From contig CM026387.1 in assembly GCA_014843695.1 (NCBI GenBank), forward strand, positions 65,099,708-65,163,707: a DNA stretch of 64,000 nt. The letters are read 5' to 3'. This DNA comes from Archivesica marissinica. Lineage: Eukaryota > Mollusca > Bivalvia > Venerida > Vesicomyidae. The notes under the pieces are model-generated. The model ran no database searches, was not told the DNA's origin, and worked only from the letters and a program-made list of their open reading frames with translations. The position numbers were made by a program, and so were the translations under genes. Below, in pieces: positions 1 through 64,000 of this stretch (its first letter is position 1; every line of letters begins with the position of its first letter).

Positions 1-495
1 ACATAGAAAAACCATGTCATTATACTGAATCTGTAATCATTAAATAGAAAACCCATGTCATTATGCTCAAATCTGTAATTATTACATAGAAAACCCATGT
101 CATTATGCTCAAATCTGTAATTATTACATAGAAAACCCATGTCATTATGCTCAAATCTGTAATTATTACATAGAAAACCCATGTCATTATGCTCAAATCT
201 GTAATTATTACATAGAAAAACCATGTCATTATACTGAATCTGTAATTATTACATAGAAAACCCATGTAATTATGCTCAAATATATAATTATTACATAGAA
301 AAACCATGTAATTATGCACACATCTGTAATTATTACATAGAAAAACCATGTAATTATGCTCAAATATATAATTATTACATAGAAAAACCATGTAATTATG
401 CACACATTTGTAATTATTACATAGAAAAACCATGTAATTATGCACAAATCTGTAATTATTACATAGAAAAACATTGTTATGTTATATTGTTATAT

Positions 496-731
496 TTCGG
501 GTTTTACGCCTGCATCAGCACCATTTCGGGCTATATTGCAACAACACCTTTCCTGGGCAGGCTCCAGCGGTTAACCAGTACTTGGGTGCTACAACCTCCG
601 TAAGAAACTGCCAACTTTTTCATATAAATGAGACACTGCCTGAGCGGGGCTCGAACCCATGACCATCAGTGATGATAGGTTACAGTGGTGTACAAGTCAG
701 CGACCTTAACCACTCGACCACGAAGGCGGAC
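496..731 (-). mobile_element. SINE type 1 (type-II tRNA-like head), internal deletion
   Basis: On the minus strand it starts gtccgccttcgtggtcgagt (A box), has B box gggttcgagcc and ends in the tail tgatgcaggcgtaaaacccg. A loss of about 20 bp is seen in the tail compared with the copy at 59672. Target-site duplication gaaaaacattgt is present on both sides, so it jumped into the existing 42-bp array. Confidence 0.9.
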
Positions 732-1177
732 AGGAAAAACATTGTAATTATACTCAAATCTGTAATTATTACATAGAAAAACCATGTAATTATGCTCAAA
801 TCTGTAATTATTACATAGAAAAACCATGTAATTATGCACAAATCTGTAATTATTACATAGAAAAACCATGTAATTATGCTCAAATATATAATTATTACAT
901 AGAAAAACCATGTAATTATGCACACATCTGTAATTATTACATAGAAAAACCATATAATTATGCTCAAATATATAATTATTACATAGAAAAACCATGTAAT
1001 TATGCACACATCTGTAATATTACATAGAAAAACCATGTAATTATGCACACATCTGTAATTATTACATAGAAAAACCATGTAATTATGCACACATCTGTAA
1101 TTATTACATAGAAAAACCATGTAATTATGCACACATCTGTAATTATTACATAGAAAAACCATGTAATTATGCACACA

Positions 1178-1227
1178 TCAAAACAAAAAAACCAAAACAC
1201 AAACAAAACAAAAAACCAAAACCAAAT
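1178..1227. other. A/C-only insert within the 42-bp array
   Basis: About 48 bases made almost only of A and C (aaaacaaaaaaaccaaaacac and similar) replace part of one unit. The array resumes in register with taattattacatag. It may be a small insertion or an assembly or sequencing artefact. Confidence 0.6.
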
Positions 1228-4200
1228 AATTATTACATAGAAAAACCATGTAATTATGCACACATCTGTAATTATTACATAGAAAAACCATGTAATTATG
1301 CACAAATCTGTAATTATTACATAGAAAAACCATGTAATTATGCACACATCTGTAATTATTACATAGAAAAACCATGTAATTATGCACAAATCTGTAATTA
1401 TTACATAGAAAAACCATGTAATTATGCTCAAATCTGTAATTATTACATAGAAAAACCATGTAATTATGCTCAAATATATAATTATTACATAGAAAAACCA
1501 TGTAATTATGCACACATCTGTAATTATTACATAGAAAAACCATGTAATTATGCTCAAATATATATAATTATTACATAGAAAAACCATGTAATTATGCACA
1601 CATCTGTAATTATTACATAGAAAAACCATGTAATTATGCACAAATCTGTAATTATTACATAGAAAAACCATGTAATTATGCTCAAATATATAATTATTAC
1701 ATAGAAAAACCATGTAATTATGCACACATCTGTAATTATTACATAGAAAAACCATGTAATTATGCACACATCTGTAATTATTACATAGAAAAACCATGTA
1801 ATTATGCACAAATCTGTAATTATTACATAGAAAAGCCATGTAATTATGCTCAAATATATAATTATTACATAGAAAAACCATGTAATTATGCACACATCTG
1901 TAATTATTACATAGAAAAACCATGTAATTATGCACACATCTGTAATTATTACATAGAAAAACCATGTAATTATGCACAAATCTGTAATTATTACATAGAA
2001 AAACCATGTAATTATGCTCAAATCTGTAATTATTACATAGAAAAACCATGTAATTATGCTCAAATATATAATTATTACATAGAAAAACCATGTAATTATG
2101 CCCAAATCTGTAATTATTACATAGAAAAACCATGTAATTATGCTCAAATATATAATTATTACATAGAAAAACCATGTAATTATGCACACATCTGTAATTA
2201 TTACATAGAAAAACCATGTAATTATGCTCAAATATATATAATTATTACATAGAAAAACCATGTAATTATGCACACATCTGTAATTATTACATAGAAAAAC
2301 CATGTAATTATGCACAAATCTGTAATTATTACATAGAAAAACCATGTAATTATGCTCAAATATATAATTATTACATAGAAAAACCATGTAATTATGCACA
2401 CATCTGTAATTATTACATAGAAAAACCATGTAATTATGCTCAAATATATATAATTATTACATAGAAAAACCATGTAATTATGCACACATCTGTAATTATT
2501 ACATAGAAAAACCATGTAATTATGCACAAATCTGTAATTATTACATAGAAAACCCATGTCATTATGCTCAAATATATAATTATTACATAGAAAAACCATG
2601 TAATTATGCACACATCTGTAATTATTACATAGAAAAACCATGTAATTATGCACACATCTGTAATTATTACATAGAAAAACCATGTAATTATGCACAAATC
2701 TGTAATTATTACATAGAAAAACCATGTAATTATGCTCAAATCTGTAATTATTACATAGAAAAACCATGTAATTATGCTCAAATATATAATTATTACATAG
2801 AAAAACCATGTAATTATGCACACATCTGTAATTATTACATAGAAAAACCATGTAATTATGCCCAAATCTGTAATTATTACATAGAAAAACCATGTAATTA
2901 TGCTCAAATATATAATTATTACATAGAAAAACCATGTAATTATGCACACATCTGTAATTATTACATAGAAAAACCATGTAATTATGCACAAATCTGTAAT
3001 TATTACATAGAAAAACCATGTAATTATGCCCAAATCTGTAATTATTACATAGAAAAACCATGTAATTATGCTCAAATATATAATTATTACATAGAAAAAC
3101 CATGTAATTATGCACACATCTGTAATTATTACATAGAAAAACCATGGAATTATGCTCAAATATATATAATTATTACATAGAAAAACCATGTAATTATGCA
3201 CACATCTGTAATTATTACATAGAAAAACCATGTAATTATGCACACATCTGTAATTATTACATAGAAAAACCATGTAATTATGCACAAATCTGTAATTATT
3301 ACATAGAAAAACCATGTAATTATGCTCAAATCTGTAATTATTACATAGAAAAACCATGTAATTATGCTCAAATATATAATTATTACATAGAAAAACCATG
3401 TAATTATGCACACATCTGTAATTATTACATAGAAAAACCATGTAATTATGCCCAAATCTGTAATTATTACATAGAAAAACCATGTAATTATGCTCAAATA
3501 TATAATTATTACATAGAAAAACCATGTAATTATGCACACATCTGTAATTATTACATAGAAAAACCATGTAATTATGCTCAAATATATATAATTATTACAT
3601 AGAAAAACCATGTAATTATGCACACATCTGTAATTATTACATAGAAAAACCATGTAATTATGCACAAATCTGTAATTATTACATAGAAAAACCATGTAAT
3701 TATGCTCAAATATATAATTATTACATAGAAAAACCATGTAATTATGCACACATCTGTAATTATTACATAGAAAAACCATGTAATTATGCTCAAATATATA
3801 TAATTATTACATAGAAAAACCATGTAATTATGCACACATCTGTAATTATTACATAGAAAAACCATGTAATTATGCACAAATCTGTAATTATTACATAGAA
3901 AAGCCATGTAATTATGCTCAAATATATAATTATTACATAGAAAAACCATGTAATTATGCACACATCTGTAATTATTACATAGAAAAACCATGTAATTATG
4001 CACACATCTGTAATTATTACATAGAAAAACCATGTAATTATGCACACATCTGTAATTATTACATAGAAAAACCATGTAATTATGCACACATCTGTAATTA
4101 TTACATAGAAAAACCATGTAATTATGCTCAAATCTGTAATTATTACATAGAAAAACCATGTAATTATGCTCAAATATATAATTATTACATAGAAAAACCA

Positions 4201-4956
4201 TGTAATTGTGCACACATCTGTAATTATTACATAGAAAAACCATGTAATTATGCCCAAATCTGTAATTATTACATAGAAAAACCATGTAATTATGCTCAAA
4301 TATATAATTATTACATAGAAAAACCATGTAATTATGCACACATCTGTAATTATTACATAGAAAAACCATGTAATTATGCTCAAATATATATAATTATTAC
4401 ATAGAAAAACCATGTAATTATGCACAAATCTGTAATTATTACATAGAAAAACCATGTAATTATGCACAAATCTGTAATTATTACATAGAAAAATCATGTA
4501 ATTATGCACACATCTGTAATTATTACATAGAAAAACCATGTAATTATGCACAAATTTGTAATTATTACATAGAAAAACCATGTAATTATGCTCAAATCTG
4601 TAATTATTACATAGAAAAACCATGTAATTATGCTCAAATATATAATTATTACATAGAAAAACCATGTAATTATGCACACATCTGTAATTATTACATAAAA
4701 AACCATGTAATTATGCACACATCTGTAATTATTACATAGAAAAACCATGTAATTATGCACAAATCTGTAATTATTACATAGAAAAACCATGTAATTATGC
4801 CCAAATCTGTAATTATTACATAGAAAAACCATGTAATTATGCTCAAATCTGTAATTATTACATAGAAAAACCATGTAATTATGCACAAATCTGTAATTAT
4901 GCTCAAATCTGTAATTATGCTCAAATCTGTAATTATGCTCAAATCTGTAATTATTA

Positions 4957-5197
4957 GTTTAAACTTTATTTATTTTACAAGCGAAGCAAGTTCTAACAAC
5001 TTATATTAATCACTCTCGTTGGCGCGGATGAAAGCATAAATGTGGTCATTCGTGTGGGAGGAAAACGGAGTACCCAGAGAAAACCCACCTGTCCGATATG
5101 GCGACCACCGTACCATCTCACAACCTTCCCGGTCCGAGGATCGAACCTGGGTTGCATTGGTGAGAAGCGAGTGCGCTAATCACTGCGCTAACGCACT
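4957..5197 (-). mobile_element. SINE type 4 (tRNA-headed)
   Basis: Minus-strand head gcgcagtgattagcgcactc, B box gggttcgatcc, central domain with gggttttctctgggtactcc, and tail gagagtgattaatataagtt. Flanked by ctgtaattatta on both sides, a target-site duplication of array sequence. It ends the 42-bp array. Confidence 0.9.
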
Positions 5198-5199
5198 GT

Positions 5200-5400
5200 A
5201 ATTATTACATTACATATTACAAAATATTGTGTATGGCATGTTCTGTATATCAATACAAATGTAAAATGAATATGATATGGATTTAGCAGGGAATTGTATT
5301 TCAGTATTTCATTAAGTAAGCGTGTTCATAAGGAAGACTAGAGGTGACATTTGGAAGTTCATCATATCACGATTTCAACTTCATGAATTCAGAATTACAC
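5200..5400. other. unique AT-rich intron sequence
   Basis: Between the SINE and the 22-bp array I see only AT-rich sequence with no coding or repeat signal. Confidence 0.6.
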
Positions 5401-5404
5401 GATT

Positions 5405-6172
5405 AATCGTATTTTAACTTATTGAATTTGTGAAGTTGAAATCATTTATGACGTTGAAATGGTGAATTTGTGAAGTTGAAATGGTGAATTTGTGAAGTTG
5501 AAATTGTGAAGTTGAAATCGTGAATTTGTGACGTTGAAATGGTAAATTAGTGAAGTTGAAATGGTGAATTTGTGAAGGTGAAATGGTGAATTTGTGAAGT
5601 TGAAATTGTGAAGTTGAAATGGTGAATTTGTGACGTTGAAATGGTAAATTAGTGAAGTTGAAATGGTGAATTTGTGAAGGTGAAATGGTGAATTTGTGAA
5701 GTTGAAAATGGTGAATTTGTGAAGTTGAAATGGTGTATTTGTGAAGTTGATTTATTTATTTATATTTCGGGTTTTACGCCTGCATCAGCACCATTTCGGG
5801 CTATATCGCCGGCGGGCAGTTTACCTAACAACACCTTTCCTGGGCAGGCTCCAGCGATTAACCAGTACTTGGGTGCACCAACCCGTGACCATCAGTGATG
5901 ATAGGTTACAGTGGTATACAAGTCAGCGACCTTAACCACTCGACCACGGAGGCGGACTTGTGAAGTTGAAATCATGAATTTGTGAAGTTGAAATCATGAA
6001 TTTGTGAAGTTGAAATCATGAATTTGTGATGTTGAAATCATGAATTTGTGAAGGTGAAATCATGAATTTGTGAAGTTGAAATCATGAATTTGTGAAGTTG
6101 AAATCATGAATTTGTGATGTTGAAATCATGAATTTGTGATGTTGAAATCATGAATTTGTGGAGTAGAAATGA
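5405..6172. repeat. 22-bp tandem array interrupted by a SINE
   Basis: Unit tgaatttgtgaagttgaaat plus two variable bases; units left of the SINE mostly end gg, those right of it end ca. It lies 80-90 bp past the exon 15 donor. Confidence 0.95.
5766..5957 (-). mobile_element. SINE type 1, internal deletion
   Basis: Same head and tail as the copy at 59672, but the B-box region and adjoining body are deleted. Target-site duplication ttgtgaagttga on both sides shows insertion into the array. Confidence 0.88.
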
Positions 6173-6254
6173 TGAAATAGCCGATATCACCTTTGGTCTT
6201 TCGTATGTTCATTATAATTGTGGAGTAGGTAATTGAATTTGTAAAACAGCTCAC

Positions 6255-6421
6255 CTGAAAAAGCATTACTATAGTATCTAGACAATGTTTGTAGTATATC
6301 CACAGAGTGGGCCTTCCACGGTGCAATCTTTCTGTACCCTTCTATCCGGTGTACGAGGTGCGAACCACCATACTGTAAAGCCACAGTGTCACCCTGATCT
6401 TCATACAACTCTTCAAGCATC
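6255..6421 (-). CDS. FIG4: FIG4 exon 15, last exon in the window
   Basis: Encodes residues 515-571: [32 protein letters not shown] and [15 protein letters not shown]. This is the conserved [20 protein letters not shown]...RYYSNAFS block after the catalytic loop. Acceptor gttatcag, donor TCAG|gtgagc. No following exon (DxxRQ...NLFLGVF) was seen in 1-6254, so intron 15 is at least 6.2 kb long. Confidence 0.96.
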
Positions 6422-9400
6422 CTGATAACACAGATATAAAATTCTTCATTCACCGTGGTTCTGACGGGGCTCAGACTCACAACCTATTATTTACAAGGTG
6501 AATCCATTACACAGCAGTTTGATTGGTTGTTCTATTACTGAAGATGCATTGTGTGTTTTACGTTTATTTATCGTCGCTACTGGTTGACATTATGAGCGAC
6601 GCCTCCTGAAGAGATTAGTCATTTTAGATTTTTGGAGGATAGTGCAATGATACAGACAGAGAGCCATTCCAGAGTCTCCTCTGGTTCTTTTACGTGCACG
6701 GTGTAAAGCACCGACACAAGACCTCAGTTTAATGTCTCATCTGAAAGACTGTTAATTTTATTATGGTCAGGTGGGGATCGAACCTGCGATCCCTGGATTA
6801 CCAGTCCAGCGTGTTACCACTGGACTACAGATCCATCTGTAGAAGATGCATATTGCATGACAATGCATTGGATAACATGTTTACATCCCCGCGAGGGGTT
6901 CGACGTTAGAGGAAGATAGGATATGATGTGTGCTTACCGGTATACATGTACACTGTCGATTGTTCAATCAATCATTATATTCCATTTTAAATGTGATTTT
7001 AAATAATATAACAACAACATCATATATATTCATTGCTGGCATGCTACATCCAGGTACATATAGGTTATATATAATACATCAACTGCAGTGAACATATGTT
7101 ATATTTATATTTCGGGTTTTACGCCTGCATCAGCACCATTTCGGGCTATATCGCCGGCAGGCAGTTTACCTAACAACACCTTTCCTGGACAGGCTCCAGC
7201 GGTTAACCAGTACTTGGGTGCACCAACCTCCGTAAGAAACTGCCAACTTTTTCATATAAATGAGACACGGCCTGAGCGTGGCTCAAACCCGTGACCATCA
7301 GTGATGATAGGTTACAGCGGTATACAAGTCAGCGACCATAACCACTCGACCACAGAGGCGGACAACTGCAATTAACAAGGGACATACTAAATGTTACTGC
7401 AGTGAATATTAAATTTGAATGTAATCTGCATCATATCTTACCGCAGACAGTCGGTATCAAAGTCTAGGCTTGGCGAGGACAGCACACCTAGAGCACACAA
7501 CTGTAAATGCAAATCACAAATAAAAATTGTTATTCACAAATTAAACATAATCCCATACTCCACCATGTATGCATTCATAGTCATACAGCATAGTCCATTG
7601 GTGAAAACATATATAAATAGTCATACAGCATAGTCCATTGGTGAAAATATATACAATAGTAATACAGCATAGTCCATTGGTGAATAACTGTATAGTCATA
7701 CAGCATAGTCCATTGGTGAAAATATATACAAATAGTAATACAGCATAGTCCATTGGTGAAAACATATATAAATAGTCATACAGCATAGTCCATTGGTGAA
7801 AACATATATAAATAGTCATACAGCATAGTCCATTGGTGAAAATATATACAATAGTAATACAGCATAGTCCATTGGTGAATAACTGTATAGTCATACAGCA
7901 TAGTCCATTGGTGAAAATATATACAAATAGTAATACAGCATAGTCCATTGGTGAAAACATATATAAATAGTCATACAGCATAGTCCATTGGTGAAAACAT
8001 ATATAAATAGTCATACAGCATAGTCCATTGGTGAAAATATATACAATAGTAATACAGCATAGTCCATTGGTGAATAACTGTATAGTCATACAGCATAGTC
8101 CATTCAAATAGTCATACAGTATAGTCCATTGGTGAAAATATATACAAATAGTCATACAGCATAGTCCATTGGTGAAAATATATACAAATAGTCATACAGC
8201 ATAGTCCATTCAAATAGTCATACAGCATAGTCCATTGGTGAAAATATATACAAATAGTCATACAGCATAGTCCATTGTTGAAAATATATACAAATAGTCA
8301 TACAGCATAGTCCATTGTTGAAAATATATACAAATAGTCATACAGCATAGTCCATTCAATAATAGTAATACAGCATAGTACATTGGTGAAAATATACAAA
8401 TAGTAATACAGCATAGTACATTGGTGAAAATATATACAAATAGTCATACAGCATAGTCCATTGGTGAACATATATACAAATAGTAATACAGCATAGTCCA
8501 TTGGTGAAAATATATACAAATAGTAATACAGCATAATCCATTGGTGAAAATATATACAAATAGTCATACAGCATAGTCCATTGTTGAAAATATATACAAA
8601 TAGTCATACAGCATAGTCCATTGGTGAAAATATATACAAATAGTCATACAGCATAGTCCATTGTTGAAAATATATACAAATAGTCATACAGCATAGTCCA
8701 TTGGTGAAAATATATACAAATAGTCATACAGCATAGTCCATTGTTGAAAATATATACAAATAGTCATACAGCATAGTCCATTGTTGAAAATATATACAAA
8801 TAGTCATACAGCATAGTCCATTGTTGAAAATATATACAAATAGTAATACAGCATAGTCCATTGTTGAAAATATATACAAATAGTCATACAGCATAGTCCA
8901 TTGGTGAAAATATATACAAATAGTCATACAGCATATAATCCATTGGTGAATAACTGTATAAATAGTCATACAGCACAGTCCATTGTTAACAGTGACAGTG
9001 TATTTTAACTATTTTCGGACAATCATGAACAGTTGGTTATAAAGAAATATATTCTAATGAATTTGTTTAGTCTGTAGTTTTTAATTTTGACAGCAAACAG
9101 AAACTAACCGGAAATTTATACGAAAACTATTTCTTATTACGGACGTTCATACTAGCATAGGTGGTTGTGTGGTTGTGTAATGTAGAGAAATGAGGCTCCC
9201 GAAAGGGGCAGCTAAAATGAATTAAATTTGATAACAAATACTATACATGTATTAGCCAATGGAAATCATAAAAGAAAAAGAAGATTTGTCTTCAATAGTA
9301 TAATATTAGTTCGAGTGGTTATTCAATAGTATTTTATTTCATCGAGTGGTCACAGAAATATCTAATTCCACTCGTGGACATACAAATTTCGGTGACAATG

Positions 9401-12400
9401 ATGAAATAAACCCTATCTTACACTAATAAACACACAATATCCTCTATATCTTTGATCCTAAAGATTTCATTATGCGATGTAATTTCTCATATCATTTATT
9501 ACTACCAACCGCCTTATCAGCAGGAACTGCTCTATCTAGGTCCTCATCTGGGGTGCAATACAATGTGAGACATCGGTCAGTTACTGCCCCTGAATAGTCC
9601 ATAACAGTAGATAGGTTCTATTAAGTGTTTTCCTCTGTTGTTATTTGCATACAATGTAAGACATCGGTCAGTTACTGCCCCTGAATACTCACTAAAAGTA
9701 GATAGGTCCTACTAAGTGTTTTCCTCTGTTTTTATCGTTGTTTCCTTTGCATAACATGCTAGCAGTTGTATTACACTATAGCTTTATATGATTATTAAAT
9801 TACTATATCTCGACAGATCTCCTACAGTATATGCAATGGGTACTTATTTGTAAAACAATGCTATCGGGTATACATTAATTAATTTGATAAAATCACAATT
9901 ATCATACCGCAACATCTGGTTAGGGAATAACAGTAAAAACAAAGGATTCTAATTAAAAGGACCTATTCACATTTTGGAATTTAATCAGACTTTATCTGTG
10001 TAATAGAAAATTAGAGATGTCTCTCATTGGATGATAGATAGATACATTTTTTCCTTCAAATTCCATTTTTGTACCCAATGACAATATAAGCATAATTTAC
10101 CTGATAAGCCAGTGCACACTTGCCCACAGCAAACTGAGCAGTATTAGTGCGGTCGAGACAATCCACACAGTTTGTTCTCACTATGCCAGTCTGTTTACTC
10201 CCGGTGGACACTTTGTAGCCTTGCACTCCCTCAAATCTATAGAAATAGATACATACTATAAATTATCTAACCAAAACGCATGCTTTAACATTGAACTGTT
10301 AAGACATAAAGGAATATTTTTAATACTATAAATAGCTTCTTTTTTTTACGTTTATTTATCGTCGCTACCAGTTGCTATTAGCTTCAGACGGGGGGATTGA
10401 ACCTGCGATCCCTGGATTACAAGTCCAGCGTGTTACCACTGGACTACAGTTCCGTCTGTGTGCATAATATTTAAAAGAATAAATCAAATATTATAATTGT
10501 ACATGTATTATGTAAACAATAAACAATATTAAATCAATATTTTTGAGTTTTTATCCTCAATAAAAGTGAGTCACAATGGTTAGGAAATTTGGGGGTTTGT
10601 CTTACAAATATACAAGAAACACTGTAATTAAGGCAAAATCTGGCATACGTTAGGCACCACCTGGCATGTTACCTGCTTTACTACTGAGGTAATAATATAG
10701 AGTAGGCATCATTCTTTTTTTTTTTTTTTTGGGGGGAGCTACCAGAAGTAGCCCGCTTATTTTTTCATAGTATAAATTACAGTTATTTTACAAGAATCTA
10801 TAGATACTACATACTAATATATATACAAATGCATTTATTAATTTTTATATAGAGAGAAGAAATTAGGTTTGAAAGTAAGACGGATATGTAGTCCAGTGGT
10901 AACACGCTGGACTGGTAATCCAGGGATCGCAGGTTCGATCCCCCGTCTGACCCTAATAAAATTAACAGTCTTTCAGATGGGACTTTAAACCAAGGTTTCA
11001 TGTCGGTGCTGTACACTGTGCACGTAAAACAACCAGAGGAGACTCTGGAATGGGTCTCTGTCTGTATCATTGCACTATCCTCCAAAACTCTAAAATGACT
11101 AATCTCTTTGGCAGGCGTCACTCATATGGGCAACCTGTAGCGATGATAAATAAACGTAAAAGCACTTTGAAAGTAAGATAGCAGGAGAAGAGATGTAAAG
11201 TAGGCATCATTCTTGCTAGTGCTATTCAATAACAAACCAGGCACAGTTGATTTAATATCACATTATTTTATGTAAAATAAGAAATGCTTTAACACAAGCA
11301 AACATAAATAAAGTAACTGCCATACTCTTCACTATGCCAAATTTCCTCTTTTATGCTCGGTGAATGGAAAAAGAAGCCCGTCTGCTTCACGCAGTACTTC
11401 GAGATGCCAGCTAGTCTGTCCAACACATTATTGCTCTTTCTGTAGTAAACAAAACAATAAGTAACAAAAGTACACACTTCCCTTCCTACATTTTTTAAGT
11501 TGTGTTGGGTTTCATCAAGGGCTTCGTTGCATAAATTAGTAAAGATAAACCCTTCATGTGGTGCAGTTGAAATGATTGCATTCAAGATGGTCACAAAATA
11601 GATCACGACAATTATATTGATATTGCGACAATTATATCGATATTGCGACAATTATATCAAAATTGCAACAATTATATCGATATTGCGACAATTATATTGA
11701 TATCGCGACAATTATATCAATAGCGCGACAATTATATATCGATATTATGACAATTATATCAAAATCGCGACAATTATATCAATATCGCGCCAATTATATA
11801 TCGATATTGTGACAATTATATCGATAGCGCGACAATTATATCGATATTGTGACAATTATATCAGCATTGCGACAATTATATCAATAGCGCGACAATTATA
11901 TCGATATTGCGACAATTATATCAATATCGCGACAACTATATCGATATTGCGACAACTATATATCGATATTGCGACAATTATATCGATATCGCGACAACTA
12001 TATATCGATATTGCGACAATTATATCGACATCGCGACAATTATATATCGATATTGCGACAATTATATCAATATCGCGGCAATTATATCGCGACAATTATA
12101 TATCGATATTGCGACAACTATATCAATATGGCGACAATTATATCAATATCGCGACAATTATATATCGATATTGCGACAATTATATCAATATAGCGACAAT
12201 TATATCGATATTGCGACAATTACATATCAATATTGTGACAATTATATCAATATCGCGACAATTATATTGATATTGCGATAATTATATCAATATTGCGACA
12301 ATTATATCAATATTGCGACAATCATATCGATATCGCGACAAGTATATATTGATATTGCGACAATTATATCAATATCGCGACAATTATATCAGTATTGCGA

Positions 12401-15400
12401 CAATTATATCGATATTGCGACAATTATATCGATATTGCGACAATTATATCGATATCGCGACAATTATATATCGATATTGCGACAATTATATCGATATCGC
12501 GACAATTATATATCAATATTGCGACAAATATATCGATATCGCGACAATTATATATCAATATTGCGATAATTATATCGCGACAATTATATCGATATCGCGA
12601 CAATTATATATCGATATTACGACAATTATATATCGATATTGCGACAATTACATCAATATCGTGACAATTATATCGATATCGCGACAATTATATCGATATC
12701 GCGACAATTATATCGATATTGCGACAATTATATCGAGACAATTATATCGATACCGCGACAATTATATTGATATTGCGACAATTATATATTGATACTGCGA
12801 CAATTATATCGATATTGCGACAATTATATCGATATCGCGACAATTATATCGATATTGCGACAATTATATATCGATATTGCGACAATTATATCGATATCGC
12901 GACAATTATATCGATATTATGACAATTATATATCGATATTGCGACAATTATATCGATATCGTGGCAATTATATTGATATTGCGACAATTATATCAATATT
13001 GCGACAATTATATCAATACCGCGACAATTATATCAATATTGCGACAATTATATCAATATTGCGACAATTATATCGATATTGCGACAAATATATCGATATC
13101 GCGACAATTATATATCAATATTGCGATAATTATATCGCGACAATTATATCGATATCGCGACAATTATATATCGATATTATGACAATTATATATCGATATT
13201 GCGACAATTATATCGATATCGTGGCAATAATATTGATATTGCGACAATTATATCAATATTGCGACAATTATATCAATACCGCGACAATTATATCAATATT
13301 GCGACAATTATATCAATATTGCGACAATTATATATCGATATTGCGACAAATATATCGATATCGCGACAATTATATATCAATATTGCGATAATTATATCGC
13401 GACAATTATATCGATATCGCGACAATTATATATCGATATTACGACAATTATATATCGATATTGCGACAATTACATCAATATCGAGACAATTATATCGATA
13501 TCACGACAATTATATATCGATATTGCGACAATTATATCAATATCGCGACAATTATATCGATATCACGACAATTATATATCGATATTGCGACAATTATATC
13601 AATATCGAGACAATTATATCGATACCGCGACAATTATATTGATATCGTGACAATTATATCAATATCGCGACAATTATATCGAGACAATTATATCGATATC
13701 GCGACAATTATATTGATACTGCGACAATTATATATCGATATTGTGACAATCATATCGATATCGCGACAATTATATCGATATCGCGACAATTATATCGATA
13801 TCGCGACAATTATATATCGATATTGCGACAAATATATCGATATCGCGACAATTATATATCAATATTGCGATAATTATATATCGATATTGCGACAAATATA
13901 TCGATATCGCGACAATTATATATCAATATTGCGATAATTATATCGCGACAATTATATCGATATCGCGACAATTATATATCGATATTATGACAATTATATA
14001 TCGATATTGCGACAATTATATCGATATCGTGGCAATTATATTGATATTGCGACAATTATATCAATATTGCGACAATTATATCAATACCGCGACAATTATA
14101 TCAATATTACGACAATTATATCAATATTGCGACAATTATATATCGATATTGCGACAAATATATCGATATCGCGACAATTATATATCAATATTGCGATAAT
14201 TATATCACGACAATTATATCGATATCGCGACAATTATATATCGATATTATGACAATTATATATCGATATTGCGACAATTATATCAATATCGCGACAATTA
14301 TATTGATATTACGACAATTATATCGATATTGCGACAATCATATCGATATCGCGACAAGTATATATTGATATTGCGACAATTATATCGATATCGCGACAAT
14401 TATATATCGATATTGCGACAATTATATCGACATCGCGACAATTATATATCGATATTGCGACAATTATATCAATATCGCGGCAATTATATTGATATCGCGA
14501 CAATTATATATCAATATTGCGACAACTATATCAATATCGCGACAATTATATCGATATCGCGACAATTATATATCGATATTGCGACAATTATATCAATATA
14601 GCGACAATTATATCGATATTGCGACAATTACATATCAATATTGCAACAATTATATTAATATCGCGACAATTATATCGATATCACGACAATTATATCGATA
14701 TCGCGACAATTATATCGATATTGCGACCATTATTTATCGATATTGCGACAATTATATCGATATCGTGACAATTATATCGATATTGCGACAATTATATCAA
14801 CATTGCGACAATTATATCAATATCGCGACAATTATATCAATATTGCGACAATTATATCAATATTGCGACAATTATATCGATATTGCGACAATTATATCAA
14901 TATTGCGACAATTATATCGATATTGCGGCAATTATATATCGATATTGCGACAATTATATCGATATCGCGACAATTATATATCAATATTGCGACAAATATA
15001 TCGATATCGCGACAATTATATATCAATATTGCGATAATTATATCGCGACAATTATATCGATATCGCGACAATTATATATCGATATTATGACAATTATATA
15101 TCGATATTGCGACAATTATATCAATATCGAGACAATTATATCGATATCACGACAATTATATATCGATATTGCGACAATTATATCAATATCGAGACAATTA
15201 TATCGATATCACGACAATTATATATCGATATTGCGACAATTATATCAATATCGAGACAATTATATCGATACCGCGACAATTATATATCAATATTGCGACA
15301 AATATATCGATATCGCGACAATTATATATCAATATTGCGATAATTATATCGCGACAATTATATCGATATCGCGACAATTATATATCGATATTACGACAAT

Positions 15401-18400
15401 TATATATCGATATTGCGACAATTACATCAATATCGTGACAATTATATCGATACCGCGACAATTATATTGATATTGCGACAATTATATCAATATCTCGACA
15501 ATTATATCGAGACAATTATATCGATATTGCGACAATTATATTGATACTGCGACAATTATATATCGATATTGCGACAATTATATCGATATCGCGACAATTA
15601 TATCGATATCGCGACAATTATATCGATATTGCGACCATTATTTATCGATATTGCGACAATTATATCGATATCGCGACAATTATATCGATATTGCGACCAT
15701 CATTTATCGATATTGCGACAATTATATCGATATCGTGGCAATTATATTGATATTGCGACAATTATATCAATATTGCGACAATTATATCAATACCGTGACA
15801 ATTATATCAATATTGTGACAATTATATCAATATTGCGACAATTATATATCGATATTGCGACAAATATATCGATATCGCGACAATTATATATCAATATTGC
15901 GATAATTATATCGCGACAATTATATCGATATCGCGACAATTATATATCGATATTATGACAATTATATATCGATATTGCGACAATTATATCGATATCGTGG
16001 CAATAATATTGATATTGCGACAATTATATCAATATTGCGACAATTATATCAATACCGCGACAATTATATCAATATTGCGACAATTATATCAATATTGCGA
16101 CAATTATATATCGATATTGCGACAAATATATCGATATCGCGACAATTATATATCAATATTGCGATAATTATATCGCGACAATTATATCGATATCGCGACA
16201 ATTATATATCGATATTATGACAATTATATATCGATATTGCGACAATTATATCAATATCGCGACAATTATATCGATATCACGACAATTATATATCGATATT
16301 GCGACAATTATATCAATATCGAGACAATTATATCGATACCGCGACAATTATATTGATATCGTGACAATTATATCAATATCGCGACAATTATATCGAGACA
16401 ATTATATCGATATCGCGACAATTATATTGATACTGCGACAATTATATATCGATATTGTGACAATCATATCGATATCGCGACAATTATATCGATATCGCGA
16501 CAATTATATCGATATCGCGACAATTATATATCGATATTGCGACAAATATATCGATATCGCGACAATTATATATCAATATTGCGATAATTATATCGCGACA
16601 ATTATATTGATATCGCGACAATTATATATCGATATTATGACAATTATATATCGATATTGCGACAATTATATCAATATCGCGACAATTATATCGATATCGT
16701 GACAATTATATCGATATTGCGACAATTATATCGATATTGCGACAATTATATATCGATATTGCGACAATTATATCAATATCGAGACAATTATATCGATACC
16801 GCGACAATTATATTGATATTATGACAATTATATCAATATCGCGACAATTATATCGAGACAATTATATCGATATCGCGACAATTATATTGATACTGCGACA
16901 ATTATATATCGATATTGTGACAATCATATCGATATCGCGACAATTATATCGATATCGCGACAATTATATCGATATCGCGACAATTATATATCGATATTGC
17001 GACAAATATATCGATATCGCGACAATTATATATCAATATTGCGATAATTATATCGATATCGCGACAATTATATCGATATTGCGACAATTATATCGATATT
17101 GCGACAATTATATATCGATATTGCGACAATTATATCAATATCGAGACAATTATATCGATACCGCGACAATTATATTGATATTGCGACAATTATATCAATA
17201 TCGCGACAATTATATCGAGACAATTATATCGATATCGCGACAATTATATTGATACTGCGACAATTATATATCGATATTGTGACAATTATATATCGATATT
17301 GCGACAATTATATCGATACCGCGACAATTATATCGATATCGCGACAATTATATCGATATTGCGACAATTATATATCGATATTGTGTCAACTATATCGTGA
17401 CAATAATATCGATATCGCGACAATTATATCAATATCGCGACAATAATATCAATATCGCGACAATTATATCGATATCGCGACAATTATATCGATATCGCGA
17501 CAATTATATCGATATCACGACAGTTATATTGATATAGCGGCAATTATATCGATATCACGGCAATTATATCGATATCGTGACAATTATATCAATATCGTGA
17601 CAATTATATCAATATCGCGACAATTATATCGATACCGCGATAATTTTATCGATATCGCTACAATTATATCGATATCACGACAATTATATCGATTTCGCGA
17701 CAATTATATCCCGATAATTATATCGATATCACTACAATAATATCGATATCGCAACAATTTTATCGATATTTCCTCTACTAGCTGCTTCTTTGAATCACAT
17801 TACCACAGTATCAGCATGTATAAATTGGAAAAAATAGTTTTCTGTTTGCCAGTATACTTTTGAGCTTAGTTTATACAAATTTATTTTAGCTTGATTGCGA
17901 AACAAGTTCTTTCAACTTATATTAATCACTCTCAAGACCTCATTCATGATGGAATCCATCGCCACGAGGGAGAGAGAAGAGGCAACGTGGAATTTAAATG
18001 CCTTGCCTAAGGGCACAATCGTAACGGCTCCAGCGGGGCTCGAACTCCGGACCTTTCGCACCTTTTGAGCTTTATCCCATCTCAAGGCAATAAGTATGGT
18101 GCACCCATATGCCGTTGTAAATCCCTTCTGATGATCAAACAACTCCATGCAAAGAATCAACACGATACTTTTAATTACTCTATGCTGCTAGTGAAAATTT
18201 AACATTTTATTGATTCAAACAGTTCAACAAATCAAGCATGAACACAACCTAAATGTCGAATGTGCAAAAAGCCAGCTGTCATGCCGTGACCAATCAGAAT
18301 GCTTCATGGTTGTATTACACATGTATACATACATAGAGAATATTAGGTTACTGTCTTATAAATTTTAATTTATTAGGCGAGTCGGAGAAAAAATACAAGG

Positions 18401-21400
18401 CTCGACAGTGCCTCGCCAAAGCTATTTTTCTCCGACTCGCCTAATAAATTAAAATTTATAAGACAGTAACCTAATATTCTATTTATCCTACATTCTGAGT
18501 GTGCACCCGACACAAAAACAAACAAATTAGCCATGACAGCTTACAAACTCTTTTTGTTTATTTACAAACCGTAATCTGGGCCATAAAAGTAGTCCGTTAC
18601 GAAAGCTTTATTAGGCACTGACTAATAAAGCAAAATTTATTAGGCAGGCCGTTTTTGTACGTTATTTCGCATGAAGGTTGGATAAAAGAAAATATGTGAT
18701 GGCTGTATTAACTGAATACAAGCAAAATTATGTGATAAATATAATTATCGTATGTAGATATATCATATTTTATTTTATTCTTACTTTTTGGTATAATGTG
18801 CCATATCAAAGCCAATGTAGAGCATCTGTTTGTCTGGAGGTAGGAACTGGTTGAGGTATGACTTGCATTCCTTATATTCATCGCACAGTTGACTCTCGTG
18901 TCGACGTTTCTCCCGTCTCTGAAATATGTGTGCAATAACTAGAACTGAACATATGTACAGTAACTGAACATATATGCAATAACTGAACATATCTGCTAGA
19001 ATTATAACTGAACATATATGTAATAACTGAACATATATGCTAGAATTAAAACTGAACATATATGTAATAACTGAACATATATGCTAGAATTATAACTGAA
19101 CATATATGTAATAACTGAACATATATGCTAGAATTATAACTGAACATATATGTAATAACTGAACATATATGCTAGAATTATAATTGAACATATATGTAAC
19201 AACTGAACACATATGCAATAACTGAACATATATGCTAGAATTATAACTGAACATATATGTAATAACTGAACATATATGCTAGAATTATAATTGAACATAT
19301 ATGTAACAACTGAACACATATGCAATAACTGAACATATATGCAATAACTGAACATATATGCAATAACTGAACACATATGTAATAACTGAACATATATGCT
19401 AGAATTATAACTGAACATATATGTAATAACTGAACATATCTGCTAGAATTATAACTGAACATATATGTAATAACTGAACATATATGCTAGAATTAAAACT
19501 GAACATATATGCAATAACTGAACATATATGCTAGAATTATAATTGAACATATATGTAACAACTGAACATATATGCTAGAATTATAATTGAACATATATGT
19601 AACAACTGAACACATATGCAATAACTGAACATATATGCAATAACTGAACATATATGCAATAACTGAACACATATGCTAGAATTATAATTGAACATATATG
19701 CAATAACTGAACATATATGCAATAACTGAACATATCTGCTAGAATTATAACTGAACACATATGTAATAACTGAACATATATGCTAGAATTATAACTGAAC
19801 ATATATGCAATAACTGAACACATGTAATAACTGAACATATCTGCTAGAATTATAACGGAACACATATGTAATAACTGAACATATATGCTAGAATTATAAC
19901 TGAACATATATGCAATAACTGAACACATATGTAATAACTGAACATATCTGCTAGAATTATAACTGAACATATATGCAATAACTGAACATATATGCTAGCA
20001 TTATAACTGAACATATATGCAATAACTGAACATATCTGCTAGAATTATAACTGAACATATATGCAATAACTGAACATATATGCTAGCATTATAACTGAAC
20101 ATATATGCAATAACTGAACATATCTGCTAGAATTATAACTGAACACATATGCAATAACTGAACATATATGCTAGCATTGTAACTGAACATATATGCAATA
20201 ACTGAACACATATGTAATAACTGAACATATCTGCTAGAATTATAACTGAACACCTATGTAATAACTGAACATATATGCTAGAATTATAACTGAACATATA
20301 TGCAATAACTGAACATATATGCTAGAATTATAACTGAACAGATATGTAATAACTGAACACATATGCAATAAATATAACAGAACATAACACATATATGCAA
20401 TAATTATAACAGAATATATGTACAATAACTGAACACATATGCAATAACTATAACAAAACATAACACATATGCAATAATTATAACAGAATATATGTACAAT
20501 AACTGAACACATATGCAATAACTATAACAGAACATAACACATATGCAATAATTATAACATAATATATGTACAATAACTGAACACATATGCAATAATTATA
20601 ACAGAATATATGTACAATAACTGAACACATATGCAATAATTATAACAGAATATATGTACAATAACTGAACACATATGCAATAACTATAACAAAACATAAC
20701 ACATATGCAATAATTATAACAGAATATATGTACAATAACTGAACACATATGCAATAACTATAACAGAACATAACACATATGCAATAATTATAACATAATA
20801 TATGTACAATAACTGAACACATATGCAATAATTATAACAGAATATATGTACAATAACTGAACACATATGCAATAATTATAACAGAATATATGTACAATAA
20901 CTGAACACATATGCAATAATTATAACAGAACATAACACATATGCAATAGGTATAACAGAATATATGTACAATAACTGAACACATATGCAATAACTATAAC
21001 AGAACATAACACATATGCAATAATTATAACATACTATATGTACAATAACTGAACACATATGCAATAATTATAACAGAATATATGTACAATAACTGAACAC
21101 ATATGCAATAATTATAACAGAATATATGTACAATAACTGAACACATATGCAATAACTATAACAGAACATAACACATATGCAATAATTATAACAGAATATA
21201 TGTACAATAACTGAACACATATGCAATAACTATAACAGAATATATGTACAATAACTGAACACATATGCAATAACTATAACAGACCATAACATATATGCAA
21301 TAAATATAACAGAATATATGTACAATAACTGAACACATATGCAATAATAATAACAGAACATAACATATATGCAATAATTATAACAGAATATATGTACAAT

Positions 21401-24400
21401 AACTATAACTGAGCATATGTACAATAACCCAAATACAATAACTGAACAATTACATTATGTGCATTATGTACATTTTTCTGCAGTATAGTGATAAACGTTG
21501 AACAAAAATGTTGTAACCAATAATGCTGTAGGACTAGGAACTTTGAAAATATACTCTGTACAATTATGATATCTGTACCTGTTACAGTGTACGGCCTGTT
21601 GCACCTTCACACACTGGAGAGAGCCACTTAGTCACTATGTAGGGCAGACTTGAACCCTTGTATTGTCTCTGCGCAGACCACCCTATTGTTCAGATGGTTC
21701 CACCCACGAACAATTTTCACAAAGAATGAGTTTCTTAATATATCAAGAGATATTATTGTCGAGTACGAAATTTGCTGTTGATTAAACCATTTGCTCCTTC
21801 TAGATCTTCATTTTGAGGAAGCGCACTATTGCGTCATTAGGATTGTATTATTTAATCCATTTCAACAAAATAGTATTAAAATACACAATATGACCATTAA
21901 ATACAACATATTTTATACTGGGCCAGTGCATCTAACTGGACAACATTGTCCATGAAAATTGTTTTTGTTTTATGGAGAAATGGGGCCATGAGGGGGGGGG
22001 GGGCGAAGTCAGGGTCCCTAGGGGCGACTATTTCGCCAAAGTCACACTCTAGAATGAGCCCTGCAATATACAATCTTACCTTGACAAGGTTGAGCAATAA
22101 CAGAGGTGATCCATATCTATGTAAGCATTTGTTGAAGTGCATTCCGGCTGTATGGAAGTATGGGTCTCGTTGATCCACTGAAATAATTGACAGTAATACG
22201 TTAATAAATAGTAACGTTACAATTTGTGACGCGGTGGTCGTGTCGTTGTGAATGGTAGTCGGACAGTAACACGTTAATAAATAATAATGTTACAATTTGT
22301 GACGCGGTGGTCGTGTCATTGTGAATGGTAGTCGGACAGTAACACGTTAATAAATAGTAACGCTACAATTTGTGACGCAGTGGTTGTGTCGTTGTGAATG
22401 GTAGTCGGACAGTAACACGTTAATAAATAATAACGTTACAATTTGTGACGCGGTGGTCATGTTGTGAATGGTAGTCGGACAGTAACACGTTAATAAATAA
22501 TAACGTTACAATTTGTGATGTGGTGGTCGTGTCGTTGTGAATGGTAGTCGGACAGTAACACGTTAATAAATAATAACGTTACAATTTGTGACGAGGTGGT
22601 CGTGTCGTTGTGAATGGTAGTCGGACAGTAACACGTTAATAAATAATAATGTTACAATTTGTGACGTGGTGGTCGTGTCGTTGTGAATGGTAGTCGGACA
22701 GTAACACGTTAATAAATAGTAACGTTACAATTTGTGACGCGGTGGTCATGTTGTGAATGGTAGTCGGACAGTAACACGTTAATAAATAATAACGTTACAA
22801 TTTGTGACGAGGTGGTCGTGTCGTTGTGAATGGTAGTCGGACAGTAACACGTTAATAAATAATAACGTTACAATTTGTGACGAGGTGGTCGTGTCGTTGT
22901 GAATGGTAGTCGGACAGTAACACGTTAATAAATAGTAACGTTACAATTTGTGATGCGGTGGTCGTGTGGTTGTGAATGGTAGTTGGACAGTAATACGTTA
23001 ATAAATAGTAACGCTACAATTTGTGATGCGGTGGTCATGTCGTGAATGGTAGTCGGACAGTAACACGTTAATAAATAGTAATGTTACAATTTGTGATGTG
23101 GTATTGCATACTGGTTTTTGGCAAGATTGTGTAATATTATATTGCATACTGGTTTTTGACAAGATTGTGTAATATTATATTGTATACTGGTTTTTGGCAA
23201 GATTGTGTAATATTATATTGCATACTGGTTCTTGGCAAGATAGTGTAATGTTATATTGCATACTGGTTTTTGACAAGATTGTGTAATCTTATAATGTATA
23301 CTGGTTTTGACAAGATTGTGTAATATTATATTGTATACTGGTTTTGACAAGATTGTGTAATATTATAATGCATACTGGTTTTTGACAAGATTGTGTAATA
23401 TTATAATGCATACTGGTTTTTGACAAGATTGTGTAATATTATAGTTATTATTATATTATCGGGTCCAAAACTTCCGTTCGGTGACGAGTTTACATCAGGC
23501 CGAGTTACTTTTTTTTAGTTGTGTCGTAATAAATGTAATCCCCACATTGTCGGAGTCGGGTTATTCGATAATATTATTGTTTCTGTACGAGTCCGTATGA
23601 TAGACCATATGAGTAGGAAAACTATATTTCCAGTTGGGTAATTATATAGTATATATAAATAACTGGAAATACATCTTTTCAACAAATACTTCCATCCAGT
23701 TAGTCCATGGTGGTCACAAGAGTATAATAGTATAGGCCTATTTACTTGTTCTACATATATGTTGAAGCAATTTATATATTTTATAACGTATATGCAGGAC
23801 TAGTGATACTTGGCGCAGGACGAGTGGACATTTTTGGGTTTTGGGTACTGATCCTGCAGGACGAGTGTGAAATTTGAAAATGTTCGTCCCCTGGCTATGT
23901 CACTATTTTAATATAAATTCTGCATTGCATAACTGGTTTTGTCACACGTTTATAACAATTTCTTACATTGTATAACTGGTTTTGTCACACGTTTATAACA
24001 ATTTCTTACATTGTATAACTGGTTTTGTCACACGTTTATAACGATTTCTTACATTGTATAACTGGTTTTGTCACACGTTTATAATGATTTCTTACATTGT
24101 ATAACTGGTTTTGTCACACGTTTATAACGATTTCTTACATTGTATAACTGGTTTTGTCACACATTTATAACAATTTCTTACATTGTATAACTGGTTTTGT
24201 CACATGTTTATAATGATTTCTTACATTGTATAACTGGTTTTGTCACATGTTTATAATGATTTCTTACATTGTATAACTGGTTTTGTCACACATTTATAAT
24301 GATTTCTTACATTGTATAACTGGTTTTGTCACACGTTTATAACGATTTCTTACATTGTATAACTGGTTTTGTCACACGTTTATAATGATTTCTTACATTG

Positions 24401-27400
24401 TATAACTGGTTTTGTCACACGTTTATAACGATTTCTTACATTGTATAACTGGTTTTGTCACACATTTATAACAATTTCTTACATTGTATAACTGGTTTTG
24501 TCACATGTTTATAATGATTTCTTACATTGTATAACTGGTTTTGTCACATGTTTATAATGATTTCTTACATTGTATAACTGGTTTTGTCACACATTTATAA
24601 TGATTTCTTACATTGTATAACTGGTTTTGTCACACATTTATAATGATTTCTTACATTGTATAACTGGTTTTGTCACACGTTTATAACGATTTCTTACATT
24701 GTATAACTGGTTTTGTCACACGTTTATAACGATTTCTTACATTGTATAACTGGTTTTGTCACACGTTTATAACGATTTTTTACATTGTATAACTGGTTTT
24801 GTCACAGGTTTATAATGATTTCTTACATTGTATGACTGGTTTTGTCACAGGTTTATAATGATTTCTTACATTGTATAACTGGTTTTGTCACACATTTATA
24901 ATGATTTCTTACATTGTATAACTGGTTTTGTCACACGTTTATAATGATTTCTTACATTGTATAACTGGTTTTGTCACACGTTTATAATGATTTCTTACAT
25001 TGTATAACTGGTTTTGTCGCACGTTTATAATGATTTCTTACATTGTATAACTGGTTTTGTCACAGGTTTATAATGATTTCTTACATTGTATAACTGGTTT
25101 TGTCACACGTTTATAATGATTTCTTACATTGCATAACTGGTTTTGTCACACGTTTATAATGATTTCTTACATTGTATAACTGGTTTTGTCACACGTTTAT
25201 AACAATTTCTTACATTGTATAACTGGTTTTGTCACACGTTTATAATGATTTCTTACATTGTATAACTGGTTTTGTCACACATTTATAATGATTTCTTACA
25301 TTGTATAACTGGTTTGTCACATGTTTATAATGATTTCTTACATTGTATAACTGGTTTTGTCACACATTTATAATGATTTCTTACATTGTATAACTGGTTT
25401 TGTCACACATTTATAATGATTTCTTACATTGTATAACTGGTTTTGTCACACGTTTATAATGATTTCTTACATTGTATAACTGGTTTTGTCACACATTTAT
25501 AATGATTTCTTACATTGTATAACTGGTTTTGTCGCACGTTTATAATGATTTCTTACATTGTATAACTGGTTTTGTCACACGTTTATAATGATTTCTTACA
25601 TTGTATAACTGGTTTTGTCACACGTTTATAATGATTTCTTACATTGCATAACTGGTTTTGTCACACGTTTATAATGATTTCTTACATTGTATAACTGGTT
25701 TTGTCACACGTTTATAACAATTTCTTACATTGTATAACTGGTTTTGTCACACGTTTATAATGATTTCTTACATTGTATAACTGGTTTTGTCACACGTTTA
25801 TAATGATTTCTTACATTGTATAACTGGTTTTGTCACACATTTATAATGATTTCTTACCTTGTATAACTAGTTTTGTCACACATTTATAACGATTTCTTAC
25901 ATTGCATAACTGGTTATGTCACACATTTATAATGATTTCTTACATTGTATAACTGGTTTTGTCACACATTTATAATGATTTCTTACATTGTATAACTGGT
26001 TTTGTCACATGTTTATAATGATTTCTTACATTGTATAACTGGTTTTGTCACACATTTATAATGATTTCTTACATTGTATAACTGGTTTTGTCACACATTT
26101 ATAATGATTTCTTACATTGTATAACTGGTTTTGTCACACGTTTATAATGATTTCTTACATTGTATAACTGGTTTTGTCACACATTTATAATGATTTCTTA
26201 CATTGTATAACTGGTTTTGTCGCACGTTTATAATGATTTCTTACATTGTATAACTGGTTTTGTCACAGGTTTATAATGATTTCTTACATTGTATAACTGG
26301 TTTTGTCACACGTTTATAATGATTTCTTACATTGCATAACTGGTTTTGTCACACGTTTATAATGATTTCTTACATTGTATAACTGGTTTTGTCACACGTT
26401 TATAATGATTTCTTACATTGTATAACTGGTTTTGTCACACGTTTATAATGATTTCTTACATTGTATAACTGGTTTTGTCACACATTTATAATGATTTCTT
26501 ACATTGTATAACTGGTTTTGTCGCACGTTTATAATGATTTATTACATTGTATAACTGGTTTTGTCACATGTTTATAATGATTTCTTACATTGTATAACTG
26601 GTTTTGTCACACATTTATAATGATTTCTTACATTGTATAACTGGTTTTGTCACACATTTATAATGATTTCTTACATTGTATAACTGGTTTTGTCACACGT
26701 TTATAACGATTTCTTACATTGTATAACTGGTTTTGTCACACGTTTATAATGATTTCTTACATTGTATAACTGGTTTTGTCACACGTTTATAATGATTTCT
26801 TACATTGTATAACTGGTTTTGTCGTACGTTTATAATGATTTCTTACATTGTATACTGGTTTTGTTACAGGTTTATAATGATTTCTTACATTGTATAACTG
26901 GTTTTGTCACAGGTTTATAATGATTTCTTACATTGTATAACTGGTTTTGTCACACATTTATAATGATTTCTTACATTGTATAACTGGTTTTGTCACACGT
27001 TTATAATGATTTCTTACATTGTATAACTGGTTTTGTCGCACATTTATAATGATTTCTTACATTGTATAACTGGTTTTGTCACACGTTTATAACGATTTCT
27101 TACATTGTATAACTGGTTTTGTCACACGTTTATAATGATTTCTTACATTGTATAACTGGTTTTGTCACACGTTTATAATGATTTCTTACATTGTATAACT
27201 GGTTTTGTCACAGGTTTATAATGATTTCTTACATTGTATAACTGGTTTTGTCACACGTTTATAATGATTTCTTACATTGTATAACTGGTTTTGTCACACA
27301 TTTATAATGATTTCTTACATTGTATAACTGGTTTTGTCACACGTTTATAACGATTTCTTACATTGTATAACTGGTTTTGTCACACGTTTATAATGATTTC

Positions 27401-30400
27401 TTACATTGTATAACTGGTTTTGTCACACGTTTATAATGATTTCTTACATTGTATAACTGGTTTTGTCACAGGTTTATAATGATTTCTTACATTGTATAAC
27501 TGGTTTTGTCACACGTTTATAATGATTTCTTACATTGTATAACTGGTTTTGTCACACATTTATAATGATTTCTTACATTGTATAACTGGTTTTGTCACAC
27601 ATTTATAACGATTTCTTACATTGTATAACTGGTTTTGTCACACGTTTATAACAATTTTTTACATTGTATAACTGGTTTTGTCACAGGTTTATAATGATTT
27701 CTTACATTGTATAACTGGTTTTGTCACAGGTTTATAATGATTTCTTACATTGTATAACTGGTTTTGTCACACATTTATAATGATTTCTTACATTGTATAA
27801 CTGGTTTTGTCACACGTTTATAACGATTTCTTACATTGTATAACTGGTTTTGTCACACGTTTATAACGATTTTTTACATTGTATAACTGGTTTTGTCACA
27901 GGTTTATAATGATTTCTTACATTGTATGACTGGTTTTGTCACAGGTTTATAATGATTTCTTACATTGTATAACTGGTTTTGTCACAGGTTTATAATGATT
28001 TCTTACATTGTATAACTGGTTTTGGCACCATGTTGGAGATATCCTGTGACCAGTACACTGGTATAGACCCCCTCATCTGTACAAACGATGCAATCTTGCA
28101 CTTATGTAGATGTGTAGTTGAGGTATCATACACGATCTGTTCAGTCTCAACTTCATTCGCTACAGCACCCTGTATGTCAGTGAAATAAAAGTCTGTACAT
28201 TGGTTTATTCACTAAGTGTTTTATTTTCATTCAAATGAAACATAAATATAGGATGTTACATGAGTGAGGATATGAAGTAAAGAACTTGTACTAAGGAAGT
28301 CATGATAGCGCAGTGGTAGCACGTTTGCTTCAAGTGCGAAAGGCCTGGAGTTCGAACCTCGCTGGAGCCGTTACGGTTGTGCCCCTAGGCAAGGCATTTA
28401 AATTCCACACTGCCTCTTCTCTCTCCCTCGTGGCGATGGATTCCATCAGGAATGAGGTCTCGAGAGTGATTAATATCAGTTATAAGAACTTGTTCGAGCT
28501 AAAATAAATTTGTATAATAATAATACTAAATGTTAGGTATGTCAATGGATATAATGGGAGTAGAAACCGTAAATAAAATATGAAAGAATGAAACTAAAAC
28601 ATGGGACGTTAAACCGAGGTGTCGGTGCTTTACACCGTGCACGTAAAAGAACCAGAGGAGATTCTGGAATGGGTCTCTGTCTGTATCAGGCACTATCCTC
28701 CAAAATCGAAAATAACTAATCTCTTCAGGAGGCGTCGCTCATATGGGCAACCGGTAGCGACGATAAATAAACGTAAAAAGCTAAAACAGATCTAAAACAT
28801 GTACATGTATTTTAATCTTATTACCTTAGTGGCACTAATAGTATATTTGCAGGTACACACCAAGTATGGGTGGGTTGGGTTAACTGACTGCCTTGGGTGG
28901 TGTGGTGGCATACTTGCTTGAGGGAATTGCAGTTCATGCATTCTGGGACATTTCATGACTTTTCCACGACCGCTAGGACACGTTTTTGAAATGGATGAAC
29001 CAATATTTGTGCGGATGATGAAAGGATGTTGTACGGCATATCAAATTTGCACGGAACTTTCCTTAACCCATTCAACACCAAGTAACTGAAATGGACTGGT
29101 CCATGATCAGTTTTTAGACCAATAAATTAATACGAAAATTACATTTGGACCAGTTCATTTATCAAAATGGGTAATTTTGTCTAAAATAGTAATATTACTG
29201 GCAAAAAGTGCAGATCCTGATGAGACGGCTCGTCACGAGCCGGCTCATCTGGATCTACACTTTTTGTAAGCCTATTTAGAGGTATGTGGTGTTGAAAGGG
29301 TTAATTGAACAAGAATCCAAATTCCATGACTATCAATGACCTTTTCAGAAAAGGAGGAAAATTCCAGGACATTTAAAATGACCTTTTCAGAAAAGGAGGC
29401 AAATTCCATGATTTCTAGACATGCCATCATTTTTCCATATTCCATGACTTTCTTGGAATTAAAGGACCTGTGGGAACTCAGGCCATTATAGGGGAAAGGC
29501 TGAGAGATCATGGATGCCTGCATCCACTAGTACAATTGTAATGATCAAAATGCCATAAGTTAAATGTAGAAATCTGCTGCACACAAAGGGATCTTACCTG
29601 ACTGTTGGCACCTCTTTTGAGAAATCTTGTACCCGCAAACTCATTGGATCTCCTGGCTATAAGTGTGATATACACAGACTTGCCAAATATATACAGATCT
29701 TCATAATCGTTATGGAATCAATTATTCTAAATATCTACAGATCTTAAACCAAATATTCTAAATATATACAGATCTTAAACCAATTATTCTAAATATCTAC
29801 AGATCTTAAACATTGTTACGGAATCAATTATTCTAAATATCTACAGATCTTAAACATTGTTACGGAATCAATTATTCTAAATATCTACAGATCTTAAACA
29901 TTGTTACGATATCAAATATTCTAAATATCTACAGATCTTAAACATTGTTACGGAATCAATTATTCTAAATATCTACAGATCTTAAACATTGTTACGATAT
30001 CAAATATTCTAAATATCTACAGATCTTAAACATTGTTACGATATCAAATATTCTAAATATCTACAGATCTTAAACATTGTTACGATATCAAATATTCTAA
30101 ATATCTACAGATCTTAAACATTGTTACGATATCAAATATTCTAAATATCTACAGATCTTAAACATTGTTACGATATCAAATATTCTAAATATCTACAGAT
30201 CTTAAACATTGTTACGGAATCAATTATTCTAAATATCTACAGATCTTAAACATTGTTACGATATCAAATATTCTAAATATCTACAGATCTTAAACATTGT
30301 TACGATATCAAATATTCTAAATATCTACAGATCTTAAACATTGTTACGATATCAAATATTCTAAATATCTACAGATCTTAAACATTGTTACGATATCAAA

Positions 30401-33400
30401 TATTCTAAATATCTACAGATCTTAAACATAGTTACGGAATCAATTATTCTAAATATATACAGATCCTAAACCAATTAACGGTATTCTAAATATCTACAGA
30501 TCTTAAACATTATTACGGAATCAATTATTTCATACTATAAGTTTTTCATATTTTTGGTGTGGCTCCTAACTCCATCTTCTAACGTTGTTCAAACTTGTGG
30601 CCCGGAAGAATTGTATTATCATACTATTTTCTGTTATGTTATATTTATGTTATATTTCGGGTTTTACGCCTGCATCAGCACAATTTCGGGCTATATCGCC
30701 GGCGGGCAGTTTACCTAACAACACCTTTCCTGGGCAGGCTCCAGCGGTTAACCAGTACTTGGGTGCACCAACCTCCGTAAGAAACTGCCAACTTTTTCAT
30801 ATAAATGAGACACGGCCTGAGCGGGACGCAAACCCGTGACCATCAGTGATGATAGGTTACAGTGGTATACAAGTCAGCGACCATAACCACTCGACCACAG
30901 AGGCGGACACTATTTTCTGTACTTATATAATGCTGAATGCAATCAAATATGATTAGACTAAAACACCAGACAATGCCAGTATCTCAGGTTATTCTCACCT
31001 ATTTAAATAAAACAATGTATGAGCAGAAGTGTTACTATCCCTATTTTAACCCACAAGAAATACAAAATGTTCATATTCCCCTATTTTGGAAAATCATTTT
31101 CCCCATTAATAAAACTAGGCCCTTATTTCGGAAAACAAGTCCTGATTATTTTCACATAAATTAAGGAACAGGTGTTTAACCATTTGCACGCTAGCGGCAG
31201 ATAAAAATCACTTTTGCAAACAGCATAAAGCCAGATCAGACGGCACACACCGTGCCGTCTGATCAGGCTCTATGCTGTTTGTTAATCGGATAGTGGAGCT
31301 GAAACACTTGGCTGAATGGCAAACAACATAGATCCTGGACATATATTGTTTGCAAATATGATTTTATTTACTCAGCAGGCAAAGGGTTAAGGTAGACCTT
31401 CAAACTAGAGAGAGGTTTAAGGAACAGAAGAGAACTTAGTTTACACTGCAACTGTTTCAGTAAATGCTATATCTCCAACAATCTTCACATAAGCCAAAGT
31501 CGTGATAGCACAGTGGATGCGAGTTCGTTAAAGAAATTTTAAATCCATATCCACATTGTGTATTCTGTCTCCCGCATGGCAGAATGAGATCACGAGAGCG
31601 GTTAATCTAATTCTTTGTGGAAGTGGTGATAGCTAGTGGATGTGCGTTCGCTTCAGGTGCGAAAGGTCCGGAGTTCGAGCCTCGCTGGAGCCGTTACGAT
31701 TATGCCCTTCGGCAAGGCATTTAAATTCCATGTTGCCTCTTCTCTCTCCCTCATGGCGATGGATTCCATCAGGAATGAGGCCTCGAGAGTGATTAATATA
31801 AGTTATTATTATTATACCAGATTTCTTGAGCGCCCTTTTCATGTAAAAATACACGTTCAAGGGCGCTGTTGTAAGTTGTAACAACTTGTTTCGCAATCGA
31901 GCTAAAATAAATTTGTATAAACTAATTATCCCAATCTACCAACTAGATTAAGCCCTGGCAAAGGATACTACACTGCGCGATGAAGCCGTAGACAAGATGC
32001 AACACCCAGTCCTGGTGAGCCTCATTTTCCAACATGTCTGACAGGTGCTTGTTCCAGATATACCGAGTCTCTGCTTTCGCCTTCACCCCAAATACTTGAC
32101 CTTCTTAAATAAACAATGTTTGAAATTGACATATCATTCAATGATATATTTATTGATTATTTGTTTTTAAGTATCATGTTACGATAAAAGGATGAAGTCA
32201 CAATAAAGTGACAATAAAATGATGAAGTGACGAGTTCGCACCATTCACACGGTAATAAAATACTATTGTTGCAATATAAGTATAATGTTGTTAACCCATT
32301 TGATTCTGGATACCGTTCAAACAGTATTTGCAAAGAACATAGAGCCAGATCAGCCGCCAATGAACATGCTGTCTGATCAGGCTCTATGCTATTCAGATGA
32401 TCTTGCTAAGACACTTGGCTATGTAGCAAACAACATGGATCCTGACCAGCACTGATAGGCTGATCTGGATCTATGTTGTTTGCAAAAGCCTTTAAATGTA
32501 TCCAGAATGAAATGGGTTAATATCTGTTCCGGGTTATTTATGTAAAATTTCATTTTATTTATGTAAAATTTCATCTTCCAAGAATAAATAGTTTATAGAT
32601 GTTTATGCATGTAATGGAAAATGTCATGGATTTTTCCTTTTCATTATATCTAACAAAGACATATGAAAGAATATGAAATACAATGAAAGAGATAAGACAC
32701 AACTACTCCACCCACCCATCCAACAATCAGTATACTGACCCATTCCTCCCACCGACTCACCCGTCAGCTCAAAATCCATGCATGTACACTCTTTCGTCTC
32801 AATAAACTTAATGTGCAATATATTGACCGAGTGTGTGTTTTACGTTTATTTACCGTCGCTACCGGTTACCCATATGAGCGACGCCTCCTGAAGAGATTAG
32901 TCATTTTAGATTTTTCGAGGATAGTGCAATGATACAGACAGAGACCCATTCCAGAATCTCCTCTGGTTCTTTTACGTGCACGGTGTACAGCACCGACACG
33001 AGACCTCGGTTTAACGTCCCATCTGAAAGACTGTTAATTTTATTAGGGTCAGACGGGGGGATCGAACCTGCAACCCCTGGATTACCAGTCCAGCATGTTA
33101 CCACTGGACTACAGATCCGTCTGTATATTGACCGATATTATGGATTAACACTATAACAATAATATCAAAATTCCTACCAAACAATAAGTAATTTCATGAA
33201 ATGGATTCTATTGTACATATTAATTGTTTGTTTTGAGGCTTTAATTCGCACCAACAGCTTAGGTTATATGGCGACTCCACTATTATGGCAGTCTTCACGA
33301 AACATTGCCAGAGTTTGTCTGACACCGGTCAGACAAATGATTAAAATGCACTTAAACTTTCAATATATTTTGTCTGACCAAAGGATTTTTTGTCTGACAT

Positions 33401-36400
33401 GTCAGGCGGTCCTACGGATTTCGGGAAGACTGATATGGCGACTCCATTATTCGAGCAGACGGGCACACAGGCAGAACCACCGACCTTCTGAAAGCCAGCT
33501 GGATAGCTTCCTCACATGTGATCATATGACATCCCCAGCTGTATTCAACCCTACAGTGATAAGGAGAGACCAGTAACCGCTCGGACACGGAGGCCCCCTG
33601 CAAAATATTCAAAACCGTATTTCAGTATGTAATAAGTTTCTTAATGAATATAGCCATCTGATATACCTTGTGCACTGGTTGACTTGGTATTGCCATGGGT
33701 TTTGTCTTCAGTGGGGATTTTGTATTGTGGTTTTACGGCTGGTTCCATGTTATACTGCAGAGTGTGTGTGAGATCATAGCTATAGCTGGAAAACAATCCA
33801 ATAATGAGATCCCATTTTGTGTGTGTTTAACCCTTTCAACACCACAGACCTCTCAATAGGCTTACAAAAAAGTGTAGATCCAGATGAGCCGGCTCATGAC
33901 GAGCCGTCTCATCAGGATCTGCACTTTTTGCCAGTGATATGACTATTTTTAGACATAATTACCCATTTTGATAAATGAACTTGTCCAAATGTGATTTTCT
34001 GATTCATTTATTGGTTTATGAATATCATGGACCAGTCCATGTGAGTTACTTGGTGTTGAATGGGTTAACTCTGCATGCTTTTTTTCCCCGGTTTATTTAT
34101 CGCTACCATATGAGCGACGCCTCCTGAAGAGATTAGTCATTTTAGATTTTTGGAGGATAGTGCAATGGTATAGAGAGAGACCCATTCCAGTCTCCTCTGG
34201 TTCTTTTACGTGCACGGTGTAAAGCACCGGCACGAAACCTCGATTTAACGTCCCATCTGAAACTGCTAATTTTATTATTGTCAGACGGGGGATTGAACCT
34301 GCGATCCCTGGATTATCACTGGACTACAGATCCTTGGGCGTCAGTAAATTGGGACCACTGACTTACCCTTGCACAGTCTACACCGTAACAATCTAATCAT
34401 AAGTCCAGGGCATGTCGATTTGCTTTCAGGCTAATTTGATAAATCCTAATACTTTTGACTACTATATTCAAAAATGCAGTAGTCATTTGGGCAAGTGATG
34501 TGCAATGGTAGTGTTCGCTTCAGGTGTGAAAGGCCCTTAATTCGAGCCCAGCTGTAGCAATTACGATTATGTCCTTATATAAGGCACTTAAATTCCACAT
34601 TTCCCTCCCTCGTGGCGATGGATTCCATCTAATCATCGGTTTCTTAGACTATCTCAATGTGCAGCACATTCTAATCATCAGTTCCTTAGACTATCTCATT
34701 GTGCAGCACATTCTAATCATCAATTCCTTAGACTATCTCATTGTGCAGCACATTCTAATCATCCGTTCCTTAGACTATCTCATTGTGCAGCACATTCTAA
34801 TCATCCGTTCCTTAGACTATCTCATTGTGCAGCACATTCTAATTATCCGTTCCTTAGACTATCTCATTGTGCAGCACATTCTAATCATCAGTTCCTTAGA
34901 TATCTCATTCCAAACATGTTTTATATCGAGTAAAATATGTTTGACAACCACATTAACCTCAACTTTCATGTCAAAATCCGCTTATGTATTTATTTACAAT
35001 GAGTTGCACACCAATATATTATAATGGAGGAGAATTATATAAGACTCTGTCTTTCATTCTAATCCTTTTTCTGTATTTTGTAAAATATGTTTAGACTAAG
35101 ATTAGTCTGTCTGATTAGCACAGTGGTTAGCGCGCTCACTTCTCACCAATGCAACCTGGGTTCGATCTTCGGACAAGGAAGTATGTGAGATGGTACGGTG
35201 GTCGCCAGAACGGATAGGTGGGTTTTCTCCGGGTACTCCAGTTTCCTCCCACACGAATGACCACATATACGCTTTCATCCGCGCCAACGAGAGTGATTAA
35301 TATAAGTTGTTAAAACTTGCTTCGCAATCATTGTAAAATAAATAAAGTTTAAACTTAAGATATTATAAGGAGCGAATGATTGGAAATTGTGATTATTGTC
35401 TTGTATTGCCATGTTTTCAACATTTATTTATAATGTTGAAGATGTGCACACTGTGATCAGGGATATTGTTAGTACAACCGCTCCCTGTAGTAGAAACAAC
35501 GACCTTCTGGATACTTTCCTTACATGAAAACACTTCCACCCGCCCAGTGGGATTCGAACCTACCGCGATGAGGTGCAAGGTGATTTAACGTCAACAACTG
35601 TGACCACTCATCCACGGAGGCCCCACAAATAAATTAAGGTTTAGCATATAATAACTGAATAGATTTGAATTAGGCTGTCCGATTAGCGCAGTGGTTAGTG
35701 TGCTCGCTTCTCACCAATGCAACCCGGGTTCGATCCTCGGACCGGGAAGTATGTGAGATGGTACGGTGGTCGCCAGATCGGATAGGTTGGTTTTCTCCGG
35801 GTACTCCGGTTTCCTCCCACACAAATGACCACATTAACGCTTTCATCTGCGCCAACGAGAGTGATTAATATAAGTTGTTAGAACTTGCTTTGCAATCGTA
35901 AAATAAATTAAGTTTTAAAAAATAGTTTTGAAGTTTTGACGAACCTTCAAACTGACATATACATCACTCTTCAATTTCAAATATATCTATTGCATTGTTT
36001 ATCCGATTCAATGTATTTTTTGTCTTTAAGCAGAATTACATATTATCATAGATTTGTTCATAATCGGTTGACATACATACCTAAAGTAGAAATTGCTGGA
36101 CAAGTCTACACTTTGAAACAATTTGACATATCTGAAATACGAAAAGGTACGTGCATTAGAATATCAGTTATATCTGTGGCAGTGGCACAGTGGTTAACAC
36201 ATAGGACTGCGAATCCAGGGATCGCAGATTCGATCCCTATCTGACCCTAATAATATTAACAGTCTTTCAAATGGGACTATAAACTGAGGTCTCATGTATC
36301 GGTGATATACACGGGGGCATGCAAAACAAGAGAGCCATGATGGCCCTGTATCACTGACCTGACTCCTATTTATACTTCGGGGTCACCATTTTAACACCTT

Positions 36401-39400
36401 TGAAAGTGCATTGAACATTAATGAATCTTACCAAATGTTGCTAAACTCCAAACTGTGGTTTGTGACAAGATTTTTGAAGAATATATGTTATTTTTAGACA
36501 GTGGCCATCTTTTATTCGCGACAATATCCACTGTAATCTGAAAAGGCTACACACATGAACTATAACTGCGAAACGATCATTTGACATTTCGGTAGCCTTC
36601 TTGGATGATTGCATCAGAGCGATCGCCTCGTCAATTTGATCTATTACATGACCATAATCGCCACGCCTATTTTTGATTGCTGGGTCGCTATTTGAACAAC
36701 ATTGAATGAGTATTGTACATCAATCATTCCAATCAAGATTTGTCAAATTCCGACTGGCTGTTCATGAGATTTTTTAATAATTTGTGCCATTTTTAGACGG
36801 GGGCCATCTTGAACTTCAGAGGAACTTTATTTTAACAACTTTGGAAAGGCTTCGCCCAAGGATCATACAAGTAGAGTTTCCTGAACATTGGTTAATTAGT
36901 TTGTGAAAAGAAGACGCTTGAAAACTCTCATAAAAGGTCAGCTACCCTTTTGATGGCCTTCTTGATGGTAAAATCCGGCTGACGGTTCATGAGAAGAATT
37001 TTTAAAGAATTTGTGCTATTTTTAGGCAGAGGCCATCTTGGATTACATAATGACAAGAATTTTAACAATTATGTAACCCCCCACCTACCCAAGTATCATG
37101 ATCATAAATGGTGGATATAAACCCAATGGTGACTGAGGAGAAGACTTTTGAAAATGTTCACGGATGACGACGGAGAGACACATTGCGGTAACAATACGTC
37201 ACATGACCTTTGCTCAGGTAGGCTAATAATATAGATCGAACATAAATGTGCATCTTAAATCTATTATTGATCGTGACATTTACTGTAATCTGCATATATC
37301 AACATGCTTACCTAAGTATATTTGTTGCTGCATTCCTGGGCTCAACTGGATGTATATATCTGACCCCGTCATTGGGTATCTACGGTATTACGTCGCTCCT
37401 GTCATACCTAGATACCTGGGCTCTTCTGGATGTATATATGTGACCCCATCTTTGGGTATCTACGGTATAACAGCACCTGTCATACCAACATACCTGGGTT
37501 CATCTGGATGTATATATCTCACCCGTCATTGGTATCTACGGTATAACATAGCTCCTGTCATACCAACATACCTGGGCTCATCTGGGTGTATATATCTCAC
37601 CCGTCATTGGGTATCTACGGTATAACATAGCACCTGTCATACCAACATACCTGGGTTCATCTGGGTGTATATATCTCACCCGTCATTGGGTATCTACTGT
37701 ATTACGTCGCTCCTGTCATACCAACATACCTGGGCTCATCTGGGTGTATATACCTGACCCCGTCATTGGGTATCTACTGTATAACAGCACCTGTCATACA
37801 AACATACCTGGGCTCATCTGGTGTATATATCTGTCCCCGTCATTGGGTATATACGGTATAACATAGCACCTGTCATACCAACATACCTGGGCTCATCTGT
37901 GTGTATATATCTCACCCAGTCATTGGGTATATACGATATAACATAGCACCTGTCATACAAACATACCTGGGCTCATCTGGGTGTAGATATCTGACCCCGT
38001 CATTGGGTATCTACGGTATAACATAGCACCTGTCATACCAACATTCCTGGGCTCAACTGGGTGTAGATATCTGACCCCGTCATTGGGTATCTACGGTATA
38101 ACATAGCACCTGTCATACAAACATACCTGGGCTCATCTACGGTATAACAGCACCTGTCATACCAACATACCTGGGCTCATCTGGGTGTAGATATCTGACC
38201 CCGTCATTGGGTATATACGGTATAACATAGCACCTGTCATACAAACATACCTGGGCTCATCTGGGTGTATATATCTCACCCGCCATTGGGTATCTACTGT
38301 ATAACATAACACCCGTCATACAAACATACCTGGGTTCATCTGGGTGTATATATCTAACCCGTCATTGGGTATCTACTGTATAACATAACACCAGTCATAC
38401 AAACATACCTGGGTTCATCTGGGTGTATATATCTAACCTCATCATTGGGTATCTACGGTATAACACAGCACCTGTCATACAAACATACCTGGGCTCATCT
38501 GAGTGTATATATCGGACCCCGTCTTTGGGTATATACGGTATAACACAGCACCTGTCATACCAACATACCTGGGCTCATCTGGGTGTATATATCTTCCCCC
38601 GAAATTGGATATATACGGTATAACATAGCACCTGTTATACAAACATACCTGGGCTCATCTGTGTGTATATATCTCACCCCGTCATTTGGTATATACGGTA
38701 TAACATAACACCTGTCATACCTACATACCTGGGCTCATCTGTGTGTATATATCTCACCCCGTCATTTGGTATATACGGTATAACATAACACCTGTCATAC
38801 CTACATACCTGGGCTCATCTGGGTGTATATATCTCACCCTGTCATTTGGTATATACGGTATAACATAACACCTGTCATACCTACATACCTGGGCTCATCT
38901 GGGTGTATATATCTCACCCCGTCATTGGGTATCTACGGTATAACATAGCACCTGTCATACCTACATACCTGGGCTCATCTGGGTGTAGATATCTCACCCC
39001 GTCATTGGGTATATACGGTATAACATAGCACCTGTCATACCTACATACCTGGGCTCATCTGGGTGTAGATATCTCACCCCGTCATTGGGTATATACTGCA
39101 TCACTGTGTCTTCTATCTTGTATATAGTATGGCTGCCAATCAGTGCCACCTTGCTTCTCTTCGTAATCAGCACCATATAATATCCTTCCAAAAACTTCAC
39201 AAAACCTGCGACACAAACAGTGAATCGACAATTATTCACTAATTTAACCCTTTTCCACATAGGAACTCCTCTCAACACGATTACAAATACCATGGACATA
39301 CGAGTACCGTAGTCAAACAAATAAACAACACCCATAATAAAATAGAAGTTATAACCGACTCTCTTTTTAATGTTTTCTCTCTTTTTTTATAGGATAAGTT

Positions 39401-42400
39401 TTCATTTGTTATTTAATTTATTCAACGGGTCTTTTAAAACCGAGCCTCTTGCAAGTTGTTATCGTTTTTTAGAAGTTTGTTTTACGCCTTCATCAGCACC
39501 ATTTCGGGTTATATCGCCGGCGGGCAGCTTACCTAACAACACCTTTCCTGGGCAGGCTCCAGCGGTTAACAAGTATTTGGTGCACCAAACTCCGTAAGAA
39601 ACTGCCAACTTTTTCATATAAACCCGACAGGACATAGACGGGGCTCAAACCAGTGACCATCAGTGATAAATAAATTAAATAACAAATGAACATACATATA
39701 AGATCCTGTTTATAACATAATCGTCTCAAAAAGTTTTTAATTCACTGAATTGCAAAAGTTGATATACCTGTGTTTCAGTTACAATCAACTCTCAGTTGCA
39801 AGGCAACCGTTGCATCCATTACACGACGGATGCTGAACTAAACATCCAAACTTCTTTCCCGAGAAGTGAAATCAACAACATTTTCATGGAATAAAGTAAG
39901 TTTTTCAAAGATTATTCAAATCCAGAAGGTCTCAGACCCATGTGACATACATACATGTATACATATAAACAAATATGGCGAGAGCAAATCACTATATCAA
40001 TATACCTAATTAATTATGCAACAGTAAATCAAATATGTATATGCATGGCATGTTTAACATACTATAAAGGCCCATAATGTTTTTGTTATTATGTTTATAA
40101 ATATGGGGCTCGAACTCACAACTCTCAGTTGCAAGGCAGACATTGCAGACATTGCATCCATTACATGACGGATGCTGAACTAAATGTCCAAACTTCTTTC
40201 CCAAGAAGTGAAATCAACAACATTTTCGTGGAATAAAGTATGTTTTTAATGCAACAGTAAAGCAAATATGTATATGCATGGCATGTTTAACATACTTTAA
40301 AGGCCCATAATGCTTCTGTTAAATACACACCAAACATCGTTCATGAAATTATGAAGAATATACTAAGAAAATATTAAATTTATTATTCTCTATGTGGAAG
40401 TTGTAATAGCGCAGTTGTAGCGAGTTCTCTTTAGGTGTTAAAGGCCCAGAGTTTGTGCCCATCTGTAGCAAGGCATTTAAATTCCACATTGCCTCTTCTC
40501 TCTCGTGGCTATGGAGTCACAGGGTTCCCTCTGTCTGAATGTTTGTCTGCGCCACTTCTGTCGCCAATTGAAAAACACTGGAGCCAATTAAAAAAATTTG
40601 GAGCCAACTAAGAGTCATATAGTTCACAAATAAATATTTGAAGCCATATATTTGACATAGGTTTTTTTCCGCCTATTCACAAAATTTAACGCCAATATTT
40701 GTTTTTTGTCGCAATTGGTGCCATTGACGACCGACAGCGGAAACCCTGATTCAATCAGCAATGAGGTCTCAAGAGTGATTAATATAAGTTGTAGAAACTT
40801 GTTTCGCAATCAAGCTAAAATAAATGTGCATAAACTAACAACGTTTTCTAGGATATAAATACTTGACCTTTTATTGATTCTTACTTGTATACCACTGTAA
40901 CCTATCATCACTAATGGTTACGGGTTCGACACCTGCTCTGACAGTATCTGATTATATGGAAAAGTTAGCAGCTTATTACGGAGATTGGTGCATCATAATA
41001 CTGGTTACTGGTTGGAGCCTGCCCAGGAAAGGTGTTCTTAGGTAAACTAGGTCACTCATCGGTAGTAGCGATAAAAACACTTTAAAAAAAAAAGATTCTT
41101 ACCAACAATTCCATAAGCTGATACACTTTTAGTAAGCCCGGTAGACAGTTGTCTGTGTTTGGATGTAGTTCTATTACCCGACTCTATCATCGTCAGCAAG
41201 TTCATGATTTCAAGCTTCGTGTACACATGCTGAAAATATGAGTTCCTGATGATAGTGTAACTGGTACTTATTCTCCCCTGCTAGTCATGTATTGCATGTT
41301 GGACAAACACATATAAAGTCAATCAACAAATTCTATAAATAGAATAATATTACTGTCATGTATTGCATGTTGGACACACACATATAAAGTCAATCAACAA
41401 AATTCTATAAATAGAATAATATTACTGTCATGTATTGCATGTTGGACACACACATATAAAGTCAATCAACAAATTCTATAAATAGAATAATATTACTAGT
41501 CATGTATTGCATGTTGGACAAACACATATAAAGTCAATCAACAAATTCTATAAATAGAATAATATAATATTTATTACTTACTACACCTAAATACAGCATT
41601 AGGAAATAGAAATTGTTATATTAATTACATGTAGAAGGTTAATTATGATAAATAAACAAAACATGTATCCCTCCACCATATTCCTGAACTGGTACAGTGA
41701 AATCTGTCCGATTTATTCAGGGTTCGCTAAAATATTCCAAAGGGCCATAACTCTAAACAAAATCAACAGAGCAAAGAGAATTACATCAGAATAATTATTA
41801 TAAATATAATATCTTTAACTAAGAGGGTGATTTGGGAGAACTGAGCAGCCTCTTCTATAGTGTGATCCAGGAGAATATTTAAGCTTTAACCCTTTAACCG
41901 AGCCGTCTCATCAGGATATGCACTTTTTGCCAGTGATATGACTATTTTTAGACATAATTACCCATTTTGATAAATGAACTTGTCCAAATGTGATTTTCTG
42001 ATTCATTTATTGGTTTATGAATATCATGTACCAGTCCATGTGAGTTACTTGGTGTTGAATGGGTTAATATGAGAGATACATTTATGCACAATCTCATGAC
42101 ACAGTGCAGCTGACACACTTTAATACACCCACTGGTATACATTACTACTCAAACTGGTATAGATTAATACACCCGCTGGTATACATTACTACTCAAACTA
42201 GTATAGATTAATTCTCCAGCTGGTATACATTACTACTCAAACTGGTATACATTACTACTCAAACTGGTATAGATTAATACACCCGCTGGTATACATTACT
42301 ACTCAAACTGGTATACATTACTACTCAACTAGTATAGATTAATACACCAGCTGGTATACATTACCACTCAAACTGGTATACATTACTACTCAAACTGGTA

Positions 42401-45400
42401 TAGATTAATACTCCAACTGGTATACATTACTACTCAAACTGGTATAGATTAATACACCCGCTGGTATAGATTAATACTCCAGCTGGTATACATTACTACT
42501 CAAACTGGTATAGATTAATACACCCGCTGGTATAGATTAATACTCCAGCTGGTATACATTACTACTCAAACTGGTATAGATTAATACACCCACTGGTATA
42601 GATTAATACTCCAGCTGGTATACATTACTACTCAAACTGGTATAGATTAATACACCCGCTAGTATAGATTAATACTCCAGCTGGTATACATTACTACTCA
42701 AACTGGTATAGATTAATACACCAGCTGGTATACATTACTACTCAAACTGGTATACATTACTACTCAAACTGGTATAGATTAATACTCCAACTGGTATACA
42801 TTACTACTCAAACTAGTATAGATTAATACTCCAACTGGTATACATTACTACTCAAACTGTTATAGATTAATACACCCGCTGGTATACATTACTACTCAAA
42901 CTAGTATAGATTAATACACCCGCTGGTATACATTACTACTCAAACTAGTATAGATTAATTCTCCAGCTGGTATACATTACTACTCAAACTGGTATACATT
43001 ACTACTCAAACTGGTATAGATTAATACACCCGCTGGTATACATTACTACTCAAACTGGTATACATTACTACTCAACTAGTATAGATTAATACACCAGCTG
43101 GTATACATTACCACTCAAACTGGTATACATTACTACTCAAACTGGTATAGATTAATACTCCAACTGGTATACATTACTACTCAAACTGGTATAGATTAAT
43201 ACTCCAACTGGTATACATTACTACTCAAACTGGTATAGATTAATACACCCGCTGGTATAGATTAATACTCCAGCTGGTATACATTACTACTCAAACTGGT
43301 ATAGATTAATACACCCGCTGGTATAGATTAATACTCCAGCTGGTATACATTACTACTCAAACTGGTATACATTACTACTCAAACTGGTATAGATTAATAC
43401 TCCAACTGGTATACATTACTACTCAAACTGGTATAGATTAATACACCAGCTGGTATACATTACTACTCAAACTGGTATACATTACTACTCAAACTGGTAT
43501 AGATTAATACTCCAACTGGTATACATTACTACTCAAACTAGTATAGATTAATACTCCAACTGGTATACATTACTACTCAAACTGTTATAGATTAATACAC
43601 CCGCTGGTATACATTACTACTCAAACTAGTATAGATTAATACACCCGCTGGTATAGATTAATACTCCAGCTGGTATACATTACTACTCAAACTGGTATAG
43701 ATTAATACACCCGCTGGTATAGATTAATACTCCAACTGGTATAGATTAATACTCCAACTGGTATACATTACTACTCAAACTAGTATAGATTAATACACCC
43801 GCTCGTATACATTACTACTCAAACTGGTATACATTACTACTGAAACTAGTATAGATTAATACACCCGCTGGTATACATTACTACTCAAACTGGTATACAT
43901 TACTACTCAAACTGGTATAGATTAATACACCCGCTGGTATACATTACTACTCAAACTGGTATACATTACTACTCAAACTGGTATACATTACTACTCAAAC
44001 TGGTATACATTAATACACCCGCCGGTATACATTACTACTCAAACTAGTATAGATTAATACACCCGCTGGTATACATTACTACTCAAACTGGTATACATTA
44101 CTACTCAAACTGGTATAGATTAATACACCTGCTGGTATACATTACTACTCAAACTGGTATACATTACTACTCAAACTGGTATAGATTAATACACCCGCCG
44201 GTATACATTACTACTCAAACTGGTATAGATTAATACACCCGCTGGTATACATTACTACTCAAACTGGTATACATTACTACTCAAACTGGTATAGATTAAT
44301 ACACCTGCTGGTATACATTACTACTCAAACTGGTATACATTACTACTCAAACTGGTATAGATTAATACACCCGCCGGTATACATTACTACTCAAACTGGT
44401 ATAGATTAATACACCCGCTGGTATACATTACTACTCAAACTGGTATACATTACTACTCAAACTGGTATAGATTAATACACCAGCTGGTATACATTACTAC
44501 TCAAACTGGTATACATTACTACTCAAACTGGTATACATTACTACTCAAACTGGTATAGATTAATACACCCGCTGGTAAACATTACTACTCAAACTGGTAT
44601 AGATTAATACACCCGCCGGTATACATTACTACTCAAACTAGTATACATTACTACTCAAACTGGTATAGATTAATACACCCACCGGTATACATTACTACTC
44701 AAACTGGTATACATTACTACTCAAACTAGTATAGATTAATACACCCACTGGTATACATTACTACTCAAACTGGTATACATTACTACTCAAACTGGTATAG
44801 ATTAATACACCCGCCGGTATACATTACTACTCAAACTGGTATACATTACTACTCAAACTGGTATAATTACTACTCAAACTGGTATAGATTAATACACCAG
44901 CTGGTATACATTACTACTCAAACTGGTATACATTACTACTCAAACTGGTATAGATTAATACTCCAACTGGTATACATTACTACTCAAACTAGTGTAGATT
45001 AATACTCCAACTGGTATACATTACTACTCAAACTGTTATAGATTAATACACCCGCTGGTATACATTACTACTCAAACTAGTATAGATTAATTCTCCAGCT
45101 GGTATACATTACTACTCAAACTGGTATACATTACTACTCAAACTAGTGTAGATTAATACTCCAACTGGTATACATTACTACTCAAACTAGTATAGATTAA
45201 TACACCCGCTGGTATACATTACTACTCAAACTAGTATAGATTAATTCTCCAGCTGGTATACATTACTACTCAAACTGGTATACATTACTACTCAAACTGG
45301 TATAGATTAATACACCCGCTGGTATACATTACTACTCAAACTGGTATACATTACTACTCAACTAGTATAGATTAATACACCAGCTGGTATACATTACCAC

Positions 45401-48400
45401 TCAAACTGGTATACATTACTACTCAAACTGGTATAGATTAATACTCCAACTGGTATACATTACTACTCAAACTGGTATAGATTAATACTCCAACTGGTAT
45501 ACATTACTACTCAAACTGGTATAGATTAATACACCCGCTGGTATAGATTAATACTCCAGCTGGTATACATTACTACTCAAACTGGTATAGATTAATACAC
45601 CCGCTGGTATAGATTAATACTCCAGCTGGTATACATTACTACTCAAACTGGTATAGATTAATACACCCACTGGTATAGATTAATACTCCAGCTGGTATAC
45701 ATTACTACTCAAACTGGTATAGATTAATACACCCGCTAGTATAGATTAATACTCCAGCTGGTATACATTACTACTCAAACTGGTATAGATTAATACACCA
45801 GCTGGTATACATTACTACTCAAACTGGTATACATTACTACTCAAACTGGTATAGATTAATACTCCAACTGGTATACATTACTACTCAAACTAGTATAGAT
45901 TAATACTCCAACTGGTATACATTACTACTCAAACTGTTATAGATTAATACACCCGCTGGTATACATTACTACTCAAACTAGTATAGATTAATACACCCGC
46001 TGGTATAGATTAATACTCCAGCTGGTATACATTACTACTCAAACTGGTATAGATTAATACACCCGCTGGTATAGATTAATACTCCAACTGGTATAGATTA
46101 ATACTCCAACTGGTATACATTACTACTCAAACTAGTATAGATTAATACACCCGCTCGTATACATTACTACTCAAACTGGTATACATTACTACTGAAACTA
46201 GTATAGATTAATACACCCGCTGGTATACATTACTACTCAAACTGGTATACATTACTACTCAAACTGGTATAGATTAATACACCCGCTGGTATACATTACT
46301 ACTCAAACTGGTATACATTACTACTCAAACTGGTATACATTACTACTCAAACTGGTATACATTAATACACCCGCCGGTATACATTACTACTCAAACTAGT
46401 ATAGATTAATACACCCGCTGGTATACATTACTACTCAAACTGGTATACATTACTACTCAAACTGGTATACATTAATACACCTGCTGGTATACATTACTAC
46501 TCAAACTGGTATACATTACTACTCAAACTGGTATAGAGTAATACACCCGCCGGTATACATTACTACTCAAACTGGTATAGATTAATACACCTGCTGGTAT
46601 ACATTACTACTCAAACTGGTATACATTACTACTCAAACTGGTATAGATTAATACACCCGCCGGTATACATTACTACTCAAACTGGTATACATTACTACTC
46701 AAACTGGTATAGATTAATACACCAGCTGGTATACATTACTACTCAAACTGGTATACATTACTACTCAAACTGGTATACATTACTACTCAAACTGGTATAG
46801 ATTAATACACCCGCTGGTAAACATTACTACTCAAACTGGTATAGATTAATACACCCGCCGGTATACATTACTACTCAAACTAGTATACATTACTACTCAA
46901 ACTGGTATAGATTAATACACCCGCCGGTATACATTACTACTCAAACTGGTATACATTACTACTCAAACTAGTATAGATTAATACACCCACTGGTATACAT
47001 TACTACTCAAACTGGTATACATTACTACTCAAACTGGTATAGATTAATACACCCGCCGGTATACATTACTACTCAAACTGGTATACATTACTACTCAAAC
47101 TGGTATAATTACTACTCAAACTGGTATAGATTAATACACCAGCTGGTATACATTACTACTCAAACTGGTATACATTACTACTCCAACTGGTATACATTAC
47201 TACTCAAACTGGTATAGATTAATACACCAGCTGGTATACATTACTACTCAAACTGGTATAGATTAATACACCAGCTGGTATACATTACTACTCAAACTGG
47301 TATAGATTAATACACCTGCTGGTATACATTACTACTCAAACTGGTATACATTACTACTCAAACTGGTATAGATTAATACACCCGCTGGTATACATTACTA
47401 CTCAAACTGGTATAGATTAATACACCCGCTGGTATACATTACTACTCAAACTGGTATAGATTAATACTCCAACTGGTATACATTACTACTCAAACTGGTA
47501 TAGATTAATACACCCGCTGGTATACATTACTACTCAAACTGGTATACATTACTACTCAAACTGGTATAGATTAATACTCCTGCTGGTATACATTACTACT
47601 CAAACTGGTATACATTACTACTCAAACTGGTATAGATTAATACTCCCGCTGGTATACATTACTACTCAAACTTGTATAGATTAATACTCCAACTGGTATA
47701 CATTACTACTCAAACTGGTATAGATTAATACACCCGCTGGTATACATTACTACTCAAACTGGTATAGATTAATTCTCCAGCTGGTAGAGATCAATACTCC
47801 AGCTGGTAGAGATCAATACTTCAGCTGGTATAGATTAATACTTCAGCTGGTATAGATTAATTCTTCAGCTGGTATAGATTCATTCTCCAGCTGGTATAGA
47901 TTAATTCTTCAGCTGGTAGAGATCAATTCTCCAACTGGCATATATTAATACTCCTGCTGGCATAGATTAATACTCCAACTGGCATACATTAATACTCCAG
48001 CTGACATATATTTATACTCCAGCTGGCATATATTAATACTCAAGCCGGTAGAGATAAATTATCCAGCTGGCATATATTAATACTTCAGCTGGTATAGATT
48101 AATACTCCAGCTGGTAGAGATCAATTCTCCAGCTGACATAGATTAATACTTCAGCTGGCATATATTAATACTCCAGCTGGCATAGATTAATACTCCAGCT
48201 GACAGAAATTAACACTCCATCTGGGATAGATTAATACTCCAGCTGGCAAGCATTAATACTCCAGCTGACATAGATTAATACTCCAGCTGACAAGGATTAA
48301 TACTCCAGCTGGGATAGATTAATACTACAGCTGGCAAGGATTAATACTCCAGCTGGCAAGGATTAATACTCCAGCTGCCATAGATTAATACTCCAGCTGA

Positions 48401-51400
48401 CATAGATTAATACTCCAGCTGGCAAGGATTAATACTCCAGCTGACATAGATTAATACCCCAGATGGCAAGGATTAATACTCCAGCTGGCAAGGATTAATA
48501 CTCCAGCTGACATAGATTAATACTCCAGCTGACAAGGATTAATACTCCAGCTGACATAGATTAATACTCCAGCTGGCTATGATTAATACTCCCAGCTGGT
48601 ATAGATTAACACTCCAGCTGCCATAGATTAATACTCCAGCTGACATAGATTAATACTCCAGCTGGCAAGGATTAATACTCCAGCTGACAGAAATTAACAC
48701 TCCAGCTGGGATAGATTAATACTCCAGCTGGCAAGCATTAATACTCCAGCTTACATAGATTAATACTCCAGCTGACAAGGATTAATACTCCAGCTGGGAT
48801 AGATTAATACTACAGCTGGCAAGGATTAATACTCCAGCTGGCAAGGATTAATACTCCAGCTGCCATATAATAATACTCCAGCTGACATAGATTAATACTC
48901 CAGATGACATAGATTAATACTCCAGCTGCCATAGAATAATACTCCAGCTGACATAGATTAATACTCCAACTGGCATACATTAATACTCCAGCTGGCATAT
49001 ATTAATACTCCAGCTGGCATATATTAATACTCAAGCCGGTTGAGATAAAGTATCCAGCTGGCATAGATTAACACTCCAGCTGCCAAAGATTAATACTCCA
49101 GCTGGCAAGGATTAATACTCCAGCTGACAAGGATTAATACTCCAGCTGACAGAAATTAACACTCCAGCTGGGATAGATTAATACTACAGCTGGCAAGGAT
49201 TATTACTCCAGCTGGCAAGGATTAATACTCCAGCTGCCATAGATTAATAGATTAATACTCCAGCTGACATATATTAATACTCCAGCTGGCAAGGATTAAT
49301 ACTCCAGCTGACATAGATTAATACTCCAGCTGACATAGATTAATACCCCAGATGACAAGGATTAATACTCCAGCTGGCAAGGATTAATACTCCAGCTGAC
49401 ATAGATTAATACTCCAGCTGACAAGGATTAATACTCCAGCTGACATAGATTAATACTACAGCTGGCAAGGATTAATACTCCAGCTGGCATATATTAATAC
49501 TCAAGCCGGTTGAGATAAAGTATCCAGCTGGCATAGATTAACACTCCAGCTGCCATAGATTAATACTCCAGCTGGCAAGGATTAATACTCCAGCTGACAG
49601 AAATTAACACTCCAGCTGGGATAGATTAATACTACAGCTGGCAAGGATTATTACTCCAGCTGGCAAGGATTAATACTCCAGCTGCCATAGATTAGTACTC
49701 CAGCTGGCAAGGATTAATACTCCAGCTGACATAGATTAATACCCCAGCTGACATAGATTAATACCCCAGATGGCAAGGATTAATACTCCAGCTGGCAAGG
49801 ATTAATACTCCAGCTGACATAGATTAATACTCCAGCTGACAAGGATTAATACTCCAGCTGACATAGATTAATACTCCAGCTGGCAAGGATTAATACTCCA
49901 GCTAGTATAGATTAACACTCCAGCTGCCATAGATTAATACTCCAGCTGGCAATGATTAATACTCCAGCTGACATAGATTAATACTCCAGCTGGCAATGAT
50001 TAATACTCCAGCTGCCATAGATTAATACTCCAGCTGGCAATGATTAATACTCCAGCTGACATAGATTAATACTCCAGCTGTCAAGGATTAATATTCCAGC
50101 TGACATAGATTAATACTCCAGCTGCCAATGATTAATACTCCAGCTGGCATAGATTAATACTCCAGCTGGCAAAGATTAATACTCCAGCTGGCATAGATCA
50201 ATCCTCCAGCTACCTCATAGAAGCACCTCTTGACGCCATTACCTATACGACATAATTGACAATGTAGTAGTCAAACCAATGTTCATAATAAAGGCCAGAA
50301 TCTCATGTAGTTCCAGTACTATCGATGGAGGTGGGATAGATATGGTGACTACTTATCCATTGCATGATAGCTAAATGGCTGTCGTTTGTATGGAGATATA
50401 ATAGTATATTAACCTAAATCTCTATGAAGGAAAGGGTGAAACACCAAGTGACATAGCCTGTGAACAGGCGTCGATATATTTTTTGATATCTTTTTATGAA
50501 CATCAGTACTTCCCGAATCCTCTGCTTGTATGCCTAGCGTCAGGCTGGTAGGCAATCGGTAACCATTATTTAACTAGCTGGCAGCTCACCAACCGGCCAT
50601 ATCAGAACGAACCATTGACGAGGTTCGAACCGTTGACCTCCCACTTTGCATTTTTAAACCACTGGGCCATGGAGATGGTATATAATTCACATACTTTGTC
50701 ATCATGTATATGCAGTTCTCGCGGCTCTGTACGATCAATCTTCAGCACTCGAAAACTGCTTTCTGTGTTATTTGATCCCACTACATAAAACCGCTGAAAA
50801 TTTTTAAAAAATAAAAAGTTTAAACTTTATTTCTTTTACAATGACTGTGAAGCAAGTTTTAACAACTTATATTAATCACTCTCAATGGCGCGGTTGAAAG
50901 CGTAAATGTGGTCATTTGTGTGGGAGGAAACCGGAGTACCCGGAGAAAACCCACCCGTCACATACATCCTGGTCTGAGGATCGAACCTGGGTTGCATTGG
51001 TGAGAAGCGAGTGCGCTAACCACAGAAAATTGGACAAAAATGTATGGCTACCGTAATCATAATGCAGTGTGTATTACATGTAACTCATTTACAATTTCAA
51101 TAACTTAATTGATGTGAGGTAGTCGTTGATTAATCTACCAGAATACCTTCTTTCTCTGACAGTTGTGTAGAGGCACAAGCCTGGTGGTGAGGTGAAACAC
51201 TGTGATGCAGCTTGCAAGTCAAAATTGCGAAAAAATGGATTGAGTTTTCTTGGATAATTTATGAGCTTTTGACTTTATAGAAGCCCATTAGAGTTACTTC
51301 TTACAGCTTCTTCTTTGTAATACATATAACACTCCCTCATCATTCTTTTCTTAGAACTTGGCAATCATAGCCACATAAATGTTATTTATTCGTGGAAGTC

Positions 51401-53071
51401 GTGATAGCGCAGTGGATGCGCGTTCGCTTCAGGTGCGAAAGGTCCGGAGTTCGAGCCCCGCTGGAGCCGTTACGCTTGTGCCCTTAGGCAAGGCATTTAA
51501 ATTCCACGTTGTCTCTTTTCTCTCCCTCGTGGCGATGGATTCCATCATTAATGAGGTCTCGAGAGTGATGAATATAAGTTGTAAGAACTTGTTTCTCAAT
51601 CGAACTAAAATAAATGTGTATAAACTAACAATGTTATTTCAGTCTTGCTTCTGTCTTAGTAATGGGTTAAAACTGGATCAGTGAATCACTCACCAATGGA
51701 GAAACAGACTAGGCCTGATAAAAATCTATTTATAAAACTTAGTGTGGCATCTGTGTTCCTGTGGTAGAGCATAGGTTTTGGAATGAAAGGGGCCCGTGTT
51801 CGATAGTTGATCAGGACATATATGTAATTGTAACAGCCTAGGTTGACTAAGTCTGCCAAGGGAAACATTTCTAGGTCCCTGCAACTTAGCCCGCAAATGT
51901 ATGCATGTTCCATTAATATCAAACCCCTTGCGGGACATAGACATGTTTTAATGGGCAGGCTTAGCCAACCTAATCGGTTAACAGTACTAAGCAATGTGTA
52001 TGAGGTGCCTTGCTCAATGACACTACATACGTGGCCTGACCAAGTATCGAACCCAGTACCTTTAGATTCCAAATCCGACACTACCACTGGACAATTAGGC
52101 GCAACGTAAACCACTGCCCAGCAACTTGCAGAAAGACAGCATATCTAGCTCTTGTACGCTCATTACTTGAGTATAGTTCCATAGTCTGGGACCCTACCTA
52201 TGTAAAAGACATCGAGCGAATTAAGAAAGTTCAAAGGCAAGCGGCCAGATTCATCACTGGCGACTACCATTCCCGAGAAGAAGGCTGCATCACAAACATG
52301 CTGCAGAAACTGGAGCTCGAGAGCCTACAGTCCAGAAGGAAGGCCAAAAGACTGACGTTCCTATACAAAGTGGTCGAGGGGAAGGTGCCAGCTTTACCTT
52401 GTCACGACATACTCACACCCATAAGGGCTAAGCGAAACGTAAAAATACGTAAATTCACTGACTATACTACTACAAACATTCTAGAAAATCAAATTACAAA
52501 TAATTCAAAGTGCTTCAAAACTTTCACTTGTAATAAAGAGCAGTATAAACAATCATTCTTCCCTAAAACAGTACTAGACTGGAATAAACTAAGTGACAAT
52601 GTTGTGTGTGCAGAGACAATAGGCGGTTTCAGGACAGCTCTAAATCCGCTCTACTAGACTCTCTCTCATTGCACCTTATGCCGTAACTGGCCCTGCAACG
52701 TAGATATCCAGATCCAGATCCAGAGATTCATCAGCTGATGCCACTAAACACTGCTAAATGGAACACCCATAGTGACATACACAACTTAGTTTCTTACTTG
52801 ATGGAAAAGACATCAGTTATTCTTTAGTGGAGTAGTCGACGTCATGGTCTACAACTAACTGGTACATTTAAATGTGATTGAACATTTAATTATAACAACA
52901 TTTTATTCTTTATTTTTACCGAGTACGAAAGTTATTGGTACGAATAAATATTAACTAGTTTCCACTTGTCCTATATAAAGGAGGAATAATTGAAACAAAA
53001 ACAACTCTACTTACCGCTTTCGTTTCGTATATATTTACTCTCTGAACGGACGAAATTACAGGACATTCCAT
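6255..53071 (-). CDS. FIG4: FIG4 phosphoinositide phosphatase gene, 15 coding exons, 3' part outside window
   Basis: FIG4 is the SAC-domain phosphatase that removes the 5-phosphate of PI(3,5)P2 and works with PIKfyve and VAC14 on endolysosomal membranes. Fifteen exons were placed by similarity to the known FIG4 family and by GT-AG sites; exon phases agree at every junction (1711 bp, 570 codons plus 1 base). The N-terminus (19 codons, ending YETKA), the SAC_N region (exons 2-9), the SAC core (exons 10-15) and the catalytic CVDCLDRT motif (C473 to R479 in this model) are all present. No stop or frameshift was seen inside an exon. The vertebrate protein is about 907 residues, so about 330 residues must lie left of position 1. 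The isoleucine matching human I41 (CMT4J site) is kept as I38. Introns are filled with tandem arrays and SINEs. The identification is very secure; single splice edges are inferred. Confidence 0.96.
6555..6839 (-). mobile_element. SINE type 2 (tRNA-Thr-like head), near full length
   Basis: Minus strand: gtagtccagtggtaacacgc (A box), ggttcgatcc (B box), anticodon loop CTGGTAA (GGT), a body with ctaataaaattaacagtctt and 3' end gataaataaacgtaaaac. Target-site duplication gaagatgcat on both sides. FIG4 intron 14. Confidence 0.9.
7111..7363 (-). mobile_element. SINE type 1, near full length
   Basis: Head, B box region (ggtttgagcc) and tail all present in reverse orientation. Imperfect target-site duplication caactgca. 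FIG4 intron 14, 78 bp from exon 14. Confidence 0.9.
7442..7500 (-). CDS. FIG4: FIG4 exon 14 (59-bp small exon)
   Basis: Encodes residues 496-515, [19 protein letters not shown] plus an Arg split as CG|G with exon 15. It matches the family LYSLGLIxxPxLxFDTDxVR. Acceptor catttacag, donor CG|gtaaga. It is too short to stand out by length; frame and family match define it. Confidence 0.93.
7596..8990. repeat. 40-bp tandem array, about 34 units
   Basis: Unit tcatacagcatagtccattg then gtgaaaatatatacaaatag. Variants lack parts (gaataactgtatag); the segment around 7620-7800 recurs with about 178-bp spacing, showing higher-order copies. Lies upstream of exon 14 in FIG4 intron 13. Confidence 0.97.
8991..9560. 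other. intron sequence without recognised genes
   Basis: AT-rich sequence. Short inverted motifs around cgagtgg and ccactcg at 9310-9375 suggest an old foldback element, but ends were not definable. Confidence 0.4.
9561..9748. repeat. two 91-bp direct repeats
   Basis: caatgtgagacatcggtcag begins at 9561, and its near copy (gtaagac) begins at 9652. Both run to ctctgttnttat then tttgcata. Two units only. Confidence 0.85.
10101..10236 (-). CDS. FIG4: FIG4 exon 13, catalytic CX5RT motif
   Basis: Encodes residues 450-495, including [20 protein letters not shown] and [10 protein letters not shown]473 and R479 form the SAC-family CX5R(T/S) phosphatase signature, with both key residues present, so the enzyme should be active. 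Acceptor tttctatag, donor CAG|gtaaat, phase 0 out. Confidence 0.97.
10345..10458 (-). mobile_element. SINE type 2, large internal deletion
   Basis: Only the tRNA-like head (ggtaacacgctggacttgta) and about 30 bp of the 3' end (cgacgataaataaacg) remain. FIG4 intron 12. Confidence 0.85.
10879..11161 (+). mobile_element. SINE type 2, full length
   Basis: Plus-strand copy from gacggatatgtagtccagtg to aataaacgtaaaa. Target-site duplication tttgaaagtaaga on both sides. FIG4 intron 12. Confidence 0.93.
11326..11439 (-). CDS. FIG4: FIG4 exon 12
   Basis: Encodes residues 412-450: [20 protein letters not shown], then [12 protein letters not shown]. It matches the family CNVLDRLNxIAExxVKKTGFF. Acceptor tactacag. 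The donor is read as GAAGA|gtatgg because only this position joins exon 13 in frame (Glu codon GA+A). Confidence 0.93.
11607..17770. repeat. 6.2-kb array of 20-22-bp units
   Basis: Unit gacaattatatcgatattgc with ta insertions (tatatatcg, 22 bp). Variants are mainly cg/tg/ca changes. Large blocks recur; for example a private gtggcaataatattg variant near 13220 and again near 16000 implies about 2.8-kb segmental duplication. FIG4 intron 11. Frames through it are not genes. Confidence 0.98.
17862..18065 (-). mobile_element. SINE type 3, head truncated
   Basis: Minus strand carries gtgcgaaaggtccggagttc, gagccccgctggagccgtta and the tail gagagtgattaatataagtt (degenerate). The first 35-40 bases of the tRNA-like head are missing. 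Confidence 0.88.
18342..18481. mobile_element. near-perfect 140-bp palindrome (foldback element)
   Basis: Arms of about 56 bp, each containing ttactgtcttataaatttta and the motif ttaggcgagtcggagaaaaa, are perfect reverse complements around a spacer of about 28 bp. Related short motifs (tattaggca, taataaagc) recur at 18608-18650. It looks like a recently copied foldback MITE. Confidence 0.8.
18482..18780. other. intron sequence, nothing assigned
   Basis: AT-rich; apart from the short ttaggca inverted motifs at 18608-18650 I see no gene or repeat before exon 11. Confidence 0.5.
18785..18918 (-). CDS. FIG4: FIG4 exon 11
   Basis: Encodes residues 368-412: [10 protein letters not shown] near the start, [20 protein letters not shown] in the middle and HYTK at the end. 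Acceptor catatttcag, donor AAA|gtaaga. The acceptor region (ttattgcacacatatttcag) resembles the 19-22-bp unit of the array that starts about 10 bp upstream. Confidence 0.96.
18930..21440. repeat. array of 19-44-bp units related to the exon 11 acceptor
   Basis: Plus-strand core ctgaacatatatgcaataa; on the minus strand each unit reads ttattgcatatatgttcag. This resembles the true acceptor of exon 11, ttattgcacacatatttcag, which lies at the near edge. Left part (to about 20340) has 19-22-bp units with tgctagaattataa variants; right part has about 44-bp composites with ataacagaatatatgtaca. Roughly 100 copies of a TTCAG-type acceptor core result. FIG4 intron 10. Confidence 0.95.
21441..22079. other. 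intron 10 sequence between array and exon 10
   Basis: Holds the LINE fragment at 21560-21835, a poly-G run at about 21995-22003 and otherwise unassigned sequence. Confidence 0.6.
21560..21835 (-). pseudogene. LINE reverse-transcriptase C-terminal fragment
   Basis: On the minus strand the frame reads [18 protein letters not shown] then [15 protein letters not shown] and stops at 21628. It matches the C-terminal tail of the LINE copy at 52115-52657 ([17 protein letters not shown]). The following 70 bases resemble that copy's 3' UTR. A short, old fragment in FIG4 intron 10. Confidence 0.7.
22080..22177 (-). CDS. FIG4: FIG4 exon 10
   Basis: Encodes residues 335-367: [17 protein letters not shown] then [13 protein letters not shown], matching the conserved LDQxDP...RxGSPIIILNLVK block at the start of the SAC catalytic core. 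Acceptor aattatttcag, donor AAG|gtaaga, phase 0 out. A 73-bp array begins within about 10-20 bp of the acceptor. Confidence 0.96.
22183..23098. repeat. 73-bp array, about 12 units, beside exon 10 acceptor
   Basis: Unit starts cagtaacacgttaataaata and includes acaatttgtgacgcggtggt; period 73 bp. The first unit begins about 10 bp upstream of the exon 10 acceptor but lacks the AG itself. Most differences between units are cg/tg or cg/ca changes. FIG4 intron 9. Confidence 0.97.
23103..23440. repeat. 38-bp array, about 9 units
   Basis: Unit attgcatactggtttttgac then aagattgtgtaatattat. The ttgtatactggttttgac segment resembles the core of the 43-bp array further right (ttgtataactggttttgtc), so the two may share an origin. 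Confidence 0.93.
23441..23924. other. intron 9 spacer, nothing assigned
   Basis: Unique-looking sequence between two arrays; it has a repeated gcaggac(t/g)agtg motif at 23794, 23816 and 23857 and no coding signal. Confidence 0.5.
23925..28006. repeat. 43-bp array, about 95 units, each with a copy of the exon 9 splice donor
   Basis: Unit gtttataatgatttcttaca then ttgtataactggttttgtcacac. On the minus strand it reads AAAACCAGTTATACAAT|gtaagaaatc, which equals the last 17 coding bases and 5' splice site of exon 9, directly adjoining at 28007. The donor core ttcttacatt is almost invariant, while variation concentrates at cg/tg/ca sites (cacg/caca, aacg/aatg, gtcg/gtca). Period 43 bp; runs through most of FIG4 intron 9. 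Confidence 0.97.
28007..28169 (-). CDS. FIG4: FIG4 exon 9, 3' edge amplified in an adjacent array
   Basis: Encodes residues 281-335: [12 protein letters not shown] at the start, then [16 protein letters not shown] and NMVPKPVIQ at the end. Acceptor gacatacag, donor ACAAT|gtaaga. The open codon T+TG (Leu) joins exon 10 to give IQLDQRDP, as in the family. The last 17 or so coding bases and the donor are the core of about 95 43-bp repeats that follow directly (23925-28006). Confidence 0.95.
28170..28294. other. intron 8 start region, nothing assigned
   Basis: Short AT-rich stretch between exon 9 and a SINE; includes the exon 9 acceptor (gacatacag). Confidence 0.5.
28295..28515 (+). mobile_element. 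SINE type 3, near full length
   Basis: Head gatagcgcagtggtagcacg (A box), ggagttcgaacc (B box), body ggcaaggcatttaaattcca and tail gagagtgattaatatcagtt then aaaataaatttgtata. Confidence 0.92.
28601..28778 (+). mobile_element. SINE type 2, 5'-truncated
   Basis: Body and 3' end only, from gggacgttaaaccgaggtgt to gataaataaacgtaaaa; no tRNA-like head. Confidence 0.88.
29063..29304. mobile_element. piggyBac-like MITE, copy 1
   Basis: Bounded by TTAA, with terminal inverted repeat CCCATTCAACACCA at the left and its partner tggtgttgaaaggg at the right. The interior has a palindrome around gacggctcgtcacgagccgg. TTAA targets and CCC ends are typical of piggyBac-type MITEs. Other copies at 33827, 41886 and 62699. 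Confidence 0.75.
29598..29698 (-). CDS. FIG4: FIG4 exon 8, 5' edge amplified in an adjacent array
   Basis: Encodes residues 247-280: [20 protein letters not shown] then [13 protein letters not shown]. The donor CAG|gtaaga is strong. The acceptor is read as ttatgaag|ATCTGTATATATTTGG, which has almost no pyrimidine tract, and this reading leaves the protein one residue shorter than the vertebrate one at the junction. The acceptor and first 14-15 exon bases resemble the unit repeated upstream at 29699-30530. Confidence 0.88.
29699..30530. repeat. 44-bp array, about 19 units, related to the exon 8 acceptor
   Basis: Plus-strand unit aaatatctacagatcttaaa then cattgttacg(gaatcaatta or atatcaaata)ttct. 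On the minus strand each reads gtaacaatgtttaag|ATCTGTAGATATTT, close to the true edge cgattatgaag|ATCTGTATATATTT of exon 8, which it adjoins. FIG4 intron 7. Confidence 0.95.
30656..30908 (-). mobile_element. SINE type 1, near full length
   Basis: Complete from head (gtccgcctctgtggtcgagt) to tail in reverse. Target-site duplication actattttctgt on both sides. Confidence 0.92.
31176..31390. mobile_element. TTAA-flanked MITE with internal palindrome
   Basis: Bounded by TTAA-CC at the left and GGG-TTAA at the right; the inner palindrome gatcagacggcacacaccgt is followed by its complement. Shares the motifs gatcaggctctatgct and caaacaacat with the element at 32291, so the two are related. Confidence 0.65.
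31497..31606 (+). mobile_element. SINE type 3, decayed copy
   Basis: Recognisable by cgtgatagcacagtggatgc and by agatcacgagagcggttaat at the end; the middle is deleted or diverged. Confidence 0.6.
31618..31921 (+). mobile_element. SINE type 3 with a nested hairpin insert
   Basis: Complete head, body and tail, but at about 31806-31872 a foreign piece interrupts the tail. It begins attattattataccagattt and holds a 9-bp hairpin (agcgccctt at 31829, aagggcgct at 31859). Confidence 0.88.
31972..32100 (-). CDS. FIG4: FIG4 exon 7
   Basis: Encodes residues 204-247, with VFGV near the start, [12 protein letters not shown] in the middle and [15 protein letters not shown] at the end. It matches the family VFGI...KYVWN...HRDWLLYIIHGFCGQ. 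The acceptor aagaag is poor in pyrimidines and the donor CAGT|gtagta is non-ideal, so the two edges are less sure than the body. Confidence 0.88.
32291..32520. mobile_element. TTAA-flanked MITE, second family
   Basis: Bounded by TTAACCCATTTGATTCTGGA and its near reverse complement tccagaatgaaatgggttaa; terminal repeats of about 20 bp. Interior motifs ctgatcaggctctatgct and ggatctatgttgtttgcaaa. FIG4 intron 6. Confidence 0.75.
32837..33123 (-). mobile_element. SINE type 2, full length
   Basis: Reverse copy ending cagacggatctgtagtccag in minus-strand terms; the right-hand flank repeats tatattgaccga, matching the left flank as a target-site duplication. Confidence 0.93.
33432..33600 (-). mobile_element. 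SINE type 5 (tRNA-Ser/Leu-like head)
   Basis: Minus strand begins gggggcctccgtgtccgagc with ggttactgg following, B-box-like agggttgaat and a body containing ccagaaggt-like tgaggaagctatccagct. Related to 35462-35624. Confidence 0.65.
33667..33785 (-). CDS. FIG4: FIG4 exon 6
   Basis: Encodes residues 164-204: [12 protein letters not shown] at the start, then a lineage-variable hydrophilic tail rich in K, T and S. Acceptor gttttccag, donor CAAG|gtatat. The first half is strongly conserved in FIG4; the tail matches the variable loop before the next conserved block. Confidence 0.93.
33827..34068. mobile_element. piggyBac-like MITE, copy 2
   Basis: Same family as 29063, inverted: TTAACCCTTTCAACACCAC at the left, gtgttgaatgggttaa at the right, inner palindrome agccggctcatgacgagccg. 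Confidence 0.78.
34085..34333 (-). mobile_element. SINE type 2, degraded
   Basis: Body and B box are clear (gattgaacctgcgatccctg), but several gaps remove parts of the 3' end and of the head. It abuts the MITE copy just left. Confidence 0.8.
34495..34629 (+). mobile_element. SINE type 3, 5' half
   Basis: Diverged head (tgtgcaatggtagtgttcgc, B box ttcgagcc), then the body up to ctcgtggcgatggattccat, where a 42-bp array begins in place of the tail. Confidence 0.7.
34630..34905. repeat. 42-bp array, about 6.5 units
   Basis: Unit actatctcattgtgcagcac then attctaatcatcagttccttag. It starts inside the type 3 SINE (ccatctaatcat), so a SINE body edge may have seeded it. The long frame through it is an artefact of the 42-bp period. 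Confidence 0.93.
35105..35357 (+). mobile_element. SINE type 4, full length
   Basis: Head ctgattagcacagtggttag, B box gggttcgatc, central ggtgggttttctccgggtac then tccagtttcctcccac, and tail gagagtgattaatataagtt with cttgcttcgcaatca. Confidence 0.92.
35462..35624 (-). mobile_element. SINE type 5, second copy
   Basis: Minus strand starts ggggcctccgtggatgagtg, B box ggttcgaatccc, then ccagaaggtcgttgtttct. Same type as 33432-33600. Confidence 0.65.
35671..35918 (+). mobile_element. SINE type 4, full length
   Basis: Very similar to 35105-35357, with an intact B box (gggttcgatcc) and the same central domain and tail. Confidence 0.92.
36081..36131 (-). CDS. FIG4: FIG4 exon 5 (51-bp small exon)
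   Basis: Encodes residues 147-164 ([16 protein letters not shown]), matching the family YLxIFQxVDLSxNFYFS. Acceptor atttcag, donor TTTAG|gtatgt. It completes an Arg codon with exon 4 and a Ser codon with exon 6, which confirms both neighbours. Confidence 0.94.
   Translation of the reverse strand: MCQIVSKCRLVQQFLL
36170..36330 (+). mobile_element. SINE type 2-like, variant head
   Basis: The tail block ctgaccctaataatattaac is type 2, but the head differs (gtggttaacacataggactg, loop with GCG), suggesting an older subfamily. It starts about 45 bp beyond the exon 5 acceptor. Confidence 0.65.
36331..37245. repeat. diverged dispersed repeat with three related blocks
   Basis: The motif atttttagacagtggccatctt recurs in diverged form at about 36492, 36790 and 37018, each preceded by a phrase like gagattttt(g)aagaat. 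It starts gagagccatgatggccctg. No coding signal; possibly an old repeat of unknown class. Confidence 0.5.
37310..39048. repeat. 80-bp array, about 23 units, each with a copy of the exon 4 end and splice donor
   Basis: Unit (plus strand) acctacatacctgggctcat, ctgggtgtagatatctcacc, ccgtcattgggtatatacgg, tataacatagcacctgtcat. On the minus strand each unit holds the last 48 coding bases of exon 4 ([16 protein letters not shown]) followed by CCCAG|gtatgt and 32 intron bases. Copies near the exon are almost identical to it, while those near 37330 are more diverged; one unit near 38128 is truncated. FIG4 intron 4. Confidence 0.97.
39049..39205 (-). CDS. FIG4: FIG4 exon 4, 3' edge amplified in an adjacent array
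   Basis: Encodes residues 95-147: [16 protein letters not shown] at the start and [16 protein letters not shown] at the end. Acceptor gtcgcag, donor CCCAG|gtatgt, 157 bp. The last 48 coding bases plus the first 32 intron bases make up the 80-bp unit repeated about 23 times just downstream (37310-39048). Exon 5 continues in frame, so this copy is taken as the true exon end. Confidence 0.94.
39479..39668 (-). mobile_element. SINE type 1, head lost
   Basis: Tail and body (tttacgccttcatcagcacc to gggctcaaaccagtgaccat) remain; the tRNA-like head is missing beyond 39668. Confidence 0.82.
39785..39900 (-). repeat. dispersed tRNA-like repeat, copy 1
   Basis: actctcagttgcaaggcaac, then tgcatccattacacgacgga and a cttctttcccgagaagtgaa tract. 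The second copy at 40096-40250 extends further and shows a B-box-like gagttcgagcccc on the minus strand. Confidence 0.65.
40030..40310 (-). repeat. dispersed tRNA-like repeat, copy 2, with flanking 50-bp duplication
   Basis: Carries the same block as 39785-39900 plus a tRNA-like B box on the minus strand. A further segment, atatgtatatgcatggcatg to aaaggcccataatg, occurs at 40033 and again at 40267, so part of this region is duplicated. Confidence 0.65.
40393..40831 (+). mobile_element. SINE type 3 split by a hAT-like MITE
   Basis: Head gtggaagttgtaatagcgca and tail gagtgattaatataagttgt are normal, but 229 bp of foreign DNA (40520-40748) sit in the body after ctcgtggctatgga. Confidence 0.85.
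40520..40748. mobile_element. hAT-like MITE nested in a SINE
   Basis: Termini CAGGGTTCCCTCTGTC at the left and the reverse complement CAGGGTTTCCGCTGTC at the right match at 14 of 16 positions; CAGGG ends are typical of hAT elements. The flanking duplication is unclear (agtca/attca). Interior AT-rich and non-coding. Confidence 0.65.
40884..41050 (+). mobile_element. SINE type 1, diverged and truncated
   Basis: cttgtataccactgtaacct, B box gggttcgacacc and body gagcctgcccaggaaaggtg present; the first part of the head and the last part of the tail are lost. Lies 52 bp past the exon 3 donor. Confidence 0.8.
41103..41229 (-). CDS. FIG4: FIG4 exon 3
   Basis: Encodes residues 53-95, starting [12 protein letters not shown] and ending [10 protein letters not shown]. 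It matches the family segment HVYTxxEVxxLL...VSAFGVVG. Acceptor attttcag, donor GTTG|gtaaga, phase 0 in and phase 1 out. Confidence 0.95.
41281..41568. repeat. 72-bp array, 4 units
   Basis: Unit gtcatgtattgcatgttgga, then cacatataaagtcaatcaac and aattctataaatagaataat. Starts about 50 bp upstream of exon 3 in FIG4 intron 2. Confidence 0.95.
41569..41885. other. intron 2 spacer, nothing assigned
   Basis: AT-rich sequence between a short array and a MITE; no coding or repeat signal. Confidence 0.5.
41886..42067. mobile_element. piggyBac-like MITE, copy 3, internally deleted
   Basis: Same right half as 33827-34068 (atatgactatttttagacat onwards). The left side goes from TTAACCCTTTAACC directly to gagccgtctcatcaggatat, so about 60 bp is lost. 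Confidence 0.72.
42120..47775. repeat. 22-bp monomer array with 44-bp dimers
   Basis: Two alternating monomers: ctggtatacattactactca(aa) and ctggtatagattaatacacc(cg). Private variants occur in pairs: gctcgtatac near 43803 and 46154, ctggtaaacatt near 44573 and 46814, ggtataattac near 44872 and 47103. This indicates a segmental duplication of about 2.2-2.4 kb. FIG4 intron 2. Confidence 0.97.
47776..50205. repeat. diverged 22-bp array, continuation of the previous one
   Basis: Unit ccagctggcaaggattaata with ct; variants ctgacatag and ctgccatag. It shares ctggnatagattaatactcc with the neighbouring array, and looks like an older or separately amplified branch. Repeated blocks such as caagccggttgagataaag occur at 49031 and 49501. 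Confidence 0.95.
50206..50469. other. intron 2 spacer, nothing assigned
   Basis: Unique-looking sequence between the array and a tRNA-like element. Confidence 0.45.
50470..50685 (-). mobile_element. tRNA-headed SINE-like element beside exon 2 donor
   Basis: Minus strand starts ctccatggcccagtggttta (A box), B box acggttcgaacct, then a body with ccagcctgacgctaggcata. Its head lies about 10 bp beyond the exon 2 donor. It differs from the five numbered types. Confidence 0.55.
50695..50793 (-). CDS. FIG4: FIG4 exon 2 (33 codons)
   Basis: Encodes residues 20-52, with RFYVVGSNN at the start and [10 protein letters not shown] in the middle, typical of the FIG4 SAC_N start. Acceptor ttttcag and donor AAA|gtatgtg; phase 0 on both sides. 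A tRNA-headed SINE ends only about 10-15 bp beyond the donor. Confidence 0.95.
50818..51024 (-). mobile_element. SINE type 4, with a deletion
   Basis: Same tail, central domain (gggttttctccgggtactcc) and head as 35105, lacking the stretch around the gtacggtggtcgcc segment. FIG4 intron 1, about 25 bp upstream of exon 2. Confidence 0.88.
51392..51629 (+). mobile_element. SINE type 3, full length
   Basis: Head gtggaagtcgtgatagcgca, anticodon-like loop TTCAGGT, B box gttcgagcccc, full tail. Target-site duplication aatgttattt on both sides. Confidence 0.93.
51744..52108. mobile_element. composite element with opposed tRNA-like heads
   Basis: A plus-strand tRNA-like start (tcctgtggtagagcatagg, then gtgttcgat) at about 51750-51815 faces a minus-strand one (tgtccagtggtagtgtcgga, gggttcgatac) at about 52040-52105. 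Between them aggttgactaagtctgcc (51839) pairs with ggcaggcttagccaacct (51954). It may be two SINEs in inverted orientation, or one foldback element. The LINE fragment starts directly after it. Confidence 0.5.
52115..52724 (+). pseudogene. LINE reverse-transcriptase C-terminal fragment and 3' end
   Basis: An open frame from about 52115 to a stop at 52657 reads [43 protein letters not shown] and ends near [11 protein letters not shown]. This is the typical C-terminal tail after the reverse-transcriptase domain of CR1/jockey-like non-LTR retrotransposons. The 3' UTR ends in an (ATCCAG)n run at 52708-52724, a usual LINE terminus. It is 5'-truncated, with no RT core in the window. It lies in the 5' part of FIG4 intron 1, in opposite orientation to FIG4. 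Confidence 0.85.
52725..53014. other. FIG4 intron 1 start region, nothing assigned
   Basis: AT-rich sequence between the LINE tail and the exon 1 donor. Confidence 0.5.
53015..53071 (-). CDS. FIG4: FIG4 exon 1 (start codon, 19 codons)
   Basis: Encodes residues 1-19, beginning [10 protein letters not shown] and ending YETKA, and matches the family N-terminus (SSVQ-x5-YET-[RK]-A). The donor is GCG|gtaagt, phase 0, as in the vertebrate gene, where exon 1 also ends just after YETRA. The ATG context is weak (GGATATGG). The minus-strand frame stays open for some codons upstream, but family length supports this ATG. Confidence 0.9.
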
Positions 53072-53270
53072 ATCCAAAGAGATTATTTTGCCTTTTCTGC
53101 AGTGAACACAATTCGGCCCTCATTAGTGAGCCCTCATTTGCAGCAAACATTAAATATTTCCAGCAAACACTAATTATACCAGCAAACACGAACTTGAAAA
53201 TAATTAACTCCCCTTGTAATTTTCCATAATATTAACAATCTCATTAAATCGATCCGGGTATAAAACAACG
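53072..53270 (-). promoter_or_regulatory. FIG4 5' flank, probable 5' UTR or promoter
   Basis: About 200 bp of non-repetitive DNA lies between the FIG4 start codon and the tandem SINE repeats. By position it should hold the 5' UTR and core promoter, but I see no clear TATA box or initiator. Confidence 0.35.
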
Positions 53271-54575
53271 ATCCCCGTCTGACCCTAATAAAATTAACAG
53301 TCTTTCAGATGGGACGTTAAACCGAGGTCTCGTGTCGGTGCTTTACACCGTGCACGTAAAAGAACCAGAGGAGGCTCTGGAGTGGGTCTCTTTCTGTATT
53401 ATTGCACTATCCTCCAAAATCTAAAATAACTAATCTCTTCAGGAGGCGTCGCTCATATGGGTAACCGGTAGCGACGATAAATAAACGTAAAACGCACAAT
53501 ACAGACAATAGCATATTGGGTAGCGAATATCTAGCCAACTTGGCAATGAGACCCTATATAATTGGGCATAGGTACATAGCATTGTGTAATAGCTATAAAA
53601 AAAAACACCACATATGACACTCAACAAGTGTTTACACCCTACTCTCCCCCGTCTGACCCTAATAAAAATAACAGTCTTTCAGGTGGGACGTTAAACCGAG
53701 GTCTTGTGTCGGTGCTTTACACCGTGCACGTAAAAGAACCAGAGGAGGCTCTGGAGTGGGTCTCTTTCTGTATTATTGCACTATCCTCCAAAATCTAAAA
53801 TAACTAATCTCTTCAGGAGGCGTCGCTCATATGGGTAACCGGTAGCGACGATAAATAAACGTAAAACGCACAATACAGACAATAGCATATTGGGTAGCGA
53901 ATATCTAGCCACCTTGGCAATGAGACCCTATATAATTGGGCATAGGTACATAGCATTGTGTAATAGCTATAAAAAAAACACCACATATGACACTCAACAA
54001 GTGTTTACACTCTACTCTCCCCCGTCTGACCCTAATAAAAATAACAGTCTTTCAGGTGGGACGTTAAACCGAGGTCTTGTGTCGGTGCTTTACACCGTGC
54101 ACGTAAAAGAACCAGAGGAGGCTCTGGAGTGGGTCTCTTTCTGTATTATTGCACTATCCTCCAAAATCTAAAATAACTAATCTCTTCAGGAGGCGTCGCT
54201 CATATGGGTAACCGGTAGCGACGATAAATAAACGTAAAACGCACAATACAGACAATAGCATATTGGGTAGCGAATATCTAGCCAACTTGGCAATGAGACC
54301 CTATATAATTGGGCATAGGTACATAGCATTGTGTAATAGCTATAAAAAACACCACATATGACACTCAACAAGTGTTTACACCCTACTCTCCCCCATCTGA
54401 CCCTAATAAAAATAACAGTCTTTCAGGTGGGACGTTAAACCGAGGTAAAAGAACCAGAGGAGACTCTGGAATGGGTCTCTCTCTCGCTCTGTATCATTGC
54501 ACTATCCTCCAAAAATCTAAAATGACTAATCTCTTCAGGAGGCGTCGCTCATATGGGCAACCGGTAGCGACGATA
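53271..54575 (+). repeat. 373-bp tandem repeat carrying a type 2 SINE body, about 3.5 units
   Basis: Each unit begins cccgtctgaccctaataaaa (starts near 53275, 53648, 54022, 54393), runs through the type 2 SINE body and 3' end (gacgataaataaacgtaaaa), then about 150 bp of older satellite (gcatattgggtagcgaatat, cattgtgtaatagctataaa). Units are nearly identical, so the amplification is recent. The fourth is shortened. It sits just upstream of FIG4. Confidence 0.93.
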
Positions 54576-55350
54576 CATAGCGTCAAACACACACACTCTA
54601 CAATGCTGGGCAGGCGCTACACTTTGTTAATGGGTCAGCACCATAGGAAAAAAGGGCATAAATATATGCTAATGGATCTCTTTGGTACTGGGTAGCTAGC
54701 AATACTAGGCGATGCGACCCCATAACACCGGTATACATATGCAGACTCGTGTAATAGCTGCTTAGCAACACCAAGTACGGGTACGGACCTCGTTGGTAAT
54801 GAGTAGCGAGCAAAGTAGGTGATGTGAACCCACCAGATTATACGTATACATGTAACCTGGTATAACACCTGTTTAGAAACACCAATTATGACTCTCTATG
54901 TTGGCCTGGGTGGACCATACACTTAGTTAACGGGCCACCACCCCTTCGAAAACCACAGAAATACGGTTCCGGACCTCTTTGGTACTGAATAGCGAGCAAA
55001 GTAGGCGATGTGACCACCTGTGGAAGTCGTGATAGCGCAGTGGATGCGCGTTCGCTTCAGGTGCGAAAGGTCCGGAGTTCGAGCCCCACTGGAGCCGTTA
55101 CGATTGTGCCCTTAGGCAAGGCATTTAAATTCCACGTTGCCTCTTCTCTCTCCATCGTGGAGATGGATTCCATCAGGAATTAGGTCTCGAGAGTGATTTA
55201 TATAAGTTGAAATAACTTGTTTCGCAATCGAGATAAAATAAACTTGTATAAACTAAGATGTGACCACACAAGACCGGGTAGCCTGGAATAATAGTTGCTT
55301 AGAAACACCAAACTTGTATGACTCTCTATCTTGTCCACAAGACAGTATAT
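54576..55350. repeat. decayed satellite with a SINE insertion
   Basis: Loose repeats of gagcaaagtaggcgatgtga (54700, 54811, 54996) and gcttagaaacaccaa (54760, 54869, 55288). The non-SINE part of the 373-bp unit belongs to the same old satellite. Confidence 0.7.
55020..55254 (+). mobile_element. SINE type 3, full length
   Basis: Nearly identical to the copy at 51392; target-site duplication gatgtgaccac on both sides, inside the old satellite. Confidence 0.93.
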
Positions 55351-55360
55351 GACAGTTTTC

Positions 55361-55449
55361 GCACTATCCTCCAAAATCTAAAATAACTAATCTCTTCAGG
55401 AGGCGTCGCTCATATGGGCAACCGGTAGCGACGATAAATAAACGTAAAA
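55361..55449 (+). mobile_element. SINE type 2, 3' end only
   Basis: gcactatcctccaaaatcta to gataaataaacgtaaaac; 5'-truncated. Ends about 30 bp before the zinc-finger ORF. Confidence 0.85.
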
Positions 55450-55481
55450 CACACACAGTTCAAGTCACACTAGCCACCACC

Positions 55482-55964
55482 ATGGCTCTGCGACAGTCTA
55501 TCATGTTCAAGTTTATGCAAAGGCCTTCTACCAGGCCTTCTACCAGTCAGTTTCCTGATTACTCTCAGGAGTTCTCATCTGTCAGGTATGACCCTGTTCC
55601 TACAGTTGAGACAAGTGAACCTAAAGACTGTGACATTGCTACTTATGCTTCATATAATGAAAGGCGCACACTGACTAGTGAAAAGAGGTTCAAGATGCTG
55701 ACTAACCGTTACATCCCACCACCTAACTTCCAGTTGCTAGGCAGACCAGACAAGCGTTGTTACCAGAGACGTTTCCAGTCAAGCTGGTTGCAGAGGTATA
55801 GCTGGTTGGAGTATAGTGTGCAAGCTGGTGGAGGTTTCTGCTTACCTTGTATACTGTTTGGTGTTGGTCGTGAGGGTATAGACCTGGGTGTGCTTGTGAG
55901 CAGACCACTCACTAACTTCAAAAAAGCTCTAGAGGAGCTGAAGGCACATGGCACCAAGTTTTAA
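55482..55964 (+). CDS. orphan TTF-type zinc-finger ORF of hAT/ZMYM1 type, truncated
   Basis: A 160-codon ORF with a near-perfect start context (ACCACCATGG). Residues 1-60 are low-complexity and acidic/polar. Residues about 92-157 carry the TTF-type zinc-finger pattern: FQSSWLQRYSWLEYS, then FCLPCILF (C120, C123), then NFKKALEELKAH. This domain sits at the N-terminus of many hAT transposases and of ZMYM1 or 52-kDa-repressor-like proteins, which normally continue for hundreds of residues. Here a TAA follows the zinc finger and no transposase core was seen downstream. It directly follows a truncated SINE tail and lies between the FIG4 and UNC80 starts. Likely a transposon-derived remnant or a short DNA-binding protein; intact reading over 160 codons suggests youth or constraint. 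Confidence 0.6.
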   Translation: MALRQSIMFKFMQRPSTRPSTSQFPDYSQEFSSVRYDPVPTVETSEPKDCDIATYASYNERRTLTSEKRFKMLTNRYIPPPNFQLLGRPDKRCYQRRFQSSWLQRYSWLEYSVQAGGGFCLPCILFGVGREGIDLGVLVSRPLTNFKKALEELKAHGTKF

Positions 55965-56044
55965 CTGGTCATTTCTAGTAATGTGTACATCCACGCTGTT
56001 TTAGCTCGGCCAGCCAATCTCGGCACCCCCATCAGAAAATCCTG

Positions 56045-56245
56045 GGTACACCCCTGAGATGACAGTTCGCACCTGATTTCAATGGTGTGCATACAGTGAA
56101 TGTCATTAGATGACCGTTTTCGCACCTGGTTTCAATGGTGTGCACACAGTAAATGTCATTAGATGACCGTTTTCGCACCTGATTTCAATGGCGTGCCAAC
56201 AGTTAAGGCCATTAGATGACCATATTCAATGGTGTGCACACCGTT
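56045..56245. repeat. 58-bp array, about 3.5 diverged units
   Basis: Unit cgcacctgatttcaatggtg, tgcacacagtaaatgtcatt, agatgaccgtttt. Starts 80 bp after the zinc-finger ORF. Confidence 0.85.
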
Positions 56246-56277
56246 AGGGCTACAATAGTGCTCTATATGATAGTTAT

Positions 56278-56506
56278 GTGGAAGTCGTGATAGTGCAGTG
56301 GATGAGCGTTCGCTTCAGGTGCGAAATGTCCGGAGTTCGAGCCCCGCTGGAGCCGTTACGATTGTGCCCTTAGGCAAGGCATTTAAATTCCACGTTGCCT
56401 CTTCTCTCTCCCTCGTGATCACCATCAGGAATTAGGTCTCGAGAGTGATTAATATAAGTTGAAATAACTTGTTTCGCAATCGAGCTCAAATAAATTTGTA
56501 TAAATA
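56278..56506 (+). mobile_element. SINE type 3, full length with small deletion
   Basis: Head gtggaagtcgtgatagtgca to tail gcaatcgagctcaaataaat; short target-site duplication atagttat. Confidence 0.9.
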
Positions 56507-56764
56507 GTTATCGCATGCATGCAAAACATTGATCTAAGTAGCTGAAATATTAATATAATATTATAAGTAATATGTATGTATATATATGTATACATGCAGG
56601 GCCGTAGCCATGTTTGAAAAAGTTGGGTACGAAATGAAATACGTATGCAGGATTGATAAAAGGCGGCAGGCGTTTGGAGGTGGACGTTTTGCTGCTAGTG
56701 GGTCCGTCCGCGACATGCCTCCTAAGACAATGTAATGGATGTTATTTGAAGAAACAAGCTATTG

Positions 56765-57030
56765 AGCTGTAGTCAACTAAAGGCCTTGTCACAGTTAGAA
56801 AATGTTCAGCTATGCCATTGACATATACTAAAAATAATAAAGGACAAAAAGACTGTGCCGTGGGGAACACCAGCTGTTACACTAACTATATTGGATGCTT
56901 CGGATCCTGCATAAACTAAGATAAAATCGATAACTTTTATTTTGAGTAGGCAAGATAGCAACAATACAACACAAGCTCTGGGTGAGCTTTTGAACCGACT
57001 AGCTATATATAACATAAATAGTGGTAACAC
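56765..57030 (-). pseudogene. decayed reverse-transcriptase core fragment
   Basis: The minus strand reads VSVTAGVPHGTV and then, after a frameshift, LLFLVYVNGIAEH. Together these match the RT block GVPQGSVLGPLLFxxYVNDI of non-LTR retrotransposons. The break lies near 56835-56850. Only this block is recognisable; the YADD box was not found. Confidence 0.6.
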
Positions 57031-57644
57031 TTTATATAATTTGAATCCCTGATAATATAGTATGTATATTTATTATTAATTTGTTTCTTAGATAAATGCT
57101 GAAAAATGTTAAAACATAACTAAGTTATGTGGGTAAGACAAATGTGCTTGTTTGCCATACAGAATATTAACCTAGTAAATCAATGACTTAATTGGTAAGA
57201 CTAATATACGTATATATGGATTAAACAAACATTTTTTACAGGAACATCTTTTTTAAAAAAATAAATAATAATCATCATTTATATAAAAGATATTTTCAGT
57301 TTCAATGGAAATTGAGCTTATTTTACGTCATTTGTTTTCGAGTGCTTACGATTAAAACATAGATCTATCAATGTTCATTAATTATTTAAACACTAGATAA
57401 TAATTTATGGCAATTACTACCATAGTGATTAAGTTTTAAATGTAGGCATCCATGTCAGAGGCGGTTGAATATGCTATAGATATATCATCTATATTCCCAT
57501 TGGTCAGTCGAGCGAGTCTGTCTGGCCTTGTCCAATCAAATAGCACATTTTCTAAGAGTCGAATTAATTAATTAATATACAAGCCGTTTAGTTGCTACGT
57601 GAGCACGTTTTAGAACGACATCTTTATTTTTATTTATGTTGATT
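57031..57644. other. UNC80 distal 5' flank, nothing assigned
   Basis: Very AT-rich, with no clear gene, array or promoter motif. Confidence 0.45.
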
Positions 57645-57760
57645 AAGCATTTATTTAGCGTCGTCTCATGAGTAGATGTCAAGAGCCTATTAAAATAAAA
57701 TTATTCGTTGGAGGATGGTACATGATCATTCTCAATTCCAGAGTATCATCCGTAGCAAAC
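57645..57760 (-). mobile_element. very old type 2 SINE remnant
   Basis: catttatttagcgtcgtctc, atgagtagatgtcaagagcc, then ttggaggatggtacatgatc and attccagagt follow the order of the type 2 3' half (minus strand) with many changes. Lies about 360 bp upstream of the UNC80 ATG. Confidence 0.5.
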
Positions 57761-58117
57761 ACATTCATTGATGAACGCTAACTTTACATTTAACCACGGT
57801 GCTAAGGTACCACCCTTGAATGACACTCCAATTATTATCAAGGCTATGCATGCTTTAGTCGCTCCTTTATGGATATTTATTTACACTGAACATGAAGAGT
57901 ACACATGTCTATCTGGTAAATATCGGGAACTGACTATATATTTAATGAATGAAAGTCACGTGAATTTTTCACCATCCAATCAAAACAACGGTTTCTGATT
58001 CTGCTGCTGGAATAAACATGGCTGCCAATGAAAGGAAAAGAACAGATGTGAACATTTGGAGATATTTTATCGTATCGTGGACACTTTCAATGCAATAATA
58101 ATCATAACTAATTAATC
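57761..58117 (+). promoter_or_regulatory. UNC80 5' flank, probable promoter and 5' UTR
   Basis: By position it must contain the UNC80 transcription start or the splice site of a leader exon. It holds the possible uORF at 58018-58098. No distinct core-promoter motif was recognised. Confidence 0.35.
58018..58098 (+). CDS. possible 26-codon upstream ORF of UNC80
   Basis: An ATG in good context (AAACATGGCTG) opens a 26-codon frame (MAANERKRTD...) that stops 19 bp before the UNC80 ATG, in a different frame. If the UNC80 mRNA starts upstream of 58018, this would be a translated uORF. The transcription start is unknown, so it may lie outside the mRNA. No homologue is recognised. Confidence 0.25.
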   Translation: MAANERKRTDVNIWRYFIVSWTLSMQ

Positions 58118-58209
58118 ATGCCGAAGAGGAAGTCGCAGTCGGGGGACGACATGGATAATGACTTGTCTGTACCATTACCAATGCAGACGTTTTTCTGGAG
58201 ACAGACAAG
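58118..58209 (+). CDS. UNC80: UNC80 exon 1 (start codon)
   Basis: UNC80 is the large scaffold subunit of the NALCN sodium-leak channel complex at the neuronal plasma membrane, linking the channel to UNC79. The 30 codons begin MPKRKSQSGDD and end VPLPMQTFFWRQT; the family start is MxKRKS...PLPxQTFxWRQTS. The donor ACAAG|gtgcac leaves AG, which is completed by T of exon 2 to Ser, giving WRQTSPF. The gene is over 3000 residues in vertebrates, so only the very start is here. It is transcribed divergently from FIG4, with start codons 5.0 kb apart. Confidence 0.93.
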
Positions 58210-59505
58210 GTGCACCCATTTTAATAAACTACATCTACATAATTTACATTTACAATATTTATGTGAATTTAGACTGAGCCTCTTGTGTCCCATATCTGTT
58301 TGCATTTACATGATACTCCTAACATTCAATACCGAGTATGGGAGGTGCTTATCATGGACATGTCAGGGCCGTAGCTAGTCTACATAAAATATTTTTCTGT
58401 TATTTCGATGTCTTATCGTTAAAGCTCATTTTCGCACTGATCTGATGGAGGGATTTCTTACCAATATTTTGAAGCTTTTCGGACATGAACGGTTATAAAT
58501 GTGTGCATTGGTGTTAAGAATAATATATCCTAAATATAGATATTAAGAACATTTAAAATATATTGTCTAAACATTGTGCATATCATTTAGCTGTTTGAAG
58601 TAGACAGGTGAGATTCTCCCATTTTTTCCGCGCAGTATTCACAAAAGAAATATATTTAGTACATTTCATGCGTATGAACAATTGTATATTAAACAAAATC
58701 TTATTTGGTTCACCGTAATGGCACGGAGATAAATCTTGTAAACATTTTCGTCTAATGATTTCTATTTTTCGCAATAATCAAATATTCAAAATGGACGATT
58801 TGGAATGGCGAAACTCTGCCATGAAATTTAAGCGTTTGATTTCTTGCATAATATTGTGTCAAGAGACGTTATAGCACAGGAACTTGAAATTTTATCCATA
58901 AGCCACCAACTGTCTCGTACCTCTATCCTAGGACACCCCCCTCTTTCAAGTTCCTGTGGTTATAGACTGTGCAGAATTCAAACAACGATATGTGTGTTGA
59001 TCTTGTTAACAATTTTAATTTATAAAAACAACTTTTTAGAATATAAAATATGCTACGCGTAATTGAGGTTTAGCGTTTAGACGTTGAAAAATACCTGGAG
59101 AGTAAAATGTCACATTTTTCAAGTCTAAATATTTGTTAAAAATGTCATTAATTGAGACAGAGTGTGTTAGAAATAACTAGGGCCTACATAGTAAGATTAA
59201 AACAGTCATGAGTGGTACAGTGGCAGCCGTTCAGCAAATATGGTCCAAACATGGACTGGACTGTACATAGCAGGAAGACTAATCTTTCAGATTACTCAAT
59301 TATGAATTTGTTATGAAAATTAAACAATGGATTGTGACTGTTTTGATCTTTATTTTTGTTTTATGACTTTTTGTTTGATGACAGAAAATAAGATGTCTAC
59401 TCTTGACAAATCTTTTTCACTCACAATGCCTTACTCATGGCCACAGAAGTTTGGGTTCTGGACAAATGGTTTTGGGTTCAAGAACACTATGATGTACACA
59501 GGCAC
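58210..59505. other. UNC80 intron 1, first part
   Basis: No gene seen. One perfect 15-bp hairpin: cacaggaacttgaaa (about 58876) and tttcaagttcctgtg (about 58947), about 57 bp apart. Confidence 0.5.
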
Positions 59506-60108
59506 TTGGCGTGGACCTAGGACACAATAATGGAGAACATAGCCCCCCCATGACCAGATCTGTCCCATATATCTACAGAAATGGAAATTTGCCATCAAAA
59601 TGGTCTTATACCAACATGAATGTGCATGTGCACAATATACAAATAACACACATATTTATGATACTAGTATGGTCCGCCTCCGTGGTCGAGTGGTTAAGGT
59701 CGCTGACTTGTATACCACTGTAACCTATCATCACTGATGGTCACAGGTTCGAGCCCCGCTCAGGCCGTGTCTCATTTATATGAAAAAGTTGGCAGTTTCT
59801 TACGGAGGTTGGTGCACCCAAGTACTGGTTAACCGCTGGAGCCTGCCCAGGAAAGGTGTTAGGTAAACTGCCCGCCGGCGATATAGCCCAAAATGGTGCT
59901 GATGCAGGCGTAAAACCCGAATCATAACATATAAAAAAAATATAAGATACTATAGTAGTAATAGTACATGGTGTAGTATCATAAATATGTGTATTATTTG
60001 TTTATTAATATTTCCATTTCTGTAGATATATTGGGGAAGATCTTGTCATGAGTGGATCAGGGGGGGGGGGTTATGTTCTCCTTTATTATATCCTAGGTCC
60101 ATGCCAAA
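59506..60108. mobile_element. imperfect inverted repeat enclosing a SINE
   Basis: Left arm 59506-59588 (gcgtggacctaggacacaat, ggagaacatagcccccccat, tctacagaaatggaaat) is matched in reverse by 60013-60108 (atttccatttctgtagatat, ggttatgttctcctttatta, cctaggtccatgcc). The arms are about 80-95 bp with gaps; the spacer holds the SINE at 59672. Probably a foldback element. Confidence 0.65.
59672..59921 (+). mobile_element. SINE type 1, full-length reference copy
   Basis: Head gtccgcctccgtggtcgagt, B box aggttcgagcccc, body aaaagttggcagtttcttac and gagcctgcccaggaaaggtg, tail gatgcaggcgtaaaacccga. The head resembles a type-II tRNA (Leu/Ser) with extra bases. Possible target-site duplication gatacta(ta)gta. 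Confidence 0.95.
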
Positions 60109-60114
60109 CGGTCT

Positions 60115-62150
60115 TGGGGAACTATTCCTTGACACAGGGTCAGGGATAACTACTCCTGCACACAGGGTCAGGGATAACTACTCCTGCACACAGGGTCAGG
60201 GATAACTACTCCTGGACACAGGGTCAGGGATAACTACTTCTGGACACAGGGTCATGGATAACTACTCCTGGACACAGGGTCAGGGATAACTACTCCTGGA
60301 CACAGGGTCAGGGATAACTACTCCTGGACACAGGGTCAGGGAAAACTACTCCTGGACACAGGGTCAGTAATAACTACTCCTGGACACAGGGTCAGGGATA
60401 ACTACTTCTGGACACAGGGTCATGGATAACTACTCCTGAACACAGGGTCAGGGATAACTACTTCTGGACGCAGGGTCAGGGATAACTACTCCTGAACACA
60501 GGGTCAGGGATAACTACTTCTGGACACAGGGTCAGGGATAACTACTCCTGGACACAGGATCAGGGATAACTACTCCTGGACACAGGGTCAGGGATAACTA
60601 CTCCTGAACACAGGGTCAGGGATAACTACTCCTGGACACAGGGTCAGGGATAACTACTCCTGGACACAGGGTCAAGGATAACTACTCCTGCACACAGGGT
60701 CAGGGATAACTACTTCTGGACACAGGGTCAGCTATAACTACTCCTGGACACAGGGTCATGGATAACTACTTCTGGACACAGGGTCAGGGATAACTACTCC
60801 TGGACACAGGGTCAGGGATAACTACTCCTGGATACAGGGTCAGGGATAACTACTCCTGGACACAGGGATAACTACTCCTGGACACAGGGTCAGGGATAAC
60901 TACTCCTGGATACAGGGTCAGGGATAACTACTCCTGGACACAACGTCAGGGATAACTACTCCTGGACACAGGGTCAGGGATAACTTCTCCTGGACACAAT
61001 GTCAGGGATAACTACTCCTGGACACAGGGTCAGAGATAACTACTCCTGGACACAGGGTCAGGGATAACTACTCCTGGACACAGGGTCATGGATAACTACT
61101 CCTGGACACAGGGTCAGGGATAACTACTCCTGGACACAGGGTCAGGGATAACTACTCCTGGACACAGGGTCATGGATAACTACTCCTGGACACAGGGTCA
61201 TGGATAACTACTCCTGGACACAGGGTCAGGGATAACTACTCCTGGACACAGGGTCAGGGATAACTACTCCTGGACACAACGTCAGGGATAACTACTCCTG
61301 GACACAGGGTCAGGGATAACTACTCCTGGACACAGGGTCAGGGATAACTACTCCTGGACACAGGGTCAGGGATAACTACTCCTGGACACAACGTCAGGGA
61401 TAACTACTCCTGGACACAACGTCAGGGATAACTACTCCTGGACACAGGGTCAGGGATAACTACTCCTGGACACAGGGTCAGGGATAACTACTCCTGGACA
61501 CAGGGTCAGGGATAACTACTCATGGACACAGGGTCAGGGATAACTACTCCTGGACACAGGGTCAGGGATAACTACTCTTGGACACAGGGTCAGGGATAAC
61601 TACTCCTGGACACAACGTCAGGGATAACTACTCCTGGACACAACGTCAGGGATAACTACTCCTGGACACAGGGTCAGGGATAACTACTCCTGGACACAGG
61701 GTCAGGGATAACTACTCATGGACACAGGGTCAGGGATAACTACTCCTAGACACAGGGTCAGGGATAACTACTCATGGACACAGGGTCAGGGATAACTACT
61801 CCTGGACACAGGGTCAGGGATAACTACTCCTAGACACAGGGTCAGGGATAACTACTCCTAGACACAGGGTCAGGGATAACTACTCCTGGACACAGGGTCA
61901 GGGATAACTACTCCTAGACACAGGGTCAGGGATAACTACTCATGGACACAGGGTCAGGGATAACTACTCATGGACACAGGGTCAGGGATAACTACTCCTA
62001 GACACAGGGTCAGGGATAACTACTCCTAGACACAGGGTCAGGGATAACTACTCATGGACACAGGGTCAGGGATAACTACTCATGGACACAGGGTCAGGGA
62101 TAACTACTCCTGGACACAGGGTCAGGGATAACTACTCCTAGACACAGGGC
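60115..62150. repeat. 28-bp array, about 72 units
   Basis: Unit ctcctggacacagggtcagg gataacta. Variants: cacaacgtc for cacagggtc, tcatggac, tcctagac (clustered toward the right end). UNC80 intron 1. Confidence 0.97.
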
Positions 62151-62182
62151 TGTATCAAACTTTCTGCAAATGTAAGACATAC

Positions 62183-62285
62183 CTCTGAGCTGATCATTAC
62201 TTGTCATTCCAGCTGAGATCGCCATCCAACTCAGAAAAATACTGCCATCACATGTTTCCTTATATGTACACACGTGTAATACAAC
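62183..62285 (-). other. candidate unassigned exon inside UNC80 intron 1
   Basis: The minus strand has a good acceptor (gattcctttcag), 34 open codons (VVLHVCTYKETCDGS, IFLSWMAISAGMTSNDQLR) and a good donor (AGAG|gtatgt). Composition looks coding, but no family is recognised and no partner exon was found. The 28-bp array starts about 30 bp past the donor. It could be chance, an exon of a nested antisense gene, or an old duplicate. Confidence 0.3.
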
Positions 62286-62374
62286 CTGAAAGGAATCTGA
62301 TTGGTTGAGAGAATAATCTGTATAAATTATATGCAAAAATATGATTAAAACGAGCACTATATGGTAATGTGATA

Positions 62375-62535
62375 AAAGAATCTTACACTCGTGATTTCAC
62401 GCTATACTTGTATAATATTTTACGTAACTCGTTTTGAAATTTCGCTATTAAAAAAACTTGCCAACAAGCTCGCTTAATAGCAAAACGAGTCTCATAAAAT
62501 ATGGTATGAAATCAACACTTGTGTAAGATTGTATA
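62375..62535. mobile_element. foldback MITE-like element
   Basis: gaatcttacactcgtgattt at the left pairs imperfectly with aaatcaacacttgtgtaaga at the right, and inner motifs aactcgttttg and caaaacgagt also pair. About 160 bp, 50 bp upstream of UNC80 exon 2. Confidence 0.6.
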
Positions 62536-62586
62536 TTTATCAATGTTATATAATCTTGAATCGTGAATTTTCTGTTTATGTTTCAG

Positions 62587-62635
62587 TCCATTTATTCGTC
62601 CTAAGCTAGGGAAGCTATGTGATGCCTCATGCATT
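62587..62635 (+). CDS. UNC80: UNC80 exon 2 (49-bp)
   Basis: Acceptor atgtttcag, then T completing Ser and 16 codons reading PFIRPKLGKLCDASCI, ending in a perfect gtaagt donor, phase 0. Family sequence here is SAFLRPKLGKxxEASC. Exon 3 was not found before 64000. Confidence 0.93.
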
Positions 62636-62698
62636 GTAAGTATATTTCATCAATAGATGGAAGCCTTGTGATGCTCTAATAGCTCTATGCATAGTATG

Positions 62699-62934
62699 TT
62701 AACCCATTCAACACCAAGTAACTGACATAGACTGGTGCATGATATTTTTAGACCAATAAATTAATAAGAAATTACATTTGGACCAGTTCATTTATGTAAA
62801 TGGGTAATTTTGTCTAAAAACAGTAATATTACTGGCAAAAAGTGCAGATCCTGATGAGACGTGTGAGGCAGATCATCTGGTTATCTACACTTTTTGTAAG
62901 CCTATTTAATGGTCTGTTGTGTTGACAGGGTTAA
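62699..62934. mobile_element. piggyBac-like MITE, copy 4
   Basis: Same orientation as 29063: TTAACCCATTCAACACCA at the left and gtgttgacagggttaa at the right; the inner palindrome is partly decayed (gagacgtgtgaggcagatca). Lies 64 bp past UNC80 exon 2. Confidence 0.78.
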
Positions 62935-63084
62935 CAGGTTTAGAAATCTTAGAATTAGTTGATCGATGCTTCTCATGTCCACGTGATTTACAGTTTGGCC
63001 AATAGTGTTTGGTAATAATTATGAGCTTAGAAAGAGGTTTTCAACATGTACATACAGGGTACTGTGTTGAACTCCAAATTTATC
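62935..63084. other. UNC80 intron 2 spacer, nothing assigned
   Basis: No coding or repeat signal. Confidence 0.45.
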
Positions 63085-63435
63085 CCTAATTCAGTAACAA
63101 TGTCTCCCCAATTTACTAACAATATCTCCCTAATTCAGTAACAATGTCTCCCTAATTCAGTAACAATGTCTCCCCAATTTACTAACAATATCTCCCTAAT
63201 TCACTAACAATGTCTCCCTAATTCACTAATAATGTCTCCCTAATTCACTAAACAATGTCTCCCTAATTCACTAAACAATGTCTCCCTAATTTACTAACAA
63301 TGCCTCCCTAATTCACTAACAATGTCTCCTTAATTTACTAACAATGTCTCCCTAAGTCACTAACAATATCTCACTAATTCACTAACAATGCCTCCCTAAT
63401 TCACTAACAATGTCTCCCTAATTCACTAACAATTT
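63085..63435. repeat. 22-bp array, about 16 units
   Basis: Unit actaacaatgtctccctaat with tc; variants caatatc, aacaatgcc and an extra a. Confidence 0.95.
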
Positions 63436-64000
63436 CTCCTTAGTTTGAAAGTCTCACGATATATGACACTAATTAAGAAATATTAGAAGCTTTATAAAGA
63501 CGGAAAACGGCATTTAGATAGGAAAATAGATACATGTAAATAGGGATTTGACATACCCGGTACACTACATGTACATGTATATAGACCACAGAAAAATCAC
63601 ATGTATATAGACCACAGAAAAATAGATTTTCTCTGCCATAGATAACAGGATTTCTGCTATAGGGTAAATTATCGGCTATTGTCTATCCGTTGGTGTCGAT
63701 AAGCACATTGCCTCTTAAAGACACAATAATATTTCGAATTTGTATAAAAGCATGAATAGAAAGCAATCAGATTGCTTTAAGCCGTCCAAAAAATATACAT
63801 TTTAGCGTTTGTGAATTTGTGATAATATGAAAGCACTATAATTATCAAACTAAGAGGGCAACAACCAAGATTTTTGCGAATAAAAGTGAGTTTCCCTGCG
63901 TAAAATGCCATTTTCGGTGAACAAATATATCCCAAACTCTATATCGTTGTGAAATATAAAACACTGAGCCACCTGGTGGTACCTTACACATACATAACTT
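63436..64000. other. right-hand end of window, UNC80 intron 2
   Basis: Holds one direct repeat, acatgtatatagaccacaga then aaaat, at about 63571-63590 and 63599-63618. No UNC80 exon 3 seen. Confidence 0.5.

Follow-up and report, generated by a model that had tools for sequence, protein, structure and literature searches.

It is a matter of continuing debate how the spliceosome picks one donor site out of several identical ones. In the clam Archivesica marissinica, FIG4 raises this question within a single gene, as the end of exon 4 and the donor site that follows it recur, head to tail, along the next intron. We asked where these copies came from, and how the gene could carry them and still be spliced correctly. 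The window (the whole stretch of DNA analysed here, 64,000 bases with a G+C content of 34.9%) carries FIG4 on its minus strand, and the gene leaves it at the low end.

An earlier note on this DNA had named the host gene as FIG4, and the homology searches agree. A phmmer search matched PDB chain 7k1w_F (Fig4), the Pfam domain Syja_N was present in two of the four exon-bearing frames scanned, and tblastn with a human FIG4 query returned pieces from 53062 down to 6256. Fifteen exons were placed by hand using splice signals. The reading frame is continuous over all mapped junctions except that between exons 12 and 13 (10236-11318), where no canonical donor fits the phase; possibly a short exon was missed here, or the site is an unusual one. 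The joined protein is 85% identical to that of Mercenaria mercenaria, 84% to that of Ruditapes philippinarum and 78% to that of Mactra antiquata; Mercenaria and Mactra both belong to Venerida, and these identities place the host clam in Veneridae or close to it. All 14 mapped introns are longer than 1000 bases (the length of intron 12 is approximate), and those flanking exon 4 measure 1897 and 2917 bases. The donor of exon 7, at 31968, scored poorly when donor strengths were compared. Table 1 lists the features on which the argument depends.

Table 1. Coordinates of exons, splice sites and tandem arrays at the FIG4 locus, in positions of the window (slash, splice junction).
Feature	Position	Strand	Basis
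FIG4 exon 4 (length 157 bases; entry phase 1, exit phase 2)	39049..39205	-	Exon map with consistent phases; homology
Coding part of repeat unit (last 48 bases of exon 4)	39049..39096	-	Unit comparison
Authentic exon 4 donor, CAG/GTATGTAGG	39040..39051	-	Junction inferred from phases and protein alignment
Exon-4 donor-side array, 22 further donor-site copies (20 with GT) in intron 4	37331..39048	-	TRF, motif search
FIG4 exon 8; first ~14 bases inside third array	29598..29698	-	Exon map, BLAST
Exon-8 acceptor-side array, mostly 44-bp unit, AAG/ATCTGTAGATATTTAG; 17 spanning copies (BLAST), 19 (motif)	29699..30529	-	TRF, BLAST, motif
FIG4 exon 9; last 17 bases, AAAACCAGTTATACAAT, are the coding part of second array	28007..28169	-	Exon map
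Array on donor side of exon 9; unit of 43 bp (17 from exon, 26 from intron); 95 copies in intron, 94 spanning the junction (BLAST)	23923..28006	-	TRF, BLAST
38-bp array in intron 9, kin to exon-9 unit, donor GT lost	23102..23443	-	TRF, local alignment
73-bp array, end 11 bases short of the exon 10 acceptor, without exon bases	22189..23102	-	TRF, BLAST
Exon-11-side array, TRF end 12 bases upstream of exon 11; no exon bases	18931..21404	-	TRF, BLAST

We found that an 80-bp segment across the junction of exon 4 and intron 4 has been repeated into the intron, and that the exon holds the ancestral copy. Each unit consists of the last 48 bases of the exon and 32 intron bases including the donor, and the units lie head to tail on the minus strand. 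TRF placed 21.7 copies at 37331-39096, the exon part included; the range of 37310-39205 first given for the array was too wide, as it takes in the whole of exon 4 (39049-39205). A search for the donor-site motif CCCAGGTATGT, allowing up to two mismatches, recovered 23 sites including that of the exon, with first bases from 37340 to 39053 and a spacing of 78-80 bases, bar one truncated unit of 44 bases. Intron 4 thus holds 22 further copies, BLAST recovers 22 junction-spanning copies at this donor, and the structure and the count of about 23 in the earlier note are borne out. Its statement that each unit carries CCCAG/gtatgt is right for most units: 20 of the 23 share the donor 9-mer CAGGTATGT (CAG/GTATGT), and GT is kept in 21 (20 of the 22 intronic copies), but three variants occur once each (CAGGAATGT, CAGGTATCT and CAGGAATGC), two of them without GT. 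That every unit encodes the exon peptide proved incorrect. Over 15 whole codons the peptide is exact in only two of the 22 intronic units; seven units have an in-frame stop, seven an indel or truncation, and six replacements only. These stops and indels indicate that the intronic copies are free of coding constraint, and divergence from the exon copy is 7.2% in both the exon-like and the intron-like half, as expected if no such constraint applies. A higher-order repeat, to which a TRF period of 240 would correspond, was rejected, as identity is lower at a lag of three units (0.907) than at a lag of one (0.926).

The units nearest the exon had been described as the most exon-like and those farther away as more diverged. 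This is true of units 1-8, over which differences from the exon copy run from 0 to 9 (Spearman 0.93, P = 0.0007; the cut-off was picked post hoc), but over all 21 full-length units the identity gradient has a rho of 0.43 (P = 0.052), without any trend of divergence with distance in units 9-20 (rho = -0.16). Outward growth from the exon therefore fits the near part of the array only. For the exon-9 array (rho = 0.18, P = 0.09) no gradient is claimed. The edge of exon 4 probably still trades sequence with its array. Codon 141 of the exon (39066-39068) reads CTA (L) and is shared with four of 21 units, while the other 17 differ from it and have the consensus ATA (I); the closest clams (P0001-P0004) have T at this residue. 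Sequence exchange between the exon and its array, running either way, is the preferred reading of the CTA that they have in common, with independent mutation as the alternative.

Change events were also compared between parts of the units. In the exon-4 array, 71 fall in exon-derived and 42 in intron-derived sequence, as length predicts. In the exon-9 array, 12 fall in the 17 exon-derived bases and 62 in the 26 intron-derived bases (binomial P = 1e-5), a bias that is absent from the exon-4 array. Both donor arrays have fewer changes in the donor 9-mer than expected (3 versus 12.7 and 5 versus 15.5; binomial P = 0.0008 each), and, by minor-state frequency, none of the 80 windows of 9 bases in the exon-4 array varies less than the three over AG/GT. 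We nevertheless do not claim selection on the decoy donors. Column variability is uneven in the two donor arrays (variance/mean of 1.8 and 8.9), and circular shifts are weak despite the binomial deficit: windows at least as low as the donor 9-mer number 6 of 80 in the exon-4 array and 12 of 43 in the exon-9 array, and for the four junction bases the corresponding numbers are 13 of 80 and 14 of 43.

Use of a later donor would extend exon 4 by 80 to 1713 bases and, in silico, gives a premature stop at all 22 positions (two of which lack GT), as the earlier note had anticipated; its read-through of 18 residues before the stop was confirmed by translation, and the nonsense-mediated decay that it expected to follow is a prediction. 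Premature stops likewise follow from 89 of 89 exact decoys at exon 9 and 19 of 19 decoys at exon 8, again in silico. Scoring of the donors, which the note had proposed as a check, put 19 of the 22 exon-4 decoys level with the authentic donor, which itself ranks fourth of 15 in the gene. We considered whether the authentic donor is more open in the RNA while the decoys are hidden, and rejected this: predicted local folding left 21 of the 22 decoys more open than the authentic donor under both settings used (under one of them, the unpaired probability of the 9-mer was 0.0001 for the authentic donor and 0.0000-0.0585 for the decoys). Predicted RNA structure therefore does not explain the choice of donor. 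Nor can local sequence decide between the first two donors, since the authentic donor and the first decoy match without a difference over 83 bases (48 upstream, 35 downstream); position must. Among the 129 AGs of the exon-4 array we found no clear internal exon arising from pseudo-acceptors, and their pyrimidine fraction is at most 0.59, compared with 0.50-0.81 for the 14 mapped acceptors.

Position would favour the authentic site. In the accessible part of one study, the transition to exon definition is placed near an intron length of 250 nt, and when minigenes carried the donor CAG/guaagu twice, with introns of 365 nt, splicing went entirely to the upstream copy; the same text notes an overall preference for the downstream donor in the data not yet filtered for equal strength (PMC9225289). 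Since the mapped introns of FIG4 are longer than 1 kb, exon definition would be expected to apply, and the donor nearest the exon's own acceptor to be chosen.

The exon-4 array lies in a gene rich in such repeats, as 19 tandem arrays, whose units range from about 20 to 373 bases, make up about 56% of the window. By BLAST, three of 29 exon edges have junction-spanning copies, namely the exon 4 donor (22), the exon 9 donor (94) and the exon 8 acceptor (17). In the exon-9 array GT is kept in 94 of the 95 intronic copies, the far-end copy reading GC. At exons 10 and 11, array copies are confined to the intron side of the acceptor, with TRF ends 11-12 bases away, and by eye the exon-11-side array possibly reaches its acceptor. 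This array is rich in TTCAG (78 copies in 18919-21404 versus 2.3 expected from composition) and could serve as a natural test of acceptor choice. The 'second exon-edge array' of the earlier note therefore exists but understates the case: three arrays span an exon edge and two more end just short of acceptors.

Fifteen array units were compared with the exon edges, those at 53273 and 56066 being left out, and the five edge arrays scored far above shuffles. The array at 7577 was rejected as a decayed exon copy, its scores of 27 against the exon 8 acceptor and 25 against the exon 13 acceptor (shuffles reached 22 at the 95% point and 29 at most) being ascribed to chance. Intron 9 has arrays at both ends (the exon-9 array, and the 73-bp array near exon 10). 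The 38-bp array scored 34 in local alignment with the exon-9 unit, where the highest of 500 shuffles reached 21, and 29 with the exon 9 donor, where shuffles reached 25 at the 95% point and 37 at most. The acceptors of exons 2 and 6 each have two intron-side BLAST matches, at distant loci, which we took as dispersed repeats. An open frame in FIG4 intron 1 (52040-52657, plus strand) resembles the end of what is presumably a LINE-type reverse transcriptase protein. Four other frames, on both strands (32901-33137, 34093-34323, 53580-53798 and 53839-54171), share a 20-residue peptide or a near match to it, pointing to a dispersed element family; the last two sit in one 373-bp tandem array.

Several accounts of how the exon-4 array arose need to be weighed. 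If the unit were older than the exon, or if exon 4 ended in a later unit, the many occurrences of the unit in the intron would be readily understood. However, the peptide block at the end of exon 4 is conserved in 13 of 13 aligned FIG4 relatives (bivalves, a gastropod, a chiton, a lancelet and a bird) and is joined directly to the exon 5 peptide in distant FIG4s; the exon phases suit the first donor, and later donors yield stops. At the protein level no insertion was found at the exon 4/5 junction in these 13 relatives, and the one extra residue of Mya and Dreissena lies within the exon 4 block. Judged by this alignment, exon 4 is the source of the array, because the block runs into exon 5 peptide in distant relatives, and the true exon end lies in the first unit; copying from the exon, as the earlier note had it, stands, and the reverse has practically no chance of being correct. 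Exon 9, by its junction, is likewise taken to be the source of its own array, as PKPVIQLDQRDPY is identical in the window and in P0001-P0004, where it has no insertion. Tandem arrays are prone to assembly error, and the assembler might have made the array or its copy number. We regard this as highly improbable: between 0 and 10 substitutions, together with indels and one truncation, separate the units from the exon copy, so that the array does not consist of repeats of one read stretch, and arrays of like build stand at two other exon edges. A different proposal is that a process acting at splice junctions, such as breaks linked to transcription or splicing, starts duplications there, as a genome-wide feature of the clam. 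The earlier note had argued from recurrence against a one-off accident, but with arrays over 56% of the window about one exon-edge overlap is expected by chance, which weakens that argument. In 4000 simulations of random placement with overlap of up to 50 bases, a mean of 1.08 arrays spanned an edge (three or more, P = 0.084) and a mean of 1.42 touched one (five or more, P = 0.008); with overlap of up to 25 bases, a limit exceeded by the real 48-base case, P was 0.011 for three spanning and 0.0005 for five touching. The argument thus fares poorly on the three spanning arrays alone and better on all five of the 19 arrays that touch an exon edge, and the excess over random placement is modest, suggestive and unproven. 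The three spanned edges out of 29 and the arrays of intron 9, at both ends and with a decayed relative of the exon-9 unit, are in keeping with edge-targeted seeding, which is also compatible with the neutral account preferred below; but the data come from a single gene, and both the list of arrays and the 15-base limit were chosen manually. Such seeding is possible, though we lean against it.

Other accounts would give the copies a function in splicing. Under regulated unproductive splicing, controlled use of later donors would produce stop-containing mRNAs that are destroyed, and copy number would tune FIG4 output. The premature stops at every decoy of the three exons, the decoys that score as the authentic donor does and the binomial deficit of donor 9-mer changes all agree with this. 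As in known cases coupled to nonsense-mediated decay, the alternative sites would insert premature stops; unlike in those cases, use and regulation of the FIG4 sites are hypothetical. Moreover, a stop within tens of bases is common to almost any read-through into an intron, the conservation of the donors is weak by circular shift, exon definition favours the upstream donor (PMC9225289, accessible part), and comparable arrays in lancelets are said, in the accessible parts of two reports, to leave splicing undisturbed (PMC3087553, PMC3902484). We consider this account improbable. It is very improbable that the array corrects itself, a second splicing step removing the leftover piece and restoring the correct mRNA, with the units as ratchet points that hide errors. 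As exon-4 units end in CCCAG followed by GTATGT, choice of a later donor would leave a GT...AG piece, GT is kept in 21 of 23 copies, and the AG/GT windows are the least variable by minor-state frequency. By counted events, however, 6 of 80 windows are as low, no AG of the array has a pyrimidine stretch above 0.59, and the units at exon 9 end in AAT and could not work in this way.

We think it probable that the exon-4 array is instead a near-neutral exon-edge minisatellite of the type called 'mirage', silent through long introns and choice of the nearest donor. An initial single duplication of the junction segment, in a gene with introns crowded with tandem arrays, would have been followed by growth through slippage or unequal exchange. 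Selection would preserve the terminal copy as the working exon while the remaining copies drift. As published competition experiments suggest, long introns would cause the exon to be recognised as a unit and its authentic donor to be taken; the decoys would then be silent, and the array would cost little. Exon 9 would be protected in this way too, and exon 8 by the mirror-image argument; their arrays are of the same build and so count in favour of the mirage account. Exon-edge arrays would persist mainly beside long introns, and the arrays themselves would lengthen introns. Against this account, the minigenes set two donors in competition, whereas the clam gene has 23 sites, and their study notes the downstream preference given above. 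Predicted folding does not favour the authentic donor either, and the deficits in the donor 9-mer and in the exon half of the exon-9 units could hint at selection, though the circular-shift test of the donor is weak.

Mirages were described in the lancelet genes for Adh3, the globins BflGb6 and BflGb9 and troponin C, with imperfect examples in PGBD5; in the accessible parts of these reports they vary in length, reportedly do not disturb splicing or mRNA, and are proposed as seeds of new introns (PMC3087553, PMC3902484). Like these, the FIG4 arrays are minisatellite-like copies of an exon-intron boundary, on the donor or the acceptor side, and many keep splice signals; the exon-4 array has both the head-to-tail repetition and the unit that spans the boundary. 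They differ, as far as those texts go, in occurring in a bivalve FIG4, in their copy numbers (22, 94 and 17-19, compared with 3 and 6 in BflGb6 haplotypes) and in that three spanning arrays lie within one gene. By structure the FIG4 arrays fit the mirage kind; they are known here from the DNA of one haplotype. Intron gain by tandem duplication, as in the potato RdRp gene (PMC4974935, accessible part), also starts from a duplication across an exon-intron boundary that multiplies splice signals, but in FIG4 no new intron from a duplicated AG/GT was found: the exon 4 and 5 peptides join as in the 13 relatives, compared at the protein level only. In human duplicated genes, variable internal tandem repeats lie at exon-intron boundaries and may give rise to novel introns (PMC2812944, accessible part). 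The FIG4 minisatellites resemble these in lying at exon edges, but the human repeats alter the exon/intron structure of recent paralogues, whereas that of FIG4 is, by its sequence, unchanged.

A search of titles and abstract openings, with subscription papers mostly outside its scope, found no exon-edge array in a mollusc. The FIG4 array would be a large mirage from a phylum for which we found no earlier case, extending mirages from lancelets to molluscs. With 20 identical 9-base donors behind one exon, it offers a natural test of the rule of proximity across the exon among many competitors. It also suggests that long introns allow exon-edge arrays to be tolerated, and gives a hint that the edges of coding exons may join in the turnover of repeats, a possible route by which repeats could alter proteins or seed introns.
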